64,000 nucleotides of DNA from Halichondria panicea. Lineage: Eukaryota; Porifera; Demospongiae; Suberitida; Halichondriidae. The stretch is from contig NC_087384.1 in assembly GCF_963675165.1 (NCBI RefSeq), positions 3,176,315 to 3,240,314 of the forward strand. The letters run 5' to 3'. The notes under the pieces are model-generated. The model worked only from the letters and a program-made list of their open reading frames with translations, had not been told where the DNA came from and did not search any database. Both the position numbers and the translations under genes were made by a program. This document shows, piece after piece, positions 1 through 64,000 of the stretch (within the stretch, counting starts at the first letter, position 1; every line of letters starts with the position of its first letter).

Positions 1-196
1 AAGTCTAAAACAGAGGTTGGTCATGTTAACACAAAGTTCGACTTACATGTAGTGGCGTTAAACGTAGATGTATTGGTGTGCTCCTTATTGGAGAGTAGTC
101 TTATGAAGCTGTGTTGAGTGCGGTATGCTGGACATGTGTGTCCCTGCCAATGTGTAAACATTGCTGCTATCCATCAGTTTATGTTCTTCTACGCAG

Positions 197-3100
197 GGGG
201 GCAATAGTCTTGCTGGTGAAGTGAGAAGTTTGCAACATAAACTCAGTGACACAGGGGAGACGGCTATCAAGCAGAGTGAGCGACTAAGAGAGGTGAGAGC
301 TGAGAAACGAACACTGGACCTGGAGTACTCGCAGCTCAAAATACGTCTGAACAAGGCTGAGGTACATGTACTGTACGTTATAAAGTGGGTCACAGTGCAG
401 GGCCGCCTTTTCGTGTGTACAAAGCTGATCTATTGGGCTGCACATGTGTCATGTATGTAGTAGCAATCAAGATCTTAGACTAGAAGACTATAGCCTTATA
501 CGTACACTGTATTCTCAGACATCAATTGATGGTGTGTGCGTTCCACTTGCTGTTTTAGGCTGACATGGACAAACTGAGAAAACAGGTAGAAGCCAAAAAC
601 AAGAGACTGAGCATCCTGAAACAGCTAGAGACAAAACTTGCTGAAACTGAAGCAGAGTTGTCCTCTCTACAAGAATCAGACAAGGTTTGCATGTGGCACT
701 ACATGTACATTGTGTTTGTAGGTAGAGGAGGGGGGGGGGAGGTCTAAAAGCCAGATAATTATTTCAATACCCTGTTAGTAGGCAACATCGCTGGCTATGG
801 AAATCCAGGGACATGCCTGGAAAATTGTTGTTAGTTAGATGATCTAGGTGAATTCTGGTGGGTTTTGGTGTGCCTTTGCATATACTCAGTCATGCAACTA
901 GTACCTGAATTTTAGGGAGGGGGATTTCAGCCAGATGGGATATCCCCCGTTCCTCCCCTCTCTGTGTGACACCCTGATGTACATAATTATGCATAGACAG
1001 TGGAAAATCAATGGTGCATGTACACGAGTGTGCATGCTAAATTTCTTTTTTTTCGAAAGGCACTGGATGTGGAGTTGGAGGTTGTCAAGGGTGAGAGAGA
1101 TCGTCTGATGACAGAGAGGGGCCAAATGAAGGTTGAGCTGCAGAGTGTCTCTGATAAGCTGGCCACAGAGGAACTGGTAATGATAAGCCACGTACATGTG
1201 TACTAGCTAGTACATGCATATACATGTACATATAGTTACGTGCATGTTATAATGGCAGTATTTTTGGCAGTGTATCTAAATTTATACTAGCTTGTTCAAC
1301 TGGAAATTTGTAGTACTACATGTAGCCCCGGCTAACAGTGTATACTGTGACTAATTCAACCCCCTGCAGACCCATGCCCTGCTCCAGAGGAAGGTGAAGC
1401 TACTGGAGGAAGAGGTGGCTGATAGTAAGACAACTGCAGAGGAGCTCACAGCTGCCCAGGATAAGTGGAAGACCCACAAGTGAGAAAAGCACAGCTACTG
1501 CACCTTACAATAAAAGTTTCCTGTCTCTATGCTGATTGTGTGGACTTATAGCTATAAAGAAATATGTACATGTAGAACAATAAGTATTTGTGCTGCAACA
1601 ATGACGTGTACATGTACATATACATGCTTGTTGTGAAACTCATTATGGTGATGTGTGTTTTGCTGCGCTTATGCAGGGCGACACTGATCAGTGATTTAGA
1701 GACTGCTGAGGCCAGACTGGACAATCACCTTACCACCATGGACAGGGTCAAAAATGCGAAGTAAACAATTACATGTACACAACTAGCAGTCAGTATAGAG
1801 TCAAAGTTAATGTTGTGCCTGTACAGTAGCATGTATATATGTACATGTACAGTGTACTTATGTCCAAATAACGTAGTGTCACAAGGCTGTACATTACCCG
1901 ATTGATTTTGGTTGTGTAAGTGCTGTACTAATGAATTTTATCTTTGTACGTATGTGATATGAAATACATGTACCTGTAGGATTGTTGCCGAGAAGAAGCA
2001 GGCAGAGTTGCTAGCCCAGCTGGAGGGGACTCAGACCTCACACAGTGAAGAGATAAGCGAGTATAAGGAGCAGCTTGACTCCCAAAAACAACTGGTTGCT
2101 ACATTAGACCAAAAGGTACATGACATGCATGCACAGAATTGTGTATACAGTATACTGTCTGACCTACATGTAACTTGTGTGTGGTATATGTACATACATG
2201 CATGTACATGTACATGTAAGAGTTGTGAGAACTAACCTAGCACAGTGCAGTCTTTTTTTGAAAAGCCATTCCTGGCCAAGTGACTTCTGCATACATGTAC
2301 ATTGTAGTTGAATCAAAATACAAGTTATGTACTGCACAGTACATGTGTGTACGCTGCACACTGTGAAAGTACGCTTCAGCTTTTATACACAATATACATA
2401 CATGTACAGTACATGTATATGTAGCAAGTGTCCTGTCATCTGTTTCAGGTGTTGACGGTAGAGAAGGAGTTTCAGCTCACTGAGCTCACTCTGAGGGAGA
2501 CCAAAAAAGACCTCGACACTGAGAAGGCTTGCTATTCGAAGACCTACGAAGACGTAAGCTAGTCCATTTTAGTTTAGTAAATCAGGCTGTGCACCTTATT
2601 GTACAATCATGTATACTGTAATGTTCTGAATACCATACATGTACGTGTACCAGGTCCCTAAGCCATACAGTATTACAGGTATGTGTTTATTTCAGTTGTT
2701 ATTACCTTGTGCAATATAATTATTATATACATGTAGGTGTACTATCACTTCCCAGGGTTTCATCTAGGATAAAAAGTTTGGGGGGAAGGTTTGGGCGCGC
2801 ATAAGCGTCTGATGTTGTATTAATTATGTCTGATGTTGTACTAATGTGATGATGGCATTATTCTTGTGGGGAAGCTGAGCATTTTGGGGGGGGAAGGTTC
2901 ACCCCTGTCCTCCCCCCCCCCCCCCCCCCCCACTAGATGAAACCCTGTATCTGATTCAAATCATTATCAGATGGATTGTCAGCTTTCATAATTTGTAATC
3001 GTCCCTTGTGCATGCAGCTGTACACTCTACACCGTGACTATCGTGTGCTCAAGGCAGCCTACAACAAACTGTGTAGAGAGAGTGAAGAACAGAAAAGTGA

Positions 3101-5811
3101 GCTGACCCTCACCACAGAGGTGAGAGATCGCATGCTGAGTGAGCAAAGGTCGGCAGCTGACGCCCATCAGCTGCAGGAGACACGAATGCAATCCACCATT
3201 GAGCAGCAGAGCAAGCTCATTGACTACCTGCAGGGGGTGGGAGTTTCTCCTCGATCCACCGGGCTCAGCAAACTAGCAAAGGTGTGGTTTAGCTGGGTTG
3301 GTTTCTTTTTATAGTGTGAATAGTAATTGTACTTAGCATTTCATAATCGTTAAGGAGTGGCGATTCAAATTGTCTAGGCTATTTTATTATCCCCCATTGC
3401 CAATCCTAAACTAAACTTTTCAGGTTGTAGTTAACGTTCTCTAAGAGTGGTTATAGAGATAGTTTCATGTACACATGTAGTACCGACATACATATGTTCT
3501 ATGCATGTACATGTATCCATCCCTGGGACACATTGTACTTAAATAGATACCCACTAAAACTTTAATTAGTCACGTACTGCTTAAACGTACGTGTGTCTTC
3601 TCACCAGAGCCTCAGGTTCGGCCGTAAAGGCAGAGACCCAGCGAAGGAGATAGCAGAGTGGAATAAACTCAAAAAGTTTATCGGCAAACCACAGAAAGGT
3701 AAATCAGTTTGATGTTCATTATAGTCTAGTCTAGTACTCTGTACACGAATATTCTTGCTAAACACAATCTTCCAAATCCTTTTATAACTCATACATACAT
3801 GTACATGTATGTTAGAGTTATTCAAGTTTTTACCCCAGGTATCAACATGTCTCAGAGCTCTGCCTCATCTCAAGAGCTCTCGCTGAGTGCCACCTCCTTC
3901 TCCCCTCCTGAAGTCATTACCTCACTAGATACTCCTCTCACTAGGTCCTCTAGGAAATCAAGACATCCAAAAAGTGCTGCATCGCCACAATTTGCCAAAC
4001 TTGATAAATCAACTGTTTTAAAGTTTCCTGTAACAAGTCTCGCTAAGGACAGTAAACAGGCAACGAATGAAGGTCTTGATTCTGGAGCAGACACTTCAGA
4101 AATGAATGTCTCCATGGAAGTGGCTAAAGAAAATGGTGGGCATAATTATATTTATGCTTCGTCTATCAAATGTCAGCACGGTCCCACATTGTATACCTAT
4201 ATGTACGTACATGTATGGTCGTACATGTAGAATAATCCGTGTATTGATCTCCGTCTGCTTATAGTTTCAGGTGCTGTTAAATTCACTGGAAAGAAACGTA
4301 AACGCCAAACGTCAGCAGGTATTATTAAAAGCCTTTTCTCCTTTGTTATTGGATTTTTAATTTCATTCTGCTTTAGGCGTTGAGAGTGATTGTAAAGAGC
4401 CCGCAGAGAAAATAAGGAGTATTCGTCACAACATCCCACACAAGTACGTACCTAGATAAAATGTCGTTTTAAACGTGCAAGTTCGAGCTTTTAGCTTCTT
4501 AGCTTTTTCGAGCTTTTATTCGACAACAAAACTTTAACATCAACGGTATGAAGAAGAGGGTACACAAGTAATTTCGACTTGGCCTACATTGTATGTACGT
4601 ATCCACACCATTGTAAAACTATGTTTACAGCTTCCAGCTCCGTAAGACTGGAATTCACAAGACATACAAATGTGTCGGATGCAAAGAGCCGATAAAAAAA
4701 CTACAGCGTTATGCTAAGTGTTCATGTGAGTTGTTGTTAGGCACTCATATATGGCGTAGTTTTCACATTACCTGCTATGCAAAGCATGCGACTAGTGTCA
4801 CATATTAAACCTGTTACACATGCACACGCACACCAACAACATCCAGATTGTCACATTGTTTGTCACCCATCCTGTATGGAAGGCTTCCCTAATGACTGTG
4901 GGCTGCCTGCTGAGCTCGCTGCACACACCCTCCCTAAACATACCTCCTCTGATAAACCACCGACACAGGAAGACAGAGAAATTACGCAAAATGAACTTAA
5001 TGAGTCAGAAATTTCTAGTACTAACCAACTTTTTACAGGACAAGACCAAGTGGTAGCTTCTACCCCCATCCTTGAGCCATTATCATTTAGAGCGACGCCA
5101 ACTGTGGTAAAATCTGAACGGCTAGCCTTACTAAGGTACATGTACATTGTAGGAGTTTGTGAAGACCGTTGGCAGGGTGTACGTGACATCGAGTATCAAT
5201 TAAGAGTATAAATATACATGAATTGTGCATGTGATTACTAATTTAAAAGCTTAATAATACTCGTTTCTTACAGGGGCAGCCTTAAAACTCTTGGATGGCT
5301 TCTATTAAAGAAAGACTCTCTTCATTTTTATGATAGAAATCCTGATCACAGTGTCACTAGGAAACCTCTCTGCTCATTCGACTTCACCTCCTCCGACAGT
5401 GTATATCACATCCTCACTGCAATCACTGAGAGAAACGAACTCTTTCGATACTCCGAGAAGCAGCTCACCTGTGCTTTCGGTCTAAGGAAGTACTCTAATA
5501 ACAATCTAGATCAACAAAAAGTGATATTTCTGGCTCCTTCACTTCAGAATAAAATAGAGTGGGTAGAAGCAATTGGTGAAGTGTTGTCAGCCCTCACTTT
5601 GATACGGGAGCAGCTAGTGTACGGCGATGCTGACGATGGGAAAGTTGTGGTCACCAAGAGGAGGTCACTCAAGGCTGTCTCCATTGTCCCGTTTGTGAAG
5701 ACTTCTCGTCGGAGTGGAGATGGAGTGTCAGTTGGTGGCAGTGAACTGGATATGTCCATTCGATCATCTATGTTGAACGATAGTGAACCTAGTTTAGAAA
5801 GTGTTGTGTAA
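197..5811 (+). CDS. Citron-like protein, 3' part (coiled coil - C1 - PH)
   Basis: Fifteen exons join in phase: 197-361, 559-684, 1060-1176, 1370-1479, 1677-1760, 1980-2115, 2449-2553, 3018-3281, 3608-3698, 3839-4135, 4271-4318, 4377-4443, 4631-4725, 4847-5135, 5274-5811. They give about 843 residues; the 5' end lies outside the window. The first eight exons are charged heptad-rich coiled coil. Exons 12-14 encode a C1 zinc domain (CVGC, CHIVCHPSC, then CGLPAELAAH, very close to citron's CGLPAEYATH). The last exon carries a PH domain ending in FLAPSLQNKIEWVEAI. Citron kinases are Rho effectors acting in cytokinesis; any kinase domain would be upstream. Unlike vertebrate citron, the frame stops after PH with no CNH domain. 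The C-terminus ESVV fits a class I PDZ ligand. Exon 11 holds a basic KKRKRQ patch. Citron is preferred over MRCK/ROCK because of the C1 sequence. Confidence 0.85.
2753..2947. mobile_element. MITE in citron intron 8-side spacer
   Basis: Terminal inverted repeats CAGGGTTTCATCTAG and CTAGATGAAACCCTG bound about 195 bp in the intron between the exons ending at 2553 and starting at 3018. A run of about 22 C lies near the right end. No coding sequence is visible. The CAGGG terminus suggests a hAT- or Tc1-like non-autonomous element. Confidence 0.7.
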
Positions 5812-6092
5812 CCATAATAATTATTATACTAGCTGGTAACACGCACGTGTTTATCCCTTCTCATAGTACTATACGACATTACGTGTGTGTTCAATCGATC
5901 TTGTCACTAGCATTTAATACCATGACTGTACTGTTACATGTACCTATATATTACAATGTAAAAACGAAAATACTAATTTTATGTTCTCCCTCAGGTTTAC
6001 TGTCATAAACCACTGTACACTGTACATTAACTATTGCGATAATTATTATAATTCACGTACAAAAACATTCAGTTTAAGGTTTATCATTGTTG
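5812..6092. other. Intergenic, convergent 3' ends
   Basis: AT-rich spacer between the stop of the citron-like gene (+) and the stop of the small membrane protein gene (-). It holds several AATTATTAT-type stretches but no recognisable gene. A homologous copy follows the duplicated citron exon near 39527-39798. Confidence 0.6.
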
Positions 6093-8189
6093 TCATGTGA
6101 CCTCGTATTTCCTTGGTCTAGGTAGAGGGGCATACACACACACCGCCAAAACCAGCATCACCACCACTGTTCCACCAACCACTCCAACAGTCAGCCCTGA
6201 TATCATGAAGAGAACAATTAACATTAATCCAAATGTTCACACACATGCAGGTGCATGCATGCACGTACATTTTGGCAAAATTGTTGTGCATCAATGCCTG
6301 GAAACCACACCCACCAATTAAGCTTTACATGCATGTGAAACAGTGCAAAATAGGAGTTTTCGCATTACTGCTCTACCAACATTTTGCACCTCACGAACAT
6401 TTTCTGCTATATAATTATACGATACATAATTTATACGTTGTCAAGGTAACAAGGGTGTAATAAAAGTCATACAGTTCCTTCCGTATTATATACATTATTA
6501 TATCCATTAATGTTGACTCACCATGAGGGCGTGACCCCGTCAACAGATCTACTTATAATTAATACCATTTGGCCTGCCATGGCATCCAGGTTGCCCGCAA
6601 TCACGGCATGATCGGGAGCTGGCCCTCGAGCAAGTGGTCACTAATAATTAACTCAGGGTAGACATTAATTATTAACGTGTGCTTCGGGCTCTAGCTATGG
6701 ATCACGTGACTGTAATTACAGGGGGCAGTTGTATGATGTAGACCGTGATTAGCTGGGGGTCCCAACTGGTCCCTGTAAAGAGCAACCCAAAACCTCACGT
6801 CCTCAGACGGAAATAATATTATGAAAGGGGAAGACTGGGGAAGGAGGGTGGGATCAGAGTACGGGGACAGCTTCTTGAGTTCTGGAAGAGCATGCGCCAT
6901 GCAGACGTGATGCCAATTAAGTCCCCAACAAACTTGTTGCAGACCCTCGATCCAATGCATTTCTAAGCCCCCTCGATCCTATAGCTCGATCTTGTTATCT
7001 GCGATTAGCCTCATGCCAATCCTATAAACTGACCATGGGTTCTCGTTCCTTGATATAATTGCCAATGATCGACACATTAATTTTTATTTATTATAATTAT
7101 TATGTATAATTATAGAAATTATTTAGCTGTGCATAATACATGTATAACATGCCGATTAATGTACGGCTCTCGATCCCTCACTTGTTTCGATAGTTGTGGT
7201 TTCCCTGCCAATTATTACGTTAATGTTTTTGGTTGGACTTAATGTAGTTTAAGGGAAGGTTAAACGTAGTTAATGGTGACGGTAGTCCTAGCGGATACGC
7301 TATAAGCACATCCTGCCGTATCGCGGGGTGCACTTCTATTCTAGGTAGCACTATACATGTAATTATAATTATTATAATTAGTATTATATATTAGTATTAG
7401 AAGAAAGGCGGTAGTAAGCTTTACGTAGCGTAGCCTTGAGGAATGGCTACTACGTTCTCTCACTAGCAAAGTGCCCTCCAATATAAGCGCCAAACTGTTT
7501 TTCTCTTGTTCTTTGGCGCTGTAATTGTATAGTACAAATTAGTATAGCGAAACAGTTACAGCCAAATAGTTTGTGAGCCCACTTTAGCAACTTGGACAGA
7601 AAATTATTTTAGAGGAGTCCTGTCTGTGCAGTGCATTTGAGTCACAATCATGATAGAGAATTATGGAGACAAATATAGCTAGCCAAGTTTTGTTGTAAAC
7701 ACTGTACTTGTGCCTATACAATGAAACCAAGCTGCTTACTAAAGCAGCATTAAAACACGTGATTTTAGGTGGAAGGATTTAGTGCTGTCATCCCCCAATT
7801 TAAAACCCCCGTGTTGACTGGGGCAACCAAACAATTGGACACATCACAGGTAGTAAAAGCAGTCTATATAAATACGCAAGGCCAGGTCAAATTCCCCAGT
7901 GCGAGGCCAACATTTCAAGTCAAATTAGAGTCAAATTCCCTGTATGTCATTGATAGGTGCATATAGCTATTGGCTTATTATAATAGACTCTACAATGTAC
8001 GCCCTTGATAATAATGGTCGATCTACAGAGTCTACCCATGAATATCTTACCTGGTTGTATTGGTCCCAGAAAATCTAGTGGTGAGAATGCTTTTTCAGGG
8101 TTTGGTATCAAATCATCACCTTGAGCTGGCTGACATGACAGTAAGGTCAGGACAAGGACAACAGAGGAAAACAGGAGAGTTGTTGTCAT
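6093..8189 (-). CDS. Tiny type I membrane protein, copy A
   Basis: Two minus-strand exons join at phase 1. Exon 8189-8051 encodes a signal peptide (MTTTLLFSSVVLVLTLL, cleavage likely after the QPAQG region) and a short acidic/proline stretch ending FLGPIQPG. Its donor is GTAAGA. Exon 6196-6093 has a good pyrimidine tract and ATATCAG acceptor and encodes a membrane segment (GLTVGVVGGTVVVMLVLAVC) and a short tail, APLPRPRKYEVT, then stop. The product would be 80 residues, with the N-terminus outside and a 12-16 residue cytoplasmic tail. Extra middle exons cannot be excluded. Both exons recur with intact frame and splice sites at 39799-42456, which argues that this is a real gene. It is divergent from the caspase-SEFIR gene, with 189 bp between start codons. 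No family is recognised. Confidence 0.55.
6232..7768. other. Intron of the small membrane protein gene
   Basis: AT-rich sequence with fragments of MITE ends: CGAACATTTTCTGCTATATA near 6400, and a motif pair around 7390-7535 resembling the AGAAGAAAGGCGGTA and GGCGCTGTAATT ends of the element at 49491-49631. I see no convincing exon. A possible plus-strand splice-bounded block at 7769-7849 is not conserved in the second copy. Confidence 0.4.
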
Positions 8190-8378
8190 CTTGGTAGATT
8201 TTGCTGAGTTAGCTAGTTAAACCTGAGGGGAAGATCCCTATTTAAATTGCTACTCAATCGTGGTGATGTAATATTAAGATCTCAGATCTATCTCCCTTTC
8301 TTGTCAGATCAGAGAAAAGTCTGGACAAAGCTTTAAATTCCTACAGTCGATCAGCAGTTGGTACCTTTGGATAGAAGT
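8190..8378. promoter_or_regulatory. Putative bidirectional promoter, copy A
   Basis: The 189 bp between the start codon of the minus-strand membrane protein and the first ATG of the caspase-SEFIR gene must contain both promoters if the starts are right. It contains a TATTTAAA-like box near 8240 and AGATCTCAGATCT around 8278-8290. The same arrangement, with related sequence, occurs at 42457-42651. Confidence 0.45.
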
Positions 8379-11354
8379 ATGGCTTATCGAGACAGTTTAC
8401 CGACTCAGTATTCCCTGGCCGCTCAGGAACGCTCGATTTATGATAATATGAGCATTAGAGAACTTATCATTGCTAACAACACACCATATCCCCAAGAGAG
8501 TGGCAGCTCTGTGCCCATGTATATTAATCCCACAAGTTCTCACCATCCTACTCAAGTAAGCTCGAGTGATGCCACTGTTATTGAGAGCCCACAAATTGCA
8601 TTTGGTAGCGCAACACATTCTGTCTGGTATCAGAATATGACTGTCTACAACAACGAGGCAAATAGATATGACGAGTATAACATGCATTATGACATCGGAC
8701 GGCCGCCAGGTTATGCCATACTCTTGGGCAATGATCGCGAATACCCAGCAGATCCTGAATTGTTACCGGTCATGAAAGATCTCAGACTTATGAATGACGT
8801 ATTACATAGCTGTGGGTGGAAGGTTAGCCCGATTGCCGGCCACCCTGATATGACCTCAAAACAGTTTGATGCTATGTTCAATCCAATCCTTTCTTCTGAT
8901 TTTAATCAGTACTCTTGCTTCATGTTCTACTACACCGGCCATGGGAATTCCAAAGGCTTGCTACTGAGTGATGGCTGCTGTAAGCCGTATGTCGACATTG
9001 TACAGAGAGTCTCCTCGATTTATTCTCTAGTAGGAAAACCGAAGATTTTCATCTTTGACAGCTGCCGCTCTGGAAAAGAAAAATCTCATCATTGGAATTT
9101 CTTTAAGGGAATCCTCAGAGCTCATGTCGAAAATGTATCTGTAAACTATCCACCTTCCGACACACTCATTTGCTACTCAGCCAATGAAGGCATGCAAGGT
9201 TACTCCCATGATAATTATGGAAGCTGTTACACTTTTCACCTGGCGGCTAAGCTAAGGCAGTTCTGGAATACACTCACTTTCACTGAGATTGTCACGCTCG
9301 TGCATGGCTGGACTGTTCAACTAGCTCAACAGTGGGGGAAAGGCCAACAGCCTGTGGTGTACAATGCTCTCAACCGCCTACTGATGTTTGGTGGTAAGTG
9401 TGTTGTTTTGTCTTATGGACATGGCATGTCAATATTTCTTAATGTACCCAGGATGTGACGTGTCTCAGTACTCACAGAAAATGTTCCATGGTAAGTTTTT
9501 ATAGGGCGTAGATGTACATAATAGGTACCGTATAGCGGGAAGTTTTTGCGGGTGCCGTTTGGCTCCAGAGCCCTCAGCAGAAATGTTTAATATTCGTGTT
9601 GTATTGTCAGGAAACCACATCCACCAATAGCTTTGCATGTGAACCGGTGCGTGGGAGTTTATCTCACTTTCACGATAACTGCTCTGCCCTCAAAAAACGT
9701 GAAATTTTGCACCTCACGAAAATTTCCCGCTATATGCAGGAATATATAACACACACTAAAATATTGGCCGTTACAGAGAGGTGTCTAATTATGCATCATC
9801 CACATGTATGCTTCGAGTTAATTCATCTTCTAGCGAAACTTGGACTGAACTGAATGCTTCTCTAGGTCTTGAAAATACTGCAGAGGCAAGCAGATCTTCA
9901 CACCTACATGTATTTCACAATAATGTTCTGCTTGTCCAAAATGTGGCTGACGGTTAGGGAGTTAGTTAATTTCTATTGAAAAAGCTGATTAGAGCAGAAA
10001 GCTGGTCGTTATACGGAATAGCAAGGTGGTTCTTCCGTTTGTCAAGCATAGTTTTTACGGTATGGCTGAAATCGGAACCTTAGCTTTTTTGCCGTATTGG
10101 TCATTATTTAGGGGTGGGGTCGGCCGTTAAATGGGGTTCCACTGTATGTATGTGTGCGTGCATTCTATAACTGCATGCTCAACAGTAACATAATTAGGCA
10201 TCTAGCTGACATTGGGTAAAGCTTGAGTTGTGGAGGCAGTTGCAGTTTCTTCTAGAGAGTTTGCTACTTCTAAAGAGCCATTGTCGTATCTATCCATTCA
10301 AGATGTTTTTATCATGTCACTTGTTGATTATTGTTTCCACTGGGATGCTACGTACCAATTAAACCACACTCTAGAGCTCATCCTGTACTAGCTATAGCAA
10401 AACCTACAACACTTTATAATTTTGTTCACTAGTGTGTCTGCATATCTATAGATTCAGTACCAACAATTCATTTTGCCTTTATGTTCACTATAATCTTTAT
10501 ACATTCAGTACCCAACAACCCGTCGACTCAGAGGTCAAGTTTCTCATATATTGTTAAGGGAAATGGACCGAATTCTCTCGAAAGTGATGGTAAAATTTGA
10601 TACCGTAACTCTTTCCATGATAATGTATGACGTTTTGCTCTGAAGTACATACATGTACTTTTAGAAGCATCTTTAGTTTGTGGTTTGTTTCTATATAGTG
10701 GCCACAGATGCTATCCGGACAGATCGACTCCTTAGTGCCCAGTTCAAAACCAAGCAAGATGTCACCAACAACCTTCCGAGACTCGGCCAAGGTGTGAGTG
10801 TGTTCGTCTGCTATGCTCCAGACCCAGAATCCCCATACTATGATCCCAAAGAACGAAAAGATGAAATTGTCCGCAACCAGACTCAGATAACTCACTTGAT
10901 TTGTGACTTGGAGCGTATTGGTTTCTCAGTCATCTCTGATCTCCATCTTGGCAACTCCCAACCTAGGAACTGGCTTCAGTGGTACGTGTCTCGCATAGAG
11001 CTATGTGACTACCTCATCATGGTCTGTTCACCTGCGTTCAAAGAGCTGTTCTCTTGTGACAAGCAAAAGTTTCCAATTGCAGATGAGCGTGCCTCTTGGT
11101 TTCTTACTTACCGTAATGCCATGTATGCGGAGATTTCTGAGGAGGTGAAGGATTCACCCTCTGGCAGTAAATTTGTACCTGTGATCATTGATGACTCGTT
11201 CCCACCACAAGACTGTGTACCTACTCTACTGCTGACAGCCACTAAGTATCAGCTCAACCAGAAAGTTCCTCGAGAGTTCAAGTATGACAACATGTATGGA
11301 GGCTTCGAGCAGCTCGTTTGTCGAATGGCTGGTATTGACAGGGGTAAGTGCTAA
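8379..11354 (+). CDS. Caspase-SEFIR protein, copy A, truncated by a transposon
   Basis: Exons: 8379-9393 (caspase), 9452-9490, 10509-10589 and 10699 onward (SEFIR), all joined at phase 1. The SEFIR exon reads to a stop at 11352-11354 inside inserted DNA. The caspase exon has a Ser/Thr-rich N-terminus, then a p20/p10-type fold with YYTGHG (His188) and FIFDSCRS (Cys229), closer to metacaspase/paracaspase motifs than to QACRG. The SEFIR part begins VFVCYAPD and includes the LQWYVSRIELCDYLIMVCSP segment. Compared with copy C, the proline-rich linker and death domain are missing. A 913-bp foldback element starts at 11342, inside the codon run for AGIDR. A GTAAGT donor created at the element edge could splice onward, but I find no death-domain exon before 18.2 kb. 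Probably a truncated signalling protein or a young pseudogene. Confidence 0.75.
9526..9735. mobile_element. MITE, CCGTATAGCGGG family, in copy A intron
   Basis: The left end TACCGTATAGCGGGAAG and right end AAATTTCCCGCTATA are inverted and about 210 bp apart. The same family is clearer at 50049-50258 and 60389-60626. Homologous, partly deleted copies sit at the matching intron position of copy B (35902-36097) and copy C (43796 onward), so the insertion predates the gene duplications. Confidence 0.65.
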
Positions 11355-12254
11355 GCATGGACTCTGGACTGGACTGGACTGTGGACTGGACTGTGCATGT
11401 GGCCGGGCAATGCTAGCGCTTTTATAGCTAGCTAGCCGGCTTTAGCCATATTGCTTGCTGTACGTTACAAATCCTGAAGGTGCCAGACAAATTAACAAGC
11501 AGTAAGCAAGCCTACCATTTCACCCTCAGTGTCCCTATTAAATATCAGTGTCCCTATATGCTACTCTGCCATAATTACTCTACCCCTAAAATGCACACAT
11601 TGATACTAAACATTAAGAACAAAAATTCACAGGAGTAACTGTGCTGCTGCTGAGTTTTAACATTTTTAACGCCAGGTGGAACAAACTTGCCAGGATGACA
11701 AACTGCTGTGATGGAGGATATAGATCTAATTATAGTGGTAGTGTGCTGTTGGCTCTAGACCTTTATTTAGGTTTGCTCGAGTGTCTGTAAGGCCTTCTTT
11801 CAAATCGTACTATTGCCAGTGTATAGAGGCAATGGTATAGGAGTTCCTCTTGCAGCCTTGACACACTGTACTAAGAATGAATTGCAGGTGTTACAGGCTG
11901 GTATACGGTACTGGTGGTGCTCCTTGCGTACTCTCGGTGCGGTGCTAGTAGTGGTGTGTACGTGTGCTCGTAGAAGATTCTGTGTGGTGAAAACTGCCCA
12001 GGAGCAAAATTATGAATAGGCCTAGAAGCTAAGATGGCTCAAACTATTTGAGGGGTATGGCAGAGTAGCGTATAAGACATTGCCAGGGGATATTAGGGAC
12101 ACTGAGGGTGAAATGGTAGGCTTGCTTACTGCTTGTTGATTTATCTGGCAGCTTACAGTACAGCAAGCAATGGCTAGCTACATTGCCCACATGCACAGTC
12201 TCTAGTCTAGTCCAGTCCAGTCCAGTCCAGAGTCCATGTTTTGCACTATACCCA
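11342..12254. mobile_element. Foldback transposon interrupting copy A
   Basis: Long inverted arms (about 11342-11570 and 12047-12254) share the CATGGACTCTGG and CAGTGTCCCTA stretches and a GGACT tandem. Direct repeats flank the element: GTATTGACAG at 11332-11341 and again at 12255-12264. Copies B and C have a single uninterrupted GTATTGACAG followed by AAACAAATTGG, i.e. the empty site. The 9-10 bp duplication suits Mutator-like or foldback elements. No transposase is visible in the roughly 480-bp centre. Confidence 0.85.
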
Positions 12255-12264
12255 GTATTGACAG

Positions 12265-12928
12265 GGATGCCAAAGGTATACATAATCGAATAAAAAACAA
12301 ACATTTGCAATGTGTAACATTGCTAGGATTGCCAGAAAAAGCGAAGAAACAAGAAATTCGGCGAGTGAATAACTCCAATCGGTTGCAATGTCATTCACAT
12401 GTACCGTACCCTCGCGAAAATAAGCCCATCTTGAATAAACGCCCATCCCCTCTTTTGCTTCGAAGTTCTTGCACGAGAGTATTTTCACTCGATATAAGCC
12501 CACCCAGAATAAAGAGTTGAGCATGCGCAGTAGCTGAATGCCACATGTTTACTATTAATTATGCCTCGAGGCGTAGCCCCATGAGGGATACGGTAAAGCC
12601 ATAGATTGGAAACGCATTACGTCATACGGCTCAATCCTACCTACTAACCTTGACCTCGATTACAGGCCCTTCATTGCGGCGTAAATTTGAGGCCACATTG
12701 ATATTTGAGTGTGCGACAAGCTTAAGCTCAGGCTGTTGAGTACCTCAAGAAGCTCATACTGTGGACACAGTGTAGTTAAAGCATAGATTGAACTCTTCAA
12801 TATGGTTAAAGGATAAAGGCTTCATGATGGCATCCATATCAGCAAAAAAGCTAGATCTATTTTATTCACGACAAAAACGTGTTTATATCTTACTGAACTC
12901 GAGCCTTGACACTAATCATAAGTGTATA
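12265..12928. repeat. Repeat fragments, no gene seen
   Basis: Starts with GGATGC, which resembles the next codons of the SEFIR exon, then diverges from copies B and C. It contains a piece of a TACCCTCGCGAAAATAAGCCC-type element (12400-12510) and a short copy of the ATGCCTCGAGGCGTAGCC repeat (12560-12600). No coding exon is supported. Confidence 0.45.
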
Positions 12929-13217
12929 CAGTAGAACCTCGATTATCCGGACACCTTGGTTCCAGAAGCAGGCCGGATACGTGAATATGCCGGATAATCG
13001 AATAGATAAACCACGCCTTGATCCACCTACTTTATTGATAAACAGCAGTGCCACATGGTTGTCTGCGCATGCGCAGAAGATAAGCAGGCATGTCTCCATG
13101 GTAACAGCTGCAACGCGCATGCACATATTAGGGACATGCCCATTTTCTGATCTGAAACTGCTAAGCCGGATAATCGAGGTTCCGGATAATGAGGGCCGGA
13201 TAATCGAGGTTCTACTG
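12929..13217. mobile_element. Pogo/Tigger-like MITE
   Basis: 289 bp with inverted ends CAGTAGAACCTCGATTATCC and GGATAATCGAGGTTCTACTG, flanked by TA on both sides. The ends and TA target are typical of pogo-type Tc1/mariner non-autonomous elements. No transposase is present. Confidence 0.85.
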
Positions 13218-13465
13218 TACTGTACTCTAAGAATTATAATATTAATTTAAAAGTGGTTGCAGAGAAGATTAAAAACAAAAATAAACACGTACATATGTGT
13301 ATACTTAATATGAGGTGAGGTTACTACGTGTCTTATGGATGACATTGTTGAATTCATGTCTTCCTAGATGCTTTTGTTTTGTTGAGAGAGAGTGGGATCT
13401 GGTTGAGGAGGACTTGCACCTTTTCTTACGAGCTTTTTGCTTCACATCCTAAAAAGACAATTAAT

Positions 13466-13864
13466 TACCGTATATCTTCTAATTTATCGGGCAGCAAAAA
13501 ATAATTATTTTGGAAATTGTCCGGGTAAATTGGAACAGATTTTTATAGAGCATGCGAAGTGTCCGGAATAATTAGAACAAGCAAGCAGCTGCATGCGAGC
13601 TAGCTAAGTTTAATAGAACAGGGTACGACTGAATAGTTGCACTAGCTATCTAAAACTAGCTAATCAAAGCTATCTAACTGCAGTACTGTAAGTCTTACTT
13701 GCCGTCTATAGATCTATGAATGATAACTCAACTTTTCAAGGTATTGTCCGGATATTTAGAACAAATGTAATATTAAAGTGTCCGTTGTATTAGAACAACG
13801 AAAATTGCCCAAAAGAGTGTCCGGGGTAATTAGAAGTGTCCGATAAATTAGAAGATATACGGTA
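13466..13864. mobile_element. MITE, TACCGTATATCTTCTAATTT family, copy 1
   Basis: Near-perfect inverted ends TACCGTATATCTTCTAATTT and AAATTAGAAGATATACGGTA bound 399 bp. Inner repeats of GTCCGG...TTAGAACA are present. A second copy of the whole element lies at 21843-22232. Confidence 0.85.
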
Positions 13865-14381
13865 ATCACTTTAATATAAAAGTTGTTGTAAATCACGATT
13901 GGATGAAGGGCGATCACTCCAAATTCATTTGCATACTACATTCTAGCAGAGTACTACAATAATAGAAAACAACACATCTGCAAAAGTCTATTTGAGAAAT
14001 AGCTTCCACAAAATTGTCACTATAGTACAAACTTTTTTACATAAAGCAGAGTGTAACTCACTAATCCATGCAATATGAGGCTTATGCTATGTATCATACT
14101 ATAGCTCTATTATGTAAGAACAAGATTCTCTCATGTAACCAATCCATAATACCTTACATTGAGCAATAGAGCTTCTGCAAACAACTCACCCTAACTTTCA
14201 AGGTTGAAAAACACTTTTTAGTGTGCAATACACCATCTAAACTTTATGGGACCACTACCATTGGAAAGCTTGTGTTTTTATGTAACCAAACAGCTTACTT
14301 GAAAGCTGAAAGAATGATCTTAAAGTCCAAAAATATAGCTCAAAAAACAAAACAAATGACCTTTTTTACTAACAATAAACT

Positions 14382-15308
14382 AGTGTTCAAGCTGGCGCTG
14401 TGCTAATGCCTCTCGCCATGTTTTTGCTTTCGCTCAAAAGTATTAGAGTGTTATATTAGTTTCTATAATGAATTTTAAAGTCACTGAGAAGAAAAGACTT
14501 ATTTACATGCATCTATTGTTGTTATTATTTTATTGTATTATGTGGCTTACCAGGACCTCAAGAAAGAAGAAAATTGATTCTTCCAGGATCTGTAGTTCAG
14601 TGTATATAATATCTAAGACCTGTGTATGCATATTGTTATCTATATTGTTATATGGTAGTGTTTTGTGGCTTACCAGGCCCTCAAAGACAAAGATGATTCT
14701 GCCAGGAGGATCTGGTCTGATATTATTTTCTCACACATGGGGAATGAGCGCGCATGCGCATTACATCCATAGGAATAATTAAAGGGTGTGTCCAAAGAGA
14801 TCAAATGGCTACTGCTAGCTAGCTAGCTGTTTTAACAGATATTTTCTGAGTATTGTAGCTAACAAAAAGCTAGCGCTTTAGCGCAAGGCTAACTCATATG
14901 TTGAATAGAAAGTATGTGCGGACAGATGATGCTATGAAAGATTCTGAAGAGGCCTTCAATGTGAGTCAAACTAGCCATAACTCGAGAAAGAAGCTTTAGT
15001 TTGCTAATCCACGAATCAAAATCCAAGAGAACGTGGCTAGAAGCCTATAGAAGCTGTTAGTTTTCGTCGCATTACAACCGTTGAGCAGACAAAGGTTTGC
15101 TCCCATGCACTTTTTGGCTACAAAACAAGCCATTTAAGACGATCAGTATGCACTATTATTAACTGTGGACACCCCTTGTGAAACAATTAAAGCACATTGT
15201 AAATTATTTGGATCCAATTATTTACCTCTTCTATAACACTCTAATACTTTTTGAGCGAAAGCAAAAACATGGCGAGAGGCATTAGCAAGCGCACGCTTGC
15301 AACACTCG
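14382..15308. mobile_element. Foldback element with GAGTGTTGCAAGCG-type ends
   Basis: The left arm TGCTAATGCCTCTCGCCATG...GCTCAAAAGTATTAGAGTGTTAT is matched in reverse by the right arm at about 15230-15308, which ends CTTGCAACACTCG. The interior includes a reverse-oriented copy of the GCCTCGAGGCGTAGCC-associated repeat (14790-15120). Solitary copies of the same end occur at about 16001-16060 and 16337-16410. No transposase is seen. Confidence 0.7.
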
Positions 15309-15640
15309 TTTAGTGAAAAAAGGAAGTTTTAGGCTAGCTAGTAAGACTATACTCCTTGCTGGACCAAGATCAGACATATAACTACTCTGTATGGATCTGT
15401 TTGCCCTTGAAGATGTATATATAATTATGCAGGGAACAAGTAGTCCTATTATTAGAAAACACAAAGTCCAAGAAAGTTATCACACAGGCTAATTTTGCAG
15501 GTTACCTTACTTTGGTTTCTGAAATGAAGTACCTGATATATAGCTAGCTGCTCTGTAGAAGTATGACCTACCATCCTTCGGGAAGTTCTGCTACATCTGA
15601 CATTGACAATTAAGCAACGAATAGTGTCAGAGTCCACTTC

Positions 15641-16867
15641 TTCATGTTTATTCTCTTGTCATGCTTTAATTATACTCATGCATTAGTTTATAACATTGTT
15701 GTTGTCAATGAAATGTTCATTAAAATGAAAATACAATAAATTAACAAGAATTGTCATAGAGCAAAGTGTAAACCTCGATTTGAGGCCGCGGGTGGGCGTA
15801 TATTTGAATAAAAACTCACCGTTCGCGATTAAACGCCCAGTCCCCTAATAAGCCTAGACTTCTCGCGGAAAAGAGTGGGCGTATTTTTGTGAGGGTACGG
15901 TACAATGTTTTTTGTAGTTTGTTTTTACGCTCTGATACATGCATTTTGGGTGATATTTTTGTGACATAGTTACGATGTTTCCTAAATACAGTGTTTAACG
16001 AGTGTTACAAGTGTGCGCTTGCTAATGCCTCTCGCCATGTTTTTGCTTTCTCAAAAGTAAAGGAAGAGAGGGATTGGAAACACGAGTCCACGCATGTGAT
16101 TTTTCCTTGGCTTAATTTAAATTGGGGGGCGGGGCATATTCCTAAACCATCCGTGTTGCCCCCCGCCAGGAAACACTTTTATTTGTTTGAGGCCTTATGC
16201 AGACCTATCTAAGGTCCCCTAAAACTTATACCCCTTGATGGTGGGTATCATGTGGAAAACACATAATCTCGATTGCTTGGGAAAGAGGTGTTTGAGATGG
16301 ACTACCATAGGCTATGTACCAATAACGTTTATAATGAGTGTTGCAAGCGTGCGCTTGCTAATGCCTCTCGCCATGTTATGCTTTCGCTCAAAACGTATTA
16401 GTGTTAATTTATAGTAGTTTCTATAATGTTAAAGTTAGCTTATCTATATAATCTCACTGAGAAGAAAAAACTTACTTACATGCATCTATTGCTGTTATCT
16501 ATTGTATTATGTGGCTACCAGGACCTCAAGAAAGAAAAAATGATTCTTCTAGGATCTGGAGTTCAGTGTATATAATATATGAGAAGAAAAGACTTGTGTA
16601 CATGCATATTGTTATCGCCCAGCCAGTGCGGCCCGAGGGCATTATGTCAATATAATTATGGCATTATGGCATATTGCACAAGGGCGCGTGCAATAACTAA
16701 CTTGTTGCCCAATGACGTTAAACTCGTCTGCTGGGCAACAAATTGTTATATGGTAGTGTTTTGTGGCTTACCAGGCCCTCAAGAAAAATGTGATTCTGCC
16801 AGGAGGATCTGGATTAGTCGAGCGCCGCCGCCCTCCTTGAAGGAGGTCGGGAATCAAGCCTATCCAC
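15641..16867. repeat. Repeat-rich stretch with element ends
   Basis: Contains a GTGGGCGTATTTTTGTGAGGG-type MITE remnant (about 15770-15905) and two solitary GCTAATGCCTCTCGCCATG ends (about 16025 and 16358). It also contains diverged direct repeats of the CTTACCAGGACCTCAAGAAAG block seen at 14545 and 14660. No gene is supported. Confidence 0.5.
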
Positions 16868-16986
16868 CAGAGGAGGTACGACATCCGCGTGTCAAAGGAA
16901 ATGTTTTACACACACATTCCTTAGGTCAAAATTCAATATAATGTAGAATGTGAGTGTTAAGACACGCGGATGTCGTACCTCCTCTG
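16868..16986. mobile_element. Short foldback element with 9-bp target duplication
   Basis: Inverted arms CAGAGGAGGTACGACATCCG and its complement bound 119 bp. The flanks are identical 9-mers, CCTATCCAC, at 16859-16867 and 16987-16995. A related element with CAGAGGAGGTCCGACA ends is at 62123-62353. Confidence 0.85.
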
Positions 16987-17166
16987 CCTATCCACAGTTT
17001 TGTTCTGGCCTGTTATGCAATAGTATCATGAATATTATTCATTCTATGTGAGCCAATAGCAATGAATATCGTTTATTAAAGTGGGTGTTGGCCACGCCTC
17101 TCAGTCAATCCAACGTGTGCAAAATTCACACTAGTTGGGCGTAGCCCGACCGTCCCTGACGGGAGG

Positions 17167-17394
17167 TCGGGTTGCAAGCCTATCTGGGATTTGTTATAGT
17201 GGCGCCCTATCAGATTGAAGCATTTTTTATGTGCTTGGTTACACTTCCGTTTGCATCTAGTTGCGAAACCGCATGCAGTGTATGCTGTGGTCTACACGTC
17301 ATCAAGTCGGTTAACACCCACTTGAGAATAACAATATTCATAGCAGTGTTACATAATGCAGCAGGACAAATCCCAGATAAGCTTGCAACCCGAC
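17167..17394. mobile_element. Inverted-repeat element
   Basis: The arms GTCGGGTTGCAAGCCTATCT and its complement (17366-17394) surround about 170 bp. A GGGCGTAGCCC palindrome precedes the left arm. The ends are not resolved. No gene is visible here or onward to about 18.2 kb, which holds only AT-rich sequence and a copy of the AACTGCTCAGCGGTTG repeat (17755-17890). Confidence 0.55.
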
Positions 17395-18265
17395 TTGCTG
17401 CGCTTCCTCTCCCCAAGCTTTTTATCCTAGATCTGCTAACGGTGAGCCATCCAGCTTCCCATCAGAGGAGGTACACCAATGTCAAAAGTCACAATTTAAA
17501 ACACCACATGCGCTTTACCTTTGTTTTGAGTTCACCCTTGCGCCCCTGGGTTTATGCACCACCACTAGCTTCATCCTCTTTATAATCAATCTGGCTTGTG
17601 GTTTTGAGCTTGTAAACTAATAATTAATTATTGTCTTTGCACATACTATTTATGCCAAGATTTTATGCTGTTCATATTCTATGTATAGTTACATGACTCG
17701 GTGTGCGTGTGCGTGTGCAGAGTATTACCGTATCTGGTAACACTCTACATAAGCTGTAACTGCTCAGCGGTTGTAATGCGACAAAAACTAACAGCTTCTA
17801 TAATCTCCTAGCCACGTTTCTCTTGGATTTGATTCATCAATTTGCCAACTAAAGCTTCTTTCTCGAGTTATGGCTAGTCATGTATATACCCCAAATTAAC
17901 GCCCAGGGTTTGCACTTCAATTTATAATGAATTTGTAATAAGCAAGCAACAGCTTTATTTTTGAAAATGTCCTAGTCTGACTGAAATATTTCTGCTTCTC
18001 TGCTAAAAACCTTCGCATTGGCACTGTATCGGACAAGCTAGTAATTATATGACTCCAACTTCTATAGGAGCGTTATGCAACAAATGAGCCCAGCCTCCTC
18101 TTTTCTCTGCACTCGAGCCCCACCCCCGCCCAGCCCAAGCTTCTCTGGCTAGCTAGCTAACTACATAGCAAGGAACAGCTTGCTACACTATATCGTTCCC
18201 AAAAAGACACAAAAGTCTACTGAATGGGCATTAAAACATGGCTGCAGGATAGAAACAAAGGTTAG

Positions 18266-21200
18266 GAGGACGAAGTTGACAAATGCCTAGAAGACCTGCT
18301 TGTGACAATGGACTCAGAACAGTTAAAATCATTGGCTCTCAGTGTTCCTCGTAGAGACAAGAAAAGTCTGGTAAACCTTACCATTAACCCAGCAAGTGCT
18401 ATAGAAACTGGTAGTGAAAAAAATATCGCATAGTGCTTATAAATCAATCCAGTGTGTTGGATAGCTTTATATCCCGTTGCTACGTTGTTGCCAAGTGCAT
18501 AATTCACTAACCACAAAGTCATGCACTAACCGCAAAACGCCCCTCTTACCATTAACTTTTTTCCACTTCCAGTTCAAATGAAAATTAAACAACATCCCCA
18601 GGATATGCTTACTAAAGTTGGTGAGGATGCCAAATTCTTCATTGCTGTGACTGCGTCTTCTCCTGGGCAGATCTCTTACAACTGGTGCTTTAACAATCAG
18701 AGTGTATCAGATTACAATGCTGACTACAAGGGAGCAACAACAAGTGAACTAGTCGTTTTGAAGTCCTTGTCCAAGCACTGTGGTAGCTACAAGTGTATTG
18801 TCACACATCAATTTTCTTCAGATGTGCAAGTCCCTTCATTTTCGGCTGTCCTTGAAATTGGTATTATAGATATAATATATTATATACCGTATATCGTAGA
18901 GTTTTTTCATATGTATGTTCCATTAATTAAACGAACAAATTATGCAATAGGTTCTACGTCACCATTCTGAACAGTTATGGTTCATACGAAATTTTCATCA
19001 AAAAATTGTCCACTATGGTAATATTAACCCCCTAACCCTAACCTTACAGTATTTATAGTCAAATCTATAGAATTCTCATTGAATGTACAGATGGAACCAA
19101 AATTGAAGTCGAGGAGTCTAATCTCCTTGGAATAATTTTACAGAACTTGACTTCACTGCAAGATGATGAACTGGATTTAAATATTAAGGAGCTACTCAGT
19201 GGAACAAGTAATCTGACTTACGAGGAGCTACAAATAGTTCTTGGTCAGACCACACATACATCGTATTTATCAACTGGTCTGAAACAGAAGCTGAAAACAC
19301 GTAAGCAATATAACGTCATTCATCCTGCACTCTATTAAAGTTATTGCTATTCAAGCAATTCATTTATTTGTTTTCAGGGATACAGGAGGATAAAATCTAT
19401 GATGAAGCAATAAAAAATGATAAAAAGATTAAATTGTTCTATCTCAAAATGCTTGCTCTTGGACCAGGACAAATAGGAAAATCAACATTTATCCGTAGAC
19501 TTCTTGGAATCATGCAATGGGATATCGATGAAGATCCTGAAAATGGACCAACTAGAAGCACTGGCCAGTCTGAATGTAGAGAAGTATTCTTAGGCTACAA
19601 TCATGAATCAGTAGCTCTGTCAACTGAACAAAGCTGGCATGTACTTGGTGAATCAGACATAGGTAAGGAATTGAGAGCACTCATTTCCCTATTAAATATT
19701 CAGACTGAAGCCAAAACACTTAATGAAACGGTTGCTCCAGAAGAAACAAAGGTGATTCCTCAAGCGTCGCTTCAACAAAGTGATTCATCTGATTCTAATG
19801 TGATCCCAACAAATAAAACAAAATCTGAAAATAACTCTGTTGCTGTAACAACTAATACTTGTCCATCTTCCGAGCAGTCCCCCGACACTCCAAAAGCTCA
19901 AACAAAATCTCAAAGAAGCGAGATCGACGAAGCATATGAAGAGTTTGAAAAGCTACGCTATTCTAAGCATTACACATCGAGTGATTCCCCCGATGATGAT
20001 ATAAAGTCAATACATGCTATAATCAACATCGCGGATGTTGGTGGTCAACCGGCTTTCTTAGAATTGCTACCATCCTTGACAATTGGACCAGCAATGTACC
20101 TTGTATTCATGAAACTTCTATGGGAATTGGATGTTCCAAAGGAGTCGCTATACAAAGGCGAAAACGAGATGGAAGCTTTAGTCTGTAAAAACTACACATA
20201 TACACCAGAAGAAGTTATTTTCACTGCTCTCTCCAGTATTGCATGCTTTGGTCACTCTGACAAGGAGGTAGAGAAGTATTTATCTTCTGACCAGGATGCT
20301 AAATCGGATGCCAATAAGAAGAAGATCAGCTCACTTGCATTGATTATGGGAACCTATGCAGATGAACTACAATCTGGTGGTGAGACAGCTACTGAACAAG
20401 TAAAAGAAACCAATCAGCAACTTCGTGCAACGCTGGACACTACCCCTTTCTACGAGGATGGCCTTATCAACTATTCTAATTTAATAAAAAAAGAAGTTCT
20501 CTTTCAAATTAATAATAAGTCTGGGGGCAAACCTGAAGTTGATAACTATAGAAAACTTATTAAAAAGCTTATTGAAAGCAGATTCCGTCAGTACACAATC
20601 CCAGCAAGGTGGTTGATGTTTAGTATTTGCTTGAAAATTCTTGCTCAGAAAAAGAAGAAGAGTGTTATAGAATTTCCAGACTGTGTTAAAGTTGGTGATT
20701 GCTTTAAAATGAATGAGAAGACAGTAAAATGTGCTCTAACATTCCTTCACAAATACATCGGGTTAGTGATGTACTTTCAGAAGGAGGAAAAGCTCAAACT
20801 TTCAAAGGATATCGTCATCTGTGATCCTCAAGCAGTTTTCACTTCTATTAGTGACCTTATTTTTAATATTTATGATCCAAACAAACGGAATGTAAAAGCA
20901 CCTGTGTTCGATCGCTTCACACAAAAGGGTTTCTTTTCTCCTGAAGATCACACCATGATGGAGGCTATCACTGCTAAAAAAAACCACTTTCCCATTGAAG
21001 ACCTGATACCGTTGTTGGAGTATCTAAACATCGCTGTTCCAATGGTTATGGATTCAATCTCTGGGTATTTTCTTCCAGCAGTTCTTCAAACAGCCACTAG
21101 TGAGGTATTGAATACGACTCTCGAAGGAGCAGATCCTGATCGAGATCCAGAGCCCCTTTGTGTCCGTTTTAAAACTAGTTTTGTGCCATTGGGATTTGTT

Positions 21201-24200
21201 TCTGCCCTTGTAGCTAATTTATTAAATGATAACAACAAGGATTTGCTTTTACTTGGGAAAGAGCAAGATAAAGTTGTGTACAAAAACAAAATCACATTTC
21301 GATTTCGAGGGCGTTACAATATTGTGCTGATTTCCCGGGCCAAGTATTGTGAATTTCGAGTATCTCGACCCCCAGGTGCTGTTGAAGATGAAGAGTTCAG
21401 CAGCACCAACTGTTGCCCACTGCTTAAAGACATGTTACAGAAATCAATCAAGAATGTAATCGACAGAATGCGACAGAGTTCTCTATTCCAGCTGTCACAT
21501 GGCTATGATTTTGCTTTTAAATGCCCTCAAAGCAACTGTAAGGAAACAATGGGTAGCAGATCATCATTAGTAGTAATTAATCCAGCAGACCTTAAAAGCC
21601 TGACTTGCGAGAGCTGCAAGATTGCTATACATGCAACCCTTCAAATGAAGACATGGTTCACAAAGGTGAGTTATAATTGTGTACCTCTAAGTATGAATGC
21701 AGCTGTAATAGTCTATGTATATGGCCAGCAAAAACAGGAGTTTAAAAATAATAATCTATATACCATGCACCTTTGCTCTTATTTCTTTTACGCATGCCCA
21801 CAATAGCAGGACCTATACTGTATAGTGGATGTATTATGTGGGTACCGTATATCTTCTAATTTATCGGACAGCAAAAAATAATTATTTTGGAAATTGTCTG
21901 GGTATAATTGGAACAGATTTTATACAGCATGCGAAGTGTCCAGAACAAGCAAGCAGCTGCATGCGAGCTAGCTAAGTTTAATAGAACAGTGTGCGACTGA
22001 ATAGTTGCACTAGCTATCTAAAACTAGCTACTTAAAGCTATCTAACTGCAGCACTCTAAGTTTTGTCTTACTTGCCGTCTGTGATCGTGAATGGTGAATG
22101 TAACTCAAAGTATTGTCTGGATATTTAGAACAAAAAGCAACTGGAGTGTCCGTTGTATTAGAACAACGAAAATTGCCCAAAAGAGTGTCCGGGGTAATTA
22201 GAAGTGTCCGATAAATTAGAAGATATACTGCATATACATTTTCGTGGAAAAACGGCATGTTAGCCTAATTTTGGCGGAATAATAGCCGCTTTGCAGCATG
22301 CATGCATGCATATGCATGTGATAAAATTTGTGAGTATAAAATGCTTGCTTTCAGTGAAAACATTTATACCCTCAAAATATACCCACTGCATGTACGGTGT
22401 TTTACTACTCCCATTTCCCCTCATGCACATGCAGGACCTAGCCCATGATATTATTGATGATCAAAAGGTGAATAGTCCTTTCCACACAACGGTATATAGA
22501 AGGAATTTAATTGGCTTTTCCCAGTCTGGGACGGAAGTGCTGCTGTCACGCCCACTTTTACTATCAACTGTGCACATGAAAATGATCATTTTAGTTGCAA
22601 CTGCATTCTGTATAGCCTCGATTCCAGGCCGATTAAAATACGTATTTTAATCGGCCTTGAATCGAGGCTACATTCTGTACTGCCATGTGCTTGTGCAAGA
22701 GTGATTGTTAGCAAGCGCTCAGGAGAGAAGCTACAGCCCACAGAAAACAAGCAGGTAAGACAGTAAATCCAACAGTGATTTTTTTGCAACAAATCCTGCC
22801 TATACGTACCTTACCTTACTGCATACTGTTACTGTAGCTATACAGACAGTATTACTGCAAGTTGCCACTCTTGTTTTGTTCACTGAAGGTTGGATTTACT
22901 GTCATAACTGCTTGTTTTCTGTGGGCTGTAGTTCCTCTCCTGAGCGCTTGCTAACAATCACTCATGCATCATTTAATTACGGTGGCCCTGAGTGCTACTC
23001 CTAGTTGACAGTTCATACTTGATAGTTCAAATGCCTAGTTTGTAGTTCGCAGTTGCTACTTGATAGTTCAACCGCGTAGTTGGTAGTTCGCAGTTGCTAC
23101 TTGATAGTTCAAATGCCTAGTTGGTAGTTCGCAGTTGCTAGTTGGCAGTTGGCAGTTGGTAGTTAGCAGTTGGGAGTTGGGAGTTTGTGACCTTTAAACT
23201 TCGCAACGAACTAATGCCAGGAATTATTCTCTAAGCCTTCATTGATGGGGGCAAGCCCTACTTAATGTACATTGTATAGTGGACACACGTTAGTGCCGTC
23301 TGAGGCCAGTAAACTTAAAAGACTACATTTTCTACGCCAGTTAGCAAATATATAGATCTTTTCACTGCCTCTAATCTTTTAACTATAACTTTAAATGGCC
23401 TCAATAGAATCTAAGAACCTGTTATAATCCTTCCCCCCCCTACCAGGAATATAGGTGCATAGGGATTAGACTTGAAATTACCTCCCTACCTAGAATGATG
23501 TACATAATTATAATAATTATGAAGATTAATATTGCCGTTACGAACTGCCAACTCCCAACTGCCAACTAGCAACTGCCAACTAGCAACTAGGAGTAGCACT
23601 CAGGGCCACCGTATTTAACAGCTAAAACTTCAATTTTGCATGCAGTCTTGCATAAATAGATCAAGCACATGGCAGTACAGAATGCGGTTGCAACTGAAGT
23701 GATCATTTTCATGAACATTTGATAGTAAAATGGGCGTGGCAGCAGCACTTCCGTCCCCTGCATGCAGGTCCAATATAAATTACATGTTCATATAATGATG
23801 TGTATAGGATCCACGAACTACCAGTCTCAATGAGTTGATGGTCAAGTATGAAGTCACTGATGAGCAGTTGGATCGAGAGATTGAACAAGACGACCTTGTT
23901 CCAGTAGCTATGCACTTTGATAATGTGGAGCTCTACCTCAACCCACTGAAGTTGACTGGCAATGAACAAGTTGACGTGAAGAGAGATGCTTGTGCTAAAG
24001 GCAATGAAATAGCAGTTATCAACTGTTTGTCAATTTGGAGGGGACACGAACCCAGCGAAGCAACCTTCAGAGTACTGATTAGTATCTTATGGGATCTGAG
24101 GAAGGAAAAAATTGCTACCAACATTTGTCAGTACTTGAAAAAAAAAGGTATTTACTTTGCACTGTGTGTACAGTATTGTGTTACTGCATGCAGCATTTCA

Positions 24201-24369
24201 AAATACAGTTTGTAGAATGTGTATAATAATACTCTTTACAGGACCATGGCACATTCAGAGAGGAGTACCTGGTGCAAGGTATGGGAACACTATGATCAGT
24301 CACGCTATAAACATTATGTTCACAATATATACTTGGCTGCATGGGTCTCAATTGTGTTCTACACTTTAA
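18266..24369 (+). CDS. Ig - ROC/COR GTPase - death domain protein
   Basis: Exons: 18266-18350 (boundaries uncertain), 18573-18860, 19091-19300, 19378-21665, 22435-22467, 23808-24147, 24242-24369; phases agree and give about 1,124 codons. Exon 2 is an Ig-like fold (W in the core and GSYKCIV; the first core Cys is replaced by Phe), resembling intracellular Ig domains of the MALT1 type. The long exon begins with a Ras-of-complex GTPase: P-loop GPGQIGKST, then DVGGQ, then GTYAD where NKxD is usual. A COR-like region follows (RWLMFSICLKILAQ... and a winged-helix-like stretch), then a Cys cluster (CPQSNC...CESC) that could bind zinc. Exon 23808-24147 is a death domain (VPVAMHFDN...CLSIWRG...ATNICQYLKKK). 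Likely a cytosolic apoptosis or immune signalling GTPase. The true 5' end and the last 42 residues are uncertain. Confidence 0.75.
21843..22232. mobile_element. MITE, TACCGTATATCTTCTAATTT family, copy 2
   Basis: A 390-bp copy of the element at 13466-13864, in the ROCO intron 21666-22434, in the same orientation. It has the same ends, apart from a changed right terminus (ATACTGCA), and the same inner GTCCG/TTAGAACAA blocks. Confidence 0.85.
22525..23760. mobile_element. Nested foldback elements in ROCO intron
   Basis: The outer arms GGGACGGAAGTGCTGCTG (22529 on) and their complement (ending near 23756) are each about 170 bp. A second pair, AGCAAGCGCTCAGGAGAGAA and its complement (about 22709 and 22950), lies inside. 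A third inverted pair, TACGGTGGCCCTGAGTGCTA, bounds 22978-23613. Within it, AGTTGGC/AGTTGGT-type 7-bp units run in tandem (about 22999-23185) and reappear inverted at 23545-23590. The left outer arm is split by the hairpin element at 22613-22670. Confidence 0.75.
22613..22670. mobile_element. 58-bp palindromic element, TAGCCTCGAT family
   Basis: Almost perfect hairpin TAGCCTCGATTCCAGGC...GAATCGAGGCTA, flanked by identical 9-mers CATTCTGTA at 22604-22612 and 22671-22679. The same ends occur at 62950-63049, also with a 9-bp duplication, and in a diverged copy near 42147-42193. Confidence 0.85.
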
Positions 24370-24533
24370 ATTATAAACCCACAACAGGCTGTATATACCT
24401 ATACATGGACAACTATAACCTGAGCCTATACATTTGTACATGCACACACGATTCATGCAACTCAGGCTTTATGACAACTCTCTTGATGATGTTTATTGTC
24501 TAAGATACAACTTTATTTTTATTCTCCTCAGTA

Positions 24534-24925
24534 CAGGGTTTTGCAGAATCTTTGCAATATCCACAAAAAAGCGTTTTGCGTTGAGCGTTCCTTATAAGGT
24601 TATCTGTGGTCAACCATAAAGTTGTAGATCTTAGTCAGCATGTCAACAATGCACTATTCCAAACAGTTGATGGATCAACTTGAAGATTCTCAGCAACACT
24701 TTGATAAGACAGTCCAAGCAGCTCTGTCTGATGCACTATTCTCCACCTTATATCCCCTTGGTCAGCTTTTTTCACAAGAAAAAGCCATTTTGTTTTTGAA
24801 TTTTGCTTCCCAATCAGACTTGGCATTTCACCACAATGTGTATATGACACCACAATGTGTAAACATTACATATCCATATAAGGAACGCTCTACACCCTCT
24901 ATTTCAAAGATTCTGCAAAACCCTG
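24534..24925. mobile_element. Tc1/IS630-like remnant
   Basis: Inverted ends CAGGGTTTTGCAGAATCTTTG and complement are flanked by TA (24532-24533 and 24926-24927). On the minus strand, about 24790-24645, an open stretch reads QGDIRWRIVHQTELLGLSYQ then AENLQVDPSTVW. This matches the helix-turn-helix head of Tc1/IS630 transposases. The DDE catalytic part is absent, so this is an internally deleted copy. Confidence 0.7.
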
Positions 24926-25071
24926 TATATCTCAGACTCTCAGAAAGAGTGACTCAGCCACACAGACAGGTTTGTGTATATATGTGTATAATTATGTTTG
25001 TGTCTTGTACTATGGTTGCACCAAAGATCAAAGGCTTCAGTTGTAGTTTATACTACTTATACCACCTGTCT

Positions 25072-25137
25072 GACCACAGCCATGGTATATGGCAGTTATA
25101 CCCTAGTGTATAACTGTCATATACCATGGCTGTGGTC
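25072..25137. repeat. 66-bp near-perfect hairpin
   Basis: GACCACAGCCATGGTATATG...and its complement meet at CCCTAGTG in the middle. No flanking duplication is obvious. It could be a minimal palindromic element or a hairpin RNA source. Confidence 0.7.
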
Positions 25138-26675
25138 AAACTACATGTACAGCTAGAACTGAATACAGTATCCCACCTTTGCAACAAAATTGACACACTG
25201 TTTCAATTAAAACAATGACACACTACTCAATTCAATCAATATTCGAGCTAGAGAGAATTCAATACAAAACAGACTACTAATGATTTTAGTCAACATAAAA
25301 AGAGCCAAGTTCGAGCGATGAATAGTTCCAAAAAGGGAGGCAAATTTGGAAGAACTCTGTGAACGATACTGGTTTGTTTGTGTTGCTTTTTTTCAACTTT
25401 CAACATTGGTTGTCACAACCTGCTTATTACATTGCTGCATGGGACCAGGAGCAGTAAGAAGGGTCCAGACTGCCAAGTGTTTATCTGGTTCCTTCACAAT
25501 TCCTCAGACTAAAGAGACTGCACTGCACTGGGTCAGTACAGTACTGTAGGCTTGTGGAATGATATTTTCGGGTACATTTGCACTCTTTGTAGACAAGTAG
25601 CACCAGTGTACTTTCTTGAAGTGCCTTCTATAAAGATAGAAGGATGCAGAAACATAGCCTTCACAATTGCTTGCTTGAATCATAGACACTTGCTTGAATC
25701 AGCCATCGCTTTTTAATAATGATAGCAAATTCATTGCATAGTTATAGCAACAGTGACGGCAAACAGTAGTTATAAACATATTCATTGAAGAAGCATGACA
25801 GGAAGTAGCTAAACATAGTAGTGCAGTTCTAAACATAGTACAAGCCAGTTAAACTATGGCCTCTCGTGGTATATTTGCTTTACACGCTCGAGTAATCTGA
25901 TAAACCAACTCCGCGCCATTGTTTAACTATAACTTATACTCTGTTGACTTAAAATACCGTATAGCGCGACATTTTCAGCATAATTATTAATAATTATCCG
26001 TTATATCGACAAACTCAGGCAGATGCTTGATGGGGTCATGCTAGATCTAGTTTGCTGACTGAGTATAAAGGCTGCAAAGAGGCCTCATTGTGCGCTGATA
26101 TCTCACTAAGCTTTTTTGCCTGAGCAGCAATCCATATTCTGCAATAAGAGGCATGAGATTATCAATCCATAGAGACGTATAATGTTACTGCTAGCTTGAA
26201 CAGTTACAATGGCATATCTGCATTCATATTAAGGCCAGTACACAATAATAAGATAGTACCAAACAAATTGATTCACACACCTATTTACAAATACAAGTGA
26301 TGTATTAATTATGTGTAGAGATGTCAGACCGGAAGTAGTGCGTGGGCGGATTATCGTGCAGTAAATTCAATGGTAGGAAACAGGACCAGAAAGTGAGCAA
26401 ACAAGAAGGGCTTTCTGCAAGCTCTGGAAGAGTCTAGCAAACAACAGCTAACCTGGGAGCCCAAGGGTAAAAAATAGAGTAGATTTTTTTTATGAAAATG
26501 AACAAAAACACAAGTGAGCATGTCTTTCATCTCAACTCTCCAGATTATGCAAAAAGTTGCTCCAATAAACTTTTATTTCTTGCGGAATTACATATTGCAT
26601 GGATATATAGATGGGTGGAGCTGAGAATGGAAATGCAGTCAAATCAGCAGTATTTATTTCTTAGAAGTTACTGAA
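25138..26675. other. Unassigned region
   Basis: AT-rich, short open frames only, no convincing splice-linked exons or domains. A CGTATAGCGCGACATTTTC motif near 25968 is probably a single MITE end. Confidence 0.4.
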
Positions 26676-27095
26676 AGTAATTATGCCTCGAGGCGTAGCC
26701 GCACGAGGGATACGGTAAAGCTGACTTTGTGTGTGTCTGTGTGTGTCTGTTCCAGCTGTAACTGCTCAACGGTTGCAATGCGACGAAAGCTAACAGCTTC
26801 TATAGGCTTCTAGCCACGTTCTCTTGGATTTTGATCCGTGGATTAGCAAACTAAAGCTTTTTTCTCGAGTTATGGCTAGTTTGACTCACATTGAAGGCTG
26901 TTGCAGTCTCTTCAGAATCTTTCATAGCATCATCTGTCCGCACAAACTTTCTATTCAACATATGAGTTAGCCTTGGACTAAAGCGCTAGCTTTTTGTTAG
27001 CTACAATACTCAGAAAATATCTGTTAAAACAGCTAGCTACGTATAGTATAGTAGCATTGATCTCTTTGGACACACCCTTTAATTATTCCGGTGGA
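26676..27095. repeat. Interspersed repeat with ATGCCTCGAGGCGTAGCC head
   Basis: About 420 bp starting AATTATGCCTCGAGGCGTAG...GAGGGATACGGTAAAG, continuing through AACTGCTCAACGGTTGCAAT and ending near ACACACCCTTTAATTATTCC. Parts occur at 12546-12600, 14790-15120 (reverse), 17755-17890 and 34150-34250, so this is a multicopy family. No coding capacity is seen. Confidence 0.65.
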
Positions 27096-27185
27096 TGTAA
27101 TTTTTTTTTTTTTCATGTAATATCAAACAGTACAAATGTACAAAAACAACAGACCAAAAGATAAGAGGGGGGGGGGGCATACAGT

Positions 27186-27880
27186 TTAGCGGATACCATC
27201 CGCTGAAGGAGGTAAAGTTTGTTGGCGATGAAGCCACAGGCAGGCATTTCCTCTCCAAAGTGCAATGGCCAGGCGATGAAACAGATGCTTTTTGGTGGAG
27301 GATGTGGAATGTGTCATGGTTACTCTCCGGTCGATGGCATTTCCGATGGCACCTATGATGTTGATTGTTTCTTCGCCTAGACCTCCTAGTGTTTCTGCCA
27401 CAATGGGAATGAAGTTTACACCTATGGAGCGGCAGGCCTGTAGATGGGTAGTGAGCTTGCGCCTGACTCCAACTTCTAGGGCGTGTCCAGGGGAGAAGGC
27501 AGCTTCATGAATGAGGGTTTGCTGGAGCGGTGAAATTACATGGACGTCCAAGGCAGCGGGCCTGCCACCTTGCCAAGTTGGGAGGAAGACGTCAGCGGGT
27601 GATTCTGGGATTAAACCTTGGGCCTCTCGGGATGGTCCGAGAGCTGCAGATTAAGCAGCTGAGAAAATGACATCTCTGACCGCATTGTGGCGGGTGATTC
27701 TGTCTCCATTTCCACCACAGCCAACTTGATGGTCACCATACTCGTCGGCGGAGGTGCGACATGCTGGGCAGAGGTGGAGGGCACTGTGGAGAGGGATGCC
27801 GAGCCAATATTTCAAGCAGCTGTTGAATTCCTTGTCCTGCATGTGGAGGCCAAGCACATCTGATGGCACCCCGTTCAACC
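27186..27880 (-). pseudogene. Non-LTR retrotransposon C-terminus (restriction-like endonuclease), 5'-truncated
   Basis: Reading the minus strand, a CPAC zinc motif, GDHQVGCGGNGDRITRHNAV, then GRPAALDVHV and PLQQTLIHEA...ETLGGLGEETINIIGAIGN make the end of an R2/CRE-like reverse transcriptase protein. The RHN and RPA.LDV motifs belong to its restriction-like endonuclease. The reverse transcriptase proper is missing. One in-frame TAA (at about 27651-27653) interrupts FSAA and SAALGPSRE, where relatives have Gln. A T-run and G-run beyond 27100-27180 may be the 3' tail. Confidence 0.7.
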
Positions 27881-27936
27881 AATCTCCAGTATGGGGTAGA
27901 GCAGACGTTCAGCAGATATGCAAACTTTAAGATCAT

Positions 27937-29265
27937 TTCTGGTATTAGCGATAAATTTTATAAGTCCCACCAAGTACATTACAAATGCGGTAAATTTTTG
28001 TACGAATATTTTCCTGGCTAGTGTTCTTCAAAACGCTGTGTCTCTGCATTCGCTTGACTAAATCCAATTCAGTAAAGTTTTTCTGGTTTGCCTAGAGTGT
28101 GCAATAGTAGTAGTGTGAGATAGTAGTACGCCCTTGGTAATACATTGGAGTTAGAAACAGCAAAAACGAAAATTGGTCTGACATCGCTACTAATTATAGA
28201 CAGGCCACGCCCATCTAATACTAAGTTTGGTGAAAATCCACTATACTGCTGCTACTGACTCCATCAGAAAGAAAATAGCTGTACAACAAAACTACTCTAG
28301 CTAGCTATATATCTAGCTAATAGTAGCTCTGTGTATGACTTTCAATACTTCGTCAGGATATTTCGTGATAAATTCAGGACAATTTTACGGGAGCAAGTAT
28401 CCAATAATGTTGCGCATGCGCAAGCAGTCAGTAACATGCCTTCTCTTCAGGAGAGGTCAGTGAAGGAAGCTACTGGTTGATCAACATGCAACACGACTTA
28501 CTGCTAACCCGTACCAGGTAGATCTAGTCTATTTTATACAAACTGAGTCACCAAGACATAGTCAACACGCAACCCGACTTACTGTTAACCATGATTGCCT
28601 CAGTAAAACAGTTCATGGAATGCTTTTAATGTTACACGACATCAACATGCTCCATATCATAAAAGCAGTTTAATACATGATTCAATGGAGTTTAAGAAGT
28701 AGCCTTCACACTACGCATGCCTAGCAAGCATCGCCTCGTGCGGAGATCTGTCATATCACTCGCATTGCCTTGGGCTGAAATTTGTCTAGCTATCACTTCA
28801 GCAGGCTAGCTGTCTTTACTGTTCAGGCGCAGGTGCTCCAACAGTCAGCAGGGCGCTGTCCAATCATAGATTGTAACAATCCGTGGTCCAATGCCATGGC
28901 AGGGGTCACAGCGTCAGTGGACGTCTACGTCAGGATTGCTTTAATTATCATCCTCCACTCGGCCAAGCTCTGGGTTGCCACACTCTCACGCCACCCCCCC
29001 CCCCAACCCGGTATCCCAGGTCAGCCAGTACCATTTAAATTAAGTCCCCCAACCCTTTTCTAGATCTAGTCTGTGGGGTGCGAGTGAACGTGATTTTTGC
29101 AGGATACCGTGCTTAGTGGGTTTAGGAGTAGCCGACTCACTATTCACCCACCCCCACCAGCATGGCCCACAGCGCACGCGAGGGCATTAAGGGCCATTTA
29201 GCACAATTTCCTAAACCTTAGAAGGCGTCACTATACTGGCATGGTGGGGCACTGTACGACTAAGC
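27937..29265. other. Unassigned, repeat-like region
   Basis: No supportable gene. It contains GCTAGCTAGC-type short repeats and scattered CAACATGCAACACGACTTAC/CAACACGCAACCCGACTTAC direct repeats (28483 and 28563). Composition shifts to higher GC after about 28.85 kb. Confidence 0.4.
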
Positions 29266-30620
29266 TTCACCTCTTTCTGTCCATGGCAATGGGCTAAGCC
29301 GAAGCATGCACCCCCAGGCACCTAGGGGTAGGCCTGGTGAACACATAACCACTAATACTGGCACTAATACTTGCAAACGGTAAACCTCAATCTTGGCTGG
29401 GCTTCACCTCTTTCTGTCCATGGCAATGGGCTAAGCCAAAGCCCAAGCACCTAGGGGTAGGCCTGGTGAACGCATCACAAGTAATGGTAGCTAGGGTCCA
29501 CACGGACCCTTGGGGGTGCTCTCGCTGACATCCCCATCAATACACCCAGGGTAGGTACAGTCCACGCGGACACCTGGTGAACGCACCACTAATGGTCCAA
29601 GCTGGATTTCACCTCTTTCTGTCTATGGCAATGGGCTAAGCCAGCAGGCTTTGGCTTTAGCCCATTGCCAGGCCATAGTCCACGCGGACACCTGGTGAAC
29701 GCATCACCACCAATGGTCCACACGGACCCTTGGGGATGCTCTCGCTGACATCACCAACATAATTCAACGCACCCCCAAGCATCTAGGGGTAGGTATAGTA
29801 GGTAGCTAGGGCCCACGCGGACCCTTGGGGATGTTGGTAGGCAAAGTCCACGCGGACACCTGGTGAACGCATCACCACCAATGGTAGCTATGTAACAAAA
29901 AGCGGAGTGCATGCATTTATTTACACACATTATAATTATTATGATGAGCATGTAATGAATGACTGACCAGGGTTGTTGTTGACAGCGATCAATGCCCAAA
30001 CTTCAAGCCTGAGATCAGCATCAACCGAGCCTTACAGCTCTCTTCTCACTCTTGCACCTGCTAATAGCTAGCATTCTAGTACAGAGCTAACTACTAAGTA
30101 GAGTCCATGGACAAGTTTTGCTAGGCACTCGTCTGAAAAGGCTGCAATGGCATTCCAAGCAAGCATAACTAGCATTACTTTGCAAATCCCGAATTAAAAT
30201 TCAGCCTATAGAAACTCTTACGTGCACTTGATTGATCCTTGAGCAGCCCACATAAACACACACACCCACAAACACTATCGCTTGCGAAAAATACAAAATC
30301 AAAGCTAAGGCCCCCAGGGTGGATGCCATATATAGATACATCAATATTAGCTGGAGTCCACGCAGACTCTTGGCGGATAGCCCTACAGGCATCTACAAGC
30401 GGCCAACGGCACGCACCCCCAAGCACCTAGGGGTAGGTGTACAGTCCACGCGGACACCAGGTGGACACATCACCACAACTGGTATAGGGTCCACACGGAC
30501 TCTTGTCGCCACCACAACGCAATAAATAAAAAAAACACAAAGCTAAGGTCCCCGGGGTGGATGCTATAATTATAGATAAGTGTTAACTGGAGTCCACGCG
30601 GACTCTTGGTGGAGACACCT
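29266..30620. repeat. Degenerate tandem/clustered repeat (CCACGCGGAC array)
   Basis: Modules recur in order: CTTCACCTCTTTCTGTCCAT...GGGCTAAGCC (29268, 29402, 29607), CACCCCCAAGCACCTAGGGG (29311, 29451, 29768, 30413) and GTCCACGCGGAC (about ten copies between 29490 and 30600). Unit spacing varies from roughly 135 to 210 bp. It is GC-richer than its surroundings and has no coding potential. Confidence 0.75.
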
Positions 30621-30814
30621 ACGGGCATCGATCACCATTCGGTACAAGCAGGCACCCCCGCTAAGATCCATCGCGGACCACTGGGTACGCACCCACAACA
30701 CAATACTCGCAATGTATACAGGTACAGCCTTTACCAGACTCCCCCCCCCCCCCCCCCCCCACCACTGAGGCAAGACCATTATGGTGGCTCCGGGTCAAAC
30801 CTGGTAGACTATTC

Positions 30815-31358
30815 GTGGACCTAGTGGACCTACCTCCTGCAAAAGCCTGCGCACCAGTAGCCACCAACAAGCTCACATTCCGACACAGCCAGCAAATCTC
30901 GTACAATCGAATCGGGACCTGGGTGCAGTATGTTCACCGCAGTGCTCCTCACCCCACAGGGCGATTCCCTAATGCGCTACGAAAAGAACATTGGCTACCT
31001 CAACCAGAGATTCCGCGGGCCAACCTGCTTTTGACCCGACTTGCATGGATAAACTAGACGCTGGACTACGGCCTCCACGCAAAATACTTTCACCACATAA
31101 TCTCCTCGCTGGACACATGACAGTGGATCACCCACCGCCAAGAGAACTGCTCTTTCGCAACACAAAAGGAGTTGTCGTCTGAGGAACCTCCCAAAAACAC
31201 TTCCCAGTTCCCAGCGAACCTTACCCGAGCGAACCTTGCCAGATGGGACCCTGATATGTCACAACTTTAACTATGGATTTTGCAGATATGGCCCCAAGTA
31301 CACCTACAGACATGCCTTCTGGCCCTGTGGGCACTGCCAGGGTCCTCACCAAGTGTAG
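30815..31358 (+). pseudogene. Decayed retroelement zinc-finger ORF
   Basis: At 31257-31358 the plus strand reads CHNFNYGFCRYGPKYTYRHA then FWPCGHCQGPH. This resembles the C..FN.G.C...C.Y.H.C..C finger of gag-like or tyrosine-recombinase retroelement proteins in invertebrates, but two Cys appear replaced. The preceding 500 bp is open only in pieces with frame changes. A relic; family not resolved. Confidence 0.4.
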
Positions 31359-31499
31359 CACAAACCCGCAACAAGGCGACTACCGCCAACAGGACTAGCA
31401 CGGACTGGTTGTGTGACAGTTCCCTCCCTTTATCGGGGAGAAGGGCTATCACCCTAATATTTCGGTTGTGAATCTTGCAATACTAATGACATGCCATAA

Positions 31500-31900
31500 T
31501 ATAAATAAAAACACCGCGGGCATACCGATGCTTCGGGGGAGATGTCAAAGCTACATAACATATAGCGCTCTACTATAGGCTATTATAGCAATAGCTTTTC
31601 TCGATGCATTACATTTTGTTGCTCAGGCAGAATCCAGAATCGCAGGGAAACTCGAACAATGGGTAACGTTCAACTATGATTTAAAAACGATCTATCAAAT
31701 GAAAGCACCGTGGGTACTGATGCCTCGGTGGAGATGCCGAAGCTACATAACATAAAGCTACTATTTAATAGCTTTTACACATTTTTTGTTAATACCTGCA
31801 TGCTCTGGGCAGAATCACAAGGAAACGGAAACTCAAAGAGTGGGTATGGTCGACCATGCATGTCTAAACTTAATGGCTGCATCAGCAGAGCCTTGCAGCA
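31500..31900. repeat. Two copies of a GCACCGCGGG...CTACATAACAT repeat
   Basis: Near-identical blocks begin at about 31512 and 31705 (ACCGYGGGYRYWGATGC...AGCTACATAACAT), each followed by an AAACTCRAAnRnTGGGT segment about 130-150 bp later. A third, longer copy is at 33825-34260, which in turn resembles 29880-30240. Confidence 0.65.
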
Positions 31901-33240
31901 GATAGTATAGCGTAGAGTAGCAACACTCGTTGAACAGGTTTGCTAAGGACTCTTCTGAGGCATTCCAATTGAGCAACTAGCATTATTTTACAGGGCCTGT
32001 GGAGACTTTTGCTTGCACTTCATTGATCCGAGGGTTGGCCTCCTCTCAACTAGAGCAGCTGTAGCAGACACAAGTACACAGTACACACCACACATACATG
32101 CACCACTACTGTATGCCTCACTTGCGCATGGCACCGAGGCTTAGGAGATCTTCCAGATCATAGGCCTCACCACGGTTCAACCACTTAGATCAGTGTGTCC
32201 GCCTGAACATTGAAGTTCGATCCGACACCACCTGATGGAGAACCCGCATTTCCATGCTACTATACACAGCTACACGGACTCGTGGGGGTACACAGCACTC
32301 TGTTTGGTTCCAGCCCCCATCCGCAGGGGAATGCCTCATTTCAGGCAAAGAAATGATAGCTATTGTCACCGCCGCGATACTAAAGGGAAAATCAGCAGGG
32401 CCTGTCAATACGGTTTCACTCCGACGATACAGCAGTCGTGGCTCTGTCCGCGATGACTCAATGATGCACCTAATGAAAAACACATCTCTGCCGCTATGCA
32501 TCATGGTTGGCGCACACACCAAATTAAAAGGTTACCTGCAAATAACTTAAATTGGAAGGTGTCATCAGAGGCCAAAAAAATGCAACATGCACGCTACAGA
32601 ACATCCATCTTCCTTTATAAAATAAAATAAAAAAACGGCTCCCTGATCTCTTCACAAAATACACTCCTTTTTCGTAGCACGAGGCATACTCCCTCATACT
32701 ATGGATAGCCATATGTACGTACATGCCTTCATGCGATCGGGTGAACTTACCATCCCGTGTCAGAGTCGGCATCCTCTCACTTAACGATGTGTCGGTTAAC
32801 AATATTGCGGATCCCCGGCTCAGTTAAAAGCCTCCAAATCAGTTTGTGTCTGTTCAGTGACAGCATGGCTTTCATACCTCGCGCTCCAAGGTAACACCAA
32901 GGCTTTCTATTTCTATGCGTGGACGGGCGTCCTCTCACCAAAACGAGATGTGTGCCCAAAGTTCGAGAGGTCTGCTTCATATAATTTTATACAGTAAACT
33001 CTCACAGCCAGCTATGCAGCCGTTAATAGCGTAACCTGAACTGATGTGTATACTTATGTGACTTACATCCATACTTAATTACCAGTACTCTTTGGACTCA
33101 GGATTCAACAAAATTATCTTCCACGTACACACTAGGAGAAAAACGTGCTTTCTTGTGCTAGCTAGTTGCAAGATTTTATAGCCATTGCTCTTACTACTGC
33201 TGTTACAAACAGCGGTTAACTTAATAGATGAAAACTGATA
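31901..33240. other. Unassigned region
   Basis: Short overlapping frames on both strands at 32190-32550 have no recognisable domain and no ATG-to-stop gene structure I trust. The higher GC and absence of splice-like borders suggest a decayed mobile element. Confidence 0.35.
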
Positions 33241-33490
33241 ATTACCCGAGGCGCGTGGGCGGCCACGGGTATCAGTAGTAGTCGGTTTGTGTGTGACATG
33301 TGAGTCTACTCACCTGGATGCCATAGCACTGCGTTTACAGCCTCCAAACAACAAGTTATTAGTTTTAAATGTGGCAGATTTCGATGTTAAAACTTTGTTG
33401 TCATATAAAAGCGAGCAAAAGCTAAGAAGCTTGAACTAGCACGTTGGCAGCTACACGCGTCCTTTATTCGAGGCACCCTACGTATTTACA
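33241..33490. repeat. Dispersed repeat, copy 1
   Basis: About 250 bp matching 37145-37440: TACTCACCTGGATGC.ATAGCA, GGCAGATTT.GATGTTAAA, AAAGCGAGCAAAAGCTAA and CCTTTATTCGAGGCA occur in the same order. The second copy is inside an intron of copy B and absent from copies A and C. Confidence 0.7.
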
Positions 33491-33824
33491 GCTGAAGTGA
33501 TCCCGTACCAGGAACAATGGAACAGGGTCACTACAATAGAAAGCTAGAATTGTTTAATATTTGTTGTCTTGACTCTGGAATCCTACTCCAGCCATACTTC
33601 TCTGAGACTCCAGGCTTCTTTGCTGTTAGTCCACAGTGTATGGATCTATGTACCACTAAAAACTCTGATGTTTAGCATGCCTCCAGTCTGGTTTAGTTTT
33701 ATTGCTCCTGAGTTGCTGTGCTAGACAGCTCAGTCACGCATCACTACATTATATATAATATGTCACCAGCTAGCCGAGGGTTTGCACTTTAGTGCTCTAG
33801 TTATTTATAACACTGGCTATAATG

Positions 33825-34260
33825 AAAGCACCGCGGGTGCTGATGCCTCGGTGGAGGTGCCAAAGCTACATAACATAAAGCTACTAATAGCTAGCTGTTT
33901 AATATACACACATTGATTATAATTATCATGATGAACATTTTTAATTTTGCTGCATGCATAAAACTCAAAGGGTGGGTAATGATCGACCATGATTGTTATT
34001 AAAAACGATTGATGCCAAAAGTTCAAGTCTGGCTGACTTCTTGCAGCTACCAATATATAGTTAGCGTTCTAGTGCAGAGCTAACTACTAAGTAGAGTACC
34101 AACACTTAGAACAAGTTTTGCTACAGACTCTTCTGAAAGGTTGCAATGGCATTCCAAGTAAGCAAAACTAGGCATAACTCGAGAACAAAGCTTCAAATCC
34201 ACAAATAAGGATCCATGGCTAGAAGCCTATAGAGACTCTTACTTGCACTTCATTGATCCT
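33825..34260. repeat. Third copy of the GCACCGCGGG repeat block
   Basis: Extends the 31.5-31.9 kb repeat rightward through ATTATAATTATCATGATGA and TTAAAAACGATTGATGCC to AGAGCTAACTACTAAGTAGAG. The latter parts are shared with 29905-30105. At 34274 a CAGGGGCGGATCCAGGA sequence looks like one hAT-type element end. Confidence 0.6.
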
Positions 34261-34604
34261 TGAGCAGCTGTAACCAGGGGCGGATCCAGGATTCTTGATA
34301 TAGGGGGGAGCTAAACATATTTTGCTAAAAAAAGGTCTCTGTTTTTCAAGCACAATGTGTTTCCTGTAGCCTCTACACAGGCTCTCCTTTTTCTTTATCA
34401 CAATCGTTCAATAAGATAAAATACTGTATCATTCGCTCAAGCTGGTTTCTCTGGGGTGCGATAGCTCAACCGATTTCTGTTGTGATTATAAAGAGGATCA
34501 AGCTAGTGTTGGTGTATAAACTCAGGGGTGCGAGGGGTTTTACATGTAAACATAGGGCCATGTGGTGTTTTAATTAGTGACGTTTTTGGCCCTGGCATTC
34601 CTCC

Positions 34605-35881
34605 TCTGGATTTTGCTGAGTTAGCAATAAAACCAAACCTATGGGGAAGATCCTAGTCTCGTGGACCAGCCGATATATTATCGTCTGGCAAATTACACAT
34701 TAGCTACTTTGTGCAGCGGTCTGTGGCTGTTTGCATTGATAAGTGGTTAGTGGTTGGAGGACGGATGTGTGAAACCACATAATCAAATCTATTTTAGCTA
34801 GCACTCCTAGCAGTGCAGACTTACTACAAACACTTAGAGCGCCACGATATTATTATTGACGTAGTCTAGATCATGATCGATTGTGGAACCAAAAGAAATA
34901 TCATAACATGACTTGTTGAGAAGTCTGGATAATGCTACAGTTCCTTAAATTCCTACAGTTGGTACCTTAATTTGGATAGAAGTATGGCTTATCGAGACAG
35001 TGTACAGCCTCAGTATTCCCAGGCCGCTCAGGAAAGCTCGAGTACTGATTATGAGCACGAGAGCACTGATCATTGCCAACAACAACATACCATAATTATC
35101 ACCAAGAGATTGAGAGTGGCAGCTTAACCCCACAAGTTCTCACCATCCTACTCAAGTAAGCTCGAGTGATACCACTGTCATTGAGAGAACATAAATTGCA
35201 TTTGGTACTTGCACAACACATTCTGCCTGGAATCAGAATATGACTGTCTACAACAATGAGGTAAAGAGATATGAGGTAAAGAGTTATGACATCGGACAGC
35301 CAGCAGGTTATGCTATACTCTTGGGCAATGATCGCGAATGCCCAGCAGATCCTGGAGTGTTACCAGTCATGAAAGATCTCGGACTTATGAGTGACGTATT
35401 ACATAGCTGTGGGTGGAAAGTTAGCCCGATTGCCAGCCACCCTGGTATGACCTCGAAGCAGTTTGATGCTATGTTCAATCCATCTGATTTTGATCAGTAC
35501 TCTTGCTTCATGTTCCACTACACCGGCCATGGGAATTCCAAAGGCTTGCTACTGAGTGATGGCTGCTGTAAGCCTTATGTCGACATTGTACAGAGTGTCT
35601 CCTTAATCCGTTCTCTAGTAGGAAAACCGAAGTCTTGAATTAAAGGTTACTCCCGTGGTAATTATGGAAGCTGTTACACTTTCACCTTGTGGCTAAGCTA
35701 AGGCAGTTTTGGAATACACTCACTTTCACTGAGATTGTTACGCTCGTGCATGGCTGGACGGTTCAACTAGCTGAACAGTGGGGGGGAACAACAGCCTGTA
35801 GTGTACAATGCTCTGAACCGCCTACTGATGTCAATATTTCTGAACGTACCCAGGATGTGACATGTCCAGAAAATGTTCCAT
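34605..35881 (+). pseudogene. Copy B caspase exon, broken
   Basis: Homology to copies A and C begins near 34605 in the promoter and includes the ATG at 34984. An extra T after ACTGAT (about 35048) shifts the frame in the N-terminal region. The p20 region is open from about 35240 (HYTGHG retained), but about 150 bp is deleted at 35636. This removes the FIFDSCRS segment with the catalytic Cys and brings a stop at 35636-35638. The exon donor (GGTGGTAAG in A and C) is also gone, and the following 39-bp exon is shortened and lacks its donor. Promoter DNA at 34651-34905 carries about 250 bp not found in copy C. Confidence 0.8.
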
Positions 35882-37144
35882 AGGGCATATATATACACAA
35901 TAGGTACCGTATAGCGGGACATTTTTTTGAGGGTGCTATTCGACTCCGCAAAAATGTTTGTGGGTTTGCGTTTTAATGCCAGGAAACCACACCCGCCAAT
36001 AGATTTGCATGTGAACCAGTGCATGGGAGTTTATCCCAGCAACTGCTTTGCCCCAAAAACGTGAAATTTTACACCTCATGAACATTTCCCGCTATAATTA
36101 TGCAGTAATAATTATAATTATAACGGACACCATTGGGAACAAGGTCTTGGCCCTTACAGGGAGGTGTCTGTAGTTGAGGGGTTTTAATTATAATTCTTCG
36201 AGTCAATTCGTCTTCTAGTGAACCTTGGACTTCTTTAAATGCTCTCTATAGGTCTTGAAAAGGCTGCGGAGGCAAACAGATCCTCACACAGTCCCAAATT
36301 CGGGAAGGGCACTCATGCAGTTACTGGCACACACTCGTACATGTATCTCAGTAATAATGTTTTGCTTGTCCAAAATGTGGCTGACGGTTAGGGAGTTAGT
36401 TTCTATTGAAAAAGCTGATCTGAAGGCAGAAAGCTGGTCGTTATATGGAATAGCGACCGTTTGTCAGGCATAGTTTTTACGGTAGTACCAAGAGCGTATG
36501 CATGCAACTACAATCTATCAAATTATAAATGGGAGGGGCGTGTGCACTAAAAATAGATTGCACGTGCACTTATTCCATAATAGTCACCAAGCCAGCTAGC
36601 TAGCTAGCACTGTACTGTTGGGTAGAGTTAGCCACAAAGGTCAACAAGCGGAATTAGAGAAGCGGAAGAGAAGCTAGACTAGAAGTAGCCATTGATCAAT
36701 TCTAAGCTCTTCTAAATTAATTTTGCGGTAAATTTCTAGTATAACAGTGTTCACGCCCACTATCACGCCTATTTACGTGTGGGCGGTTGGCTAAATATAC
36801 TATATCCTGCTGACTTATCAGAATTTTGACGGTATACATTGCGAGTTACATGCCCTCTTCTCTTCATACGCCCTTGGTAGTACACATGGCTGAAATTGGG
36901 ACATTATCCATATTGGTCATTATTCAGGGGTGGGGTCGGCCGTTAAATAGGGTTCCACTGTATGTATGTGTGCGTGCGTTCTATAACTGCATGCTCCACA
37001 GTTGCAATACAGCTTTCGCACTAGAGCGTTTGCTACAGCAGCCAAATAAAAGAGCCATTAATTGTACGTACTACGTACAGTTCTATCCTTTCAAGATGTT
37101 TCTATCCATATGTCACTTGTTGATTATTGTTTTCATTTGGATAG

Positions 37145-37440
37145 CTCATTATCCGAGGCCGTGCCGTGGCCAGCGGGTATAGTAGTCAGTCAGTCTGTCC
37201 GTCTGTCTGTCTGTGTATTCTGAGTGTACTCACCTGGATGCGATAGCATTGTGTTTGTGCCATGGATAGCCTCGAAACAATAAGGTAGTAGTTTTAAATT
37301 TGGCAGATTTTGATGTTAAAGATTCGTTGTCGAATGAAAGCGAGCAAAAGCTAAAAAGCTTGAAGTTACACGTGGGCAGCTAGCTAACAACAACACGCGG
37401 CCTTTATTCGAGGCATCCTACGTATTTATAGCATCTTGTC
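37145..37440. repeat. Dispersed repeat, copy 2, in copy B intron
   Basis: Match to 33241-33490, starting with ATTATCCGAGGC and a GTCTGTCTGTCT microsatellite and ending CCTACGTATTTATAGC. Interrupts sequence that is continuous in the same intron of copy C around 44430-44480. Confidence 0.65.
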
Positions 37441-37615
37441 GCTACAATAGAAAGCTGTTTCTGTAAGCATGACTCTCAGTCTGGGTCCTTCTCCAGGAGC
37501 CATACTTCTCTGAGTAGAACACTTTCATAATTTTGTTCACTACTGTGTCATGAATATCTAGAATCAGTACTGCATTTTGCCTATATAATTATGTTCACTA
37601 TAATCTTACATTCAG

Positions 37616-38989
37616 TACCCGACAACAAGTCGACACAGAGGACAAGTTTCTCGTATCCCAGCCCGCTCCTTAAGGGGAAAGGACCGAATTCTCTCGAAAG
37701 TGACGGTAAAATTTATACCGTAACTTTTCCACGCAATTATAATGTATGACGTTTTGCTCTGAAGTACATACCATGTACTTCTATTTTCCTGAAGCATCTT
37801 TAGGGTTTGTGCTTTGTTTCTATTTATAGTGGCCACAGATGCTATCGGAAAAGGTCGACTCCTTAGTGTCCAGTTCAAAACCAAGCAAGACGTTATCAAC
37901 AACCTTCCGAGACTCGGCCAAGGTGTGAGTGTGTTCGTCTGCTATGCTCCAGACCCAGAATCCCCATACTATGATCCCAAAGAACGAAAAGATGAAATTG
38001 TTCACAACCAGAGTCAGATCACTCACTTGATTAGTGACTTGGATCGTGTTGGTTTCTCAGTCATCTCTGATCTCCATTTTGGCAACTCCCAACCGAGTAA
38101 CTGGCTTCAGTGGTACGTGTCTCACATAGAGCTATGTGACTACCTCATCATGGTCTGTTCACCTGCGTTCAAAGAGCTGTTCTCTTGTGACAAGCAAAAG
38201 TTTCCAATCGCAGATGAGCGTGCCTCTTGGTTTCTTACTTACCGTGATGTCATGTATGCGGAGATTTCTGAGGAGGTGAAGGATTCACCCACTGGCAGTA
38301 AATTTGTACCTGTGATCATTGATGACTCGTTCCCACCACAAGACTGCGTACCTACTCTACTGTTGACAGCCACTACGTATCAGCTCGACCAGAAAGTTCC
38401 TCGAGAGTTCAAGTATGGCAACATGTATGGAGGATTCGAGCAGCTCGTTTGTCGAATGGCTGGTATTGACAGAAACAAATTGGATGCACCTAAAAACATT
38501 CCAACAAAACCACCGAAAGGATACAAGCGAGTTCCGTGGGTACCAGAAGCACTTGCTACTAAACAACAACCACAATCCCATCCACCTCCTGCAAAACGAG
38601 TGGTATCCCCAGAACCCTTCCAACCCGCTCATGTCGCACCATTCTCACAACCCCCACACCACCCACCGCCCTCACAGCCGGATCAACTCCCAGACAAGCC
38701 CCCAGAACACACGGTGATACTCTGGCTATGTGACAAAATCACAGACTGGAGGTTTGTCGCTCATTTTCTAAAGATAGATAACTCCGAGATTGAACGAATC
38801 GGTATTGATTATCATGATTGTGTGATGGAGCAAAGGTACCAGATGTTTGAGTCATGGAAGAGACACGAGTGGAGGGAGTATACCTACCGCACACTGGGGG
38901 ACGTTTTGTTGAAGACTGAGTCTAACAGACATCTCTATCCTGAGTTCTGTCGGAGGGTTGAACAAATTGAACAAACTGAACCAAACTAA
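37616..38989 (+). CDS. SEFIR-death domain half of copy B, still open
   Basis: Exon 37616-37705 (PDNKSTQRTSFSYPSP...; phase 1 both ends) and exon 37830-38989 are open to the natural stop. The large exon holds SEFIR (VFVCYAPD...MAGIDRNKL), a proline-rich linker (PPPAKRVVSPEPFQP) and a death domain (VILWLCDKITDWRFVAHFLK...WREYTYRTLGDVLL). The SEFIR and death parts are one exon here, whereas copy C has an intron between them. With the caspase part broken, either this is a pseudogene decaying from its 5' end or it is expressed from a downstream start as a SEFIR-death adaptor. No good ATG/promoter for the shorter form is evident. Confidence 0.6.
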
Positions 38990-39130
38990 CCCTACTATTT
39001 TATAGACTGCCACTTTATACTTTAGTATTGTTCCCTAGTTACACATCGTTGTCTTCTTGCTCACTTAAATTGTTTCTTATAGTCTGTTCTAGATCTTACC
39101 ATTAATTTTTAGGATTAGTAACCTCCTCCA

Positions 39131-39526
39131 CTATACCACATCCTCACTGCAATCACTGAGAGAAACGAACTTTTTCGATACTCCAAGAAGCAGCTCACCT
39201 GTGCTTTCGGTCTAAGGAAGTACTCTAATAACAATCTAGATCAACAAAAAGTGATATTTCTGGCTCCTTCACTTCAGAATAAAATAGAGTGGGTAGAAGC
39301 AATTGGTGAAGTGTTGTCAGCCCTCACTTGGATACGGGAGCAGCTAGTGTATGGCGATGCTGACGATGGGAAAGTTGTGGTCACTCAAGGCTGTCTCCAT
39401 TGTCCCGTTTGTGAAGACTTCTCGTCGGAGTGGAGATGGAGTGTCAGTTGGTGGCAGTGAACTGGATATGTCCATTCGATCATCTATGCTGAACGATAGT
39501 GAACCTAGTTTAGAAAGTGTTGTATA
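39131..39526 (+). pseudogene. Duplicated fragment of the last citron exon
   Basis: About 97% like 5408-5811, beginning mid-PH (HILTAITERNELF). Compared with the source exon, 14 bp between two GTCAC repeats are lost at 39384, so the frame shifts after KVVVT. The upstream end joins sequence that matches the 3' flank of copy C near ACCTCCTCC, marking a tandem-duplication junction. Confidence 0.85.
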
Positions 39527-39798
39527 ATTATTATCCTAGCCAGTAACATGCATGTGTTTATCCCTTCTCATAGTACTATACAAAGTTAAGTTTGTGTTCA
39601 ATCGATCTTGTCACTAGCATTTAATGACTGTACTGTTACATGTAACTTTTACAATGTAATATAATTTTATGTTTTCCCTATTTATGGCCTCGTGGTTAGA
39701 GGTTTACTGTCATAAACCACTGTACACTGTACATTAACTATGCAATAATTATTATAATTCACGTACAAAAACATTCAGTTTATGGTTTGTCAATGTTG

Positions 39799-42456
39799 TC
39801 ATGTGACCTCGTATTTCCTTGGTCTAGGTAGAGGGGCATACACACACACTGCCAAAACCAGCATCGCCACCACTGTTCCACCAACCACTCCAACAGTCAG
39901 CCCTGATATCATGAAGAGAACAATTAACATTAATCCAAATGTTCACAGGTGGTACATGCACATTAATTTTTGTCAACATTGTTGTACTAATCAATGCCTG
40001 GAAACCACACCCACCAATTAAGCATGTGAACAGTACATATATAGGAGTTTTCGCATTACTATAGCTGCTCTACCAACATTTTGCACAGTTCTTGCTATAA
40101 AATTAATTATTATACGATACATAATTTATATACGTTGTCAAGGTAACAAGGGTGTAATAAAAGTCATACAGTTCCTTCCGCATTATTATACCATTAACAA
40201 AAACATTAATGTAAAAATTGACAGGGAAACCATGCACAACTAACTATCGAAACAAGTCCCTCGAGAGCCATACATTAATCGACATGTTATACATGTATTA
40301 TGCACAGCTAAATAATTTCTATAATTAAATAAAAATTAACGTATCGATCATTGGCAATTAATTATATCAAGGAACGAGAACCCATGCATGCATTGGTCAG
40401 TTTATAGGATTGGCATGAGGCTAATCGCAGGTAACAAGATCGAGCTATAGGGTAGAGGGGGCTTAGAAATGCATTGGATCGAGGGTCTGCAACAAATTTG
40501 TTGGGGACTTAATTGGCACTTCTATTCTAGGTAGCACTATACATGTAATTAGAAGAACGGCGGTAGTAATCAATTAAGGCTTTATGTAGCCTTGTGGAAT
40601 GGCTACTTTTACTTTACGTTCTCGCACTAGCTAAGTGCCCTCCAATATAAGCGCCAAACTGGTTTTCTCTTGTTCTTTGGCGCTGTAATTGTATAGTATA
40701 GCGAAACAGTTACAGCCAGATAGCGTTTGTGAGCCCACTTTAGCAACTTGGACAGAAAATTATTTTAGAGGAGTTCTGTCTGTGCAGTGCATTTGAGTAT
40801 TAAGTTGAGTCACAATCATGATAGAGAATTATGGAGACGAATATAGCTAGCCAAGTTTTGTTGTAAAACACTGTACTTGTGCCTATACAATGAAACAAAG
40901 CAGCTTACTAAAGAGCAGGCCTTCTCTTCAGGCTAGGTATGTGTGTGTGTGTGTGTGATAAACATCCAGCATTAAAACACGTGATTTTAGGTGGAAGGAT
41001 TTAGTCTGTCATCCCCCAATTTCCCCCAGTCAACATGGGGGTTTTGAGCCCCAAGCAATATTGGACACATCAAAACAGGTAGTAAAAGCAGTCTATATAA
41101 ATACGCAAGGCAAATTCCCAGTGCGAGGCCAACATTTCAAGTCAAATTCCCTATATGTCATTGATAGGTGCATAATAGCTATTGGCTTATTCCGAGCGAA
41201 GCGAGGCTATAATCGGGTCACGTTGAGATTTTGGCGAAGAAAAAAAAAAAGGACAACGTAGGACTCAATGGAACTAGTGGCTCTGGTTGCTGCAGACCGT
41301 AACGGTTTGACTTCAAAGTTGGAGGACGCGTTAGCCACTGTACTGAGGACACTTTCAGCTCCATTCTACAGCTCAGAAGGCCTTTTTTCAAGCGTTCTGC
41401 TCATAAGCTAGACAATGCTTCTTAAATTGACGATTTGTGACATTTTGATCATTACCTAGATCTATTCTTTTCTGCAATCTGAACATGAAACCAAATATCA
41501 GTGCTTGTGCTGAGATTATTTTTCTTAGTAAGTCTGTTATATACCACGTACAGTACAACATAGTAAAGTGCCTCTCCAGTAGATTAAAAATTGTACTGTC
41601 AGAGTATTTTGTGGTGAGTATTCTGTTTCCATGTCAGCAAATGGTTCGTCCGTAACTAAACTTGACAACATTGACGATGTTGACGAATGTCTAACCGAAT
41701 CTAATGAACTTTCACTCATGGGTGCTACCGTCATTGCTGTCAATGTCAAGAAGTTCGAAAAGTTCAATGCTTGCACTTACTGTATTAAAAGGTAAAGTTA
41801 AAGTCGTTGAAGATGACATCGTTGAATGCTCAAAATGTGGTGCAACACTCCTACTGTCTCGTTGCCCTTTTAATCAGATGGCTAAACTGGACTTGGAAGG
41901 GCCAGACCCCACGTTTGTTACGGTTGTTGTTTACAACGATTTAATCAAAGCCATTGTCGAACAAGATCAGCAAACTACTACTTCCCTCCTGAAAGCTAAA
42001 CCGTTCGATATTACATACAATCAATACCATGTAGCTACAAGTGTCTCTCGGCGACGTTGACACCAGGATCAAGCTACAACTATTAACATTTATTTTTCCT
42101 ATGTGCTGTTTCAACAATTTATTACTCAAAAGCCTTACCTATGAATTAGCCTGATCCCAAGACAATTAAAAAGGCCTTGGATTCGAGGCTAATAGTGCGT
42201 AGCGAGGTTGCACTCCAGTGTATCCCTGGTTATATAATAGACTCTACAATGTACGCCCTTGATAAAATAAATGGTCGATCTACAGAGTCTTCTACCCAAA
42301 CTTAACAAACATCTTACCTGGTTGTATTGGTCCCAGAAAATCTAGTGGTGAGAATGCTTTTTCAGGGTTTGGTATCAAATCATCACTTTGAGCTGGCTGA
42401 CATGACAGTAGGGTCAGGACAAGGACAACAGAGGAAAACAGGAGAGTTGTTGTCAT
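39799..42456 (-). CDS. Tiny type I membrane protein, copy C
   Basis: Exon 42456-42318 (signal peptide, ending FLGPIQPG, donor GTAAGA) and exon 39902-39799 (GLTVGVVGGTVVAMLVLAVC, tail APLPRPRKYEVT, stop) are near-identical to copy A. The splice sites and phase 1 are kept. Differences include a Gly/Ser change after the signal peptide and a Val/Ala change in the membrane segment; both frames stay open. The intron is about 0.55 kb longer net than in copy A, mainly because of an insertion at about 41190-42225. Function unknown. The conserved short basic/proline tail could be a sorting or binding motif. Confidence 0.55.
41190..42225. mobile_element. Insertion present in copy C spacer, absent from copy A
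   Basis: Copy A reads GGCTTATTATAATAGACTC without interruption (7971 onward). Here GGCTTATT is followed by about 1 kb and then GGTTATATAATAGACTC, suggesting a TTAT-type target repeat. The insert carries a zinc-ribbon ORF relic and ends next to a TAGCCT/AGGCTA palindrome (42147-42193). The element class is not clear. Confidence 0.6.
41631..42060 (+). pseudogene. RPA1 C-terminus-like zinc-ribbon fragment, frameshifted
   Basis: From ATG 41631: MSANGSSVTKLDNIDDVDEC... to CTYCIKR then TAA; shifting one frame restores GKVKVVEDDIVECSKCGATL...RCPFNQ...PDPTFVTVVVYNDLIKAI, to a stop at 42060. The two CxxC pairs followed by an OB-like strand pattern recall the C-terminal zinc-ribbon/OB fold of replication protein A and RPA-like proteins in transposons. 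The frameshift at about 41791 would need an unseen intron or marks decay. Confidence 0.4.
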
Positions 42457-42651
42457 CTTGGCCTGGGTAGATTTTGCTCTGGATTTTGCTGAGTTAGCTA
42501 GAGTTAAACCTGAGGGGAAGATCCCTATTTAAATTGACGTAATGTAAGATCTCCCTTCCAGATCAGATCAGATAACTTGTTGAGAAAAAAGTCTGGATAA
42601 GTTCTTTAAATTCCTACAGTCGATCAGCAGTTGGTACCTTTGGATAGAAGT
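42457..42651. promoter_or_regulatory. Putative bidirectional promoter, copy C
   Basis: 195 bp between divergent start codons. It shares TATTTAAATTG, AGATCTC and TCAGATCAGAT blocks with copy A. The conserved TTTAAATTCCTACAGTCGAT just before the caspase ATG may be transcribed leader. Confidence 0.45.
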
Positions 42652-45600
42652 ATGGCTTATCGAGACAGTGTACAGCCTCAGTATTCCCAGGCCGCTCAGG
42701 AAAGCTCGAGTACTGATATGAGCACAAGAGAACTGATCATTGCTAACAACAGACCACATCCCCAAGAGAGTGGCAGCTCTGTGCCCATGGATATTAATCC
42801 CACAAGTTCTCACCATCCTACTCAAGTAAGCTCGAGTGATACCACTGTTATTGAGAGGCCACAAATTGTATTTGGTAGCACAACACATTCTGTCTGGTAT
42901 CAGAATATGACTGTCTACAACAACGAGGCGAATAGATATGACGAGTATAACATGCATTATGACATCGGACGGCCGCCAGGTTATGCCGTACTCTTGGGCA
43001 ATGATCGCGAATACCCGGCAGATCCTGACTTGTTACCGGTCATGAAAGATCTCGGACTTATGAATGACGTATTACATAGCTGTGGGTGGAAAGTTAGCCC
43101 GATTGCCGGCCACCCTGATATGACCTTGAAGCAGTTTGATGCTATGTTCAATCCAATCCTTTTTTCTGATTTTGATCAGTACTCTTGCTTCATGTTCTAC
43201 TACACCGGCCATGGGAATTCCAAAGGCTTGCTACTGAGTGATGGCTGCTGTAAGCCTTATGTCGACATTGTACGAAGAGTCTCCTTAATTGATTCTCTAG
43301 TAGGAAAACCAAAGATTTTCATCTTTGATAGCTGCCGCTCTGAAAAAGAAAAATCTCATCATTGGAATTTCTTTAAGGGAATCACCAAAGCTCATGCCGA
43401 AAATGTATCTGTGAACTATCCACCTTCCGACACACTCATTTGCTATTCAGCCAATGAAGGTATGAAAGGTTTCTCCCATGACGATAATGGGAGCTTTTAC
43501 ACTATGAACCTGGCCACTAAGCTAAGGCAGTTCTGGAATACACTCACTTTCACTGAGATTGTCACGCTTGTGCATGGCTGGACGGTTCAACTAGCTCAAC
43601 AGTGGGGGAAAGAACAACAGCCTGTGGTGTACAATGCTCTCAACCGCCTACTGATGTTTGGTGGTAAGTGTGTTTTGTCTTATGGACATGGCATGTCAAT
43701 ATTTCTTAACGTACCCAGGATGTGACGTGTCCCAGTACTCACAGAAAATGTTCCATGGTAAGTTTCGTTTCTATAGGGCGTAGATGTACATAATATGTAC
43801 CGTATAACGGGAAGTTTTTGCGGATATAATTTATAACAGACACCATTGGGGGGAACAAGGTATTGGCCGTTACAGAGAGGTGTCTGGTTAATTATAATTA
43901 TGGATCATCCACATGTATGCTTTGAGTCAATTCATCTTTTAGCGAACCTTGGACTGAACTAAATGCTTCTTTAGGTCTTGAAAATACTGCAGAGGCAAGC
44001 ATATCTTTACACCTACATGTAATTCACATTAGTTTTCTGCTTGTAAAATGTAGCTGACGGTTAGGGAGTTAGTTAATTTCTATTGAAAAAGCTGATTAGA
44101 GGGCAGAAAGCTGGTCGTTATACGGAATAGCAAGGTGGTTTTTCCGTTTGTCAGGCATAGTTTTTACGGTATGGCTGAACTCGGGACCTTAGCTTTTGGC
44201 CGTATTGATCATTATTCAGGGGTGGGGTCGGCCGTTAAATGGGGTTCCACTATATGTATGTGTGCGTGCATTCTATAACTGCATGCTCAACAGTAACATA
44301 ATTAGGCATCTAGCTGACATTGAGTAAAGCTTGAGTTGTGGAGGCAGTTGCAGTTTCTTCTAGAGCGTTTGCTACTTTAGCCAAATGAAAGAGCCATTGT
44401 ACATGTACGTATCTATCCTTTCAAGATGTTTCTATCCATGTCACTTGTTGATTATTGTTTCCACTGGGATGCTACGTACCAATTAAACCACACACTAGAG
44501 CTCATCCTGTACTAGCTATAGCAAAACCTAAAACACTTTATAATTTTGTTCACTAGTGTGTCTGCATATCTATAGATATATTCAGTACCAACAATTCATT
44601 TTGCCTTTATGTTCACTATAATCTTTATACATTCAGTACCCAACAACCCGTCGACTCAGAGGTCAAGTTTCTCGTATATTGTTAAGGGAAAAGGACCGAA
44701 TTCTCTCGAAAGTGATGGTAAAATTTGATACCGTAACTCTTTCAATGCAATATTATAATGTATGACGTTTTGCTCTGAAGTACGTACATGTACTTTTAGC
44801 TTTTCCAGAAGCATCTTTAGGTTTGTGGTTTGTTTCTATATAGTGGCCACAGATGCTATCCGGAAAGATCGACTCCTTAGTGCCCAGTTCAAAACCAAGC
44901 AAGATGTCACCAACAACCTTCCGAGACTCGGCCAAGGTGTGAGTGTGTTCGTCTGCTATGCTCCAGACCCAGAATCCCCATACTATGATCCCAAAGAACG
45001 AAAAGATGAAATTGTCCGCAACCAGACTCAGATAACTCTCTTGATTCGTGACTTGGAACGTATTGGTTTCTCAGTCATCTCTGACCTCCATCTTGGCAAC
45101 TCCCAACCTAGGAACTGGCTTCAGTGGTATGTGTCTCGCATAGAGCTATGTGACTACCTCATCATGGTCTGTTCACCTGCGTTCAAAGAGCTGTTCTCTT
45201 GTGACAAGCAAAAGTTTCCAATTGCAGATGAGCGTGCCTCTTGGTTTCTTACTTATCGTGATGCCATGTATGCAGAGATTTCTGAGGAGGTGAAGGATTC
45301 ACCCACTGGCAGTAAATTTGTACCTGTGATCATTGATGACTCGTTCCCACCACAAGACTGTGTACCTACTCTACTGCTGACAGCCACTAAGTATCAGCTC
45401 GACCAGAAAGTTCCTCGAGAGTTCAAGTATGACAACATGTATGGAGGATTCGAGCAGCTCGTTTGTCGAATGGCTGGTATTGACAGAAACAAATTGGATG
45501 CACCTGTTGATCAAGGGATACATCAACTAGCAGCTCCTTACAGGCATGGTCAGTTGTTAATGCTGTCGCTGTGTTATAGCATGTACCGACTTCCTTAAGT

Positions 45601-46185
45601 CACAATCGTAATTTGTTATATGCCACAGGCACTAATAATTATTACATGTATGTGCCATCCCTCCTCCATGCAGGTAAGCGGCCTGTTAAAAACATTCCAA
45701 CAAAACCACCGAAAGGATACAAGCGAGTTCCGTGGGTACCAGAAGCACCTGCTACTAAACCACAACCACAATCCCATCCACCTCCTGCAAAACGAGTGGT
45801 ATCCCCAGAACCCTTCCAACCCGCTCATGTCGCACCATTCTCACAACCCCCACACCACCCACCACCCTCACAGCCGGAGCAACTCCCAGACAAGCCCCCA
45901 GAACACACGGTGATACTCTGGCTATGTGAGAAAATCACAGACTGGAGATTTGTCGCTCGTTTTCTAAAGATGGATAACTCCGAGATTGAACGAATCGGTA
46001 TTGATCACCGTGATGGTGTGATGGAGCAAAGGTATCAGATGTTTGAGTCATGGAAGAGACACGAGTGGAGGGAGTATACCTACCGCACACTGGGGGACGT
46101 TTTGTTGAAGACTGAGTCTAACAGACATCTCTACCCTGAGTTCTGCCGGAAGGTTGAACAAATTGAAAAAACTGAACCGAACTAA
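42652..46185 (+). CDS. Caspase - SEFIR - death domain protein, copy C (intact)
   Basis: Exons 42652-43663, 43719-43757, 44637-44717, 44844-45548 and 45674-46185 give 782 residues; every intron is phase 1. Residues 1-100 are Ser/Thr/Gln-rich. A caspase-fold protease follows (GYAVLLGNDREYPAD; YYTGHG with His187; FIFDSCRS with Cys228; a p10-like part SDTLICYSANEG...YNALNRLLMF). The TGHG/DSC pair is metacaspase/paracaspase-like. SEFIR is at about 410-600 (VFVCYAPD, LQWYVSRIELCDYLIMVCSP), the domain of IL-17 receptors and Act1. A Pro-rich linker (613-690) and a death domain (VILWLCEKITDWRFVARFLK...WREYTYRTLG) end the protein. No signal peptide or membrane span, so cytosolic. Inference: a self-contained death-fold signalling protease. 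The donor at 45548 (GTCAGT) is weak. Confidence 0.8.
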
Positions 46186-46667
46186 CCCTACTATTTTATA
46201 GACTGCCACTTTACACTTTAAAATATTGTATTGTTCCCTAGCTACCCATCATTGTGGCATCAATGTAATATTAAATATCTTGCTCGCTTAAATTGTCTGT
46301 CCTTGTTTATAGAACCATTATTTTAAGGATCAGTAACCTCCTCCACGATACCTACATGTAGATTGCACACCTGTGCAGGATTCTCCTCCACATAATTAAA
46401 TTAAAAGCATTTCGTTAAATTTTGTGGATTGACTGCTTACCGGAAGCACACCACTCTTTGAGGAAGTGCAGCCTGGGATTAATTGAGACTAACCCAGGTC
46501 TAGCCTTTAATTTAATCTTTGCAGCAATTTTCATGTAGGATTGCTAACCTAACCCACGAAAACAACGAAAGTTAAGCCCCCGAAAATGTTGGTTTTAAAA
46601 TTGGTATATATAAATCTCACAATAATTATATATAAAAAATAACTAACTCAATCTAAACTAACTCAAT
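46186..46667. other. Convergent intergenic spacer
   Basis: Between copy C (+) and the JmjC gene (-). The first 160 bp matches the 3' flank of copy B up to ACCTCCTCC (46336-46344). From about 46400 it holds a decayed MITE with TTTCGTTAAATTTTGTGGAT and CCACGAAAACAACGAAAG ends. Confidence 0.5.
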
Positions 46668-49401
46668 CTAAGTTTCATCTTCAATGTCTTTGTAGTCCCA
46701 CAGCGAATGCTCCTCCTTTCCAACCTCTGTTACGTAATACCCTTGACCGAGGAAACAGTACCGAAAAAAGGCCACCATCTTTTTAATGCCCACTACCTGT
46801 GCAGTGATTTCCTCCACATAATCCATGAACAGCACGTCTTTCACCTCGGGCTCTAGTGCTTCAAAATGGTTGCCAATCAAAACCATGTCCAGTTTAGCGT
46901 CACCGTGAACATGCACACAAGTGGGGATCTTATTGGGCACAGTTCCCACACAAATTAGAGGGTCGTCTTCTTGAAGGAGAAAGAGGTGGGCAAGAGGGGA
47001 GAATCGGGTATGGACGAGCTTGGTAAAAAAGCTTGTGGTTTCCTTGACACCGTAGAGGTGGTGGATCATCATGTCCAGATACAGCCGTAGCACAAACATC
47101 TGACCTATAAAATGGTTGATGATCTATGTGTACAGTACATTAACTATAAGAAAGTAACACGTACTGTACAGGCAAAGACTCACCTCGTGGATCCTTGATG
47201 AGATCAAACTTGTGGTCATGCTGATAGATGGCATTCATGTGATCATAAACGTTGTAGTCATGTGACCAGGTCGACAATGAAACAGACGGGCTGAGTGTCT
47301 CTACGTAATGCCAGGTGTATGGGGGCACGTACAGCATATCTCCAGGGCCGAGCTCAATCTGAACCGCCTTGGCTTTTGTGAAAACAGGAAATTTCTGTGT
47401 GTCGACATCTTTATAGTTAACCTGTGACTTATGCCACATAGGGTGTATTCTTGGATACGTGTACATTAGCTCGTGTTGAAAAGTGTTCCATAGAGTGAAG
47501 CGTTTCTTACCCACCAGCTGAACAAATAAGTTAAAGTCCTGGTCAAAGTGTGTGTGTGTAATCATTCCGGAAGATGAAATCCAAATAAATTGCCTGTTTG
47601 ATTTGTAGTCCTTTTCCGAATTATAGAGGAATCGGTCTGGCAGTAAATCTTTCTTGAGTTTGGCAGGTACTGATCCAAAGTAGTAGTGGCCTAGAAAACT
47701 ATCAGCACACTTAGTATCTAGGTTGACACAGCTAAAGAATTCTTCTCGTGTCATATTTCTTGTAGTATATGGAATAGAGATGTTTAGTTTGAGCGGAGTA
47801 CGTCTGTCTGGATCAAAGGTCAAATATGTACTGGTACATTTCACTGACTCTAACATGTCGAGTCCAAAATTGTCCGATATGTAAGACCAGTTCCATTTCT
47901 GCAAGGCAGGCCAAGAATGGACAACAGTGTTTCGTAAAACTAAAGGTTCTTTACGTCCAATAATTTCTTGAGCTATTGCACGATTTGGATTCCACTGAAG
48001 AACTTTAGGTTTACCCGTGATCGTAGGAGTTACCTTAGGGAGGGAACGAGTCTCAGAATAAATGCTTAGTTTTTCTTCAGGAAGCTTAGTTGAGATGTAG
48101 CGATTATCAATCACAAGAGCCAAGTCTTCGTGATTTGCCGAGAAAGTAGTTGAGATAGGGAAACGATCAACAAACAGTTCATCATGATCACCACTTCGAT
48201 TATTGGAATCTTTGTTCACCCAGCCATGAATAGGTGAACAGTAGCATTTGTGGCATTTCAAGTGAGTGTGACAACTGTTTTTAAATGTGGGGTAGATTTG
48301 GAAATGGCCTGAGATTGCTGGAATTAGCCCGTGTACACATTCTTGTCTCTTCAAATCTTTCCAGGTCAGCGTTTTTGACAGGATACCATTTGACAAAAAA
48401 TGAGCTTGTAGTGTGTTTCCTTGAGCACTGTCACTCCCCAGTAGAGCCTTTAATGTGGCAGCCTTGTTAAAGTGAGAGCAATCTCCATAGAGAGAGCTTA
48501 GTGAAGGGTCTCCTAGGTTATGAGATGCTGCAGGATTGCTTGCGTCAAATACAAATTGTAAGAAGAGAGGGTTGGATTGAGATGTGGTTGCTTGATTGAC
48601 CAAAATTGACATTAAGTTCGCAATGTTTTTTTTCAAGTCATTGATAGCAATTTTTTCCATTTTAGTCGATTTGGGGCTTTGACCAGCTGTGTACAGATCA
48701 AGAAGAGAAATTATATAGAGGTCTGACGTAGGTCTAAGTTTTAAAGAGGAATTGTTTTTTAGGACTTCAGAGATCAGAGCAAGATTTCTCTTCAAGGATG
48801 TATATTGATACACCTCTTTACTATCAGTTTGTGTTACACCTTCATTTACTGGTAGTTGCGTCAAAAGTGTTTTCGCTTCATTAAATGGGAAAATGCGATT
48901 AAATCCGATTGCTTTAGTCGTATTTGGATCAAATACAGAATACATAACAACTCCGAATCTTACATCATGTGTTTCATTCTGAGACAATTCGATCAGCAAC
49001 TCCAAATGTTCCAACTTCTTCATATTCAGTATCCTGTCAGACTGTTCAATCAAAAACACAATATCCACCAGGCTAGGGGGGTGACTATTGTAGGGTGTGG
49101 GGGATCTCGTACCGTTTCTTGTCGACAACCTCATCTGAGAACAGCTGATAAGGTGTGATACGATGCTATCAGATGACCAGGTGAAATCAGAGGAGTCTGT
49201 TAAAAGTAGAGAAATTGTTTCCATTGTAGTATACTTTGCAGACCTATAATTGAGACATATAGGATGACTGTCCTGAGATAAAAACATAGTGCACTGTTGG
49301 TCGTAATCGCTGATATCGACACACATTGTCGTCCAGAAAGTCAGGACTGCTAACAAGCTCAGACAGGATACAACCGGAAATTGTAGGACCCAAGCAAACA
49401 T
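46668..49401 (-). CDS. Secretory-pathway JmjC-domain protein with vWA-like N-terminus
   Basis: Two exons, 49401-47184 and 47104-46668 (phase 1), give 884 residues. The chosen ATG opens a hydrophobic signal or anchor (PVVSCLSLLAVLTFW). A vWA-like region follows (DIVFLIEQS...FGVVMYSVF...LYIISLLDLY), though its metal motif is not canonical. A Cys-rich stretch with many N-x-S/T sites comes next. The JmjC/cupin-8 domain starts near GRKEPLVLRNTVV and has iron ligands in HFD (His618, Asp620) and PPYTWH (His698), as in 2-oxoglutarate dioxygenases. Ligands look complete, so a hydroxylase in the ER or Golgi is likely; substrate unknown. Upstream in-frame codons to 49530 overlap a MITE and are not taken as coding. 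It converges on copy C and diverges from the coiled-coil gene. Confidence 0.8.
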
Positions 49402-49490
49402 GACTGAAAATGTACCTGTGTGTGGGGGGGGGGTGGATGGGTGGGACTGGTGGAGCGCCGTTTGAGATTCGACTAGAGACATGCATAGTG

Positions 49491-49631
49491 ATACCGTCTT
49501 TCTTCTAATTACAGCGACACTAAAAATCAACTATGATTCTCCAGTGGCGCACAAATAGAGCAAGAAAAAAAGATAATTCCAGTTTGGCACTTATATTAGA
49601 GTGGCGCTGTAATTAGAAGAAAGACGGTATA
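49491..49631. mobile_element. MITE just upstream of the JmjC gene
   Basis: 141 bp with inverted ends ATACCGTCTTTCTTCTAATT and AATTAGAAGAAAGACGGTAT, including a shared CAGCG.CACT. It lies 90 bp upstream of the JmjC ATG and could contribute leader or promoter sequence. Confidence 0.8.
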
Positions 49632-50544
49632 CACACGAGTGAGGGGGACTGATGGTATAGGTACTGGATGTATTAAAGTTGCACAACATGATAACACGTA
49701 ATCCTGTCCTTTGTGTTCATGACATTTACATTGTAGAAACTCACCTATTTTATATACTAAGCACTAATACAGGAATGGCAAGTGATCTGTCCCTATTTTT
49801 AAGTTTTCTAGCAGCTCTGAGCTGGTTTTCAGTGAAATGGTTGAAAATCTCGGTAAAGAGTGTCTTACAGTATTTTATAATAATTATATAGAATTAATGA
49901 CCTTTACCTTTTGGATCATTAGTGCACACAATACTCTCCTTTCAATATTGAGATTTTGGAGTGCTACAAGATAATATGGGTTAGGGAATTATCAATCTGA
50001 ATCATGATTCTCAAGAAAAACAATTCTGAAATTTCTGATCCCCGTATATACCGTATAGCGGGTAATTTTCGTGGGATAAAAAATTCGTTCAACTCGCGAA
50101 ACGGTGGTTTTCGTGAGTAAAAATTTTGTTTAATCTTGTTTGCCTGCCTGCATTTCTACGTTCCGGTAAGCCACGCCTACGTTAACATTTCGTGGAGGTC
50201 AGCTTGCCCACGAAAATAACGAATATTTTACCCCACGAAAATTACCCGCTATACGGTACCCAAAACGTCGCATGTTTCATGCATATAAAATTGAAAAATT
50301 GTAGGAGCAATTACCTCTATGCTGTGATAGTTATATATGGTATTTAGTGCTGCTTGGAATGGTGATGATTTGTGTGTGGACCCGTTGTTCCATCCCATAC
50401 AATTGCTATTTGTTCCTTCTGATCAAGTGGAACAATTGGCACCGTTGCACGAACGGTATATAATAATTAAGTATAAAGTTCACCTCTGACTCTGAGTCTC
50501 CCTGGCACACTGAAAGAGCTACTATTAATTGTCATACTTCTGAC
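49632..50544. other. Divergent intergenic region
   Basis: Between the JmjC (-) and coiled-coil (+) genes. Apart from the MITE at 50049-50258 I see only AT-rich sequence and short meaningless frames. Confidence 0.5.
50049..50258. mobile_element. MITE, CCGTATAGCGGG family
   Basis: Inverted ends TACCGTATAGCGGGTAATTT and AAATTACCCGCTATACGGTA bound 210 bp. The inner part is rich in TTTCGTG/CACGAAA. Same family as 9526-9735 and 60389-60626. Confidence 0.85.
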
Positions 50545-53190
50545 ATGAATGAGACAGATGTTTTTTTTAGCTCAGATTGGACAACAGGTATGAAATAACA
50601 AACAACTACGCACAGCATGCATTGAAATTATTGAAGTATAATAGCAATGCAGTATACAAACCAAACAAAGCAGTTGTACAAAAACAAAGCGTGACAATTA
50701 ATTTCACAACAGAACAGTGCCTGACGGAGTCAATTACCTACTGTATGCTCTAATGTGACACTCATGCATGAATACAATTTTTTAAGACAAAATTCATACC
50801 CTCAGCATCAGGCACTGTTCTCATGGTTACTAGTCTAATAGCAATTATCCAACCTTGCCTACTAAATACTAGTAATTTATAGGACCAGAGTACTCTCCCC
50901 CTCTCCTGCTAAGACCGTGCTCAACACTCGTGGGGACTCTTTTGTATTAGCCTCCAGAGAGCTGACTTATAAGCCACATACCCAGTACACATTCAGCAGC
51001 AGTCTAAGAGGACAGCAACTTCCTTTGAAGGTGAGGAAATGGACTACGACTGTCAGAGCTCCAGTAGCAGCAATTCTTATGGAGACAACAAAGGACTTCA
51101 GTACCCTACAGAGAACCTAGGGACAAGTTGGGGGTCCTATCTTCAGAGTGGACCTCCCACTAGAGCCAGTCTGGCTGGTGGACATAAGAAAGTTAGAAAT
51201 CATACTGAAACGGTGAATGAAGAACTTGCAGAATTAGGTATCCCAGTTAATATTAAGAGGTCGAAGCCAAAAGCTGTGGTATTTGACCCATTTACACAAG
51301 TGAGATCAATTGAGGACACTTCACAACCAACAACAAGCACACCTGAAGTACATGTACACCCTGCAAGCAAAAACAACACAATGAAAGAATTGAAAACCCA
51401 AAAAGAAAATTCTGAGCCTCCAGATACTATTGTCAACTATAAGAAGACACTTTTAAAAGAAACGCAAACACTTATGGAAGCTATCAATACTAGTCAACAA
51501 GAAATTGCCAAAAACGGCACCAACACTGATTGTCTTAAAGCATTGACTGCAAAAGACAAGACATACTCCAATCTGAGGCAGTTGGTATGTGAGCCTATTA
51601 ATGGGAATGGAGTAGAGGTATTGTCGACTGGTGTGCTACTAGATGTCATACACTATCTGACAGAAGTGCTCAATTCTTTGGTTCAACAAAGTCAGAAGCA
51701 GCTTCAACACGCTGAAAGTTTACAAAAGAGTGGGAGGCAATTAAGTAAAAGCCAAGATCGATTTTTCAGAGATCAGCATGAGATACACAAAGCTATTGAA
51801 GAGGCGAGAATGCAACTCATAAAGGAACAAGTAAGATCATATAAAACAGCATTAATAATAGATTGCTAAGTGCATCAAAAGAGCGTGTACATTGCAAGCT
51901 AGTGCACACTTCACTGTTACACACTGCACCCCCTTTTTTAAAACACAGAACGCTTTTAAAGAGGAAATTATCGTTAAACAAGAGAATATGGAAAGACTAC
52001 AGCTTGCATTGCGCCAACAAATACCCACAAAAGCACAAAAACAGACATCGACTTTAGGTACAGTCCATGAAGTTATGCAAGGTGAGACGATTACACGTAG
52101 TTCATCATGAACTATCAAGTAATGTGTACTCCTCATACAGGGCGTAATCAGATGGCTGCTTTACTTCAAACTCAGAAAGAGCAAGCTAAACTGGAGAAGT
52201 TATTATTTAGGCAACAAAGAGATATCCAGTGCATACAAAGAGATTTGGGAAATACTAAGTCAGGTTAAGAAACTATAGTTTCATATACGTAGTCTAGAAA
52301 CTCATTCAGTATTATGTACTTGTAGAACTCCTGTCAGCTCAAGATCATGCACTAAAGCTTGAACACAAAATCGTTTTACACAGACGGAAAGGTACAGTGT
52401 GAATTAACACAACTATAATTATGATGAAAAATACTATTATAGCGATGCCTGGACAACCTAGGGAACACGCAAAGGTATGCCCATGCATAGTATGTGGTTC
52501 ATACAGCACACTATTTAAGTTGGCAACACAGGCACTCACAAGAAAAGAGGATAGGAAAGGGCATAAAACAACGGATACCGGGTTGCGAGGAGTCTTAACA
52601 GCTCAACGCACATTGGTAAGAAAAGCAAAATACTATAAAAGCAATGCAACTAAACATACATACGAGCAGGACCGAGAGATGCTGAGAATAAAAAGACAAA
52701 TAGAAGAGCAGCAAATACAAGAGAGGCTAGCGAGCAAACGTTTGGAGGCCAGCTATCAGAGTCTCAAAAAGAGAGCAGTGGCCCTCAGGCAACAGGCTGC
52801 AGGAATTAAGGGGAAGTCACTCTATGTGCCTAGTGATGAAACTGATAATAAAGATGACGACAGACAAGCTCAACAACAAAAGAAAAGGAAGACGTAAATT
52901 CTTTGATCACGTGCATGCACACGTTTTATCAAGGGGGGGGGCTTTTAGCTGTGGATCGATGTCTTAATGGTACTTAGGAACACTAGGCTCCTGATATTGT
53001 ATGGTTCTCACGCAGACACATTCCCAAATTACCCCAACTGCAAAGGCTCCCAAAACAAGCAAAAGTGAGAAAGAAGCCAACCTACACTTTCTCAAAACAG
53101 GAGCTGGTCACACTCGCTTGTTTCAGTGACGAGGAGGCTACAGACAATGTAATGGAGTGGCTGGAAATGCAAGGAAACCTTGTAGACTAG
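50545..53190 (+). CDS. Unrecognised coiled-coil protein
   Basis: Exons 50545-50587, 50986-51830, 51949-52081, 52141-52263, 52326-52391, 52443-52474, 52520-52893 and 53016-53190 join in phase to 596 residues. The first exon (MNETDVFFSSDWTT) is the least certain; an ATG at 51039 is an alternative start. Residues 20-150 are Ser/Thr/Pro-rich. From about 150 to 500 the protein is largely helical and Gln/Glu/Lys-rich (QQSQKQLQHAESLQ, MAALLQTQKEQAKLEK, RIKRQIEEQQIQERLASKR). A basic KKRK and a conserved-looking tail follow (KKPTYTFSKQELVTLACFSD, then VMEWLEMQGNLVD). Such layout is common in centrosomal or cytoskeletal scaffolds, but I cannot name it. It converges on EMC6, 241 bp away. Confidence 0.65.
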
Positions 53191-53431
53191 TGTTTTCATT
53201 CATGCAGCTACTACTTTATTAAAGCAGACAATTGCTCTCTGTCACACTTTTTGTACATTAGGAAACAGTACAGTTGTTATCACTGAATATGTTCATACAA
53301 CTAAACTGCATTGATCAATTTCAAAAATCGTTGATTTATACAAGGCTCTAACAATGACTATACAGAAAAGGAAGTGTGAATGGAATAAGACACACAGAAT
53401 TGTGGCTACAGGAACTAAAGACAGTGCTCTT
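53191..53431. other. Convergent 3' ends
   Basis: Spacer between stop codons of the coiled-coil gene and EMC6. It contains ATTAAAG near 53218, a possible polyadenylation signal for the plus-strand gene. Nothing else is seen. Confidence 0.5.
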
Positions 53432-53752
53432 CTAGTATACATGTACCATACCATACAGAAATGTCCATAGCAACACATACGTGAATAGTCCTCCAATCCC
53501 AATCATGCCATCAAACCAAATTTGCCTCCTGCTGGTAAAATACTTGTCCCAATCTGACCCTGCCTTCACCGCCAGCATCGAGGAAAGAACGAGAGAATAA
53601 ACGAAGAAAAAAGCGAAACCATAGAGACCAGTCAGACCTAGGATGCCAGCCGTTGCTCCGGCGATGGCTGCAGACGAGGTTCTACAGTAGTCCACAATGG
53701 AAGCATTCTTTCTCACAGCACGCTCATTGTAGATAATCCTCTGGAGACTCAT
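53432..53752 (-). CDS. EMC6: ER membrane protein complex subunit 6
   Basis: A single coding exon of 106 residues, starting [17 protein letters not shown]. The core [34 protein letters not shown] and the C-terminus [15 protein letters not shown] match EMC6 almost exactly in length and order. Three membrane segments are visible. EMC inserts tail-anchored and multipass proteins into the ER membrane. A 3' splice site just upstream (TTTACAG at about 53774) implies a non-coding first exon. Divergent from SGF29 with about 395 bp between starts. Confidence 0.97.
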
Positions 53753-54147
53753 GTCCAGTGAATACAAAATTCACCTGTAAAAATATCGTATGCATACCCC
53801 TATTAACTATTTATTTAATACGTACATGTAGATTATGTGTTTCCCTTAAGCATAAATAATGTGTAGGTCCATACAAATAATTATACACATAGATCTTGCA
53901 TAGAGCTACATGTACAGGTCAAACATGAAGATCTAGATTATTTTTACCGTAGACTAGTTGTGCTGTTGTGCTTGTAGAGTGTTGGCTCTTAAAGGTCTAC
54001 GTCTGCAGAGCTTAAGAGAGGCCCTAGTCAGCGGTGAGTCGGAGTCAGAAGTCAGATCAGATCAGAGCTGTCCCTAGAAAGTTCAGAGTCCACGTGGTTT
54101 CTGGATTAACCCTTTAGCCTCATGCTCAGGAGGCAAAAACTTTCAAG
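53753..54147. promoter_or_regulatory. Shared upstream region of EMC6 and SGF29
   Basis: Contains the EMC6 leader intron and exon (a donor CTACG|GTAAAA at about 53950 on minus) and a GATCAGATCAGAG repeat near 54050. Start sites are not determinable. An out-of-frame ATG at 54122 precedes the SGF29 start. Confidence 0.5.
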
Positions 54148-55943
54148 ATGCCCAAAGGAGGAAAACATGTTGGAAAAATCGCTTCTAAAGGGACTTCTTC
54201 ATTGAGTATACCAGGCCCACCTTCTTCTAAACCTCCAGACGTGACACCATCAGTAGCTTCTGTGCTGGATGAGCTGAAATCAGTGATAAAACAAACACAG
54301 GTCTGATTGAGAGTGGCCATAAAATTATTAACTCCTTTAATATAATGCTGTGTGTCTGAATGGAAAGTGAACGTAAAATAATAATTTTGTGTACCATAGG
54401 AAGAGAAAGAGGTTGGAGAACAGACACTAACTGGAATCAATAAGACTCATGAGAAAGTAAAAAATGAGCCGAGAGGTACGTACTGAGGTGTTAGTGTAGT
54501 GGTGCCATAATAAGTAAGTATCTCTATGTGGCTTCTCCTCCAGTATCGCTATACTTCAAGCAAAAGTTACAGAATCAGTATGTGAATGCTCTACAGGCAG
54601 CGAAGAGAGAACTAGTGTGAGTTGGGTTAGTAGCCTTAGACATGCATGCATGTAAGTATCCGCTTTTTGTGAGGTTCAGTATCCCCAGGTGACCTGCTCA
54701 CTATTGGCACATAGAACTCCATGTCATAACAAGGAGTAGCAGTACATGCATGCTGTAGAAGAGAATGTTCCCCGAAGTGGGGAAGGGAATACAAACTGTA
54801 GCGTACCTTTTATCAGTAAATTGACGAGGACAGTTGTGTGAGATTGTAATCCTCTCTCCTACATATGCAGGCTGTTGGAGCAGTGTCTGAAGAAGGTGGA
54901 CGAGGTTAAGGTGGAGATCGGAGAAGTGCAAGGTGTGTGAGTGGTTGCTGACTGTTTAGCATGAGAGAGGTTTTGTTGGGAGAAGCATGAGAATTAGTAG
55001 AACGTTATCGAATTATGTCATTGCGTACACAGGCTTGTAGCTACTTTCCGGCAGTAAGATACACAATGTACATGTCCAATTCCTACTTTTTATTTTTCAG
55101 CACGCGCTGCTCCACCATCCACTCGGAACATTGATGACTACCGATCAAAAATGTGAGTACATGCATGTATGTAGAGATAGTCTGTAACCTGAGGCTATAA
55201 TTATATGCATGCAGTGCTATAATTTTGCAGGGAAAAAAATATTAGGGACAACAATTCTGTCTTTAACATACAGTACGTACGTGTCTGTTTCTCGGAAAGA
55301 TTTTTACTACATGCATTATAGTTACAAATAATTACGTTTGCTGTGTACATGATGTATAATTATTACTATGTACAAGTACAACAATAATAATAGTCATTTT
55401 GATCTTGTGATTCTTGAATTTCATGTGAAAATTCCTCAATTCATGTGTTTGCTCTCTGCATGCAGGCATTCTGGCCTGGGAACTATGAGAAGAGGCATGC
55501 TCATGACCGTACTGCAGCAGTATGCTGTCGAACAGCAAGTATGGAAGGGAAAGCCGGGAGAGAGGTGAGTGTGAGGGGATGTAGCGATGGATTGAGAGGA
55601 TGCGTGTTGTGTGTTGGGGTAATGTATGTAGTAGGCAGTGAGAGATCTGTCTGTCATAATCTGTAGGCATTGTTTATGTTGTGTGCTAGTGGCTACTAGA
55701 GATGTCTTGCCACTCTCTCCCCACACAGCCCCCCTCCCCTGTGTGGTTGCGTCCCAGCTGATGAGAAGTATCGCTGCAAGCCAGCAGATCAGGTGAGCTT
55801 GTCTCAAAACCTCCTGTAGTAAAGGGTCATCAAATCGAAAAAGCACTTGTTTTTTAGTGCTAAACCTTAAACCTAGATTTATGCTAAGACTTCAATTTTG
55901 AGCAGATTGTTGGTGTACACATTATCTATCTAAACATTACCCC

Positions 55944-55999
<56 letters not shown>

Positions 56000-57525
56000 T
56001 GCTGCCAGAGTGCGTACAGAGGATGGTGAGGAGCAGTGGATACTGGCAGAGGTGTTCTCTTACAACTCACACAATCACAGGTATCTCGCATTTTTACTTT
56101 CCTGTCCATAATTATTTTACTTTCAAAAAGTGTCCCTTTGCAATTACTACCAATTGTTTCAACTTACTTTATATCCGGTCCTGCCCTTCTGTATTGTTCA
56201 CTTTTCTGTAAATTATTACTAGAATGGGCTCACCACTGTTGGTACTTTAGCCATTAATTTTGATATGATAATTATACCAATTACCAACTACAGGTACTGT
56301 GTTGATGACATTGATGAAGAAGGGCACAACGAGCAGAGGTGGGTTAGTTTTGTATTATGTATATCCAACCCTATATCAGTAGTCTGCCTAAATACTTACG
56401 TACAACATTGCTTGTAAGCCTAAGGAAATGCATGGTGTAAGCTGGCTGTGAATAGTCCACGTGCAATGTAGATAAACATCACAGTTGGAACTTTAGTTAT
56501 ATACCTGTAGCCACACTATAGTCATATTGCATTTGTATCATGTCTTGATGTTTGAGGGCACAATAATTTATGGGGAAACCACGCAAATTTATCACGGAAA
56601 TTGACAAGACATAAAAATACATAAGCAATTAAACGAGTAGGAGCAGCCATAAGGTATTTATTTCCTCCCTCTAGGAGGTATCATGTGAGCAAGAGACGTA
56701 TAGTTCCCCTCCCTCGCTTTAAAGCTGATCCATTGACTAACCCTGAGGCCCTCTTTAGGCACAGACAGGTGAGGCACATTAAAATGAGGTGTCTGACTAG
56801 TGTTCCAGGTACTTAAAAGCTAGTAATTAACACATGTATGTCCCAAAATTAAAATTATTGATTTTTATGAACGAATGAATTTAGTTTTGAATGGCTGTAA
56901 TAGTGATCACACCTAAAATTGTATACAATAGATAATAACATGCAATTAAATGTATTTCAAAACTTGCATACGTATTAATTATTGTACACCATCCAATCAT
57001 GTATCTGAACTAATTTCAGTCTCTGTCGATCTACATAAAAATTATATGTACGTAATTATAATTATTACGTGTTTGTAGTTGGTGCTGGCTCTCTACCCTC
57101 AAACCACTTGCTTCTATCGTGCCATCATTGACTCTCCGCCTAAAGAAGTGAGTATACAGTGTCCATGCTATCTGAGCTAGTTTACCGTGCAGACCATGGA
57201 TCATTGTAATTTTTGTTGGTGAATTAAATATTCGTACAGCTCAAAATAGTGATGTAGAGCCTACATGTATTGCGCATAATAATTTTTGGATTAATTCTCT
57301 AAATACGAAAATAACCCGCTAATGTACTAGGGGTACATGTACACATAATATTTTATTTGCTGACAGATGTGACTGCATGGTTGTCCAACTTTGTATCTCT
57401 TGTCACAGGTGGCTGGTGAGTACTCAGTGCTGTTTGAAGACACTTCCTACCCTGAGGGCTACTCCCCTGCCCTTGATGTTCCACAACGCTACGTTCTACC
57501 AATGAGAGAGACTAAGAAAAAGTAG
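54148..57525 (+). CDS. SGF29: SAGA-associated factor 29 (tandem Tudor H3K4me reader)
   Basis: Twelve exons join in phase: 54148-54300, 54400-54475, 54544-54616, 54871-54932, 55101-55152, 55466-55564, 55729-55792, 55998-56080, 56294-56338, 56675-56768, 57079-57147, 57409-57525; 328 residues. An N-terminal coiled coil (LDELKSVIKQTQ) leads to TMRRGMLMTVLQQ and WKGKPGE, then the tandem Tudor domain: VAARVRTEDGEEQWILAEV, YCVDDIDEEG, RRIVPLPRFKADP, ALYPQTTCFYRA, YSVLFEDTSYPEGYSPALDV, QRYVLP. All are hallmark SGF29 strings. SGF29 recruits SAGA/ATAC acetyltransferase complexes to H3K4me2/3. Slightly longer than the vertebrate protein because of a Lys/Ser/Pro-rich N-terminus. Confidence 0.95.
55951..55997. 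repeat. (CA)n microsatellite abutting a splice acceptor
   Basis: About 23 CA units run directly into the AG of SGF29 exon 8 (CACACACAG then GTTGCTGCC). A C-run precedes at 55941-55948. The repeat supplies the whole region where a pyrimidine tract would be. Confidence 0.9.
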
Positions 57526-57865
57526 TGTATAATTATAACTATAATTATGGTAAAACACAATGTCCTATATACACGTATAAGTACACTTTTCTCAACGTGT
57601 CTAATCAACTTTCAATTACGTTATCAGTTTTATCATTTCTGACATTAATTGGCTTACACTTTTAGCAGATTAATAAAGTATGTGCCTCATACGTATCATT
57701 ATCTATACAATATAGCGTTGGGGACCACAATACATGTAGCTATATAATTATGGTATTGCTAGAAATTAATGCGTGATACCCAGCTGGGAGTAGCGAGCGG
57801 CTATTATTTTATTATCACGCATTTGTTATTTCCGCACACAAAAGTAATGGTTGTAATTTGTATAG

Positions 57866-60800
57866 TTAGGAGTTCCAGGAAACGTGGACAGGTTTAAAGT
57901 TCCACACGTCCGGATGGCCAAGAGGGACGGGGGTGAATCCTGACTTGCTCCACTGGAAGGGAGGCTGCTCCTCAAACGTGGGCCCACTACTGGCCATGCA
58001 TGAATGACTCTGGAACATCTTGTAATTGGTCACCTATTATGAAGAAAAGTTACATGTATAGCAGAAGTACGCAGGACCTCACATTGAGGATAGAGTTAAT
58101 TTTACGGATTAATTACCATAATTATTGTGTGTGGTCTACCATGCCATGCAGTCTATCACGTACGTACCAGTGATCTTGTAATAATCACAGGTCCAAGTTA
58201 GTGAACAGATTGCTCAAAGACTATTAATACCAACCTTCATATCAATAGCTCCATGAGCTCTGTGACCTAATGCAGGCAGAGGGTACGTGCCATCAGCAGG
58301 GTTCAGATCTGAGCGGGCAGCAATACCATTTTCAGCGGAGTAGGGTGGAGTACACTTGCAGCTTGAGAGAGGGTCATGTTGGAAGTTGTTGTACCTATAT
58401 AATCATACAGCCAAATTATTGAAAAACGACACAGAATCCATTAATTAATGTACATATAATTATGACACAGATGACAAATACCATATATAGTAGACTCTCG
58501 CTATTCCGGCTCTCTGAAGTACGGCTACCTCGATATACCAGCCATTTGGTTTGCTGCACTATAATTATGTTTACTGCACAAAAGCCGCCCTGAAACTGAA
58601 ATGCGGCCACTGGCCAGTACTGGCTGTCCCAAATTAGGTTTTAGCAGATAAAATTGGATTACAGATACTTAATAGAGACCAAAATTAGTCATTAGATTCG
58701 AGGTAGGGACCGCATTTTGGCCGCAGTTATTTTCTGCAATACTGAAATACAACCACCTTGCTATTTCGCCCAAACTGCACTGTCCCAAGGGTGGCCGGAT
58801 TAACCAGAGTCTACTGTATATGCATTATTGACTGGTATGTAAGTGCTGCATTACAAAAAGCCTCATGCTCATCCTTAGATATGCTACAAGTTATAATGTA
58901 CCCATATGGAGTCACATATAAAATCGTAACGAGGAACCACCACTTGCTTGTTGCAATGGAATCTACCCAACAACCACCCACCTCATTAGGTCTACCATAG
59001 AGTCAAGGTCAGTCACGTCACTATGGTTCCTAGAGAATATCTTTGCTCTCGGGCAGTGATACCAATCGAACCAGTCCCCATACTTTGCTGCCATCTCAGC
59101 TGTCCCACTCATTTGGTAGATACTCGGGTAAAATCTGCACCAGTCAAATCACGAGTATGGCATTGTACCCATGCAAGATATACCTTTGGACAATAATTAC
59201 AATCAGTGTGAACACTTATGTGTGACAAGTGAAAGTACTGCAAAATAGATTAATACAACACTTCTGTGACAATTAATTAGGTAAATAAGGACAAGCTCAC
59301 AAGATTGATAGCTACATTTACTTACGGAATGTTGTAGCTTGCCCAATACTCTTGTTTGATTAGCATGTCAGTCTTGTCAAATGCTACCGTCTTGTTTCTG
59401 TGGGAGAGAACACAATCCTCTAAAGATAGAGTTCTATACTGACACTCATTCTCAATTGTCCTTAGCCACATTGTAACACAGCATTTAATTATAGACGGTC
59501 CGGCTCCATTTACATGTAACTTTTCTCGCACAGACGCTGCTCCCTTAAATTTAGAAGCTCAACTGTCGACTGGTACTGTATAACTTATAGATGTAAGTTA
59601 CACGCCAGTATGACTCACGGTAATTGCTCGAGCACCCAGAGCAGTCCTTCCTTGAGATCTTTTGCCCCAGGCTGAAACAGCTTGTAGTCAACCACCATCC
59701 ACTGATTGTTGTACCTGGAGACATATATTCTACGTACACACATTCATACATGCACACAAAATAATTCGCCTGCACATACATGTGTCGTTATCAGAGCCTC
59801 GCCTCCTCACTCACGTTCCACTGTTGTACTTGCTGAATATAGAGGTCCACTCCTTCCCTGACGAGGCCAACCGATTGGCTGCCACCACGCGATAGTTCTC
59901 AAACACACTCTCAGGGGTTACAAACTTCCATAGGTCAGGGTTGAAGTTCTCTATGCTGGTCTCCATGGTCACCTACGAGAGTATAACAGAGTCGTATGGG
60001 CCAGAATATTGTTTTGTCCTACAACTATCTCTGCCATTTATAAACGAATGTGTAGTTTGACAGTCTCTCAGAGCTACTTTAAATGAGAGTGAGCCATGTT
60101 TTATGTATTATACTTTGTATAAAAAACTGGATATCTATGTGGAGAGAACGAAAACATGCATACAGGTGTCTGAATAGGTGGTGTGCACATGATGATTATT
60201 ATACATTAACCGTGCGTACCAGTCCTGATCCCAATACGTAGAAGTCATCACCACTGTACAGACGACCGGGGTAAGAAGAGAAACTCTGCCTGTGTCCGGG
60301 AATCAGTCGCTCTGTGAAAAGGAGGGACAAATCACAGACACAGAGAGATAGATAGAGAGGGAGAGGGGGGATGTCATCCCCAGTGGAATACCGTATAGCG
60401 CGAAATTTTCGAGGCACTTATATTTCGTGGATTGGCCTCTAAAAACCATTTCGTTGCACAATATTCGCGGAATGACTGCTTACCGGAAGCCACGCCTTTA
60501 AATCTTTGCATGATAGCAGGTAATTCTAATTAAAGAACACTTTTTGTGGACTTAATTTTCGTGCAGAATTCTAACCCACGAAATCCGCGAAAATTAAGCC
60601 CCTCGAAAATTTCGCGCTATACGGTAGATTCATAAATAGCACAAGTACGTGGAGGGCCTAACTCAAAGCTTACATCTACCCCATTAACACATTTATAATA
60701 AGTTGTGTTGATGCTTGTGACGGCAATACACAGGTACCACATCATGTATACATGGCTGATGCAGTACTACATGTGTAACGAGGACTAGGTTGAAATCTAT

Positions 60801-63800
60801 AAACACTCTTGTCTACTCTTGATAGTATGTATTAATCGACATATACATGCAAATGTACTGTGCAGGTGTAAACGCTACGATTTTCTTACTGTCTGAATGG
60901 CTCATGTGAAACTTGAAGTCATACAACTTGTAGATCCGCAACATATTATAGTAACTGGTCCAAGTGTCGTGACCGATTAAAATATCAGAGTGATCAGGGA
61001 GTGGTTTAATCAGTGCTGAACAAGATCCGGAGCCCAGAACATGGGAATAGGACTTGTTGCCTCCGCCTAAGGCTGACTCCAGGTCATTTAAGTCTCCATG
61101 AAGTTGAAAGAATCTACAAAAAAACCAGTACTGTAATGTTGGACCAATAATTATTACGAGTGCATGCATGCACATATGCGAGTGCACCTGTGTATTTTTT
61201 ATGTGGCTACTGTTGCCCAATGTCCACTATACTAATTATATTATACGTAAAAGATACTGTGCCCTGTTGTAGAACTTTTGAGGGTGAGGGGGTTATTTAC
61301 AAGTGCAAGGTGACTCACATAAAAGAGAAGTCGGGAAGCTGTTCAATATCCAAGTCACCATATCCGTCCATGAGGCCCATGATTTGGAGTGCGAACAAGT
61401 AGATCTGCAGGGAAAGCAATCATCTATATTTATTATTTAGTCTGTTCTAGACAGGTTCAATTTGTATTTGCTTGGACCTACACATTATAATTCCTACACA
61501 TTATAATTATGCTGTAAGCCTCTCTCAAAGGCACTTGCAATAATCTATAAAGAGTTCAACACGAATGAAAGTCTCGGAGCATTGGGGGTGCCTCCAATTA
61601 ACAGTGTGTTCTGCATAAGCCCTGCCCATACCTGGTGCCAGTAGGGGTCATCACTGTCTAGCTTTTGTGTGAAGTCATTGTTCTTAACGATAAAGTCATC
61701 AATCTTGGAGCAGAGCTCTGGGTTATCTGTGCAATAGTTGGCCATTGTGTTCTTCCACTGCATAAGCATGAGTGGGCCCGTGAGGTTGCCCTCCATCAGC
61801 CCGGCTACGTAAGCCACCTCCTGGTCCAGCATCTTTTGAGGTGAGTCCGGAGAGCGAAGGTCAACAATCTCCAGAGTTGCCCAACTAGTGTGTGAATGAA
61901 TACTACATACCTGCTACTAGCTACATAAATCCTAAACTCGCAAGCCAGCACTTTTTTTGCAGGCAAAAAAGAGACTGGGCAAACACTGTGTTGAGAACTC
62001 TTGCAACGTGTTTGCCACGATATTTGTGGCAACTTAAGTGGCTAGACCGCATGCAGTTACCACCGCAAGATCATATAGTTGAATGCACTCTTGTGATACT
62101 CACCACCATAAGGTATAGCATGCAGAGGAGGTCCGACAACCGTGCGCCTAACATTATGTTTGCTGAATCAGCATTTTCATAAAACTTGCCTTTAGAGGTA
62201 GGTGTTGCACTCTTCTTAGACTTAGCCCTCTGTCTTGTATTGTTAGGTCTAGTTTTAGTAATAGGAGCTCTAACTCTCCTGTAAAGGAAAGTTTTATTAA
62301 ATGCTGATTCAGCAAATATTAATTCCAGGCGCACGGTTGTCGGACCTCCTCTGAAGGTATAGCATGTAGTCTGGGGGCCAGACCTTTTTCTCAGAGGGGG
62401 GAGGGGGAAGAGAGAAAGAAGGTCTGGAGACTCTTGCAGCACTTCCGTGTGCTCTTGGAATGTCAATAGGGAGGAGAGTGATATTGGAGGTTATAAAGAA
62501 GGAGTAGATGTAGCAATACTCTCATTTCATTGGCTGTATCTAAATTCCATTGGCTGTAATCCAAATTCCACAGAGGCAATACTCGCATTTCATTGGGTTA
62601 AAAATCACATGACATAGGATATGCATTTCATTGGCTCTGGCCACATTCCGCTAGAGCACACGGAAATGCTGCAAGAGTCTCCAGACCTAATCCTAGCTCT
62701 CTTGATTTTGCCCCCGAGCTATTAGGTCTGGCCCCCAGACTAGTATAGCATGCATGCAAGTTGTCAACTTGAGTAATGAGACTAGCTATAATACGGTACG
62801 TACTAACACAGCACAAAAAGACTTTTGTGTAGCTATAGCTATAGTTCAGTGGTAGTCTAGCTAATATCACGTGCAGCAGACTGACGTCACGAAAACCGCA
62901 GCCACTTCACACCACACTACTCATTTCCAAAAACAAGTATGTGCAATATTAGCCTCGATCCCAGGCCGAGTTTTCGCTTTTATAACGGTTAGGCGAACAA
63001 CTGCGCCTAACCGTTATAAAAGCGAAAACTCGGCCTGGGATCGAGGCTAGTGCAATATGTACTGTCGATTAGCAACCGTTTAATAAGGGCCAGCCATTCA
63101 TCTTAGACTGATAATCAGGGGCGTAACTAGAAAATTTACGGGAAGGAGGCAACCGCCCCCGCAAATTGTTTGCCCGGAACCACACCCACTAATTATCGCG
63201 TAGAAGCGCATGTAAATGGCAGAAAACTGCTATTTACCTGTTCTCCTTCTCTTTTCTATCAACAAGACAGTGATAGAGCTCATTTCTGCTCATTCTAGTA
63301 GCTAGTTATCCAGAAGTTAGCTAGCCAGAGCTATTAAAAGCTAGTGAGGTGAATCACATGAAACTTAAAGTTCAATAGTACAGGAGGCAAGGGCCTCCTC
63401 TGCCTCATTGCTAGTTACGCCCCTGGATATGCTGACTGTACAACACAAGATTCTACTCGGAGTTGAATCGGTCTACTGTTCGCTGTGCAACAGTGATGGA
63501 TTGCGAGTCTAACCACTCCCCAGCTCAGTGTTAGAGTACGAGTAACAGCTTTAGACAGTCATTTTATTCATTATTTATAGTATCGTGTAAATGCACATAC
63601 ATTACACTAGACACACTGTACGTGCTGCTCACCCAGTGAGGTTAATAGTGTTGTTAAAAGTGGCACTGACAACTGCATCAGGGTGAGGGCCTTCCACAAT
63701 CTCGTGATGCCATGGACCCTTCCTGATTGCTGACAATTGTCTTACTTCCACACTTTGACCCACAAGGAGCAAACTCAGGAGCAATGAAACTGTGAACAAG

Positions 63801-63856
63801 TGGGGCTTACGTGTACACATTGCATGCTGCTGCTGTGGATGATGATGATGATACAT
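57866..63856 (-). CDS. Phospholipase B-like protein (lysosomal Ntn hydrolase)
   Basis: Eleven exons join in phase: 63856-63633, 61884-61632, 61404-61319, 61113-60890, 60311-60220, 59972-59815, 59714-59619, 59397-59326, 59134-58982, 58394-58235, 58033-57866; 561 residues, the usual PLBD length. The N-terminus has a His/Gln-rich lead and signal peptide ([14 protein letters not shown]); a second Met lies just before it. [20 protein letters not shown] contains the nucleophile Cys at the self-cleavage site, followed by [13 protein letters not shown]. Later hallmarks are [31 protein letters not shown] and a tail [13 protein letters not shown], closest to PLBD2. N-glycosylation sites are present. 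Intron 1 (61885-63632) is enlarged by at least four elements. Confidence 0.95.
58488..58816. mobile_element. Pogo-like MITE in phospholipase B-like intron
   Basis: Diverged inverted ends TAGTAGACTCTCGCTATTCC and GGATTAACCAGAGTCTACTG, with TA beside each end. Related to 12929-13217. Confidence 0.7.
60389..60626. mobile_element. MITE, CCGTATAGCG family
   Basis: 238 bp, ends TACCGTATAGCGCGAAATTT and AAATTTCGCGCTATACGGTA, in the phospholipase B-like intron 60312-60889. Confidence 0.85.
62123..62353. mobile_element. Foldback element, CAGAGGAGGT family
   Basis: Arms CAGAGGAGGTCCGACAACCG and complement, plus an inner TGCTGAATCAGCATTT inverted pair. Flanked by TATAGCATG (62114-62122 and 62358-62366, with extra matching bases to the left of each, AAGG). 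Related to 16868-16986. Confidence 0.8.
62367..62742. mobile_element. Foldback element, TAGTCTGGGGGCC family
   Basis: Arms TAGTCTGGGGGCCAGACC and complement, then GTCTGGAGACTCTTGCAGCA paired with TGCTGCAAGAGTCTCCAGAC farther in. Flanked by TATAGCATG on both sides, the left one shared with the preceding element. CATTTCATTGG repeats lie in the centre. Confidence 0.8.
62950..63049. mobile_element. 100-bp palindromic element, TAGCCTCGAT family
   Basis: Perfect or near-perfect hairpin TAGCCTCGATCCCAGGCCGA ... complement, with arms of about 45 bp. It is flanked by identical 9-mers GTGCAATAT (62941-62949 and 63050-63058). Confidence 0.9.
63116..63425. mobile_element. hAT-like MITE
   Basis: 310 bp with inverted ends CAGGGGCGTAACTAG and CTAGTTACGCCCCTG, and inner GGAGGCAA/TTGCCTCC-like matches. 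Flanks are GATAAT and GATATG, a possible imperfect target duplication. Confidence 0.75.
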
Positions 63857-64000
63857 TGCTCCCTAGCCCTGCTTGGAGGCCGAGGAGAGACAACGTCGTT
63901 AATTTTTTTGTGCACTACTATACGGTAGAGCCTGTAGCCTAGGTAGTGATCGTTAACTAGACTAAGGCTCTCATACAGCGCGCGCCTACACGTGCCACAT

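Follow-up and report, generated by a model that had tools for sequence, protein, structure and literature searches.

A predicted sponge gene joining a caspase-like protease, a SEFIR domain and a death domain in one chain

Does a sponge encode a caspase-like protease, a SEFIR domain and a death domain in a single chain, or do the exons at this locus belong to neighbouring genes? Here, we analyzed a 64-kb window, i.e. the whole stretch of DNA under study, from Halichondria panicea (GCF_963675165.1, NC_087384.1, 3,176,315-3,240,314, forward strand); all positions below refer to this window. It harbours three tandem copies, A, B and C, of which the focal copy C is complete. Neither the tandem copies nor the altered substrate pocket of the protease had been recorded in the initial annotation.

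Exon structure and domains of the focal copy

Copy C comprises five exons over 42652-46185 (+), which GT/AG splicing joins into a single 782-aa frame with zero internal stops. All four introns (after exons 1-4) are in phase 1. The features are:

42652-43663, +, exon 1: start codon, N-terminal leader of ~109 residues, caspase-like domain
42979-43647, +, codons of the caspase-like domain (Pfam Peptidase_C14, 1.8e-22)
43210-43212, +, CAT codon of His187, in exon 1
43327-43329, +, codon of Asp226 (position Cys-2), in exon 1
43333-43335, +, TGC codon of Cys228, in exon 1
43719-43757, +, exon 2: 39 nt, phase 1-1, linker
44637-44717, +, exon 3: 81 nt, phase 1-1, linker
44844-45548, +, exon 4: 705 nt, phase 1-1, SEFIR (Pfam stretch, codons 45029-45415)
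45674-46185, +, exon 5: proline-rich linker, death domain (Pfam stretch, codons 45931-46116), stop codon

In the spliced protein, Pfam places Peptidase_C14 at residues 110-332 (1.8e-22) and Death at residues 700-760 (1.3e-6; 1.3e-7 for the death exon by itself), with the proline-rich linker at about residues 613-700. Measured against the Pfam cut-off of 23 bits, the SEFIR exon by itself belongs to the SEFIR family (26.3 bits, 1e-5), and the match in the spliced protein lies slightly below (22.7 bits, 1.3e-4). When the exon was aligned with its relatives, 30/32 members matched Pfam SEFIR at E <= 0.01 (best 1.9e-9). The initial annotation had described a continuous exon chain encoding a protease with His187 and Cys228, followed by a SEFIR domain, a proline-rich linker and a death domain. 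The canonical splice sites, the location of both codons and the order of the Pfam matches agree with this description, and the profile searches on which it had made the caspase and SEFIR folds depend support both. On sequence evidence, the predicted copy C gene is thus confirmed to combine a caspase-like protease, a SEFIR domain and a death domain in one chain.

Among PDB sequences, the best match of exon 1 is caspase-6 (5.6e-11), and MALT1 is not among the best 60 of the 145 matches of this exon (E <= 1). No PDB chain matched the focal SEFIR exon, or the 32-row SEFIR profile, at E <= 10, and Pfam detected no Ig domain in the focal protein at E <= 1. Besides that, three TRAF-like patterns were searched across the whole focal protein, giving four matches (residues 14, 427, 568 and 680). 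The match within the linker, PEQLPD (680), also arises in 41/2000 shuffled linkers and is therefore only a lead.

Catalytic dyad and substrate pocket

To place the protease domain, we used an alignment of 76 C14 domains, consisting of 73/118 listed outside C14 matches together with the focal exon (P0042), P0044 and copy A; the C14 matches number 1865 in total, of which 120 are listed, including P0042 and P0044. Among these 120 of 1865, P0044 (90%) is, by percent identity, the only close relative of the focal caspase besides itself. The columns of the His-Cys dyad are conserved in 76/76 domains, and the His, the Cys and the Gly after the His are identical in A, C and P0044. The three S1 columns hold R in 72, Q in 72 and R in 73 of the 76 domains; in the focal protein and the two copies close to it, these positions read L, D and S, corresponding to Leu127, Asp226 and Ser275 of the focal protein, and the QACRG-type motif reads DSCRS. 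The Asp at Cys-2 recurs in a MALT1-like exon (7.4e-20) and in further C14 domains of this genome.

The roles of the caspase S1 and MALT1 pocket residues are described in passages of PMC4357240. At the positions of the acidic S1 residues of MALT1 (Asp365, Asp462, Glu500), the focal protein has Asp, Asp and Ser; since Asp occupies the 365 position in all 76 rows, Asp133 of the focal protein is non-diagnostic there and no evidence for a MALT1-like pocket. Compared with Asp-specific C14A proteases, the fold and dyad are present as judged by sequence and the Arg/Gln/Arg of S1 is absent. Compared with the MALT1 type, both the DD-Ig-paracaspase order and, among the best 60 PDB matches, the sequence kinship with MALT1 are absent. 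The focal protease is probably not Asp-specific, because all three Asp-binding residues are replaced (R/Q/R to L/D/S). The earlier term "caspase-fold protease" holds for fold and dyad, but with three changed S1 residues the domain should not be taken for an ordinary caspase.

For the caspase domains of the genome itself, 23/33 places were aligned, after two same-frame duplicates, five partial exons and three entries without a locus had been dropped; L037 and L043 were additionally excluded from the tree. An Asp-type/Gln-type split fell on one side of a branch with an SH-aLRT of 98, the trait columns being included in the analysis. Placing the focal caspase among the domains with Asp at Cys-2 was rejected as unsafe, since its branch measures 3.7 changes per site and drew a long-branch warning. 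Against four named proteins, 19 of the 23 domains gave matches, the best being from Geodia barretti or Dysidea avara for 14, from Nematostella for five (L028, L031, L032, L034, L039) and from Mytilus for none.

Tandem copies and relatives

The remaining features of the window that bear on the gene model are:

8379-11354, +, copy A: caspase exon intact (8379-9393), then exons 9452-9490 and 10509-10589 and a SEFIR exon starting at 10699
11342-12253, no strand assigned, inverted-repeat segment (repeats 11342-11573 and 12056-12253), starting where the similarity of A and C ends
34984-38989, +, copy B: damaged caspase exon, exon 3 at 37616-37705, SEFIR-death exon 37830-38989

In copy A, the SEFIR exon stays open only as far as an in-frame stop at 11354, with a donor-like GGGTAAGT just 5' of the stop. 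Splicing from this site to some further exon is possible; a death exon of copy A was looked for and not found. We infer that the segment 11342-12253 is an insertion that severed the remainder of this copy. In copy B, the caspase exon carries frameshifts and stops and its Cys region is deleted, exon 3 contains an in-frame insertion of 9 nt, and SEFIR and death domain form one open exon (37830-38989), intron 4 having been deleted with the frame kept. An assembly artefact was rejected as the source of this arrangement, since the three copies are diverged and have common splice sites.

Comparing A with C along exons 1-4 (as far as 45490) gave a single 3-nt indel in coding sequence versus 19 gap runs in the introns, of which 14 have lengths that are not multiples of 3 (with the four runs at 43831 counted as a single event, 16 and 12, respectively). 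Nei-Gojobori counts (own script; codons with gaps or stops skipped) gave dN/dS values of 0.51 for exon 1 (A/C), 0.28 (A/C) and 0.37 (B/C) for exon 4, and 0.43 for exon 5 (B/C). These values are only moderately low and derive from recent duplicates that may have exchanged sequence.

The focal SEFIR exon has 29 database relatives and falls in a group at 41-91% identity. All 15 relatives long enough to cover the exon boundary (the other 14 of the 29 begin too late) have Val or Ala there, as a phase-1 AG acceptor predicts, and neither copy A nor copy B has an in-frame ATG upstream of the SEFIR exon within its open frame. Both observations argue that this exon is internal. That SEFIR and death domain belong together follows from copy B, which joins them in one ORF, and from a second predicted gene of the same genome (contig C4, L049), in which exons for CARD (3.9e-8), SEFIR (3.5e-11) and Death (2.1e-5) lie in that order with phase-compatible sites (matched by hand). 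This gene shares with the focal one a SEFIR exon followed by a death exon, phase-1 sites around SEFIR and related SEFIR profiles (hhalign 96.3%, 1.8e-9), but has an N-terminal CARD (caspase recruitment) where the focal gene has its caspase domain. Because its CARD, SEFIR and Death exons keep the same order, the focal gene looks, by sequence, like a CARD-SEFIR-Death-type adaptor with a C14 protease in the position of the CARD. At E <= 1, the C4-type SEFIR profile matches only two PDB sequences, both of IL-17 receptors (best 0.043). Elsewhere, the genome contains an ORF with a hydrophobic stretch (a transmembrane segment as read by eye) followed by SEFIR, and an IL17-domain ORF (2.9e-7). The six-frame genome-wide search for the SEFIR family found two other places and missed the SEFIR exons of the window, and any SEFIR count for this genome is therefore a minimum.

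A search with the full-length focal protein returned 0/4391 candidates at E <= 0.001; as candidates had to be 0.55-1.75x the query length and single-exon ORFs were excluded, this result is no evidence of absence. A SEFIR-profile scan of prokaryote genome contigs gave no confirmed relative at the sensitivity of two peptide patterns, and neither did SEFIR- and caspase-profile scans of viral contigs at the sensitivity of two patterns each. A gain from bacteria was dropped for lack of a prokaryote relative at that sensitivity, and the parallel to bacterial TIR and caspase-like proteins, drawn in the initial annotation, is not needed. In the open-licence literature (listed titles and abstract openings, some lists being capped, and passages), the order caspase-SEFIR-death was not found. 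For Dysidea avara, parts of PMC12909245 give one SEFIR gene (text) or two (table), and a similar gene could already be annotated there.

A proposed built-in protease and its alternatives

We lean slightly, at little better than even chances, towards reading copy C as a SEFIR-death adaptor with a built-in caspase-like protease, the one-chain counterpart of the nematode ACTL-1/MALT-1 complex. Such a protein would be translated from a single transcript and act in the cytoplasm, presumably in immunity. Through SEFIR, it would bind a receptor whose tail likewise carries SEFIR, and the C-terminal death domain, along with the proline-rich linker, would attract additional death-fold proteins and keep the chains oligomeric. 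In such a cluster the N-terminal caspase-like domains would lie close enough for proximity activation, with no separate caspase or CARD adaptor. Activation via SEFIR/death clustering is plausible; the pocket would refuse Asp, with a possible preference for a basic or neutral P1. The wider proposal of a one-chain IL-17R signalosome, in which a SEFIR-death adaptor brings its own non-Asp caspase-like protease and which arose via phase-1 exon shuffling in sponges, is more tentative and seems to us rather doubtful.

One alternative would divide the locus into two neighbours, a single-exon caspase-like gene reading through intron 1 and a SEFIR-death adaptor gene that begins with a first exon of its own. 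The exon-1 frame of copy C indeed stays open through the 55-bp intron 1 for ~20 further codons to a stop at 43725, copy A and the database relative P0044 have a matching tail, and a caspase-only product from this read-through is possible. Copies A and B, moreover, show that either half can persist without the other. However, consensus phase-1 donors and acceptors link the parts, the sole A[AT]TAAA signal within 43663-44843 (at 44482) lies >750 bp beyond the stop, and in A and B the SEFIR exon is without an in-frame ATG, with the phase-1 acceptor signature kept in its relatives. We regard two separate genes as unlikely.

We judge it similarly improbable that the fusion is real and the C14 domain a scaffold or pseudoprotease that oligomerises without cutting. 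The very long tree branch (3.7 changes per site), the replaced S1 residues and the change of the QACRG-type motif to DSCRS would suit such a role, but A, C and P0044 all retain the His, the Cys and the Gly after the His, and Asp at Cys-2 occurs as well in the MALT1-like exon and elsewhere among the C14 domains of the genome. Two of three copies are damaged, and the family may be decaying. An explanation built on this, a lineage-specific tandem family of recent duplicates under weak constraint, none with an important role, would account for the missing death exon of A, the lost caspase of B and dN/dS values of 0.28-0.52. It fits less well with a copy C intact across 782 codons, with indels spared in the coding part relative to the introns and with a SEFIR exon grouping at 41-91% identity with database relatives, and we give it an equally small chance.

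If the wider proposal of a one-chain signalosome is true, the coupling of SEFIR adaptors to a caspase-fold protease would have been used more than once or predate bilaterians. A SEFIR-death-protease fusion in an animal branching off earlier would independently support one shared SEFIR/protease pathway, and it comes from a lineage in which IL-17 itself is in doubt: according to passages of PMC8353272, no IL-17 gene was found in Amphimedon, with one Pfam-deposited Amphimedon IL-17 domain mentioned. The gene would also offer a simple test system, with receptor clustering and proteolysis in one chain and a pocket without Asp-binding residues.

The architecture appears to be new, but its kind, the hybrid immune gene, is already known. 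The premise of the initial annotation that caspases normally need an adaptor to meet a death domain does not stand, given the single chains of MALT1 and of amphioxus hybrids in the passages available (PMC7190641, PMC2575513). In MALT1, Ig-like domains accompany a death domain and a paracaspase domain (PMC7190641, in part). This type 1 paracaspase resembles the focal protein in that one polypeptide carries both a caspase fold and a death domain, and in its Asp at Cys-2, but it has no SEFIR, an N-terminal DD and Ig domains; the focal protein has Ser at the Glu500 position, and its protease sequence is overall nearer to caspases. The amphioxus death-caspase, TNFR-caspase and LRR-caspase hybrids, some cDNA-confirmed, likewise join a caspase directly to an immune or death-signalling module, but the TNFR- and LRR-caspases keep QACXG, and SEFIR has 0 occurrences in that paper (PMC2575513). 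A placozoan MyD88-like SEFIR-DD protein is a further SEFIR and death adaptor of an early animal, with no protease domain mentioned in the passages of PMC6321704. Of the features of an Act1/CIKS-type SEFIR adaptor (SEFIR, death domain, no transmembrane segment), Pfam places SEFIR and death domain in the focal protein, a candidate for this type, and passages of PMC7190641 describe a death domain in Act1 of most non-amniote lineages, in the order DD-SEFIR as opposed to SEFIR-DD here. The nearest functional parallel found, within the same passages, is the C. elegans complex in which ACTL-1 recruits MALT-1. Like Act1 (CIKS) of non-amniotes, it has a SEFIR and death adaptor with a caspase-fold protease in complex; adaptor and protease are separate proteins, however, and the protease is a MALT1 paracaspase with Ig domains (PMC7190641). 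In the focal chain, parts that the nematode makes as separate members of one signalling complex would be merged.

Exon chain and domains of the focal gene

The window holds three copies of the focal gene, here called A, B and C. For copy C, the initial annotation had proposed that protease, SEFIR and death domains lie on one exon chain. This was borne out: five exons with GT donors and AG acceptors, separated by four phase-1 introns (after exons 1, 2, 3 and 4), yield a single frame of 782 residues.

8379 onward, + strand: copy A
34984 onward, + strand: copy B
42652–43663, 43719–43757, 44637–44717, 44844–45548 and 45674–46185, + strand: exons 1–5 of copy C
Residues 110–332 of the copy C protein: Peptidase_C14 (Pfam, 1.8e-22)
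Residues 700–760 of the copy C protein: Death (Pfam, 1.3e-6)
46668–49530, − strand: large ORF encoding a Cupin_8/JmjC domain (1.2e-29), tail to tail with copy C

Pfam supports all three domains. SEFIR scores 22.7 bits in the whole protein (1.3e-4; cut-off 23) and 26.3 bits on its own exon (1e-5), above that cut-off; a weak TIR_2 match is also present. In a PDB sequence search, exon 1 matched caspase-6 best (5.6e-11), and the death exon gave weak matches to THO complex subunit 1, TNFR1, RIPK1 and FADD (best 0.0046).

The exon 1 frame can be read on through intron 1, which measures 55 bp in C and 58 bp in A, until a stop is reached (43725 in C). This makes a caspase-only isoform possible; a two-gene arrangement, which this stop would also allow, appears unlikely. 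A comparison of A with C across exons 1–4 (to 45490) shows a single 3-nt coding indel versus 19 intronic gap runs, 14 of them not multiples of three (12 of 16 if four runs at one point are counted as perhaps one event). At the start of the SEFIR exon, all 15 of the 29 database relatives that reach the boundary, which are related rows and not independent trials, carry Val (12) or Ala (3). Codons for these residues begin with G, in line with a phase-1 AG acceptor; the background for such residues is 31%. Because the boundary residues fit such an acceptor, the SEFIR exon seems to be internal and conserved; no in-frame ATG precedes it in its open frame in copies A and B. The dN/dS ratios (exon 1, A/C 0.51; exon 4, A/C 0.28, B/C 0.37, A/B 0.52; exon 5, B/C 0.43) show only moderate constraint. 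Altogether, splice sites and sequence comparison predict that the caspase, SEFIR and death exons of copy C form one gene.

Tandem copies and neighbouring features

Only copy C retains all three domains intact. In copy A the caspase exon is intact (89% protein identity with C). The SEFIR exon of copy A shares 96% identity with that of C, and its frame ends at an in-frame stop at 11354, where an inverted-repeat segment (11342–11573/12056–12253) starts; a search for its death exon found none. A donor-like GGGTAAGT lies at the break point, and copy A may therefore splice to some other exon. The caspase exon of copy B carries frameshifts, stops and a 141-nt deletion removing the catalytic Cys, and the first two donors are lost. 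Its SEFIR and death regions form one open exon, because a deletion of intron 4 and adjoining coding sequence preserved the frame; exon 3 holds an in-frame 9-nt insertion. Splice sites are common to A and C through the exon 4 acceptor; B shares this acceptor and the exon 3 sites with them.

A PH-domain exon region upstream of A (5386–6513) recurs as an 86% copy upstream of C (39121–40212); the duplication unit therefore extended past the gene. By eye, substitutions between A and C seem clustered at caspase residues 271–290, near the substrate-loop region. Elsewhere in the window, 18530–21806 may encode an Ig/Roc-COR protein: an Ig I-set exon (1.2e-6) precedes an ORF of 830 aa that matches COR-A weakly, under the cut-off, and whose start looks P-loop-like by eye.

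The protease pocket

In caspase-7, Arg87, Gln184 and Arg233 bind P1 Asp; their MALT1 counterparts, for Arg, are Asp365, Asp462 and Glu500 (passages of PMC4357240). We compared 76 C14 domains, comprising the focal protein, copy A, the database protein P0044 (90% identical to the focal caspase) and 73 of 118 other listed hits, among which ordinary caspases abound. The His-Cys dyad named in the initial annotation is kept, as in 76/76 domains. The S1 columns are R in 72, Q in 72 and R in 73, and the focal protein, copy A and P0044 have L, D and S. These residues suggest a protease that retains its dyad, has probably lost Asp specificity and most likely prefers a basic or neutral P1 residue.

Two residues before the catalytic Cys, the 23 aligned C14 domains of this genome (A and C included) carry Asp (12) or Gln (11). 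The Asp type includes a MALT1-like exon on contig C16 (7.4e-20 to MALT1). By eye, Glu occupies the third S1 column (caspase-7 Arg233) in 6/10 other Asp-type domains (L031–L034, L039, L040), and is absent there from the focal protein. These six look like caspase-like domains bearing a MALT1-like pocket.

In a quick tree of 30 C14 domains, one branch (SH-aLRT 98) separated Asp-type (11) from Gln-type (19). The focal C14 domain is strongly diverged in sequence; its placement in paracaspases was not adopted, given the 3.7 changes per site on the branch of C, A and P0044 and a long-branch warning. On contig C11 (G000:C11:1829250-1845193), two caspase genes each occur twice with identical scores and a 9.7-kb shift, a recent tandem duplication or an assembly duplicate.

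SEFIR adaptors and known systems

A genome-wide SEFIR family search listed places on contigs C4 and C9 alone and missed the SEFIR exons of the window.

C4, locus L049 (G000:C4:6484500-6494400), one strand: CARD (3.9e-8), SEFIR (3.5e-11) and death (2.1e-5) exons, in this order
C9: ORF with a hydrophobic stretch, read as transmembrane by eye, then SEFIR (1.8e-5)
C15, locus L048 (G000:C15:148836-149066): IL17-domain ORF (2.9e-7)

At the C4 locus, a candidate SEFIR adaptor, phase-1 sites matched by hand exist for CARD to SEFIR and SEFIR to Death; the death exon has an alternative acceptor that does not fit this phase. Aligned with each other, the focal and C4-type SEFIR profiles reach 96.3% probability (E 1.8e-9). 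In the PDB, the C4-type profile matched two sequences at E ≤ 1, those of IL-17 receptor A (0.043) and of an IL-17RB/RA chain (0.16). By exon order, available phases and related SEFIR profiles, the focal gene looks like a CARD-SEFIR-Death adaptor in which a C14 protease stands at the position of the N-terminal CARD; SEFIR and then Death follow in both. At locus L050, a hydrophobic stretch can be seen by eye in each of two adjoining ORFs (973–2022 and 4100–5209). A SEFIR match (1.8e-5) occurs in the second; the first has none at E ≤ 0.1. Passages of PMC8353272 report that IL-17 was not found in Amphimedon, with one Pfam-deposited domain noted.

Copy C has its caspase, SEFIR and death domains in that order, with dyad in place and pocket changed. 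We infer a mode of action in which SEFIR would dock on the SEFIR tail of a receptor, the death domain would build the oligomer, and the attached protease, activated by crowding, would act on its putative substrates.

Among the matches listed, open-licence titles, abstract starts and text passages mention no caspase-SEFIR protein, in agreement with the initial annotation, which knew of no animal protein with this order; an unpublicised annotation may exist. Known relatives in architecture are the amphioxus hybrids, in which caspases are joined to immune modules as in copy C (PMC2575513, in part), the placozoan SEFIR-DD adaptors, a pairing also found in copy C (PMC6321704, in part), and the DD-paracaspase MALT1; early-branching animals such as sponges are described as having type 2 paracaspases, in which the paracaspase domain stands by itself (passage of PMC5978004). 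According to passages of PMC7190641, Act1 of most non-amniote lineages carries a death domain, and the C. elegans SEFIR adaptor ACTL-1 recruits the MALT-1 paracaspase. Because the focal protein failed the tests of Asp-caspase pocket (L/D/S) and MALT1 architecture, a "SEFIR adaptor plus caspase-fold protease" is, as a working likeness, better supported than any family membership: what C. elegans brings together by recruitment, copy C is predicted to hold in one chain.
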